Below, one piece after another: positions 1 through 64,000 of a stretch of DNA of 64,000 bases; the stretch's first letter is position 1; each line of letters begins with the position of its first letter. Source of the DNA: Kineococcus xinjiangensis (GTDB lineage: Bacteria; Actinomycetota; Actinomycetes; Actinomycetales; Kineococcaceae). Made by a program: the position numbers and the translations under genes. The notes under the pieces were generated by a model. The model was not told where the DNA came from, did no database searches, and saw only the letters and a list, made by a program, of their open reading frames with translations. The stretch lies in contig NZ_PTJD01000002.1 in the NCBI RefSeq assembly GCF_002934625.1, positions 186,001 to 250,000 on the forward strand, given 5' to 3'.

Positions 1-684
1 GTTGTCCATGCGCTGCTGGGCGGTGGCGGGGTCCCAGCGCAGGGTCGCGACGGTGTCCATGCTGGTCTGGCCGCTCTTGACGACGAGCTTGCCGGAGTCG
101 ATGTAGGGCTGGAGGACGTCCATCGCGCCGTCGAAGAAGAAGAACGCGTTGTTGTCGTCCGGCGAGCCGCCGAAGAGCTCGATGTTGAAGGGGCCGGGGG
201 CCTCGTCGAGCTTGAGGGCGTCCTTGATGTAGCCGCCCTGCAGCTGGCCGACCTTGAAGTTGTCGAACGTGGCGTAGTAGTCCACGTTCGGCGACTCGAG
301 GATGAGGCGGTCGTAGGAGATGACCGGGATGTTGTTGTCCTTGGCCTGCTGGAGGACGTCGCCGAGCTGCTTGCCGTCGATCGCGGCGATCACCAGGACG
401 TCGACGCCCTTGGTGATCATCGTCTCGATCTGGTTGACCTGCGTGGGGATGTCGTCCTCGGCGTACTGCAGGTCGGTGCCGTAACCGGCCTCCTTGAACT
501 GCTTGACCATGTTGTTGCCGTCGCCCACCCACCGCTCGGAGGACTTGGTCGGCATCGCGATCCCGACGACACCCTTGCCCCCGTCGCCCTCGTCACCCTG
601 GTTGGCGGCGTCGCCGACGCCACCGCAGGCGGTCAGCATGAGGGCGGACATCCCCAGGGCAGCCCCGAGCTTCTTGCTGAGCAC
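1..684 (-). CDS. chvE: ChvE-type multiple-monosaccharide ABC transporter substrate-binding lipoprotein (3' part outside window)
   Basis: This is the N-terminal 228 codons of a periplasmic-binding-protein family 1 sugar receptor that delivers monosaccharides to an ABC importer. The GTG start at 684 follows GGAGAT by six bases. A lipoprotein signal with lipobox LTAC precedes a low-complexity Gly/Asp linker. The segment [17 protein letters not shown] and the later [12 protein letters not shown] and LRWDPATAQ stretches match what I know of ChvE from Agrobacterium, which binds aldoses such as arabinose, galactose and xylose. The transporter ATPase and permease (mmsA/mmsB-like) should lie beyond base 1. 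A LacI gene sits just upstream on the same strand, with an operator-like half-palindrome between them, so local repression relieved by a sugar is likely. The exact sugar is unknown. Confidence 0.88.
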
Positions 685-788
685 GTGATCATCTCCATTC
701 GTCGTCGACATCGACGCCTGCACGCGACCGGGGCGAGTACTGGCCCAGCGGTCATGACCGCGACCGTCGCGGTGCACCGTGCCCTTCG

Positions 789-803
789 ATGTTAACGCTC
801 ACG
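789..803. promoter_or_regulatory. LacI-type operator upstream of chvE
   Basis: The stretch GTTAACGCTCAC (791-802; other strand GTGAGCGTTAAC) is an imperfect palindrome centred on a CG step, as LacI-family proteins prefer. It lies about 105 bp upstream of the chvE start, in the gap between that gene and the LacI-family regulator at 910-1944. Binding by that regulator is inferred from position. Confidence 0.5.
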
Positions 804-909
804 GAGGCAGCACGAAGGGCGACCCGCCCATTTGCAGCACCGGGCAACAAAAGGTCGCGAAGTGGTGACGACGCCGCAACGGGGATGCTGCGGAAGGGCA
901 TCGCTCAGG

Positions 910-1944
910 TCACGGAGCGCCCGAACTGCACCTCACGACCAGCTGCGGTGGTATAGCGTCGACCGGCTCGATCTGCTGCCCCCCGTCGAGGCGTGCCAGC
1001 AGAGCGTGGACGCACTGCCTGCCGAGTTCGCGGAAGTCCTGCCGCAGCGTCGTCAGCGGCGGCCAGGAGTGCGCCGCCCCGGGCACGTCGTCGAAGCCCA
1101 CCACCGCCACGTCCGCCGGCACCCGCAGACCGGCCTCGTGCAGGGCGTGCATCAGGCCGAAGGCCATCAGGTCGTTGGCCGCGAAGACCGCGGTCGGCCT
1201 CTCCCCAGCCGGCAGCTCCCGCCACCGGCGCACGACCTCCTGCCCCGCCTGGTAGCCGCTGTCCCCGGACCAGTCCCCCAGGAGCGGCTCCTCCACGGGC
1301 GCGCCGACCTCCGCCAGGGCCTCCTCCCAGCCCCGCACGCGGCGGTCGCCCTCCGGCCAGTCGTGGGGCCCGCGCACGTGCAGGACGGTGCGGTGCCCCG
1401 CCTCGAGCAGGTGCCGCGTCGCCAGCCGCGCGCCCAGCTCGTGGTCCACGGAGACGCTCGGCAGGTGACCCCCGGGACGGGCCTGGGCCACCACGACCGG
1501 CAGCCCCTCCGGCACGGGCAGCGAGCCCACCACCGACGTCACCGACGTGACGACCACGATGCCCTCGACGTTCTGCCCGGCGAGGTGGCGCATGGCGGCG
1601 CTCATCGTGCCGCTGCGCACCTCGGCGAGGCTGCACAGCACCACGGACATCCCCCGCGCGCGGGCCGCCTCCTCCACGCCGAGCAGCGTGTGGACGGGGC
1701 CGTGGTGGATGCCGAAGGGGGTGATGACGCCGAGGAGGCCGGAGCGCTGGGTCACCAGCGCCCGCGCGGCCGGGTTGCGCCGGTAGCCGAGGGCGTCGAT
1801 GGCCTCCAGCACCCGCCGCCGGGTCTCCTCGCGGACCGGGCCGGTGTCGTTGAGGACCCGGGACACCGTCTGGTGCGAGACCCCGGCCATGCGGGCCACG
1901 TCCGACATCACCGGCTGGCGCGGTGCCGGGGTGGTCGCGGTCAC
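910..1944 (-). CDS. LacI-family transcriptional regulator, probable controller of chvE operon
   Basis: A 344-residue LacI/GalR repressor. The GTG start at 1944 is chosen because AAGGAGG lies five bases upstream; a longer reading frame exists but would add a non-conserved Arg/Pro-rich extension. The N-terminal helix-turn-helix reads VMSDVARMAGVSHQTVSRVLN with the hinge helix near residues 50-60 (NPAARAL). The rest is a periplasmic-binding-protein-like effector domain ending in VAVVGFDDVPGA and the LTTLRQD segment typical of the family. It is transcribed towards chvE, 225 bp upstream, so it most likely senses the sugar carried by that importer. Confidence 0.85.
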   Translation of the reverse strand: MTATTPAPRQPVMSDVARMAGVSHQTVSRVLNDTGPVREETRRRVLEAIDALGYRRNPAARALVTQRSGLLGVITPFGIHHGPVHTLLGVEEAARARGMSVVLCSLAEVRSGTMSAAMRHLAGQNVEGIVVVTSVTSVVGSLPVPEGLPVVVAQARPGGHLPSVSVDHELGARLATRHLLEAGHRTVLHVRGPHDWPEGDRRVRGWEEALAEVGAPVEEPLLGDWSGDSGYQAGQEVVRRWRELPAGERPTAVFAANDLMAFGLMHALHEAGLRVPADVAVVGFDDVPGAAHSWPPLTTLRQDFRELGRQCVHALLARLDGGQQIEPVDAIPPQLVVRCSSGAP

Positions 1945-2179
1945 GGTCGCCTCCTTCGGCTGCGGACGGTCCGCACCCTTCCCGAGGGGGACGGGCACGA
2001 GCTGGGCACCCCCGCCGGGCGGGCGCAGGGGGCCGGCACACCGGGACGGGGTGCACGGCGGGGAACCGGTGCTCACCCTAGGCGCCGGTCCGGGCCCGCG
2101 GGCCCGTTCTCCGGAGCCCACTGCACCGTCCGGGTGCCGCTCCTGCGCGGGAGCACCCCACCGGTGCCACAGAACTGAC

Positions 2180-2953
2180 TCAGCGCAACCAGAGGGTCAC
2201 GCATACGGGAACCGCGGCGACGAGCGCACCGACGGCCACCAGCGCCGAGTCCGCCCGCGTCCACGGCGCCGGCTCCGCCCACGTCCGCCGCGAGCAGTCC
2301 GCGAACCCCCGCGCGTCCATGGCCACCGCCATCCGCTCCGCCGAGCGCAGCGCCCCCACCAGCATCCCGAACGCCATGCCCGCGAAGAAGCGCACCCGCC
2401 CCGCCGGGGAGCGCCCCGGGCCCAGGCCACGGGCCCGCCGCGCCCGGGCCAGGGAGTCCCACGTCTCGTGCAGCGACTCGAACCGCTGCAGGGCCGCCGC
2501 CGCCGCGACCACGGCCCGCGCGGGCAGGTGCAGCCGCTGCGCCAGGTGGTCCCCGAGCCGGCTCGGGTCGATCCAGGACACCAGCAGCGCGCCCGGCAGC
2601 ACGAGCACCACGATGCGCAGCGCGGCCGTGACCGCCACCTCCAGCCGCTGCGGCCCGCCCTCGCCCAGCAACCAGGTGGACCAGGCCACGGACAGCGCCG
2701 CGATGCACACCGGCAGGAGCCGGAGGGCGGCCGCCCGCAGCCCCGAGACGGCGAACGGCGCGAGCGAGAGCTGCACGCCCAGCGCGACGGCCCCCGTGCG
2801 CCAGTCGTCGACGAAGAGGGAGGCCACGATCGACAGGAAGGACACCGCGAGCAGGGACAGCGGTCCGCAGCGCGCGACGAGGCGGGTGCGCGCCGGCCCC
2901 GCGACGGCCCCGGCGGCGGTTTCGGCGGTGGACCCGGCGGTGACCGCGCTCAC
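2180..2953 (-). CDS. ykoC: ECF transporter transmembrane (T) component, YkoC-type
   Basis: A 257-residue integral membrane protein that couples ATP hydrolysis to the substrate-binding S subunit of a thiamine-precursor importer. Several hydrophobic segments flank a cytoplasmic loop carrying the paired Ala-Arg-Arg-Ala-Arg-Gly-type coupling motif (ARRARGLGPG, about residue 170) that contacts the ATPases. The GTG start at 2953 overlaps the stop of the ATPase gene as GTGA, so the two are translationally coupled. It is the last gene of the riboswitch-controlled operon ykoE-ykoD-ykoC. Confidence 0.85.
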   Translation of the reverse strand: MSAVTAGSTAETAAGAVAGPARTRLVARCGPLSLLAVSFLSIVASLFVDDWRTGAVALGVQLSLAPFAVSGLRAAALRLLPVCIAALSVAWSTWLLGEGGPQRLEVAVTAALRIVVLVLPGALLVSWIDPSRLGDHLAQRLHLPARAVVAAAAALQRFESLHETWDSLARARRARGLGPGRSPAGRVRFFAGMAFGMLVGALRSAERMAVAMDARGFADCSRRTWAEPAPWTRADSALVAVGALVAAVPVCVTLWLR

Positions 2954-4521
2954 GGGCGCACCCCCTGCCCGACCACCCGCGCGTCCGGCGGTGCGTCAGG
3001 CGCCACCGCCCGCCCGGCCTCCAGTCGCAGGCGGTGCGACGCGCGATCCACGAGGACCTCGTCGTGGCTGGCCACGACGACGGCCGCCCCGGCCCCCGCC
3101 GCCCCCCGCAGCGCACCGGCGACCACCGCCCACGTGCCCCGGTCCTGCCCGACCGTCGGCTCGTCCGCCGCGACCAGCGCGGGACCCGCGGCCAGCGCGG
3201 CGGCCAGCACCAGGCGGCGCTGCTCCCCGCCCGAGAGCAGGTGCGGCTCGACGTCCGCCCGGGCCGACAGGCCCACCAGCTCCAGCAGCGCGTCGGCCCG
3301 CCGCCGCCCGCGCTCCCCCTGCCCCAGCACCTCCGGCGTGGCCCGCACCTCCTCCCGGGCGGTGCGCGCCACGAAGCCGTGCTCGGGGTGCTGCGGCACC
3401 CAGCCGACGCGGGCCGCCAGCTCCGGCGAGCTCCACCGCCACGGCCTCGGGCCCGCTCCCCGGGCGAAGCCGGCCGCGGGGACCAGGTCGCCCTCGCTGG
3501 GGCGCAGCAGCCCGGCGAGGACCGCGACCAGCGTCGACTTGCCCGCGCCGCTCGGCCCCGTCAGTGCGGTCAGCGCCCCTGCCCGCACGTCGACGTCGAC
3601 GCCGGTGAGGACGCGGGCGGGCGGGGCGGGGCGCAGGCCGCGGCGGCGGCGGACGACCCCCAGCCCACGGCCGCGCAACGCCGCCTCCCCGGTGGGCGGG
3701 GCGTGGCAGGGCCCGACGAGGTCCGCCGGCACCGCGAGCGCCTCCGGTGCCGGCAGGCCCGGCACCCAGATGCCGTCGCGGGCCAGGGAGTCCGCGTCGC
3801 GGCCGAGGACGGGACCGGGAGGGCCGGAGGCGACGACCGCGCCGGTGCGGTCGAGGACGACGACCCGGTCCACGACCGGGACCCAGGTGCCGAGGTGGTG
3901 GTCGACGACGACGAGGGTGCGCTCCCCCACCGAGGCCAGCAGGGCGTCGCGCACCTTCGCAGCGGTCGCCGTGTCCAGCATCGAGGTGGGCTCGTCGAGC
4001 AGCAGGAGCCTGGGGTGCAGGGCCAGGGCGCCGGCGAGGGCGAGGCGCTGCAGCTCACCGCCGGACAGCTCGGCGGTGGAGCGGGCGGGACCGTAGGGGA
4101 AGGACACCGCCGCCAGCGCGGCCGCGACGCGCTCGGCGATCCGCGGACGGGGCAGGGCGAGGTTCTCCGGGCCGAAGGCCGTGTCGCGCCCGGCGGTGGC
4201 GGCGACGACCGCGTCGAGGGGGTCCTGCAGCAGCAGCCCGGCCCCGCCCCCGGTGGCCGGCCGCCCGTCCAGCAGCACCTCCCCCGCGAGCTGCCCGTCG
4301 TCGGGGTCGCCACCGTCGGAGGCGCCGAGCAGGCCCGCGAGCGCGCGCAACAGGGTGGACTTGCCGGCGCCGCTGGGGCCGGCGAGGAGGACCCGCTCGC
4401 CGGCCTCGACGTCGAGGTCGAGGTCGGCGAGCACCGGGGTCGCGGCGCCGTGCGGGTGCCAGGTCAGGCCCCGCACCCGCACGGTCGCGCCCCCGGTGAG
4501 GGGGGTGGAGGTGTCAGGCAC
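2950..4521 (-). CDS. ykoD: ECF transporter duplicated ATPase, YkoD-type
   Basis: A 523-residue protein with two complete ABC ATPase domains in one chain, the arrangement of YkoD rather than of separate EcfA1/EcfA2. Each half has a Walker A (GPSGAGKST in both), an ABC signature (LSGGELQRL; LSGGEQRRL) and a Walker B ending in DEPT. It energises uptake by the S component YkoE together with the T component YkoC. The GTG start at 4521 overlaps the ykoE stop by eight bases, which argues for coupling and against the longer in-frame start at 4578. Confidence 0.88.
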   Translation of the reverse strand: MPDTSTPLTGGATVRVRGLTWHPHGAATPVLADLDLDVEAGERVLLAGPSGAGKSTLLRALAGLLGASDGGDPDDGQLAGEVLLDGRPATGGGAGLLLQDPLDAVVAATAGRDTAFGPENLALPRPRIAERVAAALAAVSFPYGPARSTAELSGGELQRLALAGALALHPRLLLLDEPTSMLDTATAAKVRDALLASVGERTLVVVDHHLGTWVPVVDRVVVLDRTGAVVASGPPGPVLGRDADSLARDGIWVPGLPAPEALAVPADLVGPCHAPPTGEAALRGRGLGVVRRRRGLRPAPPARVLTGVDVDVRAGALTALTGPSGAGKSTLVAVLAGLLRPSEGDLVPAAGFARGAGPRPWRWSSPELAARVGWVPQHPEHGFVARTAREEVRATPEVLGQGERGRRRADALLELVGLSARADVEPHLLSGGEQRRLVLAAALAAGPALVAADEPTVGQDRGTWAVVAGALRGAAGAGAAVVVASHDEVLVDRASHRLRLEAGRAVAPDAPPDARVVGQGVRP

Positions 4522-5242
4522 GAGCCCGCGCCAGGCGGGCCTCCGCACCCGCCGGGAAGGACCGCAGCGCACCGGCACGTGCCAGCGCCTGCACGAGGGC
4601 GTAGCCGCCGAGGCCGGCGATCAGCGCGCCGGAGAGGGAGAAGGCGCCGAGGTAGGCGAGCTTCCAGCTCCACGCCCAGTCGGCCCAGTAGAACCACCAC
4701 TCCCAGGCCACGACCTCCAGCACGGCCGCCAGGGCACCGCCGAGGACGGCGACGCCGAGGTTGAACCGACGCCACGCGAAGATCGCGACGGCGATCTCCA
4801 CGCCGAGGCCCTGCATCAGGCCCGACACGAGGACCATCGGGCCCCAGTAGCTGCCGATGGCCATCTCCACGAGCGCCGCGACCATCTCCACGAACAGGGC
4901 GGCGCCCGGGCGGCGGATCACGAGCGCGCCGACCACCGCGGGCAGCAGCCACATCCCGGAGACCAGACCGCCGGCCGGCGGGAACGCGGCCCAGCCCGGC
5001 TGGATGACGTAGAACAGGTTGTTCCAGCCCCAGAACATGACGCCGAAGACGACGCCGAGCATGGCGGCGGTGATCAGGTCGATGCTGCGCCAGCGCATCA
5101 GCGGCCGGCGGGCCGGCACGGACCCGGCGACCGGCGCAGCGGTGGGCGTGCCCGCGGCCCGGCTCACGACGGCGCCTTCCACCACGTGGCCGTGCGGCTG
5201 CAGGGCGTCCGTCCTGGTGGGGTCTGGACTGGGCGTGGTCAT
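4514..5242 (-). CDS. ykoE: ECF transporter substrate-binding (S) component, YkoE-type, thiamine precursor uptake
   Basis: A 242-residue membrane protein with a 50-residue soluble N-terminus followed by several membrane segments. MRWRSIDLITAAMLGVVFG and FWGWNNLFY near residues 50-75 match the YkoE family, which is thought to bind hydroxymethylpyrimidine or a related thiamine precursor. It is the first gene after a TPP riboswitch, which independently supports a thiamine-related substrate. An ATPase and a T component follow with overlapping starts, giving a complete importer. Confidence 0.9.
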   Translation of the reverse strand: MTTPSPDPTRTDALQPHGHVVEGAVVSRAAGTPTAAPVAGSVPARRPLMRWRSIDLITAAMLGVVFGVMFWGWNNLFYVIQPGWAAFPPAGGLVSGMWLLPAVVGALVIRRPGAALFVEMVAALVEMAIGSYWGPMVLVSGLMQGLGVEIAVAIFAWRRFNLGVAVLGGALAAVLEVVAWEWWFYWADWAWSWKLAYLGAFSLSGALIAGLGGYALVQALARAGALRSFPAGAEARLARARA

Positions 5243-5305
5243 GGGTTCCTCCCGGACGAGCAGGAGGGGGACGGGTGCCCACGGTGGGTCCCGTCGAGAC
5301 GGCCC

Positions 5306-5395
5306 GACTCCCTACGCCGGTGCTAGCCGGGTCAGGTTCGAGGGTCTGCGGCTGCCCGCACTCTCAGCGCCACGCGGCGCTCCCCTGTCGTGGTG
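5306..5395 (-). promoter_or_regulatory. TPP riboswitch (THI element) upstream of ykoEDC
   Basis: Read on the minus strand, this has the conserved TPP-riboswitch blocks in order: GGGGAGCGCCG, then GCTGAGAGTGCGG, then ACCCTCGAACCTGA, and finally GCGTAGGGAG. These form the pyrimidine-sensing and pyrophosphate-sensing helices of the known aptamer. It ends about 65 bases before the ykoE start. In actinomycetes such elements usually close the ribosome site or the transcript when thiamine diphosphate is plentiful; the expression platform here is not resolved. Confidence 0.95.
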
Positions 5396-5489
5396 CTGAC
5401 GGTACCGGACGGGGCGGGCCCCCCGGCGCCACGCGGATCGCCCGTCCGCTCGCGCGACGTCCCGGGCGATGACCTGCGAGGCTGTGCCC

Positions 5490-5633
5490 GTGCTCAGGCT
5501 CCTGCGCGACGACTCCAGCGGCGCTCCCTCCCGGGCGGTGCGGCTCGTGGCCCTGCTCGTGGTGGTCGGACTGCTCGCCGTGTCGGCCACGGCCCTCACG
5601 CCGGTGCTGCGCTGGCTCCTGGATGTCCTCTAG
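5490..5633 (+). CDS. small single-pass membrane protein (47 aa)
   Basis: A GTG-initiated frame beginning MLRLLRDDSSGAPSRAV has one clear hydrophobic helix (about residues 17-36) and a short charged N-terminus. It is too short for most gene callers. It runs divergently from the TPP-riboswitch operon and stops 15 bases before the DUF4235 gene, so the two may share a transcript. No family is recognised; coding is supported only by the frame, its GC-rich third positions and the hydrophobic pattern. Confidence 0.4.
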   Translation: MLRLLRDDSSGAPSRAVRLVALLVVVGLLAVSATALTPVLRWLLDVL

Positions 5634-5648
5634 GGCAGGGTGCGGACC

Positions 5649-5930
5649 ATGAACCCCATGGTCTGGAAGCTCATCGGCACGGGCGCTGCCGTCGGCGCGG
5701 GTGCTCTCGCGAACGCGGTCACCAAGGGCGGCTGGAAGTTCCTCACCGGGAGCAACCCGCCCGACAACCCGGAGGACCCGGACGTCGGCTGGAAGGAGGC
5801 GGTGCTGTGGGCGCTGGCCTCCGGCGCCGTCATCGGCATCGCGCGGCTGCTGGCGGAGCGCCAGGCCGCGGCGTACTACCGCAAGGCCGTGGGCACCCGC
5901 CCGCCCGGCCTGCGCGGCGGCGGCCGCTGA
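5649..5930 (+). CDS. DUF4235 family membrane protein
   Basis: A 93-residue actinobacterial protein of unknown function. MVWKLIGTGAAVGAGALAN near the N-terminus, the central NPPDNPEDPDVGWKEA block and the second hydrophobic segment with RLLAERQAA are the usual layout of DUF4235: two membrane helices separated by an acidic loop. The ATG at 5649 was preferred to a GTG at 5640 because it directly precedes the conserved NPMVWK start, but neither has a strong ribosome site. No function is inferred. Confidence 0.7.
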   Translation: MNPMVWKLIGTGAAVGAGALANAVTKGGWKFLTGSNPPDNPEDPDVGWKEAVLWALASGAVIGIARLLAERQAAAYYRKAVGTRPPGLRGGGR

Positions 5931-6011
5931 GCCTGCGGGCGCCCGCGCCACGAGCACCGCACCCGGCCCCGGTGGGACGATCCGCCGGGGCCGGCGCACG
6001 CCCGCACCGGA

Positions 6012-7337
6012 TCAGGCCGCGCTGCCCCGGGTGACCAGGCTGACCGTGGCCATCGCCCCGCTCAGCGCCGCGAGGTAGGCCCGCGAGACCTCGTAGAGCT
6101 CGTGACCGGCGCCGGAGACCCTCGGCAGGTCCTCGTCCTCGTAGCCGAGCACCGCGGCCAGCGCCCGGCCGGCCGGGCCCTCGTGGTTCAGCAGGGCCGC
6201 CCGCACGACGGGCGCCACGCCCGTGGTCTCGATCAGCTCCTCGTCGCTGATCCGCAGCACCCTCGCCACCCCCGAGAGCAGCCCCACGGTGTAGGCGACG
6301 TCCACCTGCCCGCCCGGCTCGACCAGCCGGGCGCAGGCGGTGGCGCGCGCCAGCACGAGCGTCAGCGCCTCCGGGTCGGAGCGGGTGACGCCGCCGAGCA
6401 GCATGAGCACCACCCAGGAGCAGAGCTGGCGCCGCCCCAGCAGCGCGATCGCCTGCCGCAGCGACGTGATCTGGCGGCTCGTCCCCACCGCCGCGGACCG
6501 CACGGTGCGCAGCACCCGCACGCTCATGCCGGGGTCGGAGGCGACGAGCCGCTCGATCTCCTCGATGGGTGCCTCGTCGCCGGTCAGCGCCCGCACCAGC
6601 TTGAGGCAGATGACCTGCGACGGGGACAGGCTCACCGACTCCAGCACCACCGGCCGCTGCAGCAGGTAGCCCTGGTAGAGGTCCACGCCCTGGTCCCGGC
6701 AGGCGTCGAACGTCTCCTCGTCCTCGACGCGCTCGACGACGATCGGCGCGTCGGGGTTGAGCCCGCGGGCGAGGCGCAGCACGTCGGGGAAGCGGTCACC
6801 GGTCTGGCTGATGTCGATCTTGACGTAGTCCGCGAGCCGCACGGCCGGCCAGCGGTGCTCCTCCCCCGCGAAGTCGTCCACGGCGATGCGGTAGCCGCGC
6901 CCGGCGAGGGCGCGCACGCCGGCGATCACCTCGTCGTCGACGAGGATGTCCTCCAGCAGCTCCAGGACCACCTGCCCCGGCTCGCACGGGATGGGCAGGT
7001 CGCCGGTGAAGAAGCTGCGGGTGAGGTTGATGAAGAGCGGCAGGTCGCCGGCGATCTGCTCGACGCCGAAGTCGCCGAAGGTGGCGCTGATGACCTGCGA
7101 GGTGGCCTTCTCCTGCTCCCGCTCGCTGGTCAGGCCCGCGTGCAGGCCGCCGTGGGCGCGGAAGAGGAGCTCGTAGGCGGCGAGCTCGCGCTCGGCGTCG
7201 TAGATGCCCTGCCGCCCGATCCGCACGGGCACGTGGACCGGCGGCTGCCGGGACGGGTCGGGAGCGGCGGTGAGGGGGTCGGCCGAAGCCGGCCGGGATG
7301 CCGCTGTGCGCTCAACGGCGGGGTCCCCGGACGTCAC
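6012..7337 (-). CDS. EAL and HDOD domain protein (YuxH-like)
   Basis: A 441-residue signalling protein with a divergent EAL domain (about residues 35-235) followed by an HDOD domain (about 240-430). In the EAL part, the Glu of LELLED and the Asp pair of VDDF survive, as do the VKID lysine and the QGYLL end, but the usual DDFG is DDFA and EAL itself reads ELL. Cyclic-di-GMP hydrolysis is therefore doubtful; such proteins often act as sensors or scaffolds. The GTG start overlaps the upstream gene stop as GTGA, so the two are probably partners. Confidence 0.8.
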   Translation of the reverse strand: MTSGDPAVERTAASRPASADPLTAAPDPSRQPPVHVPVRIGRQGIYDAERELAAYELLFRAHGGLHAGLTSEREQEKATSQVISATFGDFGVEQIAGDLPLFINLTRSFFTGDLPIPCEPGQVVLELLEDILVDDEVIAGVRALAGRGYRIAVDDFAGEEHRWPAVRLADYVKIDISQTGDRFPDVLRLARGLNPDAPIVVERVEDEETFDACRDQGVDLYQGYLLQRPVVLESVSLSPSQVICLKLVRALTGDEAPIEEIERLVASDPGMSVRVLRTVRSAAVGTSRQITSLRQAIALLGRRQLCSWVVLMLLGGVTRSDPEALTLVLARATACARLVEPGGQVDVAYTVGLLSGVARVLRISDEELIETTGVAPVVRAALLNHEGPAGRALAAVLGYEDEDLPRVSGAGHELYEVSRAYLAALSGAMATVSLVTRGSAA

Positions 7338-8326
7338 CGCGGCCCCCGGCCCGGCGGTGGACCGGCGGCGAGGACCGGCAGGAGGTCCTCGTCGAGGATG
7401 ATGCCGCCCGTGCGGTCGAGCACGGCGGCGCTGACCCGGGCCACGACCGCCTGCGCACGGGCGCGCTCGGCCCGGTGGCGCTCGTCGGGCTCCTCCGCCA
7501 GGCGCGCACCGCCGTCGGTGCTGTCCCAGCGGACCTCGTAGGTCGTGGTGGTCGCCGCGTCCGCCGGAGCCGGGACGGTCATCTCCTCCTCCGGGTGCAC
7601 GAGCAGCAGGACGTCGATGCCGTCGAGGGCGGCGGAGACGACGTAGGGCTCGGGCACGGGGCCGCCCGCGTCGGCGTCGGCGTCACCCAGGTCGACCAGG
7701 TGGTCCACGTCGAGGGGGACGGGCCCGCCGTCCACCAGCTCCTCCAGGTCACCGGAGCGCGCGGCCTCCGCGTCGGGCAGGAGGTCGCCGAGCGCCTCGA
7801 GCAGGTCCTCCGGCTCCAGCCAGGTCGTGGTGCGCACGAGGTGGTCCACGGCGCGCAGCGGGTCCGGCTCCAGCACCTCGCCGCTGCCCGCGATCCGCAC
7901 CGCTCCGCCGAAGCGGCGGGCCAGCCCCAGCAGCAGCCGCAGCCCCTCCGCCTCGCTGCCCGTCGGCAGGCCGGCGGGGAAGGCGCGGTGCAGGCCGTCG
8001 CGGTCGGGACCCAGGGGGTGCGTGGCCTCGCGCTGCGGCGGCACCGCCAGCGCGAGGGCGCGCCGCCACGGGCCGGTCACGCCCGCGCGGGCCGCCGCAC
8101 GCGGGGACAGGTCGAGGGCGGGGTGCAGCAGCGCGGGGCCGTCCTCGGAGAGCACGAGGGCACCGGAGCGGGAGGGCGCGTCGGGACAGCGGCAGCGCAC
8201 CGCGGCCGAGACCTCGGCCTGCGGCACGTCCGAGGGCAGCAGCAGCAGGTGCGCGCCCGCGAGCTCCGACGCCGTCAGCCTCCGGCCCCCGCCGGGGCGC
8301 CGCCACCACTGGCCCAGCACACCCAT
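7334..8326 (-). CDS. hypothetical protein upstream of EAL/HDOD gene
   Basis: A 330-residue protein with no membrane segment and no motif that I recognise. It is Ala/Asp-rich. It begins MGVLGQWWRRPGGGRRLTAS, with GAGGAG five bases before the ATG. Acidic stretches such as LGDADADAGG lie around residues 200-220. The stop overlaps the GTG of the EAL/HDOD gene by four bases, suggesting a joint role in signalling, which is inference from coupling only. Confidence 0.55.
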   Translation of the reverse strand: MGVLGQWWRRPGGGRRLTASELAGAHLLLLPSDVPQAEVSAAVRCRCPDAPSRSGALVLSEDGPALLHPALDLSPRAAARAGVTGPWRRALALAVPPQREATHPLGPDRDGLHRAFPAGLPTGSEAEGLRLLLGLARRFGGAVRIAGSGEVLEPDPLRAVDHLVRTTTWLEPEDLLEALGDLLPDAEAARSGDLEELVDGGPVPLDVDHLVDLGDADADAGGPVPEPYVVSAALDGIDVLLLVHPEEEMTVPAPADAATTTTYEVRWDSTDGGARLAEEPDERHRAERARAQAVVARVSAAVLDRTGGIILDEDLLPVLAAGPPPGRGPR

Positions 8327-8392
8327 GTCTGCTCCTCGTCGCCCTCTCGGTGCGGCGACCGGCGCGCACCTGCTGGCTGGATCTCGGTCTGG

Positions 8393-8968
8393 CTAGATCT
8401 CGGTCCGGTGGAAGGACAGGTGCGACCTGCTGGGTGTCGGGCCGCGCTGCCCCTGGTAGCGGGAGGAGTACCCCGGACTGCCGTAGGGATGCTCGACGGG
8501 GCTGGACAGCCGGAAGAAGCAGAGCTGACCGACCTTCATGCCCGGCCACAGCTTGATCGGGAGGGTGGCGACGTTGGACAGCTCCAGCGTCACGTGCCCG
8601 GAGAAGCCCGCGTCGATGAAGCCGGCGGTGGAGTGGGTGAGCAGGCCGAGGCGTCCCAGGCTGCTCTTGCCCTCCAGGCGGGCCGACACGTCGTCGGGGA
8701 GGGTGACCCGCTCCAGGGTGGAGGCCAGGACGAACTCGCCCGGGTGGAGGACGAAGGGCTCCCCCCGCTCCACCTCCACCTGCCGGGTCAGGTCCGGCTG
8801 CTCCACGGCGGGGTCGATGACGGCGTACTTGTGGTTGTCGAACAGCCGGAAGTAGCGGTCGAGGCGCACGTCGACGCTGGACGGCTGCACCATCGACTCG
8901 TCGAGCGGGTCGAGGGCGACGCGCCCACTGGCCAGCTCGGCACGGATGTCGCGGTCGGAGAGCAGCAC
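8393..8968 (-). CDS. dcd: dCTP deaminase (dUMP-forming type)
   Basis: A 191-residue homotrimeric enzyme that deaminates dCTP; in actinobacteria the usual form carries on to dUMP and diphosphate. [12 protein letters not shown] is the standard N-terminus, which fixes the GTG start at 8968 over a longer frame. The nucleotide-binding [13 protein letters not shown] and the segment [10 protein letters not shown] with the catalytic Glu are intact, and the C-terminal [12 protein letters not shown] phosphate-contact loop is present. It sits alone just upstream of, and divergent from, tRNA-Gly. Confidence 0.95.
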
Positions 8969-9089
8969 ACGATCACGGTACCGGGCCGACGCCGCGCGGG
9001 ACACGCACCGACAGCCGACTGGGGGAAGGGCTCGGAGCACGCCGCGGCCTCGGCTACAGTAGGTCGCGCACGTTCCCCGGAACGGGCTT

Positions 9090-9160
9090 GCGGGTGTAGT
9101 TCAATGGTAGAACTTCAGCTTCCCAAGCTGATAGTGCGGGTTCGATTCCCGTCACCCGCT
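9090..9160 (+). tRNA. tRNA-Gly(CCC); AICE insertion site
   Basis: A 71-base tRNA: acceptor arms GCGGGTG and CACCCGC pair fully with discriminator T, the T-loop reads TTCGATT, and the anticodon stem TCAGC/GCTGA encloses TTCCCAA, giving anticodon CCC. No CCA is encoded. A TACAGT minus-10-like box lies at 9055-9060. From 9120 (anticodon loop) to the 3' end the sequence is repeated at 24528-24568, so the 3' half of this gene now comes from the integrated element, which keeps the tRNA whole. Confidence 0.97.
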
Positions 9161-9215
9161 CAGAGACGAAGGCCCAGGTCAGCGGCATGATCGCTGAGCC
9201 TGGGCCTTTCGCATG
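9120..9215. repeat. attL: left 96-bp direct repeat of the AICE
   Basis: Identical to 24528-24623 except for two adjacent bases (AG at 9197-9198, GA at 24605-24606). The first 77 bp are exact. It covers the tRNA from the anticodon loop to the end plus the downstream terminator. The long identity means the element carries a copy of both the tRNA 3' end and its terminator. Confidence 0.93.
9170..9209 (+). terminator. Rho-independent terminator of tRNA-Gly
   Basis: Arms AGGCCCAGG (9170-9178) and CCTGGGCCT (9199-9207) enclose a 20-base loop that has its own AGCG/CGCT stem, followed by TTT. It lies ten bases after the tRNA. Confidence 0.75.
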
Positions 9216-9387
9216 TGCCGCTGCAGTGGCCTGCGGGCCACACCCGGGCCATGAGTCACATGACCGCCATCACCCCGGCGTACCCGACGGGCTCTCTTGG
9301 CTGCATGGCCGGGCGCCTGCTTGGTCCATGCGCGTGTGGCCCGAGATGGCTTCCCGCAGGCCGCTGCCCCACCAGGAGCGCAACAGA

Positions 9388-10173
9388 TCAGTCCTGGCTC
9401 TCGAGCCTGCGGGCGAGCTCATCGCGCACCGACTCGCGCTCGGCGGGGCTCAGCGCCTGGTAAGTCGCCCAGAGCTGCTCGGCCGGGGTGAAGGTGCGCT
9501 GCCCGCGCAGCACCCAGGACAGGAACTGGGTGCGGGCCCTGGGATCAAGCTCGCCATCGAAGCGAGTGAGGATGCGCTGCACCTGCTCCCTGCTCTCGGG
9601 CGCAGCCCACTGGCCTCCGCTGTGACGCAGGCACACCACGTGCAGGTTGGAGTCGTCCTCGCTGCCCCCTACAGACAGCGGGACGATGTGCTGGATGATC
9701 AGCTGAGCGGTGCGGTCGTCATCAGGGGCGTACCTCTCCCCGGCAGCGATGCCGCAGATGGTGCACACCCTGTCCCGGTCGAAGATGCGCCGGGACTGCA
9801 CCGCGCTGATCCGCCCCAAGGTCGGGCGAGGAACGTCCGGGTCCCAGATGTACAGGCCGATCTTGGTGAGTGTGGTGATCCGCACACGCTGGTCTTCTGG
9901 GTCAGCGTCGTACGTGAAGACCCACTCCATGCTGCGCAGCTCGCGCATGCGCCGGTCGACCTGCTCGATGCCGGGGAAGGCCTGCCGCAGGGCCTGCTTG
10001 AGGAAGCGGCCGCCCTCCCCCACCTCAGTCGCCAGGAAGAGAGCTACCCGGGCACGGGACCCGAGGGCCTCGTCGCGGTAGTCGAAGCCCGGCGCGCTGA
10101 TCCGCTTCCCGGGCACGATCAGCGGCGTCGCCCTTTGTCGATTTGCTGAAGGGGCGTGCAGGTCACTACTCAT
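9388..10173 (-). CDS. HNH nuclease-like protein A with N-terminal winged-helix-like region (AICE cargo)
   Basis: A 261-residue protein. The ATG at 10173 follows AGGAG by seven bases. Residues about 35-85 (LGSRARVALFLATEVGEGG and the following DRRMREL) look like a winged helix. A central HNH-type zinc/metal domain follows, with RRIFDRDRVCTICG, then QHIVPLSVGG and NLHVVCLRH: a Cys pair, the His of HIVPL and the Asn expected in His-Asn-His/Asn folds. The C-terminus (FLSWVLRGQRTFTPAEQLWATYQ) is shared with its neighbour at 10284-11081. Function could be restriction of modified DNA, phage defence or element maintenance; none is shown. Confidence 0.75.
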   Translation of the reverse strand: MSSDLHAPSANRQRATPLIVPGKRISAPGFDYRDEALGSRARVALFLATEVGEGGRFLKQALRQAFPGIEQVDRRMRELRSMEWVFTYDADPEDQRVRITTLTKIGLYIWDPDVPRPTLGRISAVQSRRIFDRDRVCTICGIAAGERYAPDDDRTAQLIIQHIVPLSVGGSEDDSNLHVVCLRHSGGQWAAPESREQVQRILTRFDGELDPRARTQFLSWVLRGQRTFTPAEQLWATYQALSPAERESVRDELARRLESQD

Positions 10174-10237
10174 GAGCATCTCCTACGTGTACTACTGGGC
10201 AGCGGCTCATCGGCCGCTTCCTGGCGCAGCGATCGGC

Positions 10238-10277
10238 GAGGCAGGTGAGCCCGGTCATGACCGGGCTCACCTGCCTC
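10238..10277. terminator. perfect 40-bp palindrome, probable terminator after HNH protein B gene
   Basis: Two exact 20-base arms meet with no spacer (left arm begins GAGGCAGGTGAGCCC). It starts seven bases beyond the stop of the minus-strand HNH B gene. A hairpin this strong fits intrinsic termination, although no T-run follows. A recombination or protein-binding role is an alternative. Confidence 0.5.
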
Positions 10278-10283
10278 AGGTGG

Positions 10284-11081
10284 TCAGGCAGCCCAGCCGT
10301 CGGCGGCACCGTAGATGCGGCGCATCTCAGCGAGGAAGGCTGCCCGCTCCGGTGCGGTGAGGCGGTGGATGCGGGCGTAGAGGGTGTCGGCCAGGGTGAA
10401 GTCCCGCTTGCCGGCCTGCACCCAGCGCTTGAGCTGCTGGCGGTCAGCGCGGTTGAGGCGGCGGGTGTCCTGCGCCAGCCGGGGCAGGTCCTCCGGGGTG
10501 CCGGTGTACTGCTGGGCCTGCTCGTTGCAGCCGGCGCACTCCGCCTGCAGGTCGTCGTCGTGCAGGCGGGAGCCCTCCTGTGCCAGCATCGCCGGCTCCT
10601 TGTGCCCGGCGGTGAGCACGACCGAGCCATAGGGCGGGAAGGGGTCCTTCATCCCGGCCACTGCCCCGCAGACCTTGCAGTACCCGTCGCGCTCGACGAC
10701 CCGGCGGACCTGGACACGAGAGATGCCACTGGGCCTGCGGGCGCGGATGCCGGGGAGCCACAGGTGGTCTCCGATGACCTCCAGACGGTGCTGCTCCGGG
10801 CGCAGGGTGCGGTCCGTCTTGTAGGACGCGGTCTTCCAGGCGTGCAGGGGCCTGAGCTCGCGGGCACGGCGGTCGATCTCGGTGACGTCGGGAATCGCGT
10901 AGCGCAGGGCCAGGCCGGTGAACACGCCCCCCTCACCCACCTCGGTGGCGAGGAACAGGGCCGCCCGCGCCCTGCTACCCAGGGAGAGATCACGCCAGGA
11001 GTGCCCACTGACCTCGATCACCCCGCGGGGGTTGCGGTCGATGTGCTCGCGCCACGGCTCAGAGCTGAACGTCGTAGTCAT
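10284..11081 (-). CDS. HNH nuclease-like protein B, paralogue of protein A (AICE cargo)
   Basis: A 265-residue protein. The ATG at 11081 has GGAGG six bases upstream, and a longer frame to 11237 would run into the integrase gene. It shares with protein A the LGSRARAALFLATEVGEGG block, the DRRARELR turn and the C-terminal KRWVQAGKRDFTLADTLYARI segment, so the two arose by duplication. The middle part has VVERDGYCKVCGAVAG and CAGCNEQ, a four-Cys zinc site around an HNH-like centre with GHKEPAM at the His position. It lies downstream of int on the same strand, 133 bp away, and may be transcribed with it. Confidence 0.75.
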   Translation of the reverse strand: MTTTFSSEPWREHIDRNPRGVIEVSGHSWRDLSLGSRARAALFLATEVGEGGVFTGLALRYAIPDVTEIDRRARELRPLHAWKTASYKTDRTLRPEQHRLEVIGDHLWLPGIRARRPSGISRVQVRRVVERDGYCKVCGAVAGMKDPFPPYGSVVLTAGHKEPAMLAQEGSRLHDDDLQAECAGCNEQAQQYTGTPEDLPRLAQDTRRLNRADRQQLKRWVQAGKRDFTLADTLYARIHRLTAPERAAFLAEMRRIYGAADGWAA

Positions 11082-11214
11082 GTCATACCTCCGGTGAGGG
11101 ACCAGCCGGCGGGGTGCCGGCTTGCCTGCAAGACAGACTCTACGGATCCAGACGGATACTGGCAACCCCCGGCGGGCCGCAATCCGCCAGCATCCATCCG
11201 GCGGCCTAGCGCGA

Positions 11215-12396
11215 CTACGACACGTCACCTTCAGCAATCATGCTGTACGGACTTCCGGCCGCCATACCTCCAACAGCGCCGGGGAACTGCAGCACTAGAA
11301 CGTTCACGGCCGCCGCGATCGCCTGGTCCGCCTCGGTGCTGGCGTGCTGGTAGATCAGCGCCGCGCGGGGGTTGTCGTGGCCCATGCGGGCCATGAGGTC
11401 GCGCAGGCTCGTGCCTGCGCGGGCGGCGAAGGTGTTGCCGGTGTGCCGCAGGTCGTGGAAGTGCAGGCCGGGCGCTCCGATAGCGGCGACGGTGGGCTGC
11501 CAGCGGGTGAGCTTGTTGAAGCCGCCGCGCCGAATGGTGCTGCCCGACTGGGTGGTGAAGACGAAGGCTTCCAGCTCCGCGCCCACGTAGGTGTCGAGGT
11601 GATGGCGCAGCCTCGGCAGGACCGCGGCCGGCAGGGCGACGGTGCGCACGCCCGCGCGGGACTTAGGCGGGCCGAGGACCATGCCCTTGCCTCGCTGCTC
11701 GGTGAAGGCCTCCCGCACTCGCACCACGCCCAGGTCGGCGTCGAGGTCGCGCCGTCGCAGGGCGACCGCCTCGCCCCAGCGCAGGCAGCCGAAGGTCGTC
11801 ACGAGGATGAGGGCGGCGAAGCGCTCGGGCACCGCGTCGGCCAGGGCAAAGACCTGGGGCACGGTGAGCACTGGCCGCTCCTCGGCCCGCTCTTGATCTG
11901 CGCCCGGGATGCGGCAGGGGTTCTTGCGGATCATCTCGTCTTCCTTGACCGCGGTCATGAGGACGGCCCGCAGCAGCCGGTAGGCCTTGGCCGCGCCGTT
12001 GACGGAGACGCCGTCAGTGAGGAGCTGGGCGCGCCAGCGCCGGACCATCGGCGTGGTCAGCCGCGCGACCGGCACCGTCCCCACGTAGGGGGTGATGTGC
12101 TTGCCGAGAATCCACTCGTAGAGGGCGACGGTGCGCGGTCGCAGGCCGGGGCGCTGGGCGATCCACTGCTGCGCGTAGTCCTTGACAAGAACCTGGCCGC
12201 GCTGCGGGTCGATCCAGTCCTGCTGCATCAGCTCGGCCTCGGCGAGGGTGAGCCAGCGCTGCGCCTCCTCCTTGCGGGCGAAGGTCTGCGGGGCGCTGCG
12301 CATGACACCGTCCGGACCGCGGTATCGAACCTGCCAGCGACCGGACTCGCGCTTGCGGATGCTGCCGAAGCGACGCCTGCCGGGGCGGTTGACCAT
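11215..12396 (-). CDS. int: tyrosine-recombinase integrase of the AICE
   Basis: A 393-residue site-specific recombinase that joins attP to the tRNA-Gly gene. An N-terminal arm-binding region (about residues 1-65) and a SAM-like core-binding region (about 70-170) precede the catalytic domain. The first catalytic Arg is in GCLRWGEAVAL, the second in HDLRHTGNTFAAR, the His in GHDNPRAALIYQH with the Tyr nucleophile in the same stretch. All key residues appear intact. The start overlaps the xis stop by one base (TGATG). Int lies about 2 kb from attL because two cargo genes sit between. Confidence 0.93.
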   Translation of the reverse strand: MVNRPGRRRFGSIRKRESGRWQVRYRGPDGVMRSAPQTFARKEEAQRWLTLAEAELMQQDWIDPQRGQVLVKDYAQQWIAQRPGLRPRTVALYEWILGKHITPYVGTVPVARLTTPMVRRWRAQLLTDGVSVNGAAKAYRLLRAVLMTAVKEDEMIRKNPCRIPGADQERAEERPVLTVPQVFALADAVPERFAALILVTTFGCLRWGEAVALRRRDLDADLGVVRVREAFTEQRGKGMVLGPPKSRAGVRTVALPAAVLPRLRHHLDTYVGAELEAFVFTTQSGSTIRRGGFNKLTRWQPTVAAIGAPGLHFHDLRHTGNTFAARAGTSLRDLMARMGHDNPRAALIYQHASTEADQAIAAAVNVLVLQFPGAVGGMAAGSPYSMIAEGDVS

Positions 12397-12650
12397 CAGG
12401 CGGCCCTCCCGATCGTGGCGCCGACTCCGGTCCCGCTCATCGGCTCCACCCGTCCGGCTGCGACATGGGCGGCGAGGTCGGCCGGGTCAAGGCGCACTGC
12501 CCGGCCGAGTCGGTAGAAGACGATGCGCCGTTCGGCGATCAGTCGCCGGATATAGCGCGGGCTCATCCCGATGCGGGCTGCGGCCTCCTCGATCGTGAGC
12601 AGTTCACCGAAGGGCGCAGCAACGGTCACGGGCGTGGTGGCGGGCTTCAC
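12396..12650 (-). CDS. xis: excisionase-like MerR/HTH DNA-binding protein of the AICE
   Basis: An 84-residue protein with the helix-turn-helix layout of excisionases: LTIEEAAARIGMSPRYIRRLIAER followed by the wing VFYRLGRAVRLDPADL. The GTG start at 12650 overlaps the stop of the upstream ATPase gene (GTGA), and its stop overlaps the int start. Such proteins bind near att sites and steer the integrase towards excision. Confidence 0.85.
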   Translation of the reverse strand: MKPATTPVTVAAPFGELLTIEEAAARIGMSPRYIRRLIAERRIVFYRLGRAVRLDPADLAAHVAAGRVEPMSGTGVGATIGRAA

Positions 12651-13756
12651 CGGTTCTCCTGTTCAGGGACTGCGGGGACAAGGGGGACAGCGGGGACAGT
12701 GCTCTGGTGCCAGTCGCCGGGAGCGCTGTAGGTGCCGGTGTGGTCGACGGCGAGCTGGCCGTCCTCGGCCATGCGGGCACAGGTGCGCTTGGCGTTGTCG
12801 CGGCTCACGTCGAGCGCGGTGGCGATAGCGGCGGGCTTGGCCGCTCCGGTAGTGCGCAGGTGGCGCAGGATCGCGGCGCGGGTGTCGCCCAGGGCGTGCT
12901 CGTCGGCGGGCCGGTCGAGCATCCGCCAGTGCCCGGTCGCCGGGTCGAAGGCCAGGGCGTGCTCGCTTTCCTCGACGTCGCGGCCGGTGACGTGCAGGAC
13001 GCCGTCGTGCTGGCCGCGCGCCCGCTTGAGGACGAGCGTGGCGTCGGCGGCCCCGGCGATGCCGTTGGTGCCGGAGACCTCCTGCAGGAAGTCCTCGGAC
13101 CCGGCCTTGCGGACGTGATGCACGAGGACGACGGCGATGCCGAAGTGATCCGCAACGCGCTTGGCCCGACCCACCGCGGCGTAGTCGGCGTCGTAGGCGC
13201 TCATGCCCTGCGGCGACGGCCCGCGCATCTTGGCGAACACGTCGAGGACGACCATCCGGGCGTCAGGGTGCGCCCTGAGCCACGCAGCTATCGCGGCATC
13301 CCCTCCGGCCGGCAGGGGCGGCCAGTCGGTGGCGATCTGGAGCCCGCCGGGCGCAGAGACCCCGTTGAGGAGCTTGCCCATGCGGGACTGCAACCGGCGG
13401 GGGGTGTCCTCCAGCGCGAGGTAGAGCACCGGTCCCGGCTGTACCCCGATGCGCCCGAACGCCGCCCCACCGCGGGCGACGTCGAGGCCGAGCCCCAGGG
13501 AGAGCCACGACTTGCCGACCTTCGGCGCACCCACCAGCAGCGACACGCCCTCGCACAGGACACCGGGCACGGCCCACTTCGGTTCGGGGAACTCCGTAGC
13601 CATGAGGGCATCGGCGTCCCACAGTCGCGGTGTCCAGGCGGGGGCGGGCTCACCGTCACGGACCGGGCGCAGCCGAGGACCGTCTGGTTCGGCTTGCTGC
13701 CGGTCGTGCTGTCCTCGCGAAAGCTGCCCGGCGGGGTGTTCCAGCCCGTTGTTCAT
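12647..13756 (-). CDS. RecA-like AAA ATPase of AICE replication (RepA/DnaB-like)
   Basis: A 369-residue P-loop ATPase. Walker A is GAPKVGKSW (about residue 76), Walker B MVVLDVF, then a His-rich VVLVHHVRKAG and SGTNGIAGAAD, the pattern of AAA_25 hexameric helicases such as plasmid RepA. The C-terminal 70 residues form a winged helix (AILRHLRTTGAAKPAAIATALDV) for DNA binding. The ATG at 13756 overlaps the primase stop (ATGA), so a longer frame to 14374 is a shadow. Together with the primase-polymerase it should replicate the excised circle. Confidence 0.85.
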   Translation of the reverse strand: MNNGLEHPAGQLSRGQHDRQQAEPDGPRLRPVRDGEPAPAWTPRLWDADALMATEFPEPKWAVPGVLCEGVSLLVGAPKVGKSWLSLGLGLDVARGGAAFGRIGVQPGPVLYLALEDTPRRLQSRMGKLLNGVSAPGGLQIATDWPPLPAGGDAAIAAWLRAHPDARMVVLDVFAKMRGPSPQGMSAYDADYAAVGRAKRVADHFGIAVVLVHHVRKAGSEDFLQEVSGTNGIAGAADATLVLKRARGQHDGVLHVTGRDVEESEHALAFDPATGHWRMLDRPADEHALGDTRAAILRHLRTTGAAKPAAIATALDVSRDNAKRTCARMAEDGQLAVDHTGTYSAPGDWHQSTVPAVPLVPAVPEQENR

Positions 13757-14772
13757 GCCGCGCTCCGCTCGTTGCTGTCGGTGCTCTGGAAGGTGCGGGG
13801 CCGGTCCTGCCCGCGGTGCAGACCGGAGGCGATGGTCTTGCGCGCCTCCGTCTCGGACTGCCCAACCTGCTGCCCGGCCGTCAGCAGGACGGCGCGGACG
13901 GTGTCCGCGTCGAGTTCGCCCCCGGCGACGAGCTGCCCGAGCTGCACCGCCGCGCCGAACAGGGCGACGTTGTGCGCGTGGGGACCGGAGGTCAGCACCA
14001 ACCGCACGGCCCCGTCGATGGCGGCTTGCAGGTAGGCACGGCGGCGGGCGTCGCCTCCTGCGCCGAGCCGCACCCTGACGGGCTCCTTCGGCGGCAGGGG
14101 GGCCGGGCGCAGCCGCTCGGTGAGCCACTCCGGTAGTGGCGCGGGCGGCTCGGCCCGCACGACTCGGTACGCGCCGCTCGTCGTGCGGGTGGGGGCCGCG
14201 ACGACGTAGCCGCCGCGTCCGCGGGTGTCGATCAGCCACCCCAGTCGGTTGGGGCTGCCCGGCCCCGTGTTCGGCAGAGTCACGTCCTCGGGCTGGCGGT
14301 AGTAGACGTGCCAGCCGCCGCGGGCAGTGCGTGCCGTCCACGTCCGCGGCAAGCCGCGTCCCTGCTCGGCGCACAGTGCGGCGAGGACTCCAGCGCCGTC
14401 GCGCACGTTGCGGTCAGCCCAGCAGCCGGGAGCTTCCTCGTCCGGCTTGGGCACGTCGAGGTCAAGGACGAGGAGACCGGAGGGTCCGCAGGCGATGCCG
14501 ATGCCGAAGCGGCGCCCGGTCCAGGCGGCGCGGATGCGGTCAGGATCGGTGGTGGCGCGCTCCTCCCATGTCATGTGGCGCCCGGCGCGGGCGCAGCGAA
14601 GGTCGGTGCCGCCGCAGCGGTCGGCGGCGTGGTCGGGGAAGGCAGGGCGCTTGTCTCCGGGGCGCAGCGGGAACACTGCCCATCCGGCGGCGGCGTAGTT
14701 GAGGGCAGCAGCCAGAACATCGGTCGCAGGCGCGGCCGGTCGGTCGAGCGGTGCGGTCGAGGGCTGGAACAC
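13753..14772 (-). CDS. bifunctional primase-polymerase of the AICE
   Basis: A 339-residue protein with an archaeo-eukaryotic primase (Prim-Pol) fold. GWAVFPLRPGDKRPAF opens the domain. LLVLDLDVPKP carries the catalytic Asp-x-Asp, and ARGGWHVYYRQP the conserved His strand. The C-terminal part is a helical segment with LVLTSGPHAHNVALFGAA. The GTG at 14772 has GGAGG seven bases upstream. In this AICE family a Prim-Pol plus an ATPase replaces RepSA. It leads the four-gene set primase-ATPase-xis-int, all joined by overlaps. Confidence 0.88.
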   Translation of the reverse strand: MFQPSTAPLDRPAAPATDVLAAALNYAAAGWAVFPLRPGDKRPAFPDHAADRCGGTDLRCARAGRHMTWEERATTDPDRIRAAWTGRRFGIGIACGPSGLLVLDLDVPKPDEEAPGCWADRNVRDGAGVLAALCAEQGRGLPRTWTARTARGGWHVYYRQPEDVTLPNTGPGSPNRLGWLIDTRGRGGYVVAAPTRTTSGAYRVVRAEPPAPLPEWLTERLRPAPLPPKEPVRVRLGAGGDARRRAYLQAAIDGAVRLVLTSGPHAHNVALFGAAVQLGQLVAGGELDADTVRAVLLTAGQQVGQSETEARKTIASGLHRGQDRPRTFQSTDSNERSAA

Positions 14773-14844
14773 GGGGGTTCCTCCACATCTAGTTCGTTAC
14801 TTGGAGTAGTCGCACGCGGGCATGGGAATGCCCGAGGGCGTTGG

Positions 14845-15007
14845 GTTAGCGGGCCGAGCGGGAGCCCGAGAAGGCGACTTGACCTGCGGTTTCGCTCATG
14901 CCCTCGAATGGGGCGCTAACGCGCTAACGGGCAGCTCAAGACGGGCATGGGGGCGTTAGCGGGGCCGCTAACGTTAGCGACGAGTGGCCTTGCGTTAGCG
15001 GCCCCGC
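14845..15007. repeat. GTTAGC repeat cluster with 15-bp inverted repeat: candidate origin, clt transfer site or repressor operator
   Basis: Seven copies of GTTAGC or its complement occur within 155 bp (14845, 14915, 14923, 14955, 14967, 14973, 14994). Two form the perfect palindrome CGCTAACGTTAGCG (14966-14979). A perfect 15-bp inverted repeat (GCGGGGCCGCTAACG at 14959-14973 and its complement at 14993-15007) encloses 19 bp. The cluster fills the gap between the traB stop and the primase start. Iterons for replication, the TraB clt locus (usually by the 3' end of traB) or operators of the GntR repressor are all possible. Confidence 0.75.
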
Positions 15008-15026
15008 GAGCTTTCCCAAGAAATGG

Positions 15027-17237
15027 TCAACTACTGCGTCGTTGGTCACGCTCAGTGAGTGCGTTGTGAATCTGCTGACGGGTGATGCCGCGCCGGTTGA
15101 CGACCTTTCCGCCGTCGCGCCGGCCGATCTGTACCGTCTCCACGCCGAAGGGCGCGACGGCTCCGCCCAGGTCGGCCGCGCTCCATCCGGCGTAGACGTC
15201 TGGGCGGTGCTCGGCCAGGCGCTCCACCAGCGTCTCCGACCACTCCCGATCGGCGGTGTTCGCCATCACCTCGGCGAGGTCGTCGAGGACGGTGGGCACG
15301 GGGGCGGTGTCGTCGGTGTCGGGGTCGAGGCCTGCGGCGTGGCCGGTGAGGCGCCCGGCGGCGAGGCGTGCGGTGCGGGCGCGGGCGGTGATGGTGGCGG
15401 CGGTGGGGGCGTCGAGGTAGGCGGTCTTGACGATGGCGGGCTCGGCGCCGTCGCCGATGAGGTAGCCGATGCCGAGGTCGGAGCGGGTGAAGGTGGTGGC
15501 CCTGATGCCGGCCTTGTACATCGAGGTGCCCAGCACCATGTCGTTCTCGGTCTGGCCCATGACCCGCAGGCAGAACCGCAGGGTGGCGTTGGCGCTGATC
15601 CCGGTCGGGAGGGACTTGGCGTCGGGGCGCTGGGTGGCGACCAGGACGACGATCCCGACGGCGGGACCGCGCTTGACCAGGTCGGTCACCAGGGTCTCGG
15701 CGTCCTTGCCGTGGACGGGGTGCTCGAAGAGGAACTGGCACTCATCCAGCCCGAACACCACCGGGTGCAGGCCCAGCTCCTTCCTCGCGGCCAGGTCGGG
15801 GGTGACCTTGTTCTCGGGGCACTCAGTGCGGGGCAGGGTGCGGACCACCGTGTAGCGGCGGCGCATGTCCTTCACCAGCGCCCGCAGGTCCGCCATCAGG
15901 TAGGCCAGGTCCTCGTCCTCATCCCCTGCCCGGTAGCGATGGGCCACGGCTTCCAGGGCGGAGAGGTCCCCGGAGCCTTTGAGGTCGTAGACGTGCAGCT
16001 CGGCCAGCGGGTCCAGTGCGGCAGCGAGGAGCAGCAGGCGCAGGGTGAACGTCTTGCCCATGCGAGGCGTGGCGCCGATGACCATCGAGGCGTACATCAG
16101 CGTCAGCGTCGCCGGGCGGCCCCGCTGGTCCACCCCGACCGGGAACGGGGAGAACAGCGACACCTTGCCCGTCTTGGCCAGCGACCACGCCACCGGCTTG
16201 CCCGCGGACAGAGCCCTGTCACCGACCCACAGGACCAGGCGTCCGGCGTGCTGCTCGGAGTCCGGCTCCGGCCACACACACCCCAGCGGCCGGCGCAGCC
16301 CCGATGCCAACCGGTCCCGGCGCTCGATCACGTCGCCCGCGGTCACGCCCGGCGGGAGGTCGCAGTCGGCGCGCCAGCCCGGCCCGTCGCGGTGGATCGG
16401 GGCGACGAAGCGCACCCCGTCCCCGGTGCGCAGGTGCTTGTTCAGCTCCGCCACCCCCAGCGAGCCAAGCGCGGTCAGGATCAGCTCGGACGTGAACCTC
16501 GGCACCGACGACGCCGAGACCGCGGAACCGGTGATCCGCTCATCCGCCTGGCGACCGAGCGCACCGATCCCCGCAAGCGCGGTACCCACCACCAGCAGCA
16601 GCACCCACGCCGCCAGCGACGTAGCGAGGACGTAGGCGACCACCACCGCGGCGAGGACCGCGGCGCCCAGCAGCACGACGCGCCAGCGCACCCGGTCTCG
16701 GTGCTGCTCGCTCACCCGGTGGAACGCGGTGGCCTCCGCCGAGCCCATGACCTGCCCCAGCGCGATGGCGCGGCGGACGTGCCGGCCGTTGCCGTCACTG
16801 GCCCACCAGAACAGCGCCCGCGTGATGCGCCACGTCCCGCGCGGGGATCGCTGCGCCAGCCGCAGCCAGTACAGCGGCAGGCGAAGCGCGTGGAACGCAG
16901 TGGTCCGCCATGCCGCGTCGACTCGCTCGCGGACCAGGCCAGTCACCGCCTCGCGGTCGAACCACCACGAGGGCACCACCTCCCGCCGCGTCTGCACGTC
17001 CACCACCGTTGCCCGCCGCACCGCGGCATCGGCGTCGAGGACGACACCTTCGACCACGTCACTCGGCGCCGCCCCAGCGTCACGCAGATCGTCGTCGGGA
17101 TGACGGCGGGCGCGGGCCGCCCCCAGGTCCACCACCTCACCGCGCACCAGGCCTCGGACCGGGCCGTCGTTCTTGCGTAGATCCACGAGCCACCTGTTCT
17201 CCTCGCCCGGCGCACTCTTGTCGTGGTGCTGGTTCAT
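15027..17237 (-). CDS. traB: TraB/FtsK-SpoIIIE-type conjugative DNA translocase
   Basis: A 736-residue membrane-anchored ATPase that would move double-stranded element DNA between mycelial cells. Two adjacent membrane helices lie near residues 195-245. The FtsK/SpoIIIE motor follows, with Walker A GATPRMGKTF and Walker B VVFGLDECQF, and LVATQRPDAKSLPTGI as the third motif. The C-terminal 120 residues end in a helix-turn-helix-like GITRQQIHNALTE that could read a clt repeat. The ATG at 17237 follows GGAGG, and overlaps the stop of the zinc protein gene. Confidence 0.9.
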   Translation of the reverse strand: MNQHHDKSAPGEENRWLVDLRKNDGPVRGLVRGEVVDLGAARARRHPDDDLRDAGAAPSDVVEGVVLDADAAVRRATVVDVQTRREVVPSWWFDREAVTGLVRERVDAAWRTTAFHALRLPLYWLRLAQRSPRGTWRITRALFWWASDGNGRHVRRAIALGQVMGSAEATAFHRVSEQHRDRVRWRVVLLGAAVLAAVVVAYVLATSLAAWVLLLVVGTALAGIGALGRQADERITGSAVSASSVPRFTSELILTALGSLGVAELNKHLRTGDGVRFVAPIHRDGPGWRADCDLPPGVTAGDVIERRDRLASGLRRPLGCVWPEPDSEQHAGRLVLWVGDRALSAGKPVAWSLAKTGKVSLFSPFPVGVDQRGRPATLTLMYASMVIGATPRMGKTFTLRLLLLAAALDPLAELHVYDLKGSGDLSALEAVAHRYRAGDEDEDLAYLMADLRALVKDMRRRYTVVRTLPRTECPENKVTPDLAARKELGLHPVVFGLDECQFLFEHPVHGKDAETLVTDLVKRGPAVGIVVLVATQRPDAKSLPTGISANATLRFCLRVMGQTENDMVLGTSMYKAGIRATTFTRSDLGIGYLIGDGAEPAIVKTAYLDAPTAATITARARTARLAAGRLTGHAAGLDPDTDDTAPVPTVLDDLAEVMANTADREWSETLVERLAEHRPDVYAGWSAADLGGAVAPFGVETVQIGRRDGGKVVNRRGITRQQIHNALTERDQRRSS

Positions 17238-17659
17238 GCCGCCTCCTCCCTCCGCGTCGAGGTCACAGCGGCGCTGCCACTGTCGGAGAACATGCAGTTC
17301 ACGCACACGCGCGTGGACGTGGGCACGCAGTAGCCCGCATCCCGCCCGCAAGCGGTGCAGGTACGACGTGCGGCCATCGCCTTGCCCAGTGCTGTGAGCT
17401 GCGCGGCGCTGGGTACCCGCTTGGGCTGGGCGTCGGCCAGGCGGTAGAGGTAGGCCACCCGCTCCAGGCGCCGCCCCCAGCGCACTTCTGCACGCGGCGG
17501 CTTGCCCCCCGGGCACAGCCCGGCCATCCGCAACTGACGGCGGGTGGCGTACCCGGCCGGGGCACTCCCCCACCGGTACGACACCCACCCCGCTGCCTCG
17601 ACCTCGGGAGCGGCGACCGCACCGAATGGCCTTCGGGTCTCGATGCGCTGGAAAGTCAT
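17234..17659 (-). CDS. RRQL-motif zinc-ribbon protein (AICE accessory)
   Basis: A 141-residue protein. ATRRQLRMAGLCPGGKPP (about residue 45) is the RRQL motif of a small family common next to traB in actinomycete elements. The C-terminus has CTACGRDAGYC and CVNCMF, four Cys in a zinc ribbon. The start at 17659 overlaps the upstream gene stop (ATGA), and the stop overlaps traB. Role unknown; position suggests transfer. Confidence 0.8.
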   Translation of the reverse strand: MTFQRIETRRPFGAVAAPEVEAAGWVSYRWGSAPAGYATRRQLRMAGLCPGGKPPRAEVRWGRRLERVAYLYRLADAQPKRVPSAAQLTALGKAMAARRTCTACGRDAGYCVPTSTRVCVNCMFSDSGSAAVTSTRREEAA

Positions 17660-17865
17660 GCCGCACCCCCCAGCGCCGCGCCATCCCCGGCGAGCGGGGC
17701 AGGCGTGGCGGTAGGCCGGGCAGCGTGGTGCAGCCCGTCGTGGATTGCGGCCAGGAAGGCCGCTTCCGCGCCGCTTCCTGCGCGGCCCGCCAAGCGGCAG
17801 ACCAGGCACACCACCACCGCAGACGCCATGGTCGCGTCGCTGCTCGTCGCTGGGATCGTGGTCAT
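17656..17865 (-). CDS. small AICE protein with Cys-x-x-Cys (69 aa)
   Basis: A short protein beginning MTTIPATSSDATMASAVVV, with a CLVC motif and an acidic GAEAAFLAAIHDGLHH helix. It overlaps the RRQL gene by four bases and lies five bases after the small membrane protein gene. No known function. Confidence 0.6.
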   Translation of the reverse strand: MTTIPATSSDATMASAVVVCLVCRLAGRAGSGAEAAFLAAIHDGLHHAARPTATPAPLAGDGAALGGAA

Positions 17866-17870
17866 GGCGT

Positions 17871-18083
17871 TCACGCCCCGAACAGACTGCCGCCGAGTCC
17901 GTCCAGGGCAGCGCGCACCCCACTGACGAGCGACTGCGACACTCCGGCCAGGGCGCCGTCGGAGCCCGCGACGGTCAGTCCGAGCATGACTGCCACGACG
18001 GCGACGAAGGTGGCACGGGTGTCCTTCCAGCAGACGGCGACCAGCGCGCCGAGCAGGAACAGACCGAAGATGGCGAGGCTCAT
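17871..18083 (-). CDS. small membrane protein of the AICE transfer region (70 aa)
   Basis: MSLAIFGLFLLGALVAVCW and VAVVAVMLGLTVAG form two membrane helices, followed by an amphipathic C-terminus. Small two-helix proteins of this kind accompany traB in AICEs and are sometimes linked with spreading between hyphae (Spd). It starts with an ATGA overlap to the DUF6284 gene. Confidence 0.65.
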   Translation of the reverse strand: MSLAIFGLFLLGALVAVCWKDTRATFVAVVAVMLGLTVAGSDGALAGVSQSLVSGVRAALDGLGGSLFGA

Positions 18084-18370
18084 GCCGCCACCTCCGGCGC
18101 CTGGCGACGGGTGTGACGGGGTCGCTGCTGGCAGGCGGCCCAGGTGCGGGCCTCCTCCACCACGCGGCCCTCGGCGCGGCGCACCCGCCGCCGCGCCAGC
18201 TCACTCATCGCCGAAGGCGCCGACAGGGCGGCCACCTCGGCGTTGACCAGCTCTACCTCGGCCGCGATCAGCGGCCACTCAGCCTCGATCGCCCGCAGGT
18301 CGCTGGCGGTCGGCTCCTCGGTCCTTCGCTCGATCCGGCGATCGGGCGTGTGGATGCGGTTGGATTGCAT
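18080..18370 (-). CDS. DUF6284 family protein (AICE accessory)
   Basis: A 96-residue protein with the family core ASDLRAIEAEWPLIAAEVEL and a basic C-terminus (ARRRVRRAEGR). The ATG at 18370 is chosen over a longer frame because the conserved part follows soon after, and GAAGGGA lies upstream. It is the first gene of the leftward accessory-transfer operon, divergent from the GntR repressor. Confidence 0.7.
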   Translation of the reverse strand: MQSNRIHTPDRRIERRTEEPTASDLRAIEAEWPLIAAEVELVNAEVAALSAPSAMSELARRRVRRAEGRVVEEARTWAACQQRPRHTRRQAPEVAA

Positions 18371-18465
18371 GACGATGGGGGTCCCTTCACTGGGGCGGGG
18401 GACGGCGACTGGCTTGGCGGTAGGGCGCCGTCCCCGCGCGGTGTTCTGGCATGTGTCAGTGTGCC

Positions 18466-18529
18466 CTAGCACATCAGCTTGATGCAACAGATGCGCTAGC
18501 TCGTGCTAGAGCGCCCTGATGGCTACCCT
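18466..18529. promoter_or_regulatory. divergent promoter with operator-like repeats for the GntR repressor
   Basis: CTAGCAC (18466-18472) and its complement GTGCTAG (18503-18509) flank a palindromic GCTAGC (18495-18500). TACCCT at 18524-18529 is a minus-10 box six bases before the GntR ATG, implying a leaderless transcript whose minus-35 region coincides with GTGCTAG. Repressor binding there would silence both its own gene and the divergent transfer operon. Confidence 0.5.
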
Positions 18530-18535
18530 CGGCGC

Positions 18536-18946
18536 ATGAGCTTGTCTGCGGACGATCCTCGGCCGCCTTACGTGCAAGTCGCCGATGCCCTTCGTGCTGA
18601 CATCGCGGCCGGACTGCTGCGCCCAGGTCAGCGACTTCCGGCGATCCGCAGCCTGGCGGAGCGCTTCGGCGTCGCGCCGATGACCGTCCAGAATGCCCTT
18701 CGTCTCCTGCGGGAGGAGGGCATGACCGTCACGACACCCAACCGCGGAAGCTTCGTGGCCGAGGACGCCGGCCAGCGCAGCACGGCCGCCCCTGGGCACG
18801 ACCCAGCACTGGCGACGCTGCGCGAGGAGGTCGATCGCCTGGCCGCGCGAGTGGTCGCGATCGAGCGCCTGCTGGCCGAGAGGGAAACGACGGGTGCGCA
18901 TGACTCAACGGTTGCCCACAGTGACGGTCCGCCAACAGTGATCTAG
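18536..18946 (+). CDS. GntR-family repressor of the AICE (KorSA-like)
   Basis: A 136-residue protein with an N-terminal GntR winged helix (YVQVADALRADIAAGLLRPGQRLP, then APMTVQNALRLLREEG) and a short C-terminal coiled coil (LREEVDRLAARVVAIERLL) in place of a large effector domain. This short form is typical of element regulators such as KorSA of pSAM2. The ATG at 18536 has no ribosome site but a minus-10 box six bases ahead, as in leaderless actinobacterial mRNAs. Confidence 0.82.
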   Translation: MSLSADDPRPPYVQVADALRADIAAGLLRPGQRLPAIRSLAERFGVAPMTVQNALRLLREEGMTVTTPNRGSFVAEDAGQRSTAAPGHDPALATLREEVDRLAARVVAIERLLAERETTGAHDSTVAHSDGPPTVI

Positions 18947-19057
18947 TGGGGACAGAGGGGTGACAGTCCGCGGACAGCTGCTTGTCACCCCTTGGTTGTC
19001 ACCAGCGGCAGCGCGCATGCTGGGCATCGACCTGCAGGCGAGCGAGGAGGCCACGGA

Positions 19058-20299
19058 GTGTCTGACGACCGCCCAGCATGGGCGCAGCGACTCACTGCGG
19101 AGCGCAACGCCCGCGGTTGGTCGCAGAGCGATGTCGTGAAGGCCCTGCGCGCTCATGCGCCCAAGCCGCTGCCCAGCCAGCCCCACCTCGTGCGGCAGTG
19201 GAAGCGCTGGGAGGCGGGCGAGCACACGCCGAGCGCCTACTACCAGTCCCTCATCGCCGCCGCTCTCGGCACCGTCACCCGGGCCCTGTTTCCTGAGCCG
19301 GGCCATCGGGACGGCGCCGCAGAGGTCTCCGCCGTCAGCGGCATGGAGACCCTGGAGATCATCCAGCGACTGCACTCCTCTGACCTCGACGCCCCGACGC
19401 TCGAAGCGCTGCGCATCACCGTCGACCGACTCTGCTCGGAGTACGCCTACTTGCCCGGCGAGCAGCTCCTGAGCGAAGGACGCGAGTGGCTGCAACGACT
19501 GGCCAACCTCCGCTCCCAGCGACTGACGCTGTCGCAGCACCGGGAGGTCATCAACCTGGCTGGCTGGCTGGCCCTGCTGGTCGGCTGCGTCGAGAACGAC
19601 CTGGGCGATCGGCGATCCTTCGAGGCCACTCGCCAGGCCGCCCTCTCCTTGGGCTCGGAGGCCGAGAACGCCGACGTGCTCGGCTGGGCGCACGAGATGC
19701 GCGCGTGGTCCTGCCTCACCCGCGGGGACTACCGCGGCGTCATCGTCGCCGCCCGCACCGGCACGGACATCGCCCCGCACCGCAGCGTCGCGGTGCAGCT
19801 CGCCGCCCAGGAGGCCAAAGCCTGGGCACGCATCGGCGACCGGCGCCAGACCGAGGTTGCCCTTGACCGCGGCCGCAAGCTACTGGAAGGCCAGGACCAC
19901 CCCGACAACCTCGATCACCACTTCGTCGTGGACCCGTCGAAGTTCGACTTCTACGCCATGGACTGTTACCGCACGCTCGGCGAGGACGCCTTGGCCGAAG
20001 CCCTCGCACATGAAGTCATACGGGCAGGCACTGACTTCGACGGTACGGAGCGATCGCCCATGCGCATCGCCGAAGCTCGCATCACTCTAGGCGTAACCGC
20101 CGTCCACTCAGGCGACCTCGACGGCGCCTTGGCTTATGGAAGGCAGGCGCTGACCTCTCAACGGCAGTCCCTACCTTCCCTACTTATGGTTAGCCGAGAG
20201 TTGACTTCCGCACTCCGTGAACAGCATGAGAATGAAGCTGCCACACAGATATACCTCGGCCAACTTCATGACCTGGCCGTAGCCGCACCTCAAGCCTAA
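19058..20299 (+). CDS. XRE-family regulator with TPR domain (AICE)
   Basis: A 413-residue protein. The GTG at 19058 has GAGGAGG seven bases upstream. The N-terminal helix-turn-helix (RLTAERNARGWSQSDVVKAL) is followed by a long helical TPR region (about residues 140-410, e.g. GDYRGVIVAARTGTDIAP, LGEDALAEALAHEVI). Similar helix-turn-helix/TPR regulators in streptomycetes link development or element activation to partner proteins. The start is normal GC-rich DNA, but the last 150 bases become AT-richer as the cargo begins. Confidence 0.75.
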   Translation: MSDDRPAWAQRLTAERNARGWSQSDVVKALRAHAPKPLPSQPHLVRQWKRWEAGEHTPSAYYQSLIAAALGTVTRALFPEPGHRDGAAEVSAVSGMETLEIIQRLHSSDLDAPTLEALRITVDRLCSEYAYLPGEQLLSEGREWLQRLANLRSQRLTLSQHREVINLAGWLALLVGCVENDLGDRRSFEATRQAALSLGSEAENADVLGWAHEMRAWSCLTRGDYRGVIVAARTGTDIAPHRSVAVQLAAQEAKAWARIGDRRQTEVALDRGRKLLEGQDHPDNLDHHFVVDPSKFDFYAMDCYRTLGEDALAEALAHEVIRAGTDFDGTERSPMRIAEARITLGVTAVHSGDLDGALAYGRQALTSQRQSLPSLLMVSRELTSALREQHENEAATQIYLGQLHDLAVAAPQA

Positions 20300-20460
20300 C
20301 GACCGCTTCCACGACGTTGAAGAATCATCAGTGGCCGCAACCTGAAGGGCTTCTTGCCGCCATGCCATGAACCCCAATAGGCACGTCTCAACGTGCCGGC
20401 CGTACATACATCCTCAGCCCCAGGATGCGCTTGTGGGCACCTAGCGACGAGAATACAAAC

Positions 20461-22830
20461 TCACCCCTCGGCGGGAAGCGGCACACAGGACTTAAGAACC
20501 GCCTCGGCAGCGCTACGCACTTCGCGCGCCAGATGTCGGGCAGCAATGGATTCGATGCGCTCATAGACATCTCCAGGCAAAGCATCAACCCCTTGCATCC
20601 CACCTAATGTCAGCAAGGGAGATGCCATCCCGTCCTCACCCATCATTTCGAGAAGGCGAAGCTTCAAGCTGACATGAAGCGGCCCACGCTCAGCAAGCAT
20701 CGAAGCGAGGGCACTACTCGCATAACCCTTCACCTGCCCGGAAGTATCCCTCGTCATTTGCAACGCGAGGGCAGGGACCCAATCAGGGATTGGCTGCAAA
20801 AACCGCGCCATCGTAGCGAGCGTGCGCGCTCCTTCAATTCGAGCGAGAGGTGAAGATCCACTTAACAGACGTGAAACATCCGTGAGTGACTCATCTAGCG
20901 ATCGCAAGCCCAAGACGGCCGCCGCCCGAACCGCTTCCGGGAATGGATTCACTTGTGCTCTGAATGGGCCCGAGAATCCGCCAGACAGGACGATGTCGTA
21001 ATTCTCCCTGAGCGCATCGAGCACTTCTTGCGGGATGCTACCCGCTGCGCGAGAGAGTCGATTGAGCGCTGCCCCTTTGTCTTGTCGGGCAACCAAGGGA
21101 TCCGACAGGAATGAGGTGATCGGCGACCATAATTCGCTCACATCGCAATAGATTGCCAACCCGACCGCTATATCGCATGGGTCGAAGCTTCCTACGGCAT
21201 AGGAGCGATTCGCCGCATCTTGTCGGATTGCAGCCAGGCGATCACTTATTAGGTTCCGTCTCGCAGAGACCTCGCTGGGTGACCATGTAGGCAAGCGCCC
21301 GGCCATAGCATCGTTGACCTCTTGCGCAATCGAACCCACCGTTAGCTCACCTGCAGCGGATGTCACCTCAAAACCACCGAGCGCCACCGAAACTGCGCTG
21401 CTCAACTGAGGCCAGGTAACACCCTGACCTTGAGACCAATCACGCCAGGTGGACTGAATGCCGGTTGGCACTCCATCCCAGTCCAACCCATGGACGATTC
21501 GGGCATAGGAGCGATCAAGTAGCTCATCACTCTGGGGCAACCCCGAAACGTGCGCAAGAAAGTCACTTAGGAAGTGGTCAAGCCGGTTGGATGTGAGGGC
21601 GAGCCCGACCGCCGCGCTCCAGAGGCGCTCAAGCCGCACACTCCTATGTGTAAAGGTTCGCCTGTCCTTCGGAGTCAGCTGAAGGCTAGCAACTACTTGC
21701 TCATATCCCTCCGCCGCGGATTCGACATCAAGGAGGCTCGCACCTGCACGCAACACTGACAGATCAGCGTCGCCATGTCGCCGGAAGTGCCGACCTCGCG
21801 AAATAACCCTTCTCGCATTCTCGGCAAGCTCCGCCAAGGGACCATTCTCACGAACGTACCGAAGCGCCTGGTCCAGTTCCTTCATTCTCTCGGCATGTCG
21901 CAAAAGCCGGATGACGTCATAATAGACGCCCCCAACCGCGGCCCCTTGCCCTCGCAGGAGACGCAACTTCGCCAAACGCTCGCGATATAGGCACGCCAGG
22001 CGGATATTGCCTAGCAATTCAAAGTGCCAGAGCGCTTCCCAAAAAGGCGTATCAATTGGATCACGTCTCCAGCTCACGCCGGTCTGCGGCGCAGCTGTAT
22101 TGCGAAAGAGCTCATCCACAAACGATGCATAGCCTCGAGTGGCAAGTTTCGTTGCATGCTCGGTCAGTGTGGGAACTGGCATCTGCGTCTGGGGATGGTC
22201 AGAGAAGGCAATGTCATCCCTCATGCGAAGGGAGATTTCGCCGGACCAACGGAGAGCATCGAGCAAATCTATGACTGACTCAGATTGCACAGGGAATGAC
22301 TCCCACTCCATACTGCGCGCGTCATCGCTCAGTCGATCCAGAGCACTGAGTCCCTCCGTGAAACCATTGACCCAGTCCTCATTCATCTCCCAAAGGCGGA
22401 ACGCGCGCTGAAAAAGAAGAGCGGTGCGCGACAGGCGCGCGGTGAAATCATCTGATCGCGAAAGCACTGAAATCGCATGATCGAGCAGCATAAGCGCACG
22501 GTGCTGCTCATCCCTATCGGAGAGACAAACTGCTGCGACAAGAACAGAAGCAGCAAGTCGGCTATCGCCAGCATCGAACTCATACACCAGGCGCTCAAAG
22601 CGATCTATGGCGCTGGCATTGGAAGCTGGGCCTAGCATGCGCCGGAGTTCGATCAAGATGTCCGAGTGCTCGCTGAATTTCGCGGCTATGTCCTCTTCAT
22701 TGAGGCGTTCCCCAACCAACATGCCCGCCAATACGGCGGGCGCGTCCGTGTAAATAGCGTCGTAGTAGGCAGCATCCGGAGCAACGCTGTGCGGATTCAA
22801 GACGGCAAGTAGCCATCGCATCGATGTCAC
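20461..22830 (-). CDS. unrecognised 789-aa helical-repeat protein, third gene of low-GC cargo operon
   Basis: A large soluble protein rich in alpha-helices. The first 300 residues resemble TPR-like pairs (LMLLDHAISVLSRSDDFTAR; LLFQRAFRLWEMNEDW). The last 150 resemble HEAT repeats (RIEGARTLATMARFL; YASSALASMLAERGPL). No catalytic motif, zinc site or membrane segment is visible. GTG at 22830 follows GGAGG by five bases and overlaps the upstream stop as GTGA; a TTG at 22842 is less likely. Codon use is far less GC-rich than in neighbours (about 57% in sampled lines), so it is a recent arrival. A sensor or scaffold role is my guess. Confidence 0.7.
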   Translation of the reverse strand: MTSMRWLLAVLNPHSVAPDAAYYDAIYTDAPAVLAGMLVGERLNEEDIAAKFSEHSDILIELRRMLGPASNASAIDRFERLVYEFDAGDSRLAASVLVAAVCLSDRDEQHRALMLLDHAISVLSRSDDFTARLSRTALLFQRAFRLWEMNEDWVNGFTEGLSALDRLSDDARSMEWESFPVQSESVIDLLDALRWSGEISLRMRDDIAFSDHPQTQMPVPTLTEHATKLATRGYASFVDELFRNTAAPQTGVSWRRDPIDTPFWEALWHFELLGNIRLACLYRERLAKLRLLRGQGAAVGGVYYDVIRLLRHAERMKELDQALRYVRENGPLAELAENARRVISRGRHFRRHGDADLSVLRAGASLLDVESAAEGYEQVVASLQLTPKDRRTFTHRSVRLERLWSAAVGLALTSNRLDHFLSDFLAHVSGLPQSDELLDRSYARIVHGLDWDGVPTGIQSTWRDWSQGQGVTWPQLSSAVSVALGGFEVTSAAGELTVGSIAQEVNDAMAGRLPTWSPSEVSARRNLISDRLAAIRQDAANRSYAVGSFDPCDIAVGLAIYCDVSELWSPITSFLSDPLVARQDKGAALNRLSRAAGSIPQEVLDALRENYDIVLSGGFSGPFRAQVNPFPEAVRAAAVLGLRSLDESLTDVSRLLSGSSPLARIEGARTLATMARFLQPIPDWVPALALQMTRDTSGQVKGYASSALASMLAERGPLHVSLKLRLLEMMGEDGMASPLLTLGGMQGVDALPGDVYERIESIAARHLAREVRSAAEAVLKSCVPLPAEG

Positions 22831-23369
22831 GGAATCCTCCAAAATGGGCGAACGGGGCGACTCGCCGGATTACCCTCATTAGCCAGCTCGGGCGATCCAC
22901 TGTCTGCGCTCACGCCTCTATAAGGTAAAGCCTGACGTCCAGCCTGCCGATCGATCACCAAAAGCAGCCACTCCACAATCCGCTCACGGAGCCCATGGCC
23001 ACTTACTGGACCGCAAAATATCCAAAATGAGGCTTCAGGCGCAGGTGGACCCATCCACTCATATACTCGCTGGCCAGCTAATTCAGCGTCATTGCCCAAT
23101 GCCGCGATGCCGATTGACAGCGTCGGATCAGTGGACTGCCGCTCCCGCGAGGCCAAGATCGACGATTGAGCATGGCCCGTCCAGACGTCTTGGGTGAGCA
23201 ATGCATGAATCGCCAGACTCGTCGGCTGGGCACCCACTTCCCGCACTTGTCGAATGTCAAGAACCCTGACATCCCTGGACTGTTCTACATCATCGCGAGC
23301 GCCTAAGTACGCTCGCTCCCACTGATGATGTATAGGATGACCCGAGAACTGGGTCACAATAATAATCAT
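22827..23369 (-). CDS. unrecognised 180-aa protein, second gene of low-GC cargo operon
   Basis: It starts MIIIVTQFSGHPIHHQWERA at an ATGA overlap with the membrane-protein gene and ends at a GTGA overlap with the helical-repeat gene. The alternation of hydrophobic strands and helices (VRVLDIRQVREVG; LSIGIAALGNDAE; ASFWIFCGPVSGHGLRERIV) suggests a small alpha/beta domain. No P-loop, caspase-like His-Cys pair or other active site can be assigned with confidence. No family recognised. Confidence 0.6.
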   Translation of the reverse strand: MIIIVTQFSGHPIHHQWERAYLGARDDVEQSRDVRVLDIRQVREVGAQPTSLAIHALLTQDVWTGHAQSSILASRERQSTDPTLSIGIAALGNDAELAGQRVYEWMGPPAPEASFWIFCGPVSGHGLRERIVEWLLLVIDRQAGRQALPYRGVSADSGSPELANEGNPASRPVRPFWRIP

Positions 23370-24031
23370 GGAACCGCAGTGATCATTATTGAAACATCTG
23401 GATCATCAAGCCTAAATGACGTCTCGGCCTCACCGCAGACGCCGCGGCGCACCTTAAGCACGAATGGCTCGCCAACTCCGCCTTCCACCTGCGCTGTGAC
23501 CACATCCTTTAGGGCGGGGCATGCGTCGACCAGTTCCTGCCTGTCGGCCCCACCTAACACCCGGATCTGTTTCCACTCGTCTGAAGGTTTCCAAAACGCA
23601 ATGGTGGCGGCCACGAGAGTGGCCGCCACCGCCAATACGGCAGAGACTGCGCCAACCGTCACAAATCCTCGTATCGGGCGCGCTTCATTCTCGCAGTATG
23701 TCTTAACTTCCTCCGCGAAATTGGTAGTCTCTGAGGGCGCTTTCGGGCTTGGATAAACGCTGGCCACCAGAAAGAGAACGACGGCCAACGTAAAGAACAG
23801 CAGTGCGGCCGCAACGGCGGACCGCAATAGAACGTTATCCTCGAGGGATGGACTATTTAGCGCAATAGCAAGCGTTGCTGCCGTTGCCGCTCCTAAAAGT
23901 CCGCCAGCGGTGGCTCCGCGTGTACGCCATGCATCGGGCGCAGCAACCAGCCTTGTTAGCCACTGTGTCTCAGCCTCCTCTTCAAGGCGAGTAACTTCGG
24001 TGGGGTCGGCCACTGGCCCAGCATGGTGCAT
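23366..24031 (-). CDS. unrecognised membrane protein, first gene of low-GC cargo operon
   Basis: From the ATG at 24031 (CGAGG five bases upstream) it has 221 residues; a GTG at 24133 would add 34, but its Shine-Dalgarno would abut the start. After a charged helix (EVTRLEEEAETQWLTRL) come three hydrophobic segments, about residues 40-58, 68-93 and 120-143. A soluble 75-residue C-terminal domain follows, with two Cys (DACPALK and RGVCGEA) that may pair. The layout, a small membrane module in an operon with a helical-repeat protein, resembles effector-sensor sets in defence operons, but no homologue is known to me. Confidence 0.6.
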   Translation of the reverse strand: MHHAGPVADPTEVTRLEEEAETQWLTRLVAAPDAWRTRGATAGGLLGAATAATLAIALNSPSLEDNVLLRSAVAAALLFFTLAVVLFLVASVYPSPKAPSETTNFAEEVKTYCENEARPIRGFVTVGAVSAVLAVAATLVAATIAFWKPSDEWKQIRVLGGADRQELVDACPALKDVVTAQVEGGVGEPFVLKVRRGVCGEAETSFRLDDPDVSIMITAVP

Positions 24032-24527
24032 GCGTGCCTCGGAGCGCGACTGCATCCTCGTGGCCGCGGCGAGGTTGGTCGATGTGCCAACCGGTCGGGT
24101 CTGCGTCTGGAAGCATCTGCGTGGACTGGTCACCTCCGTGCCACTGCCTTTTCTTGATCTCAGACGACCAACGTGGCACTACATGAGACCAACGGTTGCG
24201 GATCGGCGCTCGACAATCGCCGCCTAACGAGGACGGTCGCACACGGTCTCTTGTACGGCTCACCCTAGTAAGACGTGCGGAAGAACTGCCGCACCGCGAT
24301 GGCTGCCACGCTGAATCGGCATGTCAGCCCTTGAGGCTGTCCCCGCTGTCCCCGCTGTCCCCGCTCCATGGATACGACGCTGGAACAACCCGGGTGTTGC
24401 AGCGTCCGATGCCGCGGCCACGGGCCACACACGGGCCACACGGGGAGACCACGAGGGGCCACTCCAGGCCGCTCACGACCACCCGTCTGAGCACGGATGC
24501 CCTGTGGTGAGCACTGGGGTTGTTCAG
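24032..24527. other. non-coding right end of AICE with decayed and repeated sequence
   Basis: No convincing gene. Three tandem copies of GCTGTCCCC occupy 24336-24362. Read on the plus strand they would give an Ala-Val-Pro repeat like the one ending the replication ATPase, possibly a relic. Two copies of CGGGCCACAC lie at 24421-24430 and 24432-24441, matching a motif near attL. The promoter of the cargo operon should lie near 24040-24250. Confidence 0.5.
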
Positions 24528-24623
24528 TTCCCAAGCTGATAGTGCGGGTTCGATTCCCGTCACCCGCTCAGAGACGAAGGCCCAGGTCAGCGGCATGATC
24601 GCTGGACCTGGGCCTTTCGCATG
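24528..24623. repeat. attR: right 96-bp direct repeat of the AICE
   Basis: A copy of the tRNA-Gly 3' half from the anticodon loop (41 bases) plus the following terminator. Its terminator stem is an exact 11-bp pair (AGGCCCAGGTC with GACCTGGGCCT), while the attL copy has two changed bases, so this side probably retains the original chromosomal sequence. The partial tRNA here lacks its 5' half and is not functional. Confidence 0.93.
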
Positions 24624-24732
24624 CCGCCCTCAGGGGCCTCACGCAGACCGCGCACGATCCGCCGGGCGTGATCGCGCCCGGCGGGCGTCGACGCCGGGCC
24701 TCGGCCGGTGCACCGATAGCCGTCTCCGGCCC

Positions 24733-25500
24733 TCAGCGCTCCCGGCCCGGACGTCGTGGCTGGTCGGCGCTCCGGCCGCGCACGAGATGGCTCCGGGGGT
24801 CTCGGGTGGCAACGGGCAGTCCGGGGGTGACGCCCCGGGGAGGCCGGCTCAGCAGCGCAGTGCGGACGACGTGCGCCGTGGCGACCTCCTGCGTCGGCCG
24901 CGCCCGCGTGACGTGGGCGGCGAGCGCCTGCGGGGCTGCCTCGCTCGCCCGCAGCTGCTCCAGGTGGGCGCGCGCCTCCCGGTAGGCCTCCGTGGCGGCC
25001 CCCTTGCCGCGGAAGACCTTGTAGATCTGCCAGGTCAACTGCCGGCCGGTGGCCACCGGCGACGGCGACGGGTTCTTCGACGGGTTCTGCGTGAAGTAGA
25101 GCTCCCGCTGGTGGCGCATGCCGATCAAGATGTTGTCGATCTCCCGGGGCCATCGCGCAGCGGCTGCTTCGACCTGGGTGCGCGTCATGTTCAACCGGGC
25201 TTCGCGCTCCGCGGTCTCGTTCTTCAGTGCCCCGGCGGCCTCGAGGATCTGCCGTCCGCCGCTGCTGATCTGCCGCAAGCCGGTGCCGACGTCCAGCGTC
25301 ACCAGCCGGCTCACACCGAGGCCGATCTTGAGGGCCCCGACGCCCAGGGCGACCTTCCGCGACCGCGTGCGGGTGCTCCGGTCGGCCAGGACGGCGTCCT
25401 GGGCCAGCCCCACGGCGGTGGGGAGTCCCAACCGCCGGGTGTCACGGACGAGGTCGTCGGACCACGACCTGCCCGCGGCACTGGCGCCAGGCGCACTCAC
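24733..25500 (-). CDS. hypothetical protein
   Basis: A 255-residue actinobacterial protein of unknown role. The GTG at 25500 overlaps the stop of the upstream gene (GTGA). A weakly hydrophobic region (KVALGVGALKIGLGVSRLV) lies near residues 50-70, followed by a charged helical part and RWPREIDNILIGMRHQRELYF. No motif is recognised. It is the first chromosomal gene right of attR and shares an operon with the gene at 25497-26060. Confidence 0.5.
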   Translation of the reverse strand: MSAPGASAAGRSWSDDLVRDTRRLGLPTAVGLAQDAVLADRSTRTRSRKVALGVGALKIGLGVSRLVTLDVGTGLRQISSGGRQILEAAGALKNETAEREARLNMTRTQVEAAAARWPREIDNILIGMRHQRELYFTQNPSKNPSPSPVATGRQLTWQIYKVFRGKGAATEAYREARAHLEQLRASEAAPQALAAHVTRARPTQEVATAHVVRTALLSRPPRGVTPGLPVATRDPRSHLVRGRSADQPRRPGRER

Positions 25501-26060
25501 CCCTGCTCCTCGAGCCAGTCGAACATGGCGACGCGCTGGGCGAAGAGGTGGCCGAGGTCGCTGTCCAGCATGGCGATGAGCAGGTCGCGGTCCGTCCCGT
25601 GCTCCTCGGCCAGGGCGACGGCCTGCCCGAGGGTGCGCCCGGCGTCGCACTCCTCGATCATCGCGAGGGTGTGCACGCTGATGCGGGCCTCGGTGCCGTC
25701 GCCGAAGCGCACGGTGTGGATCAGCTCCGAGCCCTCGTAGGGACCCAGGTCCTCCAGCACCGACACCAGGAGCAGCTCGTCGAGGAGCTCGGGGCGGCGC
25801 AGTGGGTCGACGACGACGAGGCGCTCACGGACCAGCTCCGCCAGCTGCCGCTGGCCGTCGGGACCCAGCAGCGGCAGCAGCTCGCGCACGAGGATGCCGT
25901 GGCGCAGCCGGTCGAGGATCTCGTACTTCTCCTCGCTGTGGCCGCGCACCGTGCTGCCCTGCTGCACGACGCAGTAGCGACGGTCGGGGTCGGCTCCGTC
26001 GATGACCTGGGGCGGGCCCAGTGCTCCGACGAGGTAGACGTCGTCCTCGAGGTCGTCCAC
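25497..26060 (-). CDS. hypothetical protein, operon partner of 24733-25500
   Basis: From the GTG at 26060 (GGGGA seven bases upstream) it has 187 residues. The frame is open further, and an ATG at 26195 is an alternative. The sequence is acidic, with a helical C-terminal half (TLAMIEECDAGRTLGQAVAL; LLIAMLDSDLGHLFAQRVAM) and an N-terminal beta-rich part (DDVYLVGALG, RRYCVVQQGSTV). No family is recognised. It diverges from the giant kinase gene. Confidence 0.5.
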   Translation of the reverse strand: MDDLEDDVYLVGALGPPQVIDGADPDRRYCVVQQGSTVRGHSEEKYEILDRLRHGILVRELLPLLGPDGQRQLAELVRERLVVVDPLRRPELLDELLLVSVLEDLGPYEGSELIHTVRFGDGTEARISVHTLAMIEECDAGRTLGQAVALAEEHGTDRDLLIAMLDSDLGHLFAQRVAMFDWLEEQG

Positions 26061-26383
26061 GCGCTGTCCCCATCCCGTGAGCTGTCGCAGCCGGTTCCCC
26101 CAGCAGTGTGCCCGCTGACGCCCGGGAGCCGCGGCGGCTGCCCACAGGGCCGCGGGGCCCCTCACGCGATGCGCGGAGGCCGCTCCCCCGGTCATCGGCG
26201 GTGCCTCACCGGCCCTCCGCCGAGCACGAGCGCCCACGACCCGCCCCCTCCCGAGCCCTCCCGAGCTGGGGCGCCGCCCGGCGCCACCCGCACGGAGCAG
26301 ACGGAGAACGGCGCCGGGCAGGGAGTGCGGGCCCGGATTGCCCCACACTGGTTCCGACCCTGGACCGAGTGGCTGGAGCCAGC
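26061..26383. other. intergenic region between hypothetical operon and hybrid kinase gene
   Basis: A 323-bp gap that should hold divergent promoters. I see no repeat, operator-like palindrome or RNA structure in it. Part may be coding if the leftward gene starts at 26195. Confidence 0.4.
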
Positions 26384-31277
<4,894 letters not shown>

Positions 31278-31285
<8 letters not shown>

Positions 31286-31859
31286 GTCCGCCTCGACCGG
31301 CCAGGTCAAGATCCTCCTCGTCGACGACCGGCCCGAGAACCTGCTCGCCCTCGAGGCGATCCTGCAGGGCCTCGGCCACCAGCTGCTGCGCGCCGGCTCC
31401 GGCGAGGAGGCCCTGAAGCACCTGCTCGGCGAGGAGGTCTCGCTGATCCTGCTCGACGTGCAGATGCCGGGGATGGACGGCTTCGAGACGGCGGAGCACG
31501 TCAAGCGGCGCGAGAAGACGCGCGACATCCCGATCATCTTCCTCACCGCGCTGGAGGCGGGGGGGCACCAGGCGTTCCGCGGCTACTCGGCGGGCGCCGT
31601 GGACTACCTGGCCAAGCCGTTCGACCCCTGGGTCCTGCGCGCGAAGGTCGGCGTCTTCATCGAGCTGCACGAGCAGCGGCGCGCGCTGCAGCGCCAGCGC
31701 GACCGCCTCCAACGGCGGGCGCAGCGGGACGCCGAGGAGATGCTGGCCCTGCTCGAACGGGTCGAGGTCGCCACCGCCGACGCGCCGCCGGACGTCACCG
31801 CCCGGTTGCAGCCGCCGCTGGCCGCCCTGCGGGAGCGCCTCGAGGAGCGCCGGCGGTGA
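31278..31859 (+). CDS. single-domain response regulator with C-terminal coiled coil
   Basis: A 193-residue receiver protein: acidic pair in LLVDDRPEN, phosphorylated Asp in [11 protein letters not shown], Thr in [10 protein letters not shown] and Lys in LAKPFDP. About 60 helical residues follow ([16 protein letters not shown]) with no output domain, so it probably acts through protein contacts, for example on the phosphatase encoded next. Its GTG start lies inside the kinase gene (GTGTCTGA) and its stop overlaps the phosphatase start. Confidence 0.88.
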
Positions 31860-33952
31860 GGGACCTGCCCGGCCTGCGGCTGCCCCCCGACGTGCGCTCG
31901 GCCGCGATGGCGCGGCGTCACGTGCGCGAGGCCGTCGGCGGCAGCGCGCTCGAGCAGGTGCTCGACGACGCCCTCCTCGTGGTCACCGAGCTGGTGACCA
32001 ACGCCGTGCTGCACGCCGGGACCGAGGTCGAGCTGCGCCTGCGCGACGAGCAGGAGGCGCTCTGGCTGGAGGTCGCGGACCGGCTGCCCGGTGTGCTGCC
32101 GCTGCTGCGCGCCCCCGACGACGAGCGGGAGAGCGGACGCGGCGTGCTGCTGCTCGACGCCCTGGCGACGGAGTGGGGGACGGCGCACCGCTCGCACGGC
32201 AAGGCCGTCTGGTGCCGGTTCTCCCCGGCCGGCGCGACGCCGGAGCCCTCGCAGCCGGCTCCGGCACCGGCGGTGGGCGCCCCCGCGGTGGAGGACCTGG
32301 ACCTGGCGTGGGTCGTGGACCTGCCCGCGGACCTCGAGCAGCGCCTCCCCCTGGAGGTGGTCGTGCGCGAGCTCCTGGACCGCCTCTGCGACGCGCTCCA
32401 CGTCGACCACGCCGCGGTGCTCGCGGTGCTCGGCCCCGACAGCGAGGCCGAGCAGGTGGCCGTGCGCGGCGAAGGGCTGCGCGAGGAGGACGTCACCGCG
32501 GTGCCCGCGGGTCCACGCGGCCCGCAGCGGGTGCTGGACCTCGGGGAGCTGCTGGTCCTCCCCCTGGTCGGCGGGCTCGGGCAGATCGGCGCCGTCGTCC
32601 TGCGCCCCGGCCGGGTGCTCTCCCCGCAGGCCCGTGCCCTGGCGCGCGTCGTGGCGGACCGGCTCACCCTGCTCATCGTCGACCACCTGCGCGAGCAGCA
32701 GCGCCAGCGCGACCGGGGGGCGCTCGCACTGCTGGCGGAGGCGAGCGAGCTGTTCGCCGAGAGCCTCGACGTGCGGCTCGCCGCCTCCCTCACGACGCAG
32801 CTGCTGGTGCCCCGGTTCGGCTCCGGCGCGGCCGTGGTGACGCTGCCCGAGAGCGCACCGCGGGTGGAGGCGGTCACCTGCCGGGACGAGGAGCGCTCGA
32901 CGCGACTGCGCGAGCTGCTCGAGAGCAGGGAGGGCCACGCGCTGGTGGTGGACCTCGCCGCCCGCGGGAGGGCGGGCCGGGCCGTGCAGCTGCCGCAGGC
33001 CGGGGTGCTGGCGGAGTTCGGCCCGCACGTCGTGGCGGTGCCGCTCGTCGCGCGCCGGCGTTCCCTGGGTGTGCTCGTCGTCGTCGGCGAGCGCACACTG
33101 CCCACCTCGGACGTCCCCCTGCTCCTCGACCTGGCCCGCCGGGCCGCGCAGACCCTCGACAACGCGCGCCTGTACGAGGAGAGCTCGGCGGTCGCCCGCA
33201 CCCTGCAGGAGTCGCTGCTGCCGTCGTCCCTGCCGCAGGCGGTGGGGCTGTCCTTCGGTGCGCGCTACGCCGCGGCCGGCACGAGCCAGGTCGGCGGCGA
33301 CTTCTACGACGTGTTCCCGCTGCCCGGCGGGGGCTACGGCCTCACCGTCGGCGACGTGTGCGGCAAGGGCCCCGAGGCGGCGGCGATCACCGGCCTGGCC
33401 CGCCAGGTGCTGCGCGGGTCGATGCAGGACGGGTTCAGCCTGCCGGCGTGCTTCCAGCGGCTCAACGACGTGCTCCTCGAGATGGGGGACCGCGGCCGGT
33501 TCCTGACCGCCGCCGCGGGCGTCGTCGAGGTCGACGGCGACGTCGTGCGCGTGCGGCTGTGCAACGCCGGCCACCCGCTGCCCGCGCTCCTCGGCGAGCA
33601 GGGCGCCGCCCTCGTGGGACAGGCCGGCGACCTGGTCGGGGTGATGCCCGCGGTCGCCGTGTCGGAGTCGCACCTGGCGCTGCAGCGCGGCGAGAGCCTC
33701 GTCTTCTACACCGACGGCGTCACCGAGCGGCGCGACGGCGGCACGCAGTTCGGCGAGGGCTCCCTCCTCGACCTCCTGCGGGGGCGGGCGGACCTCAGCG
33801 CCCAGGCGCTGGCGCGACACGTCGAGGAGGAGGTCCGGGAGTTCAGCACGTCCGCGCCGCGCGACGACCTGGCCGTCCTCGTCGTCCGCGCCGACGGACC
33901 GGCGCGGGCGGTGGAACCCGCACGGGCGGCACCGGCGGAGCGCGTCGGCTGA
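31856..33952 (+). CDS. RsbW-like ATPase / GAF / SpoIIE-type PP2C phosphatase
   Basis: A 698-residue regulator. Residues 1-125 form an anti-sigma-factor-type HATPase (VVTELVTNAVLHAGTEVEL, then SGRGVLLLDALA). A middle GAF-like region (about 150-440) ends in LLLDLARRAAQTLDNARLYEE. The C-terminal PP2C domain has GGDFYDVFPL and VGDVCGKGPEAAAITGLAR with metal-binding Asp, and later FYTDGVTERRD and DDLAVLVVR. Such proteins dephosphorylate anti-anti-sigma factors in partner-switching control of stress sigma factors. No STAS protein is encoded nearby, so the partner is elsewhere. Confidence 0.88.
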   Translation: MRDLPGLRLPPDVRSAAMARRHVREAVGGSALEQVLDDALLVVTELVTNAVLHAGTEVELRLRDEQEALWLEVADRLPGVLPLLRAPDDERESGRGVLLLDALATEWGTAHRSHGKAVWCRFSPAGATPEPSQPAPAPAVGAPAVEDLDLAWVVDLPADLEQRLPLEVVVRELLDRLCDALHVDHAAVLAVLGPDSEAEQVAVRGEGLREEDVTAVPAGPRGPQRVLDLGELLVLPLVGGLGQIGAVVLRPGRVLSPQARALARVVADRLTLLIVDHLREQQRQRDRGALALLAEASELFAESLDVRLAASLTTQLLVPRFGSGAAVVTLPESAPRVEAVTCRDEERSTRLRELLESREGHALVVDLAARGRAGRAVQLPQAGVLAEFGPHVVAVPLVARRRSLGVLVVVGERTLPTSDVPLLLDLARRAAQTLDNARLYEESSAVARTLQESLLPSSLPQAVGLSFGARYAAAGTSQVGGDFYDVFPLPGGGYGLTVGDVCGKGPEAAAITGLARQVLRGSMQDGFSLPACFQRLNDVLLEMGDRGRFLTAAAGVVEVDGDVVRVRLCNAGHPLPALLGEQGAALVGQAGDLVGVMPAVAVSESHLALQRGESLVFYTDGVTERRDGGTQFGEGSLLDLLRGRADLSAQALARHVEEEVREFSTSAPRDDLAVLVVRADGPARAVEPARAAPAERVG

Positions 33953-33977
33953 CCCCCGTGGCGGGCCGGGGGCGGCG

Positions 33978-34706
33978 TCAGCGGGCGAGGGCGGCCAGCA
34001 GCCCCCGCGCGTCCCGCACCGCGTTGCCACCGCCGTCGTTGTTGAAGTACGCGTAGACCTCGGTGCCGGCCGACTCCCACTCCCGCATCCGGTCCGCCCA
34101 CCACGCCAGGTCCGAGCCGGAGTAGGAACCGCCGTAGAGGTGGTGGTGGTCGGGGCCGTGCAGCCGGACGTAGGCGAACGGCGCCGTCACCCGCAGCACG
34201 CACGGCAGGTGCGCGCCGCTCATCACGCAGTAGGCGACGCCGCGTTCGGCGAGCAGGCCGTAGACGGCGTCGTCGTGCCAGCTGGGGTGGCGGAACTCCA
34301 CCGCCACCCGCATCCACCACGGGAGGCGGTCCAGGAAGTACCGCAGCCGGTCGTCGTCGCGGGCGTGGTCGGGGCGCAGCTGCACCAGCAGCACGGCCCG
34401 CCGGGCACCCAGTTCGTGCCAGGACGCGGCGAGGCGCTGCGCCCACACCTCGGGCGCGTAGAGCCGCTTCGCGTGGGTCAGGCCGCGGGGCGCCTTGACC
34501 GACATCCCGAAGCCGTCCGGCAGCCGCCGCCGCCACGACGCGAACGAGGCCTCGCGCGGCCAGCGGTAGAAGCTGGCGTTGAGCTCCACCGTGCCGAACT
34601 CCCGCACGTAGTGCCCCAGCCGGTCGCGGGCAGGCGTGCCCGGCGGGTAGAGCACGTCGTCCCAGTGGTCGTAGCTCCACCCGGAGGTGCCCACGTGGAT
34701 GGCCAT
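33978..34706 (-). CDS. DUF72 family protein (YecE-like)
   Basis: A 242-residue TIM-barrel-like protein with the family marks IHVGTSGWSYDHW at the start, VELNASFYRWP, FGMSVKAPRGLTH and VAVEFRHPSW, ending with EVYAYFNNDGGG. The ATG at 34706 is chosen over one four codons earlier because GAGGG then has normal spacing. It lies 22 bp after the LacI gene on the same strand and may be read through from the glucoside operon. Biochemical role unknown. Confidence 0.85.
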   Translation of the reverse strand: MAIHVGTSGWSYDHWDDVLYPPGTPARDRLGHYVREFGTVELNASFYRWPREASFASWRRRLPDGFGMSVKAPRGLTHAKRLYAPEVWAQRLAASWHELGARRAVLLVQLRPDHARDDDRLRYFLDRLPWWMRVAVEFRHPSWHDDAVYGLLAERGVAYCVMSGAHLPCVLRVTAPFAYVRLHGPDHHHLYGGSYSGSDLAWWADRMREWESAGTEVYAYFNNDGGGNAVRDARGLLAALAR

Positions 34707-34728
34707 CCGAACCCTCATCCCTCCCGCG

Positions 34729-35813
34729 TCACGCCGAGGCGCGCAGCACCAGCTCGGCGTCGAGGATCACGGGGGCGCTGGACGGCTCACCGCCGGCGAG
34801 GAGGTCGGCGATCATCGCCCCGGCCCTCGCGGCCATCCGCTCCACGGGGTTGACGACCGTGCTGAGCGGCGGGGTGGTCGTCGCGGCCAGGCCGAGGTCG
34901 TCGTAGCCGAAGACGGCCACGTCCTCGGGCACGCGCCGCCCGGAGGCGGCGAGCACGCCGAGCGCACCGGAGGCCATCAGGTCGTTGGCGAGGAAGACGG
35001 CGTCGAGGTCCGGGTGGCGCCGCAGGAGGCGCTGCACGGCGGCCGTGCCGCCCGCCACGGTGAAGTCGCCGTGCTCGACGGCGTCCACGGGCAGGCCGGC
35101 CGCGGTGAGGGCCTCCCGCCAGCCGGTGAGGCGGTCGATGCCGGCCGCCATGTCCGCCGGCCCGGCGACCGTGCCGATGCGCCGGCGCCCCGAGGCGATG
35201 AGGTGCTCGGCGGCGCGGCGGGCCCCGGCGACGTTGTCCGTGTCGACGTAGCAGGCGGAGTCCACCCCGAGCGGACGCCCCTGGAAGGCGCACGGCAGCC
35301 CGGATTCCACGAGGCGGCGGTTGAGGGAGTCCTCCCGGTGGTGGGAGGTGACGACGGCGCCGTCCACCTTGCCGGTCGTGAGGTAGCGCACCGCCCGGTC
35401 CTGCCCGCTGCCGGGACGGACCACGACGAGGACCATCTGCAGGTCCGCGGCCTCCAGGGAGAGGGACAGGCCGTTGATGATGTGCCCGAAGAACGGGTCC
35501 CCGAGCAGGCGCTCGTTGGGCTCCGGGACGACGAGCGCCACGGAGTCCGTGCGGCGGGTGGCGAGGCTGCGGGCCACGGGGTGGGGGACGAAGCCGAGCT
35601 CGGCGATGGCCGCCTCGACGGCCGCGCGCGCCTGGTCGCTGACGAGGTGACCGCCGTTGATGACCCGCGAGGCGGTGGCCCGGGACACCCCGGCGGCCGC
35701 CGCGACCTGCCGCAGCGTGGGCGCGGCGCGCCGGCCGCCCCGGGCGCCGACGGGGCCCGCGGGGGTGGGCGCGTCCGCGGACCCGCCCACCCCCGCGCCG
35801 TTCCCGTCGGTGG

Positions 35814-35817
<4 letters not shown>
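34729..35817 (-). CDS. LacI-family regulator of the beta-glucoside operon
   Basis: A 362-residue repressor with a 30-residue Gly/Ala-rich leader, then the helix-turn-helix TLRQVAAAAGVSRATASRVIN and hinge HPVARSLATRRT. The effector domain ends with VAVFGYDDLGLA and TTPPLSTVVNP. Its GTG overlaps the stop of the GH1 gene (GTGA), so it is the last member of the operon it probably controls, through the mirrored sites at 40744-40806. A cellobiose- or glucoside-type inducer is inferred from context. Confidence 0.87.
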
Positions 35818-37333
<1,516 letters not shown>

Positions 37334-37337
<4 letters not shown>

Positions 37338-38257
37338 CCCTTGAGGGCTCCCTGCATGATGCCGGCCACCAGCTGGCGACCGACGAGGACGAAGAGCAGG
37401 ACCAGGGGAACGGTGGAGACCACCACCCCGGCCATGATGAGCGACATGTCCTTGAAGTAGGACGCCTGCAGCAGCTGCACCGCGACGGGCAGCGTGGGGT
37501 TCGTCGGCCCGAGCACGATGAAGGGCCAGAAGAAGTTCGTCCAGGAGGCGACGAACGTGAACAGCGCGAGGATGGCCGCGGCGGTGCGCGAGGCGGGCAG
37601 CGCCACGTGCCAGAACGTGCGGATCATCGAGCAGCCGTCGACGCGGGCCGCCTCGATGAGCTCGTAGGGCAGCGCGCCCTCGAGGTACTGGGTCATCCAG
37701 AACACGCCGAACGCCGTGACGAGGCCCGGGATGATGACGGCCTGGAGCTTCCCGACCCAGCCCAGCTCGCTCATGAGGATGAACAGGGGCACGACGCCGA
37801 GCTGGGTCGGCACCGCCATGGTGGCGATGACGAACACGAGCAGCGGCTTGCGGCCGCGGAAGTGCAGCTTGGAGAAGGCGAAGCCCGCCAGCGTGGCGAA
37901 GAAGACCACCGACACGCTGGTCACCACGGCGATGACGAGGCTGTTGCGGAACGCCAGGAGGAAGTCGATGTTCGAGCCCAGCACCCGCTGCAGGTTCTCC
38001 GTGAGGTGGCCCTGCGGCAGCAGCGAGGGGATCGGGGTCTGCGCGATCGTCACCGCGTCCGAGGACGCCAGCAGGACCGCGTAGTACAGCGGGTAGGCCG
38101 ACAGGGCGAGGACGACGGCGAGGAGGGCGTAGGTGACCCGGCCCGGCCGGCGGTTCGCGCCCATGCCGGCGCCTCCGCGGCGGCGTGCCGCGGAACGGGC
38201 GGCACCGGCGCCGGCGGTCTGCTGGACCGCGGCCAGGGAGAGCTCGGAGCGGCTCAT
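37334..38257 (-). CDS. sugar ABC transporter permease, MalG-type
   Basis: A 307-residue inner-membrane subunit with six hydrophobic segments. The coupling-helix motif EAARVDGCSMIRTFWHVALP contacts the ATPase. The N-terminal 40 residues are a basic tail. Its ATG overlaps the stop of the upstream permease (ATGA). No ATPase is encoded in this operon; as in other actinomycetes, a shared MsiK-type ATPase elsewhere is likely. Confidence 0.9.
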
Positions 38258-39282
38258 CGGCGCTTCCCTCCCGAGGACGACCCGTCGGAGGCGATCCGCC
38301 GGGTGATGGCGAAGTTGACGAGGCCGATGGCCACGATGAGGAGGAACAGGATCCAGGCGACGGCGGACGCGCGGCCGAAGCTCTTCTGCGCGCCCCAGCC
38401 CAGTTCGTAGAGGTACATGGTCATCGTCAGCCACTGCCGGTCGGCGCCGCCGTCGCCCTGCTGGTCGTACAGCCGCGGCTCGTCGAAGATCTGCAGGCCG
38501 CCGATGGTCATCGTGATGATGACGAAGATCATCGTGGGCCGCAGCATCGGGACGGTGACGGAGAAGAACGTCCGCACCCGGTTCGCGCCGTCGATGATCG
38601 CAGCCTCGTAGAGGTCGCGCGGGATGGCCTGCATCGCCGCGAGCAGGATCAGCGTGTTGTAGCCGGTCCAGCGGAAGTTCACCATCGTGGCGATCGCGAC
38701 GTGGCTGGCGAGGGCGTCCGCGTGCCAGCGGACCGGGTCGACGCCCACGAACCCCAGCAGCGTGTTCACCATGCCCGACTGGTCGGCGAACAGCTTGGAG
38801 AAGATCAGGGACACGGCGACGGGGGCGACGACGTAGGGCAGCAGCACCCCCATCCGCCAGAACGTCTTCGCCCGGAGGTTGGCGTCCAGCACGGCGGCGA
38901 TCACGAGGGCCGCCAGCAGCTGCGGAACGGCCGAGAGCAGGAAGATGCTGAACGTGTTCCGCAGCGCCGTCAGGAACTTGGGCTGCTGCACGACGTCGGC
39001 GTAGTTCTGCAGGCCGACCATCTCGCCCTGCCCGCCGATGAGGTGCCAGTCGTGCACCGAGACGTAGGCGGTGTAGGCGAGGGGGAACAGGCCCACGAGG
39101 GCGAAGAGCACGAAGAACGGCGCGATGTAGAGGTAGGGCGAGAGCTTCACGTCCGCCCTGGCGAGCAGGCTCCGCAGTTCGCGCGCCCGGTCGGGAGGCG
39201 CGGGCGCCGGGGACGGCGCGCGACCGGGCTTCTCGGCTGCGACGGCCTCGGGGCTGTCCCGTCGGGTGGTGACGTCGGCCAT
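38254..39282 (-). CDS. sugar ABC transporter permease, MalF-type
   Basis: A 342-residue membrane subunit. The ATG at 39282 has GGAAGGAG upstream. After a Pro/Ala-rich cytoplasmic tail come membrane segments beginning LSPYLYIAPFFVLFALVGLF, and the coupling motif EAAIIDGANRVRTFFSVTVP. A serine/glycine-rich basic tail ends the protein. It pairs with the MalG-type permease and the binding protein encoded on either side. Confidence 0.9.
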   Translation of the reverse strand: MADVTTRRDSPEAVAAEKPGRAPSPAPAPPDRARELRSLLARADVKLSPYLYIAPFFVLFALVGLFPLAYTAYVSVHDWHLIGGQGEMVGLQNYADVVQQPKFLTALRNTFSIFLLSAVPQLLAALVIAAVLDANLRAKTFWRMGVLLPYVVAPVAVSLIFSKLFADQSGMVNTLLGFVGVDPVRWHADALASHVAIATMVNFRWTGYNTLILLAAMQAIPRDLYEAAIIDGANRVRTFFSVTVPMLRPTMIFVIITMTIGGLQIFDEPRLYDQQGDGGADRQWLTMTMYLYELGWGAQKSFGRASAVAWILFLLIVAIGLVNFAITRRIASDGSSSGGKRR

Positions 39283-39359
39283 GGGGCTCCTTCCGGGCCT
39301 GGTGACGTGGGACGCGGGCCGGGCGGGGAGAGGATCACCCGCCCGGCCCGCGGGCCGGA

Positions 39360-40649
39360 TCAGTCGAGGCCGAGCTCGCCGTACGCCTGGACGGCCTTGG
39401 CCCAGGAGCCGGCGGCGTCGTCGGTCTTGTCCGTGTCGACGCGGGTGATGGCGTCGGCGACGGTCTCGTGGATCGCGAAGTAGTTCGGGCCCTTGAAGGG
39501 CGTGACCTCCACCGCGTCGGCCCGGTTGGCGAGGATCTGCCCGGTCGGGGCGTCGTTGAAGAACGCGTCCTTCTGGCTGAGCAGCTCGTCGCTGGCCAGC
39601 GCCTCCACCTGGCTCGGGAACGTGCCCTGCGCCTCGAACGCCTTGAGCTGCTGCTCGGGTGCGGTGAGCCAGGCGGCCAGGTCCTGGGCGGCCTCGACGT
39701 TCTTGCCGGCCGCGGGGACGGTCAGGAAGGAACCGCCCCAGTTGCCGCCGCCGCCGGGGAAGGTGTCGGCGATGTCCCAGCCCTGGACGCCCGCGGCGTT
39801 GCCCTCGATGACGCCGAGCATCCAGCCGGGGCAGAGCATGGTGGCGAAGCCGTCGTTCTGGAACGCGTTCGTCCAGTCCTCGCTCCACTGGGTGAGCCCC
39901 GCCGAGAGGCCGCGGTCCACCGAGGCGTTCAGGACGGTCTCGTAGACCTTCTCGGCCTCGGCGTTCTGGTCCAGGGGGATCGGGGTGCCGTCGGGCTTCT
40001 CGTAGGCCGCCTCGACCTGGTTGATCATGCCCTGGTAGATGGCGCCGGCGGAGTCGTACCAGGCGGCGTCGGACGCGGCGGTGAACTTCTCGCCGGCCGC
40101 GAAGTAGGACTCCCAGCTGTCGCCCAGGAACTCGGCGACCTCGGCGCGGTCCGTGGGCAGGCCGGCGGCCTCGAAGAGGTCGGCGCGGTAGCAGATGCCC
40201 TGCGGGCCGATGTCGGTCCCGTACCCGATGAGCTTGCCGTCCTCGGTCGTGGCCTGCTCGGCCTTCCAGTCGAGCCAGCGCCCCTCGACCTCCGGGTCGG
40301 ACAGGTCGGCGAAGTTGTCCGGGTACTGCATGAGCTCGGGCAGCCAGTCCACCTCGATGGCCTCGATGTCGGCGAGGCCGGAACCACCCGCGGCGATGCG
40401 GGTGTTCATGTTGTCGCGCGCCTCGTTGGTCGTGGCGGCCTTGCGGTGCTCGATCTTGATGTCGGGGTGGGACGCCTCGTACTCCTTCAGCAGCTCCTCG
40501 TACCCGAACTCGTTGAACGTCGCGATGGTGAGGGTGGTCTTGCCGTCCTCGCCGCTGGTCCCCGCCCCGCCGCCGCCGCACGCGGTGAGCAGCGCGGTCC
40601 CGGCGATGCCCGCGACGAGGGTCAGCCACGGCTTCCTGGTGTTGCGCAC
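39360..40649 (-). CDS. sugar-binding lipoprotein of the beta-glucoside ABC importer
   Basis: A 429-residue family-1 extracellular solute-binding protein. The GTG at 40649 has AAGGAG five bases before. A lipoprotein signal ends at LTAC, followed by a Gly-rich linker and TLTIATFNEFGYEELLKEYE, the usual first strand of MalE-like proteins. Residues such as the Trp cluster in GGGGNWGGSFL may line the sugar site. It heads the operon SBP-permease-permease-GH1-LacI. Cellobiose or another beta-glucoside is likely, given the GH1 enzyme. Confidence 0.9.
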   Translation of the reverse strand: MRNTRKPWLTLVAGIAGTALLTACGGGGAGTSGEDGKTTLTIATFNEFGYEELLKEYEASHPDIKIEHRKAATTNEARDNMNTRIAAGGSGLADIEAIEVDWLPELMQYPDNFADLSDPEVEGRWLDWKAEQATTEDGKLIGYGTDIGPQGICYRADLFEAAGLPTDRAEVAEFLGDSWESYFAAGEKFTAASDAAWYDSAGAIYQGMINQVEAAYEKPDGTPIPLDQNAEAEKVYETVLNASVDRGLSAGLTQWSEDWTNAFQNDGFATMLCPGWMLGVIEGNAAGVQGWDIADTFPGGGGNWGGSFLTVPAAGKNVEAAQDLAAWLTAPEQQLKAFEAQGTFPSQVEALASDELLSQKDAFFNDAPTGQILANRADAVEVTPFKGPNYFAIHETVADAITRVDTDKTDDAAGSWAKAVQAYGELGLD

Positions 40650-41175
40650 GTCGACTCCTTCAACTCCTGGGCGGCTCCGGTGCCGCCGGTCACCACTGCC
40701 GGCCACCGGGGGTCCCGGAAGGGCAGAGCGGGCGTTCGAGAGGCGATGAGACCGGTCCCATTCGCGGGCCGGTGAGGCCGCGTCCCTGATGGGACCGGTC
40801 TCATCGCGGTGGTCGAAGACTCCACCCCTCCCGGCGAGCTGTCAACTCCCCGGGAGGGGGCTGTTCGGGTGAGATCGCCCGCGGGGCAGGCGATCCCGGC
40901 GCGCCGGCGGGAACCGGCGCAGGGCGCGGCGACCCGAGGACGGGCCGCCGCGCGGCCGCCCCGGCGCACCGGTGCGCACCGGCGGACTCAGGGGCCGCCG
41001 GACGCCCGGGAGCCCCTCCCCCGCCGGGCGGGCGGCGCGACGTCGGCCGGTCCGGCCACGGCGCACCACCCTCCTGCGGGCGAAGGCTGCTGGAAACGTT
41101 TCCATCACAGCCTACGACAGGAAGGCGGCCGGACCCGCGGCCGGGGGCGAGTGTTACGGGGTCGTGACCGACGAA
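40650..41175. promoter_or_regulatory. regulatory region of the glucoside operon with mirrored operators and a distal palindrome
   Basis: The 18-base CGATGAGACCGGTCCCAT at 40744-40761 is repeated exactly as its complement at 40789-40806, 27 bp apart. Each half holds an imperfect LacI-type site (TGAGACCGGTCCCA). A separate perfect 14-bp palindrome TGGAAACGTTTCCA lies at 41091-41104, a classic LacI/CcpA-type operator. No gene is visible in the 580-bp gap. Confidence 0.75.
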
Positions 41176-41210
41176 GCCGCGGCCACCTCCGGTCCGGAGG
41201 TGGCCGCGGC
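41176..41210 (-). terminator. strong hairpin after the PhyH gene
   Basis: A perfect 17-bp stem (left arm GCCGCGGCCACCTCCGG) around a single base, 21 bp beyond the stop of the minus-strand dioxygenase gene. No T-run follows, as is common in high-GC actinomycetes. Confidence 0.7.
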
Positions 41211-41231
41211 CGGTCCCGGCGGCGGCGGGCG

Positions 41232-42092
41232 TCAGGCCTCGCCCATCACCAGGCCCTCGATGCTGTGCTTCTGCGTGATCGGCCGCAGCTCGTCGACGAC
41301 GGGGCAGACGAGGTGGTCGCGCACCCGCCGGGGCAGCTGCTCGTAGTAGGAGCGGGTGACGGCCAGGTCGTGGTGCTCGGCGTTGCCCGCGCCCGGGGCG
41401 TCGACACCCAGCACGAGCACCGGACGCGCCTTCTCCGAGCGGTTCTGCGTGCCGCGGTGGATGGTGAGCGCCGAGCGGGCCGAGACGTCGCCCATCTGCG
41501 GGTACCTGCGCACCGCGCGCTCCTCGTAGCGGGCGCACATCGACTTCGGCGGGAACATGCCGTGGCCGAACTCCTCCGAGTGGTCCCACTGGGTTCCGGG
41601 GGCGATCTCGAAGGGACCCATGTCCTCCTCGGTGTCGACCGCGGTGAGGTTGAACGCCAGCGACGTCAGCCGCCCGGTGGTGCGGGTCTCCTCGGGCATG
41701 GGGAAGTCGCGGTGCCACGGCTGGTCGACCGCACCGGCGAAGGGGATGTCGAAGCCGACCTCGACGATCTGGTACTGCGGCCCGAGCACCGTCTCGCAGA
41801 CCTTGCGGACCCACGGGTGGTCGACGAGGTCGACGAAGCCGCGCAACTGCTCGGGGTGGATCTCGACGTACCAGCGGTTGGGGCCGCGCCCCACGGCGCC
41901 ACCCTCCCGGCCGCGGGCCTCGGCGAAGGCGGTCTCGATGTCCTCGCCCATCCGGGCGGCCCACTCCCGGGAGAAGGCGCCCCTCCTGGCGATGATGCCG
42001 TCGCCGTAGAGGCCGGCGAGGATCTCCCGCGCCTCCTCGTCGGCACCTGCGGGAACGGGCGGCTCACCGGCGCGGGTGACGGTCAGGCTCAT
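41232..42092 (-). CDS. phytanoyl-CoA dioxygenase (PhyH) family Fe(II)/2-oxoglutarate oxygenase
   Basis: A 286-residue non-haem iron oxygenase. The iron triad is visible as HRDF (His-x-Asp, in VDQPWHRDFPMP) and the distal His in LTIHRGTQNRSEKARPVLVLG, where the following Arg would bind 2-oxoglutarate. The ATG at 42092 has GAGGAGG ten bases upstream. Bacterial PhyH proteins hydroxylate varied small molecules; the substrate here is unknown. It diverges from a LacI gene across tandem operators, so it probably answers to a sugar-like inducer. Confidence 0.85.
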   Translation of the reverse strand: MSLTVTRAGEPPVPAGADEEAREILAGLYGDGIIARRGAFSREWAARMGEDIETAFAEARGREGGAVGRGPNRWYVEIHPEQLRGFVDLVDHPWVRKVCETVLGPQYQIVEVGFDIPFAGAVDQPWHRDFPMPEETRTTGRLTSLAFNLTAVDTEEDMGPFEIAPGTQWDHSEEFGHGMFPPKSMCARYEERAVRRYPQMGDVSARSALTIHRGTQNRSEKARPVLVLGVDAPGAGNAEHHDLAVTRSYYEQLPRRVRDHLVCPVVDELRPITQKHSIEGLVMGEA

Positions 42093-42130
42093 GGGCTCGG
42101 CTCCTCCTCGGATCCACGGCTCCCAGCAGG

Positions 42131-42157
42131 TTGCCACGTGGCATTGCCACGTGGCAA
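42131..42157. promoter_or_regulatory. tandem LacI operators between PhyH and LacI genes
   Basis: TTGCCACGTGGCAT (42131-42144) and TTGCCACGTGGCAA (42144-42157) lie end to end, sharing one base; the second is a perfect palindrome with central CG. They sit 39 bp upstream of the dioxygenase start and about 100 bp from the regulator start, the right place for co-repression of both. Confidence 0.8.
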
Positions 42158-42259
42158 TGCGGGGCCGATCCACCGTGGGGCCACGCGGCGCACGCACTCG
42201 CCTGCTGCGACGATGACCCGCGGACGGCGGGAGCGCGGAGCGGCGGGGAGGAGCGCGGG

Positions 42260-43297
42260 ATGGCGGCGAGCATGCGTGACGTGGCCGCACGCGCGGGCGT
42301 CTCGCCGCGGACGGTGTCCAACGTCGTCAACGGCTCCCCGCTCGTGGCCGCCGCCACCCGCACGCGCGTCGAGCAGGCCATGCGGGAACTGCGCTACCGG
42401 CCCAACGCCGCCGCCCGCAGCCTGCGCCGCGCCCGCTCCGGCCTCGTCGCCCTCGTCGTGCCGGAGGTGGACTCGCCCTACTTCGGCGAGATCGCCGCCT
42501 TGCTCAGCCGCGCCGCGGAGCAGCGGCAGTGGACCCTGCTCATCGAGCAGACCGGCGGCGACGCCGAGCGCGAGCGCCGCCTGCTCGACGGGATGCGCGC
42601 CCAGCTCGTCGACGGCGTCGTCTTCAGCCCCTGGGCCCTGCGGGCCGCGGACCTGGCGCAGCGACGGGACAGCTCCCCCCTCGTCCTCCTCGGCGAGCGG
42701 GTGGACGGGCACGCCGGCGACCCCGTCCCCGCGGACCACGTGGTGATCGACAACGTGGCGGCCGCCGCGGAGGCCACCGCTCACCTGCTGGCGACGGGCC
42801 GGCGCCGCATCGCCGCCGTCGGCGCCCGCTCGCGCGTCGGCGACGACACCGCGCGGCTGCGCCTGCAGGGCCACCACCGCGCCCTGGCGGCCGCCGGGAT
42901 CCCCCGCGACCCCGACCTCGAACTGGCCGTGACCGCGCTGCACCGCGCCGACGGAGCCGCGGCCGTCCACCGGCTGCTGCAGCGCGGCACCGACGTCGAC
43001 GCCCTCTTCTGCTTCACCGACCAGCTCGCCCTCGGCGCGCAGCGGGCCGCGCGGGAGCACGGCCTGCGGGTGCCCGAGGACCTCGCCGTCGTCGGGTTCG
43101 ACGACGTCGAGGACGGCCGCTACGCCACCCCGTCCCTCACGACGATCTCCCCCGACAAGCACGCCATCGCCGAGCGGGCCGCGCAGTGCCTCGCCGAGCG
43201 GCTCGCCGCCGCACCGGACGACGCTCCCCCGCCGCGCACCGTCGTCGTCGGACACCGCCTGCTCGTGCGCGAGTCGAGCGGGACCTCCCCCGCCTGA
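42260..43297 (+). CDS. LacI-family regulator divergent from PhyH
   Basis: A 345-residue repressor. The ATG at 42260 has GGGAGGAG six bases upstream; a longer frame from 42131 would cross the operators. Helix-turn-helix MRDVAARAGVSPRTVSNVVN, hinge NAAARSLRRARS, then an effector domain with FFDDVEDG-like VVGFDDVEDGRYATPSLTTI. The tandem TTGCCACGTGGCAA sites beside it are its probable targets, giving autoregulation and control of the dioxygenase. Confidence 0.88.
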   Translation: MAASMRDVAARAGVSPRTVSNVVNGSPLVAAATRTRVEQAMRELRYRPNAAARSLRRARSGLVALVVPEVDSPYFGEIAALLSRAAEQRQWTLLIEQTGGDAERERRLLDGMRAQLVDGVVFSPWALRAADLAQRRDSSPLVLLGERVDGHAGDPVPADHVVIDNVAAAAEATAHLLATGRRRIAAVGARSRVGDDTARLRLQGHHRALAAAGIPRDPDLELAVTALHRADGAAAVHRLLQRGTDVDALFCFTDQLALGAQRAAREHGLRVPEDLAVVGFDDVEDGRYATPSLTTISPDKHAIAERAAQCLAERLAAAPDDAPPPRTVVVGHRLLVRESSGTSPA

Positions 43298-43488
43298 GCG
43301 GCCGCGGCGCCCCGCCCCGGCGGCGTGACGAGCCCCACGTCCCCACCCGCCCCGCACCGGCCCTCCGCTCCCCGCCGCGGCCGTACCCTGCCCGGGCCGG
43401 ACCCGCGTCCCCCGAGCGCCACCAGCAGCGGAGGGGAGGCCCGGCAGGCGCACGACGCCCCAGACGAACGAGGAGGTTCGAGGAGTCC

Positions 43489-45024
43489 ATGGTGGATCAC
43501 GATCCAGACCGGGATGCACAGGCAGAGCGCACCGCGGGAGCGGACCAGAGCGCGTGGACGGAGAAGGTGGCGCTCGCGGAGGCGATGCTCCCCCTCGTCG
43601 GCCGGCTGCACCGCGAGAAGGGCATCGTCCCGACGGTCCACGGGCGCAGCCTCGTGGGCAAGTCCGTCGTCGGCATCATCAAGACCCACCGCTTCGCGCG
43701 GCGGGTGGACGACGTGGAGCTGCCGCTGCAGACCAGCCTGGAGATCCTCCGGGTGCTGAGCGGGCTCGACCTCGCCCCCGCGGCCGTCGACGTGGCCCGC
43801 CTCGGCGCGGACGGCGACGGCGACCTCGGGCAGCGGGTGCGGGCCGCCCTCGCCCCCCTGCTCGGGCGGCGGGCCGCCGCACCGAACAGCCGCGACGTCG
43901 TCCTCTACGGCTTCGGCCGCATCGGCCGGCTCCTCGCCCGCATCCTGCTCGAACGCGGCGAGGACCCCTCCGGGCTGCGCCTGCGCGCCATCGTCGTGCG
44001 GCGCGGCGGCAGCAACGACCTCGTCAAGCGGGCGAGCCTCCTGCGCCGCGACTCCGTGCACGGCGCGTTCGCCGGAACCATCACCGTCGACGAGGAGCGC
44101 GAGCGCATCATCGCCAACGGCACCGCCGTGCAGGTCATCTACTCCGACGACCCCGCCGCCGTCGACTACACCGCCCACGGCATCTCCGACGCCCTCGTCA
44201 TCGACAACACCGGCCGCTGGCGCGACGCCGAGGGGCTCTCCCGGCACCTCGGCAGCCGCGGCGTCGGACGCGTCCTGCTCACCGCCCCCGGCAAGGGCGA
44301 CATCAGGAACGTCGTGCACGGCCTCAACGAGGGGGCGATCGGGCCGGACGAGCAGATCGTCTCCGCCGCCTCCTGCACCACCAACGCGATCAGCCCGGTG
44401 CTGAAGGTCCTCCACGACCGCTACGGCATCCAGCACGGCCACGTGGAGACCGTGCACTCGTTCACCAACGACCAGAACCTCATCGACAACTTCCACAAGG
44501 GCGACCGGCGCGGGCGCTCGGCGGTGCTCAACATGGTCGTCACCGAGACGGGCGCGGCCAAGGCGGTCGCCAAGGCGCTGCCGGAACTCGCCGGCAGGCT
44601 CACCGGGAACTCCATCCGCGTCCCGACGCCGAACGTGTCGCTGGCGATCCTCAACCTGACGCTGGAGCGGGGCGTCGACAAGGCCGAGCTGAACGACTAC
44701 CTGCGCCGGGTCTCGCTGTCGTCCCCGCTGCAGGACCAGGTCGACTTCGTGGACTCCCCCGAGGTCGTCTCCACCGACTTCGTCGGCACCCGCAAGACGG
44801 GCGTCGTCGACGGGCTGGCGACCATCGCCGACGGCAGCCGCCACGTCGTCGTCTACGTCTGGTACGACAACGAGCGCGGCTACTCGGAGCAGGTCCTGCG
44901 GGTGGCCGAGACCATGCTGGGCGTGGCGCGGCCCGTCGTGCCCCCGCTGACCTGGCCGGCGGTGCCGGGACCGCGCGGGGAGTGTGTCCCCGCGCAGGGG
45001 AAACCCGAGCCCGCCGGAATCTGA
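43489..45024 (+). CDS. gap: glyceraldehyde-3-phosphate dehydrogenase, long form
   Basis: A 511-residue enzyme, longer than the usual 330-residue GAPDH because of an N-terminal helical domain of about 130 residues (WTEKVALAEAMLPLVGRLHREK). The Rossmann start VVLYGFGRIGRLLARILLERG follows at about 135. The catalytic Cys lies in SAASCTTNAISPVL, and the C-terminal NAD contact in VWYDNERGYSEQ. This type is known in actinobacteria next to or in place of classical GapA. A TACCCT box about 100 bp upstream may be its minus-10. Confidence 0.93.
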   Translation: MVDHDPDRDAQAERTAGADQSAWTEKVALAEAMLPLVGRLHREKGIVPTVHGRSLVGKSVVGIIKTHRFARRVDDVELPLQTSLEILRVLSGLDLAPAAVDVARLGADGDGDLGQRVRAALAPLLGRRAAAPNSRDVVLYGFGRIGRLLARILLERGEDPSGLRLRAIVVRRGGSNDLVKRASLLRRDSVHGAFAGTITVDEERERIIANGTAVQVIYSDDPAAVDYTAHGISDALVIDNTGRWRDAEGLSRHLGSRGVGRVLLTAPGKGDIRNVVHGLNEGAIGPDEQIVSAASCTTNAISPVLKVLHDRYGIQHGHVETVHSFTNDQNLIDNFHKGDRRGRSAVLNMVVTETGAAKAVAKALPELAGRLTGNSIRVPTPNVSLAILNLTLERGVDKAELNDYLRRVSLSSPLQDQVDFVDSPEVVSTDFVGTRKTGVVDGLATIADGSRHVVVYVWYDNERGYSEQVLRVAETMLGVARPVVPPLTWPAVPGPRGECVPAQGKPEPAGI

Positions 45025-45620
45025 CCCCGCCCCCCTGCTCCGCCCCGGGGTCCAGTGGTGCACACGCCACCAGCTCCGGGGACGGAGCAGAACAGCTGGG
45101 AGAAGCTCAGCGGTGTCCGGGCCGGCCCCACCGCGCAGGTGGTGCGTGCCGTCCAGCGCTCATCCGCGGCACCCGCCCGGATCCGTGCGACGAGCGATCG
45201 AAGTGGCCGGTTGAGGCAAGCCCAGAGGGCCACGTCATCCAGCACCTGGAAAGTGGAGGGCGACGACCGGATGTGCACATCCTCAACGAAATCGAGGGTC
45301 GCGGCGTCTCGCTGGTGGCAGCAGAATGATCATTGCCGTGGCTGGGTGCGGTGTCCTAGCATTCTCGACCGATGCTCGACGTGGCTGCCGCTGCGAATCC
45401 ACCGCTCCATCGATGCAGGGCTCGGCTCTCCGCAGATCGGTCCTGTAGGTGACCTACTCGACGGAAGGGGGGATCGGCGGAGCAGTGGCACCCGCCGTTC
45501 ATCGTGAGTCAGTACGACAGTCACACCTCGTCGCGATCCTGACTTCAGAGACCGCGACACCCCTGTCCCCTGACCGCCCGAGGACGTGCGGCGCGCCAAG
45601 TCGTCAACACGGAGGTCACC
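45025..45620. other. intergenic region at left edge of accessory island
   Basis: A 596-bp stretch with no frame that I can support. GC content falls compared with the GAPDH gene. It may contain decayed coding sequence or the promoter of the IS701-like gene, whose ribosome site GGAGG is at 45611-45615. No inverted repeat marking an insertion-sequence end was found. Confidence 0.4.
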
Positions 45621-46784
45621 ATGGTCGAGGTCGGGGACTCACCGCGCCTGCCTGACATGTACGAAGACGTGCTCGAGGAGGTGTGCGGATACGTCTTCGC
45701 TGCGCTGCCTCGCGAGGATCAGCGGCGCGCCGGTCGGGAGTACGTGCGCGGTCTGATCCTGACGTCAGGGCGCAAGACCGTGCGCGGCATGGTGACGTGC
45801 AAGGCCGCGGCGTCGGCGCGAGAGCAGCGTCTCCACCACTTCGTCAGCCGGTCGACATGGTCTTCCCGAGAAGTTCGTCAGCGACTGATGGACTTCCTCC
45901 TCAACGTGAGCAGGCTCAGCGCCTGGATCGTGCAGCCCACCGTGCTGAAGAAGTCCGGTGTTCACACAGTCGGGGTGAAGAACGAGGTCGTGCCCTGTCT
46001 GGGGAAGCAGATCAACCATCAGCACGTCCTGGCCTCATGGTACGTCGGGGACGATCTGATGGCTCCCGTGGATTGGCGCCTGGTCCTCCCCAGCGAGTGG
46101 ACGCAGGATGCGGCACGGCGACGTCGGGCAGGGATACCCCAGCACGTCGACAGCGAGACGCCCACGCAAAGTGCTGTCGGTCTCATCCGCGCTCTCCCCC
46201 CGGGGACCGCGTCCACCTCGGCTCCCCCGGTCCTGATGGATACGCGCGAGACCCACACGCCGGCAATCCTCAGCACCGCGGTGGAGCGGGGCATGCCGTA
46301 CCTGCTGCGCGTACCCGGCAGCTTGTCCCTGACTGTCCACGATGGGCACTGTGCGCTACCCAAGGGCTTCGCCGGACGGGCGCAGCGCCTGGCCCAAGCG
46401 GCCCGACCCGCCGGGTGGGCCGTAGCAGGGCTTCCCGATCGGAGGGTCCTTCGACTTCCGGTGGTCGTCGACGACGCCCACGGCGCCTCGCGCCAGACCC
46501 GCCTCTTCGCTGACTGGTCCGGCGACAAGGGCTGGGCCAAGCTGTGGGTGACCGACCTGGAGGTTGACGACACGCAGATCCTGCGGCTGGCTGCGCATCT
46601 CGAGTTGGCTGAGCGCACCTACGAGCACGTCTCCCGATCGCTGGGAGCGACTGACTACGAGGGGCGCTCCTACGTCGGGTGGCACCATCACATGAGCTTG
46701 GTCTCGATCGCCCAGGCGGTTCAGGCTTTGGCCGCTGGCGCTCCGGTGACGGCTCGGCCCGAAGCGCAGGGCATCGCCCCCTAG
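45621..46784 (+). CDS. IS701-like transposase-derived protein with altered catalytic site
   Basis: A 387-residue protein. The N-terminal block (YVFAALPREDQRRAGREYVRG, then GRKTVRGM and HHFVSRSTWSS) and the C-terminal EGRSYVGWHHHMSLV are those of IS701-family transposases. The family usually reads Ile-Asp-Asp-Thr-Gly before a Lys-Lys-Gly turn; here the same place reads WIVQPTVLKKSG, so Gln105-Pro106 replace the catalytic Asp pair. The second Asp region (VLMDTRETHTPA) remains. The frame is whole and has a good GGAGG, so this looks like a retained, non-transposing protein rather than a relic. A DNA-binding regulatory role is a guess. Confidence 0.7.
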   Translation: MVEVGDSPRLPDMYEDVLEEVCGYVFAALPREDQRRAGREYVRGLILTSGRKTVRGMVTCKAAASAREQRLHHFVSRSTWSSREVRQRLMDFLLNVSRLSAWIVQPTVLKKSGVHTVGVKNEVVPCLGKQINHQHVLASWYVGDDLMAPVDWRLVLPSEWTQDAARRRRAGIPQHVDSETPTQSAVGLIRALPPGTASTSAPPVLMDTRETHTPAILSTAVERGMPYLLRVPGSLSLTVHDGHCALPKGFAGRAQRLAQAARPAGWAVAGLPDRRVLRLPVVVDDAHGASRQTRLFADWSGDKGWAKLWVTDLEVDDTQILRLAAHLELAERTYEHVSRSLGATDYEGRSYVGWHHHMSLVSIAQAVQALAAGAPVTARPEAQGIAP

Positions 46785-46817
46785 GGGTGCGCCTGCGCCC
46801 CGGGCCGAACTGAGGCG

Positions 46818-48011
46818 TCAGTCGTGAACCGTCAGCGCCGACGCTGCGGCCGAGAGCAGTGAGGAGGCTCTCCGGTCGTCCGGGCCGAGCGCGATGAGGC
46901 GGTTCATGACGTAGGAGACGCCCGCACCGACGCGCGGCCATGCCTGGTTGGCGGAGCCGCCGCCTCCGTCATGCCCGAAGCTCACCCCGTCGGGTCCGGG
47001 GCGCGGCTGGGTGCGCAGCCGGTAGCCCCCGCCGCCGTAGGACATCGGAACGTCGATGAGAGGGTCGGTCGCGCGAACGTGGACTCCCCTGGCGTCGTCG
47101 AGAACCGGACGGGAAAGCAGGTGCGGACGCTCCCCCGGTGCCCGCATAGCGTCCTCGGCGAGCATGCCGTAGAGGCGGGCGAAGTCGCGGGCTGTTCCGG
47201 CGACGTTGACGGCGGGGATCAGCGCTTGCAGTCTCTCCCGCGCACTCCACAGGTCCTCATGCGGGGGGAAGGGCATGGGGTTGCTCCACACGCGACGCGT
47301 CAGTGGATCCGCGTTGGCGAAGAATCCGCTGAACTGAGCGAGGAACTCCGTCCCATACTCCGTGCGAGCCACTCTGGCGAGGTCCCGATCAGGCACCCCG
47401 AAGTGCAGGTCCAGGCCGTGCGGGCGGGCGATCTCCTGACGGAAGAAGGCATCGAGCGGGCGGCCGTCGACGCGGCGCACCAACTCGCCGATGATCCAAC
47501 CGGAGGTGAACGGCCCGTACATGAGGCCGTGGGCGCGAGGGTCGCTCTCCGGCTCCTGTGCGGCCAGCAGCGCGGCCATGGCACGAGCATCGAGGATGTC
47601 ATCCTGGCTGACGCTCACGCGCAGTGCCGGCATCGCCGCGGTGAACGTGGCGACCTGCCTGATCGTGATGCCGTGCTTGCCCGCGGCGGCGAACTCCGGC
47701 CAGTACCGGGCCACCGCGTCGTCGAGGCGCAACTGCTCCCGCTCCACGAGCAGCAGCAACGCGGTGACGACGATGCCCTTGCTGCCGGAGAAGATGATCT
47801 GCAGCGTGTCCCGTCCCCACGGCCGCCCTGTCCTGGAGTCGGCCACCCCGCCCCACAGGTCCACGACCAGCCGACCGCCGCGGTACAGCGCAAAGGCCGC
47901 ACCGAGCTCGCCACGATCGGTGAAGTTCCTGGCGAACTCCTCCGCGACCGCTTCGCAGCCCGGCTCGACCGCCGCACCTTCCGGCTGGAGGGTTGCCGTC
48001 ACGTCAGGCAT
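46818..48011 (-). CDS. serine hydrolase of the beta-lactamase/EstB family
   Basis: A 397-residue class C-type serine hydrolase. The nucleophile Ser-x-x-Lys lies in FSGSKGIVVTALL (about residue 85), and LMYGPFTSGWIIGELV carries the Tyr of the second motif. The C-terminal SFGHDGGGGSANQAW provides the His-Gly motif. There is no signal peptide, so esterase or carboxylesterase activity in the cytoplasm is more likely than beta-lactam resistance. Its ATG lies within the end of the aldo/keto reductase gene (8-base overlap). Confidence 0.85.
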   Translation of the reverse strand: MPDVTATLQPEGAAVEPGCEAVAEEFARNFTDRGELGAAFALYRGGRLVVDLWGGVADSRTGRPWGRDTLQIIFSGSKGIVVTALLLLVEREQLRLDDAVARYWPEFAAAGKHGITIRQVATFTAAMPALRVSVSQDDILDARAMAALLAAQEPESDPRAHGLMYGPFTSGWIIGELVRRVDGRPLDAFFRQEIARPHGLDLHFGVPDRDLARVARTEYGTEFLAQFSGFFANADPLTRRVWSNPMPFPPHEDLWSARERLQALIPAVNVAGTARDFARLYGMLAEDAMRAPGERPHLLSRPVLDDARGVHVRATDPLIDVPMSYGGGGYRLRTQPRPGPDGVSFGHDGGGGSANQAWPRVGAGVSYVMNRLIALGPDDRRASSLLSAAASALTVHD

Positions 48012-48861
48012 CCTCGACGAGGCGAACCAGCTGCTCATCGCTGAGGTGGATCTCGGCTGCCGCGAGGTTCTCCTCCAGGTGCGCCACGGACGAGGTCCCG
48101 GGAATAGGGGCGATGACCGGGGATCGGTGCAGCAGCCAAGCGAGGGAGACCTGGGCCGGGGTGGCGCCCACCTCGTCGGCGACCACCGCCAACGCACCGT
48201 TGCGCTTGGCCAGTTCGCCCACGGCGATCGGGAAGAACGGCATGAAGGCGATGCCTGCGCTCTCGCAGAAGTCCACCACGTCGTTGTCGTCGCGGGTGGA
48301 GAGGTTGAAGAGGTTCTGCACCGCGGTGATCTCGGTGATGCGCATTGCTTCCTCGATCTGCTCCACGGTCACCTGAGACAGCCCCACCTGGCCCACCTTC
48401 CCGGCCTCCTGAAGCTCCTTGAGAGCGCCGATCTGCTCCGCTAGGGGCACCGTCGGGTCGACGCGGTGCAGCAGGAACAGGGGCAGGCGCTCCATCCGGA
48501 GCCGGCGCAGGCTGAGCTCCGCCTGCTGCTTGAGGTACTCCGGGCGTCCCAGCGGAATCCACTCCTCAAGAGTGGGGCCAGGGCGGCTCACGCCGGCCTT
48601 GGTGACGATCGTGATGTCGTCGCGTCCACCGAACGCCTCGCCCAGCAGCTCCTCATTGTCCCCCAGCGCGTAGGAGTCAGCGGTGTCGAACAGTTCGACG
48701 CCACGATCGGCAGCGCCTCGGAGGAGGGTGATCGCTGCTGCACGGTCGACGGGCCCGCGCCACACGTCCTGGTCGCTCAGGCGCATCGCGCCGTACCCGA
48801 TCCGGGCGACCGTCAGGTCCCGGCCGATCTGCACCTTGGCGCGCATCGTCGTCGTCGTCAT
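48004..48861 (-). CDS. aldo/keto reductase
   Basis: A 285-residue NADPH-dependent TIM-barrel reductase. The catalytic Asp and Tyr are in LFDTADSYALGDNEELLGEAF, the Lys in ITIVTKAG and the His in LFLLHRVDP. The cofactor end reads PGTSSVAHLEENLAAAEIHL. ATG at 48861. It diverges from the cyclase operon across a 280-bp gap and is coupled to the serine hydrolase, so it might serve the cyclitol pathway or general carbonyl detoxification. Confidence 0.88.
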   Translation of the reverse strand: MTTTTMRAKVQIGRDLTVARIGYGAMRLSDQDVWRGPVDRAAAITLLRGAADRGVELFDTADSYALGDNEELLGEAFGGRDDITIVTKAGVSRPGPTLEEWIPLGRPEYLKQQAELSLRRLRMERLPLFLLHRVDPTVPLAEQIGALKELQEAGKVGQVGLSQVTVEQIEEAMRITEITAVQNLFNLSTRDDNDVVDFCESAGIAFMPFFPIAVGELAKRNGALAVVADEVGATPAQVSLAWLLHRSPVIAPIPGTSSVAHLEENLAAAEIHLSDEQLVRLVEDA

Positions 48862-48946
48862 GGGAGGACACCACCTTCGTCGTCGACCGACGCACGGTGC
48901 GCCGGTGAGGCCCACCATCAAGGCGCGCGTGTCGCCACAGCAACGA

Positions 48947-49002
48947 GAACCACCGTGGTTCGTCACAACGGTGAGACTTCGTCATGTCGGACTTGACGAA
49001 GT
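48947..49002. promoter_or_regulatory. two palindromes in the divergent promoter of the cyclitol operon
   Basis: GAACCAC-C-GTGGTTC (48947-48961) is an exact 7+1+7 palindrome. ACTTCGTCA (48976-48984) and its complement TGACGAAGT (48994-49002) form a 9-bp inverted repeat with a 9-bp gap. Both lie between the reductase and cyclase starts and could be operators for an unlinked regulator. Confidence 0.6.
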
Positions 49003-49141
49003 GCAGCGGAGGTGACGCACACGGGCCGGGATGCTGTTCGCGGCCGTGGCGAAGCGATTGGGTCTGACCACTCTGCCAGCTCACCGAGGCATCGCCACCT
49101 GCAACAGGAGAGCGAGCCCCTGGCCAGCATCTGGAGGAATC

Positions 49142-50341
49142 ATGACCGTGACCGACTCGACGAGCGGCCTCGTCGTCCGCAGCAGCAGGGTTGACACCTG
49201 GCGCGTCCACGCCACCCAGGAAGTGGCCTACGAGATCCGGCAGTGCGACGACGTGTTCGACCCGGACTCCACCGACCTGGTGCACGCCGCCCGAGGCGCC
49301 GGGTCGCGGCGCCGCTTCGTCGTCATCGACTCCCGGGTCAACGAGCTCTACGGCGCCCGCATGGTCGAGTACTTCGACCACCACGGTGTGGAGGCGCGCA
49401 TCCTCCCGCTTGAGGTCGATGAGACGGTGAAGAACCTGGACACCGTCACCCGCATCGTGCGTGAGATCGATGCCTTCGGGATCGACCGGCGGCGGGAGCC
49501 GATCATTGTCATCGGTGGCGGGGTCATCATGGACGTCGTCGGGCTCGCTGCGAACCTCTACCGCCGCGGCACCCCCTTCGTGCGCGTACCCACGACCCTG
49601 ATCGGCCTGGTCGACGCAGGGGTGGGCGTGAAGACCGGCGTGAACTTCAACTCGCACAAGAACCGGCTGGGCACCTACTTCGACAAGTCCCTGACGCTGC
49701 TCGACACCGGCTTCCTCGCCTCTCTGGACCGGCGCCACCTCTCCAACGGGCTCGGCGAGATCCTCAAGATCGCGCTGATCAAGGACCGTGAGCTGTTCGT
49801 TCTCCTCGACCGCTTCGGCGCAGACCTGCTGCGGGAACGGTTCCAGAACAGCGATCGTCTCGGCCGCCGCGCAGCTGCCAGCACGCTGCAGCGCGCCATC
49901 CAGGGGATGCTGGAGGAGCTGCAGCCGAACCTGTGGGAGGCGAACCTGGAACGTTTGGTGGACTACGGGCACACCTTCAGCCCCACCATCGAGATGCGCG
50001 CCCTGCCCGAGCTGCTGCACGGTGAGGCCGTCGCGGTCGACATGGCCATCACCACGATGATCGCGACCCACAGGGGGCTGATGTCCGCCGCGGAGAGCGC
50101 CTCGGTGCTCAACGTCATGGCCAAGCTCGGACTGCCGACCTGGGACGACAGCCTGGACGCCGACCTCCTCGCGCGAGCCCTGGAGGAGACGGTGCGACAC
50201 CGCGACGGCCAGCAGCGTCTGCCGCTGCCCGTCGGGATCGGCGCGGCCACCTTCGTCAACGACGTCACCCATCAGGAGCTCGACGCTGCCCTGTCGAGCC
50301 TGCACAGCGCGAGCTACAGCAAGGAGTTGCAGACCGCATGA
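49142..50341 (+). CDS. sedoheptulose-7-phosphate cyclase (2-epi-5-epi-valiolone synthase type)
   Basis: A 399-residue member of the dehydroquinate-synthase fold. The ATG at 49142 has GGAGG four bases upstream. The NAD-site IIVIGGGVIMDVVGLAA, YRRGTPFVRVPTTLIGLVD, GVKTGVNFNSHKNRLGTY and the metal-binding NGLGEILKIALIKD, DYGHTFSP and HGEAVAVDMA follow the pattern of C7-cyclitol synthases rather than of AroB. The enzyme would turn sedoheptulose 7-phosphate into 2-epi-5-epi-valiolone, or an isomer if it is the EVS or desmethyl-4-deoxygadusol type. It heads an eight-gene operon. Confidence 0.88.
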   Translation: MTVTDSTSGLVVRSSRVDTWRVHATQEVAYEIRQCDDVFDPDSTDLVHAARGAGSRRRFVVIDSRVNELYGARMVEYFDHHGVEARILPLEVDETVKNLDTVTRIVREIDAFGIDRRREPIIVIGGGVIMDVVGLAANLYRRGTPFVRVPTTLIGLVDAGVGVKTGVNFNSHKNRLGTYFDKSLTLLDTGFLASLDRRHLSNGLGEILKIALIKDRELFVLLDRFGADLLRERFQNSDRLGRRAAASTLQRAIQGMLEELQPNLWEANLERLVDYGHTFSPTIEMRALPELLHGEAVAVDMAITTMIATHRGLMSAAESASVLNVMAKLGLPTWDDSLDADLLARALEETVRHRDGQQRLPLPVGIGAATFVNDVTHQELDAALSSLHSASYSKELQTA

Positions 50342-52017
50342 AGACGGCAACGTTCACCGGCCCTTCGAAGGTGGCCACCGCGGCCGCGCCGGGTGGCGCG
50401 ACGCTGCGGCGCCGGGAGCTCCTGAAGGGCGCAGGCGTCGGGGCCCTGCTGGCGGGTAACGTCCCCACCGCTACCGCCCGAGCCGCCACTCCTAGCGTCG
50501 CGGCCATCGGCGAGGGTGTGCTGACGGTGACGCCCACCGACCGGCAGTACCCCGACCTGATAACGCCGTTCAACCAGCGTTGGGTCGGCTCCCCCGACGC
50601 GGTCCGCATGCCCACCTCCACCGACCAGGTCGTCGGCATCGTTCAGGACGCCGTGCGGCGCAACAAGCGCGTCGCCGTGCGCGGCGGTGGCCACGGCTAC
50701 GAGGACTGGATCTACAACCCGGAGGTGCAGGTCGTCATCGACATGGGGCACCTGCGCAAGGTGACTTACGACCCGAAGCGGCGCGCCTTCGCCGTGGAAG
50801 CCGGCGCGAACCTCATCGAGGTCTACAACGCCCTCTACGAAGGCTACGGGGTGACCGTGCCGGCAGGGGTCTGCTCACTCGTCGGTGTCGGCGGCCACGT
50901 CAGCGGCGGCGGGTACGGGATGCTGTCTCGCAAGCTGGGCCTCATCGTCGACTACCTGCAGGCGGTGGAGGTCGTCGTCGTCGACGCCCACGGGAGGGCC
51001 CGGAGCGTCATCGCGAGCCGTGACCCGCTCGATCCCGCCCACGACCTGTGGTGGGCACACTGCGGCGGCGGTGGCGGCAACTTCGGAGTGATCACCCGCT
51101 ACTGGTTCGCCGACCCCGGGGCCAGCGGCTCCGATCCGACCCGGCTCCTGCCGGCCCCACCCGCGGAAGTTCTCATCCTCAACCCCACCTGGGACTGGAA
51201 GGGCATCACCCGCGAGGGCTTCACCGCTCTGCTGGACACCTACGGCGCCTGGCACGAGCAGCACTCCTCCCCCTCCAGCCCCTACAGCGGCCTGTGCTCC
51301 TGGCTGTTCCTCAACCACCGCTCCTCCGGTTCGATCGGCGCGCTGATCCAGATGGACGCCACCGGGGAGGATGCCGAGCAGTTGGCCACCCAGTTCCTGG
51401 ATCAGCTCGATCAGGCTCTCGGCATCAAGCGCAAGGACAGCGTGCTGCGGCTGCCGTGGTTGAAGGCCACCAGGCACATGGGCTCCAGCAGCCCGCTGCA
51501 GACCAGCCCCACCTACCGCGGGGAGCACAAGTCCGCCTACATGCGCAGGAACTTCCCCCGCCGGCACATCGACGCCGCCTGGCGGCACCTGACCCGGGAG
51601 GACTACGCCAACCCCCTGGGCATGATGGTCATCACCTCCTACGGCGGCGCCATCAACGCCGTGGACCCTGGCGCCACTGCCGTCGCCCAGCGCGACGCCA
51701 TCCTCAAGCTCCTTTACCAGACCTACTGGACCAGTCCCCAGGACGACAGCTCCAACGTCGCATGGCTGCGGGAGTTCTACTCCGACGTCTACGCGGAGAC
51801 CGGTGGCGTGCCCGTTCCCGACGATGTCACCGATGGGTGCTACGTCAACTACCCCGACGGCGACATCAGCGACCCCGGGCTCAACACCTCCGGCGTCGCC
51901 TGGCACACGCTGTACTACAAGGACAACTACCCGCGGCTGCAGCAGGTCAAGGCGCGTTGGGACCCGCGCAACTTCTTCCACCACCACCAGTCCATCCGCC
52001 TTCCCGGAGCACAGTGA
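50338..52017 (+). CDS. Tat-exported FAD-linked oxidase with BBE domain
   Basis: A 559-residue flavoprotein of the berberine-bridge/PCMH family. A twin-arginine leader (LRRRELLKGAGVGALLAGN) predicts export. The FAD domain has VRGGGHGYEDW with His119 and GVCSLVGVGGHVSGGGYG with Cys179, the pair that attaches FAD bicovalently in oxidases such as GOOX and AknOx. The C-terminal BBE segment ends DPRNFFHHHQSI. It probably oxidises a secondary alcohol of the cyclitol or a derived lactol outside the membrane. ATGA overlap with the cyclase gene. Confidence 0.88.
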   Translation: MKTATFTGPSKVATAAAPGGATLRRRELLKGAGVGALLAGNVPTATARAATPSVAAIGEGVLTVTPTDRQYPDLITPFNQRWVGSPDAVRMPTSTDQVVGIVQDAVRRNKRVAVRGGGHGYEDWIYNPEVQVVIDMGHLRKVTYDPKRRAFAVEAGANLIEVYNALYEGYGVTVPAGVCSLVGVGGHVSGGGYGMLSRKLGLIVDYLQAVEVVVVDAHGRARSVIASRDPLDPAHDLWWAHCGGGGGNFGVITRYWFADPGASGSDPTRLLPAPPAEVLILNPTWDWKGITREGFTALLDTYGAWHEQHSSPSSPYSGLCSWLFLNHRSSGSIGALIQMDATGEDAEQLATQFLDQLDQALGIKRKDSVLRLPWLKATRHMGSSSPLQTSPTYRGEHKSAYMRRNFPRRHIDAAWRHLTREDYANPLGMMVITSYGGAINAVDPGATAVAQRDAILKLLYQTYWTSPQDDSSNVAWLREFYSDVYAETGGVPVPDDVTDGCYVNYPDGDISDPGLNTSGVAWHTLYYKDNYPRLQQVKARWDPRNFFHHHQSIRLPGAQ

Positions 52018-53177
52018 TGCACCCGCAGACCAGCGGCAGCCGACTGCCCACCTTGACCTCGCTGCGCTTCCTCGCAGCCTTGGCGGTCTTCGTGACACAC
52101 ATCGCGGTGGCACGCCTGTTCCTCGACGCCTCCATCAGCGACGGGCTCGCCCGGTACCTCAGCAGGCTCGGGTACGCGGGAGTGTCCTTCTTCTTCATCC
52201 TCTCCGGCTTCGTGCTGATGTGGTCCACGCGCCCCGGTGACACCCCTACCGCCTTCTACCGTCGTCGCCTGGCCAAGATCTATCCCAACCACGTCGCGAC
52301 GTGGCTGGCAGGGCTAGTGCTCATGGCGGTGACCGGTGCGACCCTCACTTGGGGTGCGGCCCTGCCAAGCCTCTTCCTGCTGCAGAGCTGGTCACCCGAC
52401 CTCACCGTGCTGAGCGGCACCAACGGACCGAGCTGGTCGCTGGCCTGCGAGCTCCTCTTCTACCTCTCCTTCCCTCTCCTCGCCCCGATCCTGCTGCGCA
52501 TCCCCCGTCGGCGGCTGGTAGCCAGTGCAGCGGGGATCACCGCGGTGATCGTCCTCATCCCGGTTTTCGCGCAGCTCCTGCCCGAGCAGCCGCTCTCTCC
52601 GTTCCAGCCGGTGTCCTGGGCGCGCAACTGGTTCGTGTACTTCCTTCCGCTCTCGCGGCTGCCCGAGTTCGCCCTCGGCATGGTGATGGCCCGCATCCTG
52701 CGCGACGGACTCTGGCCGGGGATGCCCGTTCGGTGGGCACTGGCGCTCGTCGCTGGCGGCTACGTCCTGCAGGTCTGGCTGCCCGACGCCTACGGACTCG
52801 TCGCTCCCACCACAGCGCCCCTCGCGCTGCTCATCACCGCCTACGCGCACCGCGATGTCACCGGCGCGCGCACCTTCCTCACCAGGAAGGAGCTGGTCTG
52901 GCTCGGGGAGGTGTCGTTCGCGTTTTACATGGTTCATTTCCTCGTCCTGCAGTACGGACCCATCGGTCTCGCGACCCGCGCGAGCGGGGACGTCGCACGC
53001 GCCACGCCCACCGCGGTCACCCTCATCCTCATCTCCCTGCTCGTCACCCTGGTCGCGGGAGCACTGCTGCACCGCTTCATCGAAGTGCCCTGCATGAAGC
53101 GCTTCGGGCGCAGCCGCACACCGCAGACGAGCACCACGCCCGGGCCGGCCGTCGCAGCAGCGACCCAGGAGGTCTGA
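52017..53177 (+). CDS. membrane acyltransferase 3 family protein
   Basis: A 386-residue integral protein with about ten hydrophobic segments. LTSLRFLAALAVFVTHIAV opens with the catalytic-type His, then FFFILSGFVLMWSTR and PSWSLACELLFYLSFP, the standard acyltransferase-3 blocks. Such enzymes O-acylate sugars or antibiotics using cytoplasmic acyl-CoA. ATG at 52017 shares one base with the stop of the oxidase gene (TGATG). It suggests that the cyclitol product is acylated. Confidence 0.87.
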   Translation: MHPQTSGSRLPTLTSLRFLAALAVFVTHIAVARLFLDASISDGLARYLSRLGYAGVSFFFILSGFVLMWSTRPGDTPTAFYRRRLAKIYPNHVATWLAGLVLMAVTGATLTWGAALPSLFLLQSWSPDLTVLSGTNGPSWSLACELLFYLSFPLLAPILLRIPRRRLVASAAGITAVIVLIPVFAQLLPEQPLSPFQPVSWARNWFVYFLPLSRLPEFALGMVMARILRDGLWPGMPVRWALALVAGGYVLQVWLPDAYGLVAPTTAPLALLITAYAHRDVTGARTFLTRKELVWLGEVSFAFYMVHFLVLQYGPIGLATRASGDVARATPTAVTLILISLLVTLVAGALLHRFIEVPCMKRFGRSRTPQTSTTPGPAVAAATQEV

Positions 53178-53178
53178 G

Positions 53179-53613
53179 GTGACCTACAACAGCGACCTCA
53201 TCGACGAGTTCCGAAGCTGCAGAGGACGGACTCGGGACTTCCGCGAGACGCCCCTGCTGCTGCTGACCACGCAGGGACGGGTCAGCGGCCACCAGCGCAC
53301 CACACCTCTGGTCTACCTGCCCGACCACGACGACTTCATCGTCTTCGCCCTCAACGGGGGAGCTCCTGAAGACCCCCAGTGGTACCTCAACCTGCGCGCT
53401 TCCGGCACAGGAGCGGTCGAGACGGGTGAGCGCACGGTCCACGTGCGAGCATCGACCGTCGAGGGCAGTGAGGCGGAGGCCCTGTGGAACCGTCAGATCG
53501 AGCGGGTGCCGCAGTTCGCCGACTTCCGCGCCAAGACCACACGCGCTGTCCCGGTGGTTCGCCTGCGCCCGTCGGGACCCGGACGGCCCCAGGCAGGGAG
53601 TGACCCGTCGTGA
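53179..53613 (+). CDS. deazaflavin (F420)-dependent nitroreductase family protein
   Basis: A 144-residue split-barrel protein of the DDN family. LLLLTTQGRVSGHQRTTPLVY and FIVFALNGGAPEDPQWYLNLRA are the family core, the second containing the cofactor-binding area. GTG at 53179 follows AGGAGG by six bases. Family members reduce enones or nitro groups with F420H2. In this operon it could reduce an enone formed by dehydration of the cyclitol; that is inference. Confidence 0.85.
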   Translation: MTYNSDLIDEFRSCRGRTRDFRETPLLLLTTQGRVSGHQRTTPLVYLPDHDDFIVFALNGGAPEDPQWYLNLRASGTGAVETGERTVHVRASTVEGSEAEALWNRQIERVPQFADFRAKTTRAVPVVRLRPSGPGRPQAGSDPS

Positions 53614-54296
53614 TCGACCTCGTCGGAGGAGTCCCCCACTGCATCGGTGAGGTCCAGGCGCTGCTGTTCGACATGGACGGCACCCTGCTGGACTCGGACG
53701 CCTGCATCACCCGCGCTTGGAGCGACTTCGCCGCGCGACGAGCTCTTCCGGTGGCCGACGTGCTCAGCCTGGTTCCAGGACGCACTGCCGCCGAGATCGT
53801 CTCCGCCTTCCTCCCCGACGCGGACGACGTTCGCCGCGAGGTGGCTCACCTGCAGACCTTCCAACTCAGGCACCTGGAGGGCATCGTGGCGGTCAGAGGC
53901 GCGCTGGAACTGCTGTCGCGGCTGGATGGGCTGCCCTGGGCGGTGGTGACCTCCGCACCTCGGGAGGTAGCGCGCCTTCGCCTGCGCGCAGCCGGGCTGC
54001 CGGCAGCACCGCTGCTGCTCGCCGACGAGGACGTGCAGCGCAGCAAACCGGATCCTGAGGGGTTCCTCGCCGCGGCGGCCGCCTTGGGTACCGACATCGG
54101 GCGATGCGTGGTGTTCGAGGACTCCGCCGCCGGCCTGCGAGCCGCCCACGCCTCAGGCGCACAGGTGGTCGCCCTGGCCCCTTCCGCGCCCGTCCCGGAC
54201 GGCGTGGGCCTCACGGTGCGCGACCTGCGAGAGGTGCGCGTGCGCCGCGACGGCCAGGGGCATGCCGTGGACCTGCTGAGGGTGCAGGGGCCGTGA
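53610..54296 (+). CDS. HAD-superfamily phosphatase (beta-phosphoglucomutase-like)
   Basis: A 228-residue HAD hydrolase of the IA class. Nucleophile and acid Asp lie in LLFDMDGTLLDSDA, the motif II Ser/Thr in WAVVTSAPREV, the Lys in SKPDPEGF and the acidic pair in VVFEDSAAG. The GTG start overlaps the previous stop (GTGA). It would remove a phosphate put on by the ROK kinase encoded next, as AcbJ-like phosphatases are proposed to do in acarbose-type pathways. Confidence 0.85.
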   Translation: MIDLVGGVPHCIGEVQALLFDMDGTLLDSDACITRAWSDFAARRALPVADVLSLVPGRTAAEIVSAFLPDADDVRREVAHLQTFQLRHLEGIVAVRGALELLSRLDGLPWAVVTSAPREVARLRLRAAGLPAAPLLLADEDVQRSKPDPEGFLAAAAALGTDIGRCVVFEDSAAGLRAAHASGAQVVALAPSAPVPDGVGLTVRDLREVRVRRDGQGHAVDLLRVQGP

Positions 54297-55282
54297 GTCG
54301 CGTCGTGGCCGTCGACGTCGGCGGAACGTGGTTCCGGGTCGGCTCCTCCTGCAAGGACATCGGCGCATCGACCGTGCAGCGCGTGCGCTCGCCCAGCCTG
54401 CTCAACAACCCCGGGGAGTCCGTCGAATCCCTCATGGCGACGCTGCTGTCGATGCTCGACACCGCTGCTCCGTTGGGGGCGGAGGTCTCGATCTCGCTGG
54501 GCGCGGCACTCGATGAGTCCACTGGCACGGTGTACGGCTCCGCTCCATTGTGGGGTGACTACACCGGCGCCTTCCCACTGCGGGAGGAGCTGCGACGTCG
54601 CCGACCCGATGTGTCCTGGCAGGTGTTCAACGACCTCACCTGCGGACTGGCTGACTTCAGCGCCCGCGCTGGTGGTCAGGGTGCACGCCGGATCGGGTAC
54701 CTGACGGTCAGCAGCGGCATCGCCTACCGCTCGGCCGACCTGACTCGGCGCGAGATCGAGGTCGACGCTTCGGGCCTGCAAGGGGAGATCGGGCACACTA
54801 CCGCCCCACCGGTGCAGGACCCGCTCCTGGCGGGAACGCCCCTCCCCTGCGACTGCGGTGGTCACGGCCACGTCGCGTCCTGCGCTTCGGGGCCGGGGAT
54901 GGCGCGCATGGCACGGGCCCTCGACCTGCCCTGCGCCGAGCGGTTCCCCGACGGCTTCACCGACGAGCTGCGGGAGCGTCGTCACGGTGCCCGCTCTCTG
55001 CTGCGGGAGGCCGTGAGACCCGTCGCCCACGTCCTGCGCACGATCTGGCAGATCAGCCCGCACACCGATGTCATCGGCGTGGGCGGAGGCGTCGCCGAGA
55101 ACCTCGGCACCTTCTACGAACAGGAACTCACCCGACAGATCTGCGAGCAGCGATCCTACGCGGACCGCTGGCTCACTCCCGAGTTGATCTCGCGGCGGTT
55201 GCGGATCGCTCGCCCCGGCGAGGCGGACTGCCTTCGCGGCGCACTGCTCATGGCAGAGGGCTACCTCAGCGTCACCAAGTGA
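54293..55282 (+). CDS. ROK-family sugar/cyclitol kinase
   Basis: A 329-residue kinase. The phosphate-binding loop reads VVAVDVGGTWFRVG, the catalytic Asp is in FNDLTCGLADF, and the zinc site is a variant (CDCGGHGHVASCASG). The last nucleotide contact is VIGVGGGVAENLG. C7-cyclitol kinases ValC and AcbM belong to this family, and with the cyclase in the same operon a 2-epi-5-epi-valiolone kinase is the best guess. GTGA overlap with the phosphatase gene. Confidence 0.85.
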   Translation: MSRVVAVDVGGTWFRVGSSCKDIGASTVQRVRSPSLLNNPGESVESLMATLLSMLDTAAPLGAEVSISLGAALDESTGTVYGSAPLWGDYTGAFPLREELRRRRPDVSWQVFNDLTCGLADFSARAGGQGARRIGYLTVSSGIAYRSADLTRREIEVDASGLQGEIGHTTAPPVQDPLLAGTPLPCDCGGHGHVASCASGPGMARMARALDLPCAERFPDGFTDELRERRHGARSLLREAVRPVAHVLRTIWQISPHTDVIGVGGGVAENLGTFYEQELTRQICEQRSYADRWLTPELISRRLRIARPGEADCLRGALLMAEGYLSVTK

Positions 55283-55347
55283 CATGCAGCGGGAGCGGAG
55301 ATCTCGCGCGGCAAGGACAGCGACAACACTGATTCGGAGGACGAACT

Positions 55348-56514
55348 GTGCAACGACACCGCGCGATCGTGCGGCGTGGAGACACCTGCGCACTGCAGCA
55401 CGTGCCCACGCCCACGCCTGGGCCGGGGGAAGTCGTGATCGCCGCGGAGATGGTCAGCCTCTGCGGCACAGACATCCAGATCCTCCGAGGGATGCGTGAT
55501 GACCCGTCCCCGATCGTCGGGCACGAAGGACTGGCCCGCGTCGCCGCGGTCGGGGAGGGGGTCGAGAACCTCGCCATCGGGCAGCGGGTGATGGTCAACC
55601 CCACCGCGCCGGATGACCCCTCCTTCCTCCTCGGTCACAACGTGGAGGGGCTCTTCCAGGAGCGCACGCTCCTTCCGGCCAGCGCCGTCACTGCCGGACA
55701 GATCGTGAGTGTCGGCGCACATCGGGATCCGAAGACGACGACGGGGAACGGGACGGACACCGTCTCCAGCACCGAGGCGGACCTGGATGCCGGGCTCGGC
55801 ACACTGGTGGAGCCACTGGCCGTCGTGCGCTACGCACTGGCCTGTCTCACGCGGCAGCAGGTCACGCACCTGGTGGTCCTCGGTGGCGGGCTCATCGGCC
55901 TGCTCGCCGCCCTGGTGGCCAGGCGCACCTTCGGCCCGGCCATGTCGATCACGGTGGTCCACCACAACGACGACGTCCGGGCATGGGCGCAGCGGGCTCT
56001 GGGCCCTGGACTGCACCACGTCGACGACCGCGACGCCGACACGCACCTGCAGCACGCAGTCGATGCTCCGTGCGCCGTCCTGGCGGCCGGCTACCGCGAC
56101 GCCACCGTCACGAGCATCGACACGGCGGCCACCCTCCTTCGCGATCGGCTGCGCGCCGTGCACGCCGTCGGAGGCGTCGCGGCCGGCGATCGCAGCGCGG
56201 TGTTCCCCTCCCTCGACCTCGCCGCCGCACGGGCAGCCAACACCGGTGCTCCCTGGCCACCTCGGGTCAGCGAAGAGATCCCCAAGGGCGCTGCCACGCC
56301 GGTTCACTTCACGGGAAATCGCGGAGTGAGCAACGACATGCTGCAAGCTGCCTTCGACGAACTGCGCCGACACGGCGCAGACTACGCCCGACTGTTGACG
56401 CATCGCGTCGGCATGGCCGAGGGCGTGGCGCTCATCAACACGATCTGCCGTGACAAGCAGCGCGTCGTCAACGGCTCCCCCGTCATCCGCCTCGTGGTGG
56501 ACCTGCACCGATGA
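55348..56514 (+). CDS. zinc-type medium-chain dehydrogenase, probable cyclitol dehydrogenase
   Basis: A 388-residue MDR protein. MVSLCGTDIQILRG and PIVGHEGLARV hold the first zinc ligands (Cys, His-Glu). VVLGGGLIGLLAALVARR is the NAD(P) fold. The structural four-Cys zinc loop is absent, and around residues 120-150 there is a Thr/Asp-rich insert. The C-terminal part (VHFTGNRGVSNDMLQAAFDEL) is like inositol or sorbitol dehydrogenases. GTG at 55348 has GGAGG seven bases upstream, after a 65-bp gap. AcbL in acarbose synthesis is a comparable enzyme. Confidence 0.8.
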   Translation: MQRHRAIVRRGDTCALQHVPTPTPGPGEVVIAAEMVSLCGTDIQILRGMRDDPSPIVGHEGLARVAAVGEGVENLAIGQRVMVNPTAPDDPSFLLGHNVEGLFQERTLLPASAVTAGQIVSVGAHRDPKTTTGNGTDTVSSTEADLDAGLGTLVEPLAVVRYALACLTRQQVTHLVVLGGGLIGLLAALVARRTFGPAMSITVVHHNDDVRAWAQRALGPGLHHVDDRDADTHLQHAVDAPCAVLAAGYRDATVTSIDTAATLLRDRLRAVHAVGGVAAGDRSAVFPSLDLAAARAANTGAPWPPRVSEEIPKGAATPVHFTGNRGVSNDMLQAAFDELRRHGADYARLLTHRVGMAEGVALINTICRDKQRVVNGSPVIRLVVDLHR

Positions 56515-57782
56515 CCCTCCCACGTCACGAGGAGCACACCTCCCGACCGCTGCGTGCCACGGCCTCGAACAGCCGCACGGGCGCTGCCGACCCCACTACT
56601 CCGGAGCGCGGCGCCGCGACATCCGCCCTGACCCGCGATCGAGTCACCCTGTCGCTGTACGCCTCGCTCGGAATCCTGGGCTACCTCCTCACCGGCATGG
56701 GCGCCATCCTGATCCCCCTGCAGGAGCAGCTGCACGTCGAGCGCGCCGCGGTGGCCTTCTATCCGACCACCTTCGCCGCTTCGCTCCTCGTCGTCGGGCT
56801 CGCCGGCGAGCGGCTCACCGCACGCTGGGGACACCAGCTGGTGCTGCGCACGGCCGTGCTCTCGATGGCCGGCGGGGCGGGCCTGCTCACCACTTCCTCC
56901 TGGCCACTCACCCTCACCGGTGCGCTGCTCTTGGGGGCCGGAGGTGCCCTCACCGTCCAGATCGTCCCCGCCGGACTGCACGTGCACCACGGCAAGCGGG
57001 CACCTGCGGCACTCGCCGAAGCCAGCGCCCTGAGCAGCTTCGCCTCCCTGCTGGCCCCGCTGGCCGTTGCCACTGCCATCGCCACCGGAGTCGGCTGGCA
57101 GGCCGGCTACCTCGTCGTCCTGCCACTCGCGCTGCTGCTCATCGGGGTCGCCAAGGTTCCCTGGAAGCCCTCATCTGCGCCGAGCAGCCCACCGGACGAG
57201 CATCCGCCGCTGCCCGCTGCCGGGTCGCTCCTCCAGCGCTGCATCGACGTCCTGCTCGCCATCGGCATCGAGTTCTGCCTGATGCTCTGGTCCGCCGACG
57301 CCTTCACCCAGTGGCACCACGTCAGCGCTGCCCAGGCTCCGGCTCTCGCCGCCCTTTTCGTCCTGGGCATGGCCATCACCCGCGCGGCCGCCACCCCCCT
57401 CACCGCGAGATGCTCTCCCAGGGCCGTCATGCTCGGCGCGTGCGCCACCGCCTCTCTCGGCTTCCTGCTCTTCTGGGCAGCCCCCGCCCTCGTCCTCAGT
57501 GCCGTGGGGTTGTTCCTGGCAGGGCTGGGAGTGGCGTTGCTGTACCCATTGGCCCTCGCCCGTGTCGTGCAGGCATCACCAGAGGCCCCTGACCACGCCG
57601 CTGCCCGGGCGGCCCTGGCATCCGGACTGGCAATCGGCCTGGCCCCGCTCACACTGGCAGTCATCGGCGATCAGATCGGCCAGCGCGTGGGGTACCTCCT
57701 GGTACCAGCCCTCTTGGCAGCGCTGGCACTTCGCACCGCCCGAGACTCGGCGCAACATCACGTCCAGGACTCCGCTCGCTGA
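56511..57782 (+). CDS. MFS transporter, probable exporter of the cyclitol product
   Basis: A 423-residue major facilitator with twelve hydrophobic segments after a 45-residue polar leader. The loop between helices 2 and 3 reads GERLTARWGHQLVLR, a weak form of the family motif A. The centre has a Pro/Ser-rich cytoplasmic loop (SSAPSSPPDEHPPLP). ATGA overlap with the dehydrogenase gene makes it the last gene of the operon. Export of the final metabolite is inferred from position. Confidence 0.85.
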   Translation: MTLPRHEEHTSRPLRATASNSRTGAADPTTPERGAATSALTRDRVTLSLYASLGILGYLLTGMGAILIPLQEQLHVERAAVAFYPTTFAASLLVVGLAGERLTARWGHQLVLRTAVLSMAGGAGLLTTSSWPLTLTGALLLGAGGALTVQIVPAGLHVHHGKRAPAALAEASALSSFASLLAPLAVATAIATGVGWQAGYLVVLPLALLLIGVAKVPWKPSSAPSSPPDEHPPLPAAGSLLQRCIDVLLAIGIEFCLMLWSADAFTQWHHVSAAQAPALAALFVLGMAITRAAATPLTARCSPRAVMLGACATASLGFLLFWAAPALVLSAVGLFLAGLGVALLYPLALARVVQASPEAPDHAAARAALASGLAIGLAPLTLAVIGDQIGQRVGYLLVPALLAALALRTARDSAQHHVQDSAR

Positions 57783-58337
57783 GCGTCGGATCTGGTTCGC
57801 GCACCGGGCGGGGTCAGGCAGCCGACGCCGCGGCGGGCGTGGCTGGGCTTGCTGTGGCGGGTGGGGTCATCCACGACGGAGGTGCTGTCGCCTCCCTGGC
57901 ACACCCGCGACCATGCCTTCCGGTCGGCCCCGAAGCCCGACGACAGTCCCGGCCGGCGCAGGCACGCTGACGGTGGAGGTGGAGGTGGAGACGGTGTGCC
58001 CGATCGACGCGCGTGAGAACGGCGATCTTCCAGTGGCCCCAGGCCGGCTGGCCCCCGTCGAGGAACCACTTCGAACTGCACCCCAGGGATGACCGGACGA
58101 GGTCCGGAGCGGCTCATGACGGCTTCGGCCACGAGGTGCCTCGGGCACCAGGCAGGCCACTGATCGCGACTCAGCACCCCGGGACTGCCTCGGACACCTG
58201 CTGGCTCCCGTCCTTCGACGCGTTCCGCCGGTGCATCGGCCGCGGATGGTGATCCGTGAGCCGTCCAGATGGGTGAGGGGGTTCGCAACGGACCGGAGGG
58301 GCCCGGCGGCGGGGCCGGCACTGCCTAGGCTCGGCGC
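57783..58337. other. non-coding right edge of the accessory island
   Basis: A 555-bp region with many broken frames. It holds a short GGAGGT-type tandem (around 57974-57995) but no gene, tRNA or clear insertion-sequence end. TAGGCT at 58326-58331 is a minus-10 box six bases before the next GTG. Confidence 0.45.
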
Positions 58338-59126
58338 GTGACGGGAACCACCCTGGCGTCGCTGGGCCTGCTGACCATCGTGCTGCTCGTCCTCGCCGCG
58401 TTCCTCGCGGGCTGGGTGGACGCCGTCGTCGGCGGTGGCGGGCTCGTGCAGCTGCCGGCGCTGCTGCTGGTGCCCGGCATCGACCCGCTGCAGGCGCTGG
58501 CCACGAACAAGCTCGCCGGTGCGATGGGCACGGCCACCAGTTCCGTGACGTACTACCGCCGGGTCCACCCGAACCTGCGCACGGCCCTGCCCACGGCGCT
58601 CGTCGCCGCGCTGGGCGCCGCCGGTGGGGCGTTGTCGGCCGCGGCCGTGCCCGAGGGCGTGCTCGAACCCGTCATCCTCGTCGCCCTCGTGGTCGTGGCC
58701 GCGTACACGCTGCTGCGGCCCGACCTGGGCGGCGCCACGGTGCTGCGCTTCAGCGGGCACCGGCACACCGTCGTGGCGGCGCTGACGGGTGCGGTCATCG
58801 GCTACTACGACGGCATCGCGGGGCCGGGGACCGGCGCGTTCCTCGTCTTCGCCCTCGTCGGGCTGCTGGGCTACGCGTTCCTGGAGGCCAGCGCCACCGC
58901 GAAGATCATCAACCTGGCGACGAACGTCGGGGCCCTCCTCGTCTTCGCCGCGCACGGTGCGGTGCTGTGGGAGCTCGGGCTGGTCATGGGCTGCGCGAAC
59001 CTCCTCGGCGGCTACCTCGGGGCGCGCACCGCCGTCTCCGCCGGCAGCCGGTTCGTGCGCGTCGTGTTCCTCGCGGTGGTGAGCGTCCTCATCGTGCGGC
59101 TCGGCTGGCAGGTGCTGCAGGGCTGA
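58338..59126 (+). CDS. TauE/SafE (TSUP) family permease
   Basis: A 262-residue transporter of the sulfite/sulfonate exporter family with about eight membrane segments. FLAGWVDAVVGGGGLVQLPAL in the first half and IGYYDGIAGPGTGAFLVFALV in the second are the two family repeats, preceded by ATNKLAGAMGTATS. The GTG has a minus-10 box six bases upstream and no Shine-Dalgarno, so the mRNA is probably leaderless. The substrate is likely a small anion, but not determined. Confidence 0.9.
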   Translation: MTGTTLASLGLLTIVLLVLAAFLAGWVDAVVGGGGLVQLPALLLVPGIDPLQALATNKLAGAMGTATSSVTYYRRVHPNLRTALPTALVAALGAAGGALSAAAVPEGVLEPVILVALVVVAAYTLLRPDLGGATVLRFSGHRHTVVAALTGAVIGYYDGIAGPGTGAFLVFALVGLLGYAFLEASATAKIINLATNVGALLVFAAHGAVLWELGLVMGCANLLGGYLGARTAVSAGSRFVRVVFLAVVSVLIVRLGWQVLQG

Positions 59127-59237
59127 CACCCCTGCTGCACCGAGCGCCGCGTGCTGGCACTGTGGACGGGGGCCGCAGCGCAGCGGCCCCCGTCGTGGCG
59201 GGGCCGCCACGGGGACCGGTCGAGCGAGGAGCCGGAC

Positions 59238-61358
59238 ATGGGGCGGTTCGGGTCGTGGGCGGAGGCCGTCTCCGAGCGCCCCGAGGACGTCCTGCTCGCC
59301 GTCGACGCCGACGGGCGCCTCACCCGGCTCAACGGCCCGGCCCGGCGCTGGCTCCCCGGCGCCGCGGAGGGCGAGGCGCTGTGGCCGCTGCTGCGGGCCG
59401 CCACCGCCCAGGAGCACGCCGAGGGGCTCCTGCGCCGGGCGCTGTCCCGCGCGGAACCCGTCTCCTTCCCGCTCACGGTGCCCGAGCGGGTGCTGCAGGT
59501 CCGGGCGCACCCCTGGGAGGGCGGCCTGCTCGTCCTGGCGTGGGAGGCCGGCACCCCCGAGCGGACGCTGGCGGAGCTGCGCGCCCGGGTGCGCCAGCAG
59601 GAGGTCGTCACCGTCCTCGGGCAGCGCGCCCTCGAGGGCCTCGACGTGGAGGAGCTCCTGCCGCTCGTGCTGGAGGCCGTCAGCGCCACCCTGGGCACGC
59701 CGCACGTGGCGATCAGCCAGCTCGTCGGGGAGCACGTCGTCACCCGCGCGATGGCGGGTGGGGCGCCCTTCCCGCAGCGTGCCCGCCTGGCGGAGCTGAC
59801 GGGCACGAGCATGCACCGCGCCCTCACCAGCGGCCGCCCCGTGCACGTCGAGGACTACGACGCGCTGGACCCCGACCCCCGTCCACCCGCGCTGCGCGGC
59901 GTGGTGCAGAGCGCGGCCACCGTCCCCGTCGGTCCCGCGGCCCGGCCGTGGGGCGCGCTCCTGGCCGCCCACGGCCGCGGCGGCGCGATCGGCACACAGG
60001 AACTGCTCTTCCTCCAGCAGGTCGGCACCATCCTCACCGCGGCCGTGCAGCGCGCCGAGGTCGAGGAGCGGGTGCGGCACATGGCCCTGCACGACGCCCT
60101 CACCGGCCTGCCGAACCGGGTGCTGCTCCGCGAGCGCGTCGAGGAGGCGCTGGCCCTGCCGGCCCGTTCCTGCGCGCTGCTCCTGCTCGACCTCGACGGG
60201 TTCAAGGACGTCAACGACGCCCTGGGGCACGCCGTGGGCGACCACGTCCTGCAGCAGGTGGCGCGGCGGCTGTCGACGGTGGTGGGTGAGCGGGGCACGC
60301 TGGCGCGCCTCGGCGGTGACGAGTTCGCCGTCCTCATCTGCGGTGACGCGGTGCAGGAGCGGGCGGTCGGGCTGGCGCACAGCATCGAGGGGGCCTTCGA
60401 GCAGGCCTTCACCGAGGGGCTGCTGGACATCCCCCTCGGGGTCAGCACCGGGATCGCCGTCAGCCCGGTGCACGGGCAGGACGCCTCCTCGCTGCTGCGC
60501 CACGCCGACGTCGCCATGTACCGCGCCAAGACCGGCCGGATCGGCCACGCCGTCTACGACGCGGCCCTGGACAGCGCGCAGATGCTGCGGCTGTCGATGA
60601 TCGGTGAGCTGCGTACGGCCATCAGCGGCGGGCAGCTCCGCCTGCACTACCAGCCGGTGCTCAGCGCGCAGACGGGGCGCCCCCGCCACGTCGAGGCGCT
60701 GGTGCGCTGGCAGCACCCCGAGCACGGGCTCGTCCCCCCGGACCGCTTCATCCCGCTGGCCGAGCAGAGCCAGCTGATCGGCTCGCTGACCCTGTGGGTG
60801 GTCAACGAGGCCGTGCGGCAGAGCCGGGCGTGGGCGCTCGACGGCGTCGGCGTCGGCCGGATCGCCGTGAACCTGAGCGCGCACTGCTCCCAGGACTCCC
60901 GGGCGGACGAGGCGATCCGCCGGCGCCTGGTGCAGCACCGCGACGTGCTCACGGTGGAGATCACCGAGTCGGCGCTGGCGAGCGAGGAGACCCGCGCCAC
61001 CCTGCGGGAGCTCACCGCCGCGGGGGTGTCCTGCGCGATCGACGACTTCGGCACCGGCTACGCCTCCCTCGCCCACCTGCGCGAGCTGCCCGCGGACCAG
61101 CTCAAGATCGACCGCACCTTCGTGCAGCACCTGGACACGCAGCCGCGCGACGAGGCGATCGTGCGCAGCGTCGTCGACCTCGCCCGCGCCCTGGACATGG
61201 GCGTCGTCGCCGAGGGCGTCGAGACGCTCGCGACCGCCGACCGGCTGCGGGACATGGGGGTCGGGCTGGCGCAGGGCTACCTGTGGTCCCGCCCGCTCCC
61301 CGGCGACGAGCTGGCCGTCTGGTGGGTCCGCCAGGCGGGCGGCGTCCGGCCCGGGTGA
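59238..61358 (+). CDS. PAS/GAF-GGDEF-EAL cyclic-di-GMP protein
   Basis: A 706-residue soluble regulator. Residues 10-100 resemble a PAS fold, 120-300 a GAF domain, then GGDEF (RLGGDEFAVLI intact) and EAL (VEALVRWQHPEHGL, then AIDDFGTGYASL and VVAEGVET). Both the synthase and the phosphodiesterase active sites appear complete, so the net activity depends on the sensor. The ATG at 59238 follows CGAGGAG; an upstream frame from 59151 is possible. Confidence 0.92.
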   Translation: MGRFGSWAEAVSERPEDVLLAVDADGRLTRLNGPARRWLPGAAEGEALWPLLRAATAQEHAEGLLRRALSRAEPVSFPLTVPERVLQVRAHPWEGGLLVLAWEAGTPERTLAELRARVRQQEVVTVLGQRALEGLDVEELLPLVLEAVSATLGTPHVAISQLVGEHVVTRAMAGGAPFPQRARLAELTGTSMHRALTSGRPVHVEDYDALDPDPRPPALRGVVQSAATVPVGPAARPWGALLAAHGRGGAIGTQELLFLQQVGTILTAAVQRAEVEERVRHMALHDALTGLPNRVLLRERVEEALALPARSCALLLLDLDGFKDVNDALGHAVGDHVLQQVARRLSTVVGERGTLARLGGDEFAVLICGDAVQERAVGLAHSIEGAFEQAFTEGLLDIPLGVSTGIAVSPVHGQDASSLLRHADVAMYRAKTGRIGHAVYDAALDSAQMLRLSMIGELRTAISGGQLRLHYQPVLSAQTGRPRHVEALVRWQHPEHGLVPPDRFIPLAEQSQLIGSLTLWVVNEAVRQSRAWALDGVGVGRIAVNLSAHCSQDSRADEAIRRRLVQHRDVLTVEITESALASEETRATLRELTAAGVSCAIDDFGTGYASLAHLRELPADQLKIDRTFVQHLDTQPRDEAIVRSVVDLARALDMGVVAEGVETLATADRLRDMGVGLAQGYLWSRPLPGDELAVWWVRQAGGVRPG

Positions 61359-61404
61359 CGCCGGGCCGGGGTGACGCCGGATCGGGGTCACCCCGGGCCG
61401 GGGA

Positions 61405-62883
61405 TCACGTCACGGTGATCGTCACCCGGTCCACGGTGGTGTCGAGGACCGCGTAGCCGCCCTGGAAGTCCTGCCGCACCCGGTCCGGCCCGTCGGGGCG
61501 GGCCTCGCTGCGCGGGAACCCCAGGGGGCCGGCCGGTCCCTGCCGCGTCAGCCAGGCCGTGCGGATGGGTCCCGAGACGGGGACCGCCCCGGTCTCCTTC
61601 GACCAGTAGACCGACGAGCCGCCGCTGCCGTCGAAGTCGTTGTAGCGGCCCCGCCCGTCGACGGTGGGCAGCTCGTCGGTCGTGGGGTAACCCAGCGGAC
61701 CGGCCTCCCAGCCGAGGCGCTCCCACGCGTCGCGGATCTCACCCCACACCGCGTGCGCCCCAGTCGTCGGCGACCAGTAGACCGACGCCCCGCCGCTGCC
61801 GTCGAAGTGGTTGTAGCGGCCCCGCCCGTCCGGGGTCGACAGCTCGTCGGTCGTGGGGTAACCCAGCGGACCGGCCTCCCAGCCGAGGCGCTCCCACGCG
61901 TCGCGGATCTCACCCCACACCGCGTGCGCCCCGGTCGTCGGCGACCAGTAGACCGACGCCCCGCCGCTGCCGTCGAAGTGGTTGTACCGGCCCCGCCCGT
62001 CCGGGGTGCGCAGCTCGTCCGTGGTGGGGAACCCGAGGGGGCCGGCCTCCCAGCCCAGCCGCTCCCACGCCTCGCGGATCAGCCCGTGCACCTCGTGGGC
62101 GCCGGTGCGGGCGGTCCAGTAGATCGAGCCGCCGTCGAAGTGCTGGAACACCCCGCCCTCGGCGGGCGTCGGCCGCTCCGGCGTCGTCTGCTCACCCAGC
62201 ACACCGGCGGGACCACCGAGGGAGGTGTGCTTGCTGCCGATGGCCGTGCAGTCCTTCAGCGCAGGGGCGCCGTGGGAGTTGGTGCGCTGGTCCGTCGCCG
62301 ACGTCGTCGTGCAGTTCCACGACGGGATGCGCCACGGCGGGGTGCACGTGACGACCCGGCACCACACCGGGCCGGTGCAGCGCACGTCCTGGTTGCACTG
62401 CCCGTAGCGGAACTCGTTGCAGCACACCTTGCGCTGGTCGCACTGCCCCTTGGGACCGCAGCCGCAGGAGCAGTCCCGGCAACCCTCCCCGCAGTACAGC
62501 TTCCGGCCGTCGCAGCCGCAGGAGCAGTAGCTGTGGCAGTCGATGTAGTAGCGCGCGGAGCCGCAGCAGAACCCGGAGCCGTCCGACTTCCACCAGCCGC
62601 CCACCAGCGCCCCGGGAGGGCAGCGGTTGACGCCGCCGTTGATGGTGGCGCAGAACACCGTGTAGCCGGAGGTGCAGGTGGAGTCGATGCCGCAGACGGC
62701 GGCGTAGGCGGAGACGGGCCGGGTGATGTACGTCCACGGCGCGACGGCCACCGCCGAGCCCACCACCGCGGTGCGGCTGAGGAACCCGCGGCGGCTGGAG
62801 CGGCCGGCGAGCAGGCCGGAGAGGCGGTCCACCAGCCGCTCGGAGAGCGAGGCGGCGCGGGGGCGCTCGTCGAGGGTGGTCAC
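61405..62883 (-). CDS. Tat-exported Cys-rich (methylamine dehydrogenase light-chain-like) protein with LGFP repeats
   Basis: A 492-residue secreted protein. GTG at 62883 has AGGAGG upstream. A Tat leader (SSRRGFLSRTAVVGSAVAVAP) leads into a domain of about 130 residues with more than 20 Cys (INGGVNRCPPGALVGGWW; ARYYIDCHSYCSCGC; SWNCTTTSATD), the spacing of which recalls the MauA light chain that makes tryptophan tryptophylquinone. Four LGFP repeats follow (AGPLGFPTTDE, AGPLGYPTTDE twice, AGPLGFPRSEA), which anchor proteins to the cell wall. Whether it is an enzyme is unknown. Confidence 0.75.
   Translation of the reverse strand: MTTLDERPRAASLSERLVDRLSGLLAGRSSRRGFLSRTAVVGSAVAVAPWTYITRPVSAYAAVCGIDSTCTSGYTVFCATINGGVNRCPPGALVGGWWKSDGSGFCCGSARYYIDCHSYCSCGCDGRKLYCGEGCRDCSCGCGPKGQCDQRKVCCNEFRYGQCNQDVRCTGPVWCRVVTCTPPWRIPSWNCTTTSATDQRTNSHGAPALKDCTAIGSKHTSLGGPAGVLGEQTTPERPTPAEGGVFQHFDGGSIYWTARTGAHEVHGLIREAWERLGWEAGPLGFPTTDELRTPDGRGRYNHFDGSGGASVYWSPTTGAHAVWGEIRDAWERLGWEAGPLGYPTTDELSTPDGRGRYNHFDGSGGASVYWSPTTGAHAVWGEIRDAWERLGWEAGPLGYPTTDELPTVDGRGRYNDFDGSGGSSVYWSKETGAVPVSGPIRTAWLTRQGPAGPLGFPRSEARPDGPDRVRQDFQGGYAVLDTTVDRVTITVT
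61641..62150 (-). repeat. 171-bp tandem coding repeats (LGFP units)
   Basis: TGTAGCGGCC-type anchors recur at 61641, 61812 and 61983, a 171-bp (57-residue) period. The copies from about 61669 to 61811 and 61840 to 61982 differ at only a few bases, a sign of recent duplication or conversion. Confidence 0.85.
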
Positions 62884-62920
62884 GGGGTTCCTCCTGCTCG
62901 GGTGGAGTTCCGCGGGACGC

Positions 62921-63388
62921 TCATCGCGACGCGTCCGCGTCGAGGTCGAGCGTGGCGAGCACGTCGTTGAGGCGGTTGACGAGCGCGGCGCGGCGGGCGT
63001 GGCTGCCCAGCACCACGTAGAGGCAGAAGGCGCGGCCGCCCTCCTGGAAGAACCACTGGCAGCCGGACTGCCCGGGGATGCTGCGCTGCAGGCGGTTCGG
63101 GGCGAAGTCCGCGACGGTGGGCCGAGGGCGCCCCTTCGTCGCGAACAACGGGGTGCCGACGGCCTCCGGCCCGTACTCGAAGAGGGAGACGAACAGGTCC
63201 TCCTCGCTGAGCAGGGGCGTCACGCCACCGCCGAAGTCGCCGCGCTCCTCGGGGAGGGCCACGGTGGCCGCGTGCAGCACGGGCCGCCGCTCGGCCCCCA
63301 CCTCCTGGCCCTCGCGGCGGCGGCGGGAGATGCGCACCTCCCAGCCGCGGGGTGCGTCGACGGCCATGCCGTGGGCGCGCAGTTTCAC
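62921..63388 (-). CDS. hypothetical protein next to the Cys-rich LGFP gene
   Basis: A 155-residue protein without membrane segments. The GTG at 63388 follows GGAGGGG. MKLRAHGMAVDAPRGWEVRIS suggests a beta-rich fold, and GCQWFFQEGGRAFCLYVVLGS has two Cys; the C-terminus is an amphipathic helix (AALVNRLNDVLATLDL). I know no function. Gene order suggests it works with the exported Cys-rich protein. Confidence 0.6.
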   Translation of the reverse strand: MKLRAHGMAVDAPRGWEVRISRRRREGQEVGAERRPVLHAATVALPEERGDFGGGVTPLLSEEDLFVSLFEYGPEAVGTPLFATKGRPRPTVADFAPNRLQRSIPGQSGCQWFFQEGGRAFCLYVVLGSHARRAALVNRLNDVLATLDLDADASR

Positions 63389-63467
63389 GGTGCCCCTCCT
63401 TCGATGGTGGAACCGGGTGCGGTGCAGGCGGGTGCGGTGCAGGCGGGTGCGGTGTCCGCCGGTGCGT

Positions 63468-64000
63468 TCACGACAGGGCTCCGGTCAGGGCGAGCTGGGC
63501 GGCGGCGGCCAGCACGAGGACGCCGGAGGTGGTGGCCGCCACCGCGCGGCCGGTCCCGGCGTGCGCCTCCAGCCGCCGGTGCACCGCCACCAGGCGCTCG
63601 GGCGTGGTGACCCGGCGCATCGAGAGCACCGGCAGCGCCCGCGCGGCCCCGAACGCCAGCCCGACGACCGCCCCGCCCGCCGGGCCGCCCGTCAGCACGG
63701 CGAGGGCCAGGGCGGCGTAGAGCAGCGGCGACGTGACGATCGTGACGACGCCGACGCCGAGCTGGACGCCGTAGCCGAAGCCGTACACCCAGCCCCGGTA
63801 GCGGTGCAGCCAATCCTCGTCGACCTGGCGGTGCCACGTGGGCAGCGCCCGCAGCCGGCCCGTCTCCACCGCGAGCGCCACCACCGCCAGCGCCGCGAGG
63901 CCCGCCAGCGCCACCACCGCGCCCGCGGGGTGCTCCAGGGGCAGCAGCCAGCCGACGAGGCCGAGCAGGGCACCGAGGGCGGTGCCGCCGAGGGCGGACC
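63468..64000 (-). CDS. integral membrane protein (5' end outside window)
   Basis: The frame is open to the window edge. At least four hydrophobic segments are visible, with YGFGYGVQLGVGVVTIVTS in the middle. Between them lies a basic Trp-rich loop (LPTWHRQVDEDWLHRYRGW). It is upstream of and 79 bp from the 155-residue gene. A role in maturing the secreted Cys-rich protein would fit, as membrane redox proteins do for MauA, but no Cys is seen in the visible part. Confidence 0.6.
   Translation of the reverse strand, partial: SALGGTALGALLGLVGWLLPLEHPAGAVVALAGLAALAVVALAVETGRLRALPTWHRQVDEDWLHRYRGWVYGFGYGVQLGVGVVTIVTSPLLYAALALAVLTGGPAGGAVVGLAFGAARALPVLSMRRVTTPERLVAVHRRLEAHAGTGRAVAATTSGVLVLAAAAQLALTGALS

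Follow-up and report, generated by a model that had tools for sequence, protein, structure and literature searches.

Among the products linked to EEVS-type sedoheptulose 7-phosphate cyclases, (+)-streptol and BE-40644 are both nitrogen-free. (+)-Streptol of Candidatus Burkholderia kirkii and BE-40644, which is prenylated, are C7 cyclitols; the portions of PMC8599487 and PMC5133447 drawn on here name neither a secreted oxidase nor an acyltransferase for either compound. In the acarbose pathway, as outlined in the sections used of PMC9200736 and PMC7081202, an EEVS is followed by the kinase AcbM, the epimerase AcbO, AcbL, AcbN, and the HAD phosphatase AcbJ, and the validamycin pathway includes ValC, a ROK-like cyclitol kinase (PMC9200736, same sections). 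COTC, an acylated keto-carbasugar of Streptomyces, and the gabosines were described in the 1970s and have attracted anticancer interest; compounds of the COTC/gabosine C type combine a nitrogen-free C7 enone and an O-acylated side chain with the ring configuration of un-epimerised EEV, COTC being printed as 4R,5R,6R (PMC2635666, in the part consulted). COTC, of which Streptomyces griseosporeus is a producer, carries a crotonyl ester on C7 and its ketone at C4; the locus described below has an acyltransferase and an oxidase as candidates for forming the two. No COTC or gabosine genes or gene cluster were found in the literature searched, and the likeness of these compounds to the locus described below is one of chemistry, not of genes. 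Bicovalent BBE-like flavin oxidases act in various natural-product pathways: according to the part of PMC11375781 used here, TamL converts a hydroxyl group into a keto group, the alcohol oxidised by AknOx is a CH-OH of a sugar, Dbv29 performs a four-electron oxidation via an aldehyde, and SfmCy2, exported by Tat, carries out prodrug maturation extracellularly.

The window analysed here, i.e. the whole stretch of 64,000 nucleotides from Kineococcus xinjiangensis, contains a gene set which, with a probability of roughly 55%, is a horizontally acquired C7-cyclitol operon directing the synthesis of a keto-carbasugar that is O-acylated, free of nitrogen, and converted to its reactive form outside the cell. 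We infer the individual reactions, the acyl group, the position oxidised, and a role in self-protection.

Gene content and borders of the locus

The features of the locus are as follows.

42260-43297, annotated neighbour: LacI-family gene, left of the cluster
45621-46784, + strand: DDE_5 transposase at the left border of the cluster, outside the pathway (PF13546, 129.6 bits)
46818-48011, - strand: beta-lactamase-fold esterase or transacylase (PF00144, 192.5 bits)
48004-48861, - strand: aldo/keto reductase, candidate C1 ketoreductase (PF00248, 208 bits)
48862-49141, no strand: divergent intergenic region of 280 bases (gene geometry)
49142-50341, + strand: sedoheptulose 7-phosphate cyclase, EEVS type (structure-chain scores, fingerprint sites, tree)
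50338-52017, + strand: predicted Tat-type bicovalent-flavin BBE-like alcohol oxidase (structure-chain scores; His, Cys, RR motif)
52017-53177, + strand: membrane O-acyltransferase, acyltransferase-3 family (PF01757, 102 bits)
53179-53613, + strand: deazaflavin (F420)-dependent reductase, DDN family (PF04075, 100 bits; TIGR00026, 85.9 against a cut-off of 46.35)
53610-54296, + strand: HAD-family sugar phosphatase, putative AcbJ-like role (PF00702/PF13419)
54293-55282, + strand: ROK-family cyclitol kinase, putative AcbM-like role (PF00480, 44.7 bits)
55348-56514, + strand: MDR (zinc-type) dehydrogenase, putative AcbL-like role (PF08240)
56511-57782, + strand: MFS exporter (PF07690, 76 bits)

An earlier note on this DNA had described an eight-gene C7-cyclitol operon at 49142-57782, joined mostly by overlaps of 1-4 bases. 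Open reading frames and Pfam matches (in order DHQ_synthase/DHQS_C; FAD_binding_4 + BBE; Acyl_transf_3; F420H2_quin_red; HAD; ROK; ADH_N; MFS_1) agree with its position, gene order, and families, and the measured spacings of -4, -1, +1, -4, -4, +65, and -4 bases leave a single wide gap. The limits of the cluster had been drawn too narrowly, since the aldo/keto reductase and beta-lactamase-fold genes, which overlap each other by 8 bases, diverge upstream of the cyclase gene; the full set comprises ten genes at 46818-57782. The intervening 280 bases are a probable site of the promoters of both arms. The cyclase ATG is immediately preceded by GGAGGA.

Among the annotated genes at about 41.2-63.4 kb of the window (two ORFs at 20-24 kb were annotated as well), no aminotransferase, glycosyltransferase, or nucleotidyltransferase is found, as the earlier note had it; the note had overlooked that a match to a 2-epimerase is missing, too. 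The annotated neighbours likewise include no recognised acyl-donor or regulator gene, apart from the LacI-family gene. Compared with the acarbose pathway (acbC, M, O, L, N, J), the locus has the EEVS, kinase, MDR-type dehydrogenase, and HAD phosphatase in common, lacks a match to the 2-epimerase and, among the annotated neighbours, a second kinase, a nucleotidyltransferase, and a glycosyl- or pseudoglycosyltransferase, and has an oxidase, an acyltransferase, an esterase, and an F420-type reductase in addition. With validamycin, as far as described in the parts consulted, it shares the cyclase type (ValA, 4p53) and a ROK-like kinase, whereas no pseudoglycosyltransferase or aminotransferase occurs among the annotated neighbours and no VOC epimerase match in the genome. 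The locus does not qualify as a C7N-aminocyclitol cluster of the acarbose or validamycin kind, the transferases being absent from the annotated 41.2-63.4 kb and the 2-epimerase without a match genome-wide (one query per type).

The cluster was probably acquired horizontally, as judged from its rarity, its lower GC content (0.692 vs 0.737 and 0.755), and the adjacent transposase gene. Of 396 genomes sampled from the order, 2 had a match at E 1e-110; at E 1e-60 the count was 2 of 99, and one of the two was K. xinjiangensis in either case. Synteny at the insertion boundaries was assessed with two flanking genes, one coding for a GGDEF/EAL protein with dozens of paralogues and the other for a GAPDH-like protein found at 75-77% identity in 4 of 11 family relatives.

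Cyclase, flavin oxidase, and related loci

The cyclase scored 431.8 bits to the ValA chain 4p53, 277 to 5tpr, at most 133.5 to the other DHQS chains, and 92 to DOIS. At three of 14 fingerprint sites, placed on the 4p53 alignment by residue number, it carries L/D/H, the same as ValA; 5tpr and the cyclases of two other loci (L146, L003) have E/A/T. Sites of this kind distinguish EEVS from DDGS (PMC4426668, in the part used), and we infer that 5tpr, deposited as a 3-dehydroquinate synthase, is a DDGS. The scores rule out a DHQS or DOIS, and the fingerprint rules out a DDGS. In keeping with the earlier note, which had called it a sedoheptulose-7-phosphate cyclase, the protein is EEVS-like by score and fingerprint relative to DHQS and DOIS, in a comparison that included no characterised EVS, and the grouping with dehydroquinate or deoxy-inosose synthases that would have spoken against the note did not appear. 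The tree alone, in which 8 of 58 rows are viral and which includes neither DOIS nor a characterised EVS sequence, does not prove EEVS to be a closed group: the DDGS-like rows, on a long branch, and several EEVS sets leave one unresolved fork. A separate DHQS-like copy, 29% identical to the cyclase, is located on another contig of the genome.

Bicovalent BBE-like oxidases have active-site tyrosines. The oxidase of the window, whose gene overlaps that of the cyclase by 4 bases and which is the sole PF08031 match in the genome, has FAD_binding_4 and BBE domains, the flavin-linking His and Cys, two conserved Tyr, and a twin-arginine N-terminus. Its features assign it to the TamL/AknOx-type family, and the RR signal predicts the Tat export that had been proposed for it. 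Its nearest solved relatives act on natural-product alcohols or sugars: TamL (544 bits), 2wdw (522 bits; presumably Dbv29), AknOx (521 bits), and CrmK (493 bits) share family, bicovalent flavin residues, and conserved tyrosines with it. A branch with 100/100 support, however, separates it from TamL and Dbv29, and its substrate is presumably a small cyclitol. BBE-like oxidases are also common elsewhere, with 31 plasmid records at E 1e-60.

The gene content had been thought to stand alone, the earlier note knowing of no characterised cluster with it, and the literature searched gave none either. Contrary to the view that it is unique, clusters with cyclase, acyltransferase, oxidase, reductase, kinase, dehydrogenase, phosphatase, and esterase genes are present in Streptomyces griseocarneus 132 (L008), S. 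sp. UNOB3_S3 (L012), and S. olivoreticuli ATCC 31159 (L013, partly deleted). These uncharacterised clusters are, by sequence identity, the closest to the window among the loci compared (EEVS 64-65%, BBE oxidase 54-56%, acyltransferase-3 54%, esterase 62-63% over 380 aa, AKR about 37%), and all have ROK, MDR, and HAD genes. They differ in gene order and lack matches to the F420-type reductase and the MFS protein of the window; L008 and L012 also encode an SDR and a 2-epimerase of the TIM-barrel type, whereas in L013 the SDR and all but 71 aa of the epimerase are gone and the MDR gene is cut. Their aldo/keto reductases sit between oxidase and kinase, and the top match to that of the window, at 47%, is in another locus (L025).

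The 80 loci compared were the top-scoring ones out of 310, so that frequencies among them describe near relatives. In 30 of them tblastn places a TamL-like oxidase match no more than about 10 kb from the cyclase, and gene calling does so in 28. About one would be expected by chance (40 PF08031 matches in ten genomes, about 70.7 Mb, i.e. about 0.012 per 21-kb locus), an estimate in which the background is raised, the ten genomes having been chosen for holding such a locus, and the 80 loci are related rather than independent. The gene-calling script returned almost nothing for L005 and L006 and missed the cyclase of L064, and at its family-assignment step it dropped the L065 and L068 oxidases, which tblastn finds. 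The 28 oxidase loci contain an acyltransferase-3 gene (20), a KASIII-like gene (7), both (3 of these), or neither (4). In L028, the oxidase gene is about 10 kb from the cyclase gene and may be a bystander. The linking His is conserved in 29 of 29 EEVS-linked oxidases (that of the window included), the Cys in 28, and the RR motif in 22. A tree of the 29 and 10 others speaks against a single origin of these oxidases: on it the linkage label changes five times, with four changes forced by well-supported branches, although losses may account for some. The comparison set is small, TamL and Dbv29 are assumed to be not EEVS-linked, and "other" was judged from 3-6 kb of flank, the record of L159 being unannotated.

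The remaining genes are shared unevenly. HAD genes occur in 27 of the 80 loci, accompanied by ROK genes in 22 of them; the ROK kinase is up to about 50% identical to ROK proteins encoded next to other EEVS genes, and the MDR dehydrogenase 41-48% to those of EEVS clusters. The beta-lactamase-fold protein, which among the 80 loci was found only in L008, L012, and L013, has no signal peptide by eye and scores 168 bits with the LipL-type NCBIfam model, far below the cut-off of 650. No solved structural relative of the acyltransferase was found by sequence search. Neither the F420-type reductase nor the exporter is matched in any of these 80 loci (the best of 310), and the roles proposed for both follow from their position in the operon. 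F420_cofD (TIGR01819) exceeds its cut-off in the K. xinjiangensis genome and in 3 of 14 controls; PF01933, present in 10 of 14 controls, was rejected as an unspecific marker.

Proposed pathway and alternatives

Of the 2-epimerases, those of the AcbO type are TIM barrels, and those of the CetB/ValD type belong to the VOC superfamily. Kinase, phosphatase, and MDR dehydrogenase fit the acarbose-type scheme, in line with the acarbose/validamycin logic suggested earlier. 2-Epi-5-epi-valiolone, formed from sedoheptulose 7-phosphate by the EEVS, would be phosphorylated at position 7 by the ROK kinase and may then be dehydrated to an unsaturated ketone by the MDR enzyme in an AcbL-like reaction. The substrate of AcbL is the 2-epimerised phosphate, whereas the MDR step proposed here uses the 2-epi compound. 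Reduction at C1 by the aldo/keto reductase, dephosphorylation by the HAD enzyme, esterification by the membrane acyltransferase (most likely of the primary C7-OH), and export by the MFS carrier might follow. Outside the cell, the enone would arise by action of the flavin oxidase on one of the ring hydroxyls, the allylic C4-OH being the likeliest, and the F420-type reductase and the esterase could neutralise enone ester re-entering the cell, perhaps as self-protection. BBE-like oxidases catalyse many chemistries, and the enzyme could act at C1 or another alcohol. The non-nitrogenous, acylated, oxidised carbasugar envisaged in the earlier note fits the gene inventory.

The two 2-epimerase types occur in 21 and 43 of the 80 loci, never together, and a search of the entire K. 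xinjiangensis genome (listed as 100% complete) with one query of each returned nothing at E 0.001. C2 should therefore keep the 2-epi configuration, so that the product would be a member of the COTC/gabosine C series. By computed stereochemistry, the un-epimerised EEV carbons become 5R,6R in the gabosine C framework and epimerised carbons 5S; the un-epimerised product oxidised at C4 has the 5R,6R of COTC/gabosine C, which shows the route to be consistent but does not identify the product of the operon. Against this, the TIM-barrel epimerase is retained in L008 and L012, the nearest clusters, whose product may thus be epimerised; the gene set of the window could be a shortened form of such a pathway, or an epimerase of a type not recognised here could serve it. 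Only tentatively do we suggest that the operon is a route to the COTC/gabosine C type without 2-epimerisation, its enone made outside and disarmed inside, and that the pairing of EEVS and secreted oxidase arose several times in actinobacteria.

It is possible, if rather unlikely, that the product is instead an acylated unsaturated cyclitol of the valienol/valienone type, the oxidase re-oxidising C1 to a valienone-like enone or oxidising the primary alcohol. The gene inventory fits equally, the close relative Dbv29 (2wdw) performs a four-electron oxidation through an aldehyde, and valienol is a shunt product, valienone a proposed one, of acarbose biosynthesis (PMC7081202, in part); but a C1 reduction in the cell that is undone after export would be sensible only as self-protection. 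That the cyclitol is a precursor, joined to a unit made elsewhere in the genome before oxidation of the conjugate, is doubtful. TamL, AknOx, and Dbv29 do act on larger molecules (PMC11375781, in part), and three loci (L057, L062, L072) combine an oxidase of this family, an EEVS, and a DegT-family aminotransferase, so that the enzyme can serve other C7 products, but no PKS, NRPS, glycosyltransferase, or prenyltransferase occurs among the annotated neighbours, and the operon has its own exporter.

We consider it quite improbable that the locus is a non-functional remnant which lost epimerase and SDR, perhaps upon transposase insertion, and no longer yields a product. Such a loss is seen in S. 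olivoreticuli, and a transposase gene lies directly left of the cluster; yet none of the ten reading frames is disrupted, most of them overlap, and their third-position GC is 0.81-0.92. The Antribacter and Promicromonospora genomes, which hold a related set, also have no match to the TIM-barrel epimerase, VOC matches in these two and in S. olivoreticuli being weak (E 4e-8 to 6e-7). An oxidase unrelated to the product, generating H2O2 from environmental sugars and co-transcribed incidentally, is hardly credible: BBE-like carbohydrate oxidases exist, several of them among its structure matches, but the 4-base overlap with the cyclase gene, the single copy in the genome, and the recurrent EEVS-adjacent matches (30 of the 80 nearest loci) speak against it.

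Significance for C7-cyclitol biosynthesis

No published description of this actinobacterial cluster group was found in the literature searched. The operon of K. xinjiangensis and its relatives provide a compact candidate gene set for keto-carbasugars of the COTC/gabosine type, together with a prediction of configuration. If the proposed reading of an exported, externally oxidised cyclitol is true, the operon would be a carbasugar example of self-protection by oxidation outside and reduction inside the cell, and, should the pairing of EEVS and secreted oxidase indeed have arisen several times, extracellular oxidative activation would be a general theme of C7-cyclitols.

Gene layout and extent of the cluster

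In the window (contig 2, positions 186001-250000, of a 4.6 Mb genome that is probably actinobacterial, judging by GC content and closest relatives), the content of an eight-gene plus-strand set, as described in an earlier note, is borne out by Pfam families occurring in the stated order, with intergenic distances of -4, -1, +1, -4, -4, +65 and -4 bases. The cluster had been taken to begin at 49142, which is too small an extent: two divergent upstream genes, overlapping each other by 8 bases, belong to it. The features are as follows:

Left of the beta-lactamase-fold gene: DDE_5 transposase
46818-48011, minus strand: beta-lactamase-fold protein (putative esterase), divergent, upstream of the operon
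48004-48861, minus strand: aldo/keto reductase (AKR), divergent, upstream of the operon
49142-57782, plus strand: eight genes with, in order, DHQ_synthase; FAD_binding_4 and BBE; Acyl_transf_3; F420H2_quin_red; HAD; ROK; ADH_N; MFS_1
Right of the operon: TauE-type exporter and GGDEF/EAL protein

The adjoining GGDEF/EAL protein has 53 matches at E 1e-30 in the 4.6 Mb genome; 11 family relatives each have fewer (22-47). Positions 20001-24000 of the window show a GC content of 0.57-0.58, as compared to about 0.70-0.71 in the flanks, and two minus-strand ORFs in this stretch (20461-22842 and 23366-24133) gave no Pfam match at 1e-5.

Identity of the cyclase

The window cyclase scored 431.8 bits with ValA (4p53) and 277 with 5tpr; the other dehydroquinate synthases reached at most 133.5 bits and DOIS 92. 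These values uphold the earlier designation of the window protein as a sedoheptulose-7-phosphate cyclase rather than a DHQS or DOIS. The depositors of 5tpr named it 3-dehydroquinate synthase; we infer that it is a DDGS. At three positions, placed via the 4p53 alignment and presumably distinguishing EEVS-type cyclases, the window protein and ValA carry L/D/H; 5tpr and the cyclases of loci L146 and L003 carry E/A/T. Differentiation of EEVS from DDGS by fingerprint sites is described in PMC4426668. In a tree of 98 rows, the window protein falls inside a 27-row set (97/94) and ValA in a different one, the DDGS-like rows stand on a long branch from the same unresolved fork, and the DHQS-like copy of this genome is placed far from the window protein. 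Strong homology suggests that the cyclase would form 2-epi-5-epi-valiolone (EEV).

Cyclase-like proteins with 36-42% identity to the query are encoded on 58 viral contigs (L088-L145); the eight examined have EEVS-type L/D/H residues and form a clade of their own. None of three tested had a PHROG match, and annotated phage records yielded just 7 matches (26-33%).

Pairing with a flavin oxidase and mosaic make-up

A genome scan confirmed 310 cyclase relatives, the best 80 of which were used. Among these 80 loci, tblastn matched the oxidase in 30, 22 of them with an acyltransferase match as well, and gene calling found it in 28 (acyltransferase-3 in 20, a KASIII-like protein in 7, both in 3, neither in 4). 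As a chance control, ten genomes each harboring such a locus (about 70.7 Mb) contained 40 PF08031 matches, corresponding to about 0.012 per 21 kb, or about one in 80 loci; the sole PF08031 match in the window's genome is the operon's oxidase. In the oxidase tree, the EEVS-linked sequences do not form a single group: the label changes five times, and well-supported branches force four of these changes. A repeated origin of the pairing is probable, although the comparison set is small and some label changes may be losses.

The window oxidase groups with those of Streptomyces griseocarneus 132 (L008), S. sp. UNOB3_S3 (L012) and S. olivoreticuli ATCC 31159 (L013) (100/99). Within the best 80 of 310 loci, these clusters hold the nearest kin of oxidase, acyltransferase and esterase, while Antribacter, Streptomyces and Nocardia EEVS clusters hold those of phosphatase, kinase and dehydrogenase. 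For neither the F420-type reductase nor the exporter was there a match in these loci, either among called proteins at E 1e-4 or by tblastn at 1e-8. The beta-lactamase-fold protein, 62-63% identical to its three counterparts, occurs in just those 3 of the 80 loci. The AKR link is weaker, because identity is about 37% there versus 47% in L025. In the three Streptomyces clusters both genes lie on the cyclase strand, whereas in the window they are divergent.

EEVS clusters such as L042, L052, L044, L082 and L086 encode a KASIII-like protein and lack acyltransferase-3. A luciferase-like oxidoreductase directly precedes HAD-ROK-MDR in L044, L046, L074, L082 and L086, a place similar to that of the window's F420-type reductase. 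An EEVS operon also occurs in a proteobacterium (L005, Agrobacterium vitis VAR03-1 plasmid, 14932-22453), ordered cyclase, ROK, MDR, SDR, sugar-phosphate isomerase/epimerase, MFS, MDR; the incomplete plasmid gene table lists no aminotransferase.

The best solved relatives of the oxidase are TamL, 2wdw (titled 'putative hexose oxidase', which we take to be Dbv29), AknOx and CrmK. Among 29 EEVS-linked oxidases, the window's included, His is conserved in 29, Cys in 28, one Tyr in 28 and the other in 23; an RR motif is present in 22, several of the remaining seven appearing mis-started in gene calling. Away from EEVS the family is frequent too, with 31 plasmid records matching at E 1e-60. F420_cofD scored above cut-off in the window's genome. 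According to a review (PMC11375781), TamL converts a hydroxyl to a ketone, AknOx oxidizes a sugar CH-OH, and the Tat-borne SfmCy2 turns a prodrug into its mature form extracellularly; the review also cites work on paired extracellular oxidation and intracellular reduction, and its main text contains no words starting with 'cyclitol' or 'carba'. EEVS-linked C7-cyclitols of other kinds are known, namely streptol (PMC8599487) and BE-40644 (PMC5133447). Our literature search, which covered few subscription journals, found no description of an oxidase of this kind in an EEVS cluster and no gabosine biosynthesis genes.

The missing 2-epimerase and a putative route

The TIM-barrel gene of relatives is, by family and neighbours, a likely AcbO equivalent; their VOC gene is presumably of the CetB/ValD type. 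The former occurs in 21 and the latter in 43 of the best 80 of 310 loci, never together, and neither has a match in the window's genome, for which completeness is given as 100%. Antribacter and Promicromonospora genomes are without the TIM-barrel type and have weak VOC matches only. S. olivoreticuli has two EEVS-oxidase clusters, L013 and L040, one with a truncated epimerase and a damaged MDR gene; 71 residues of the TIM-barrel gene are left in L013, and L040 has a full copy. On the acarbose pathway, AcbM phosphorylates the EEVS product and AcbO epimerizes it; AcbL then yields valienone 7-phosphate, which AcbN reduces, and AcbJ, a HAD phosphatase, acts at a later step (PMC9200736, PMC7081202).

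By analogy to acarbose, kinase, dehydratase and phosphatase steps would act on EEV. The AKR might reduce C1, a guess from the presence of its gene. Acylation is putative, from the acyltransferase family, and signal peptide and family suggest export and extracellular oxidation. Operon position and family suggest that F420-type reductase and esterase may serve as protection.

A substituent-ranking script, checked with D-glyceraldehyde (R) and valienone (4R,5S,6R), was used to follow the carbons of sedoheptulose (3S,4R,5R,6R) via EEVS to a 2-hydroxymethyl-cyclohexenone with its ketone at C4 of EEV. The result was 5R,6R without 2-epimerisation and 5S with it. COTC from Streptomyces is 2-crotonyloxymethyl-(4R,5R,6R)-4,5,6-trihydroxycyclohex-2-enone (PMC2635666). 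The nearest clusters, L008 and L012, have kept the epimerase, unlike the window, which counts against a COTC-type route. With oxidase action at C4 assumed, such a route is consistent with, though not proven by, the stereochemistry: since the un-epimerised 5R,6R agrees with printed COTC, a pathway that combines EEVS with an acyltransferase and an oxidase for the C4 alcohol, but has no 2-epimerase, would reach the COTC compound type.
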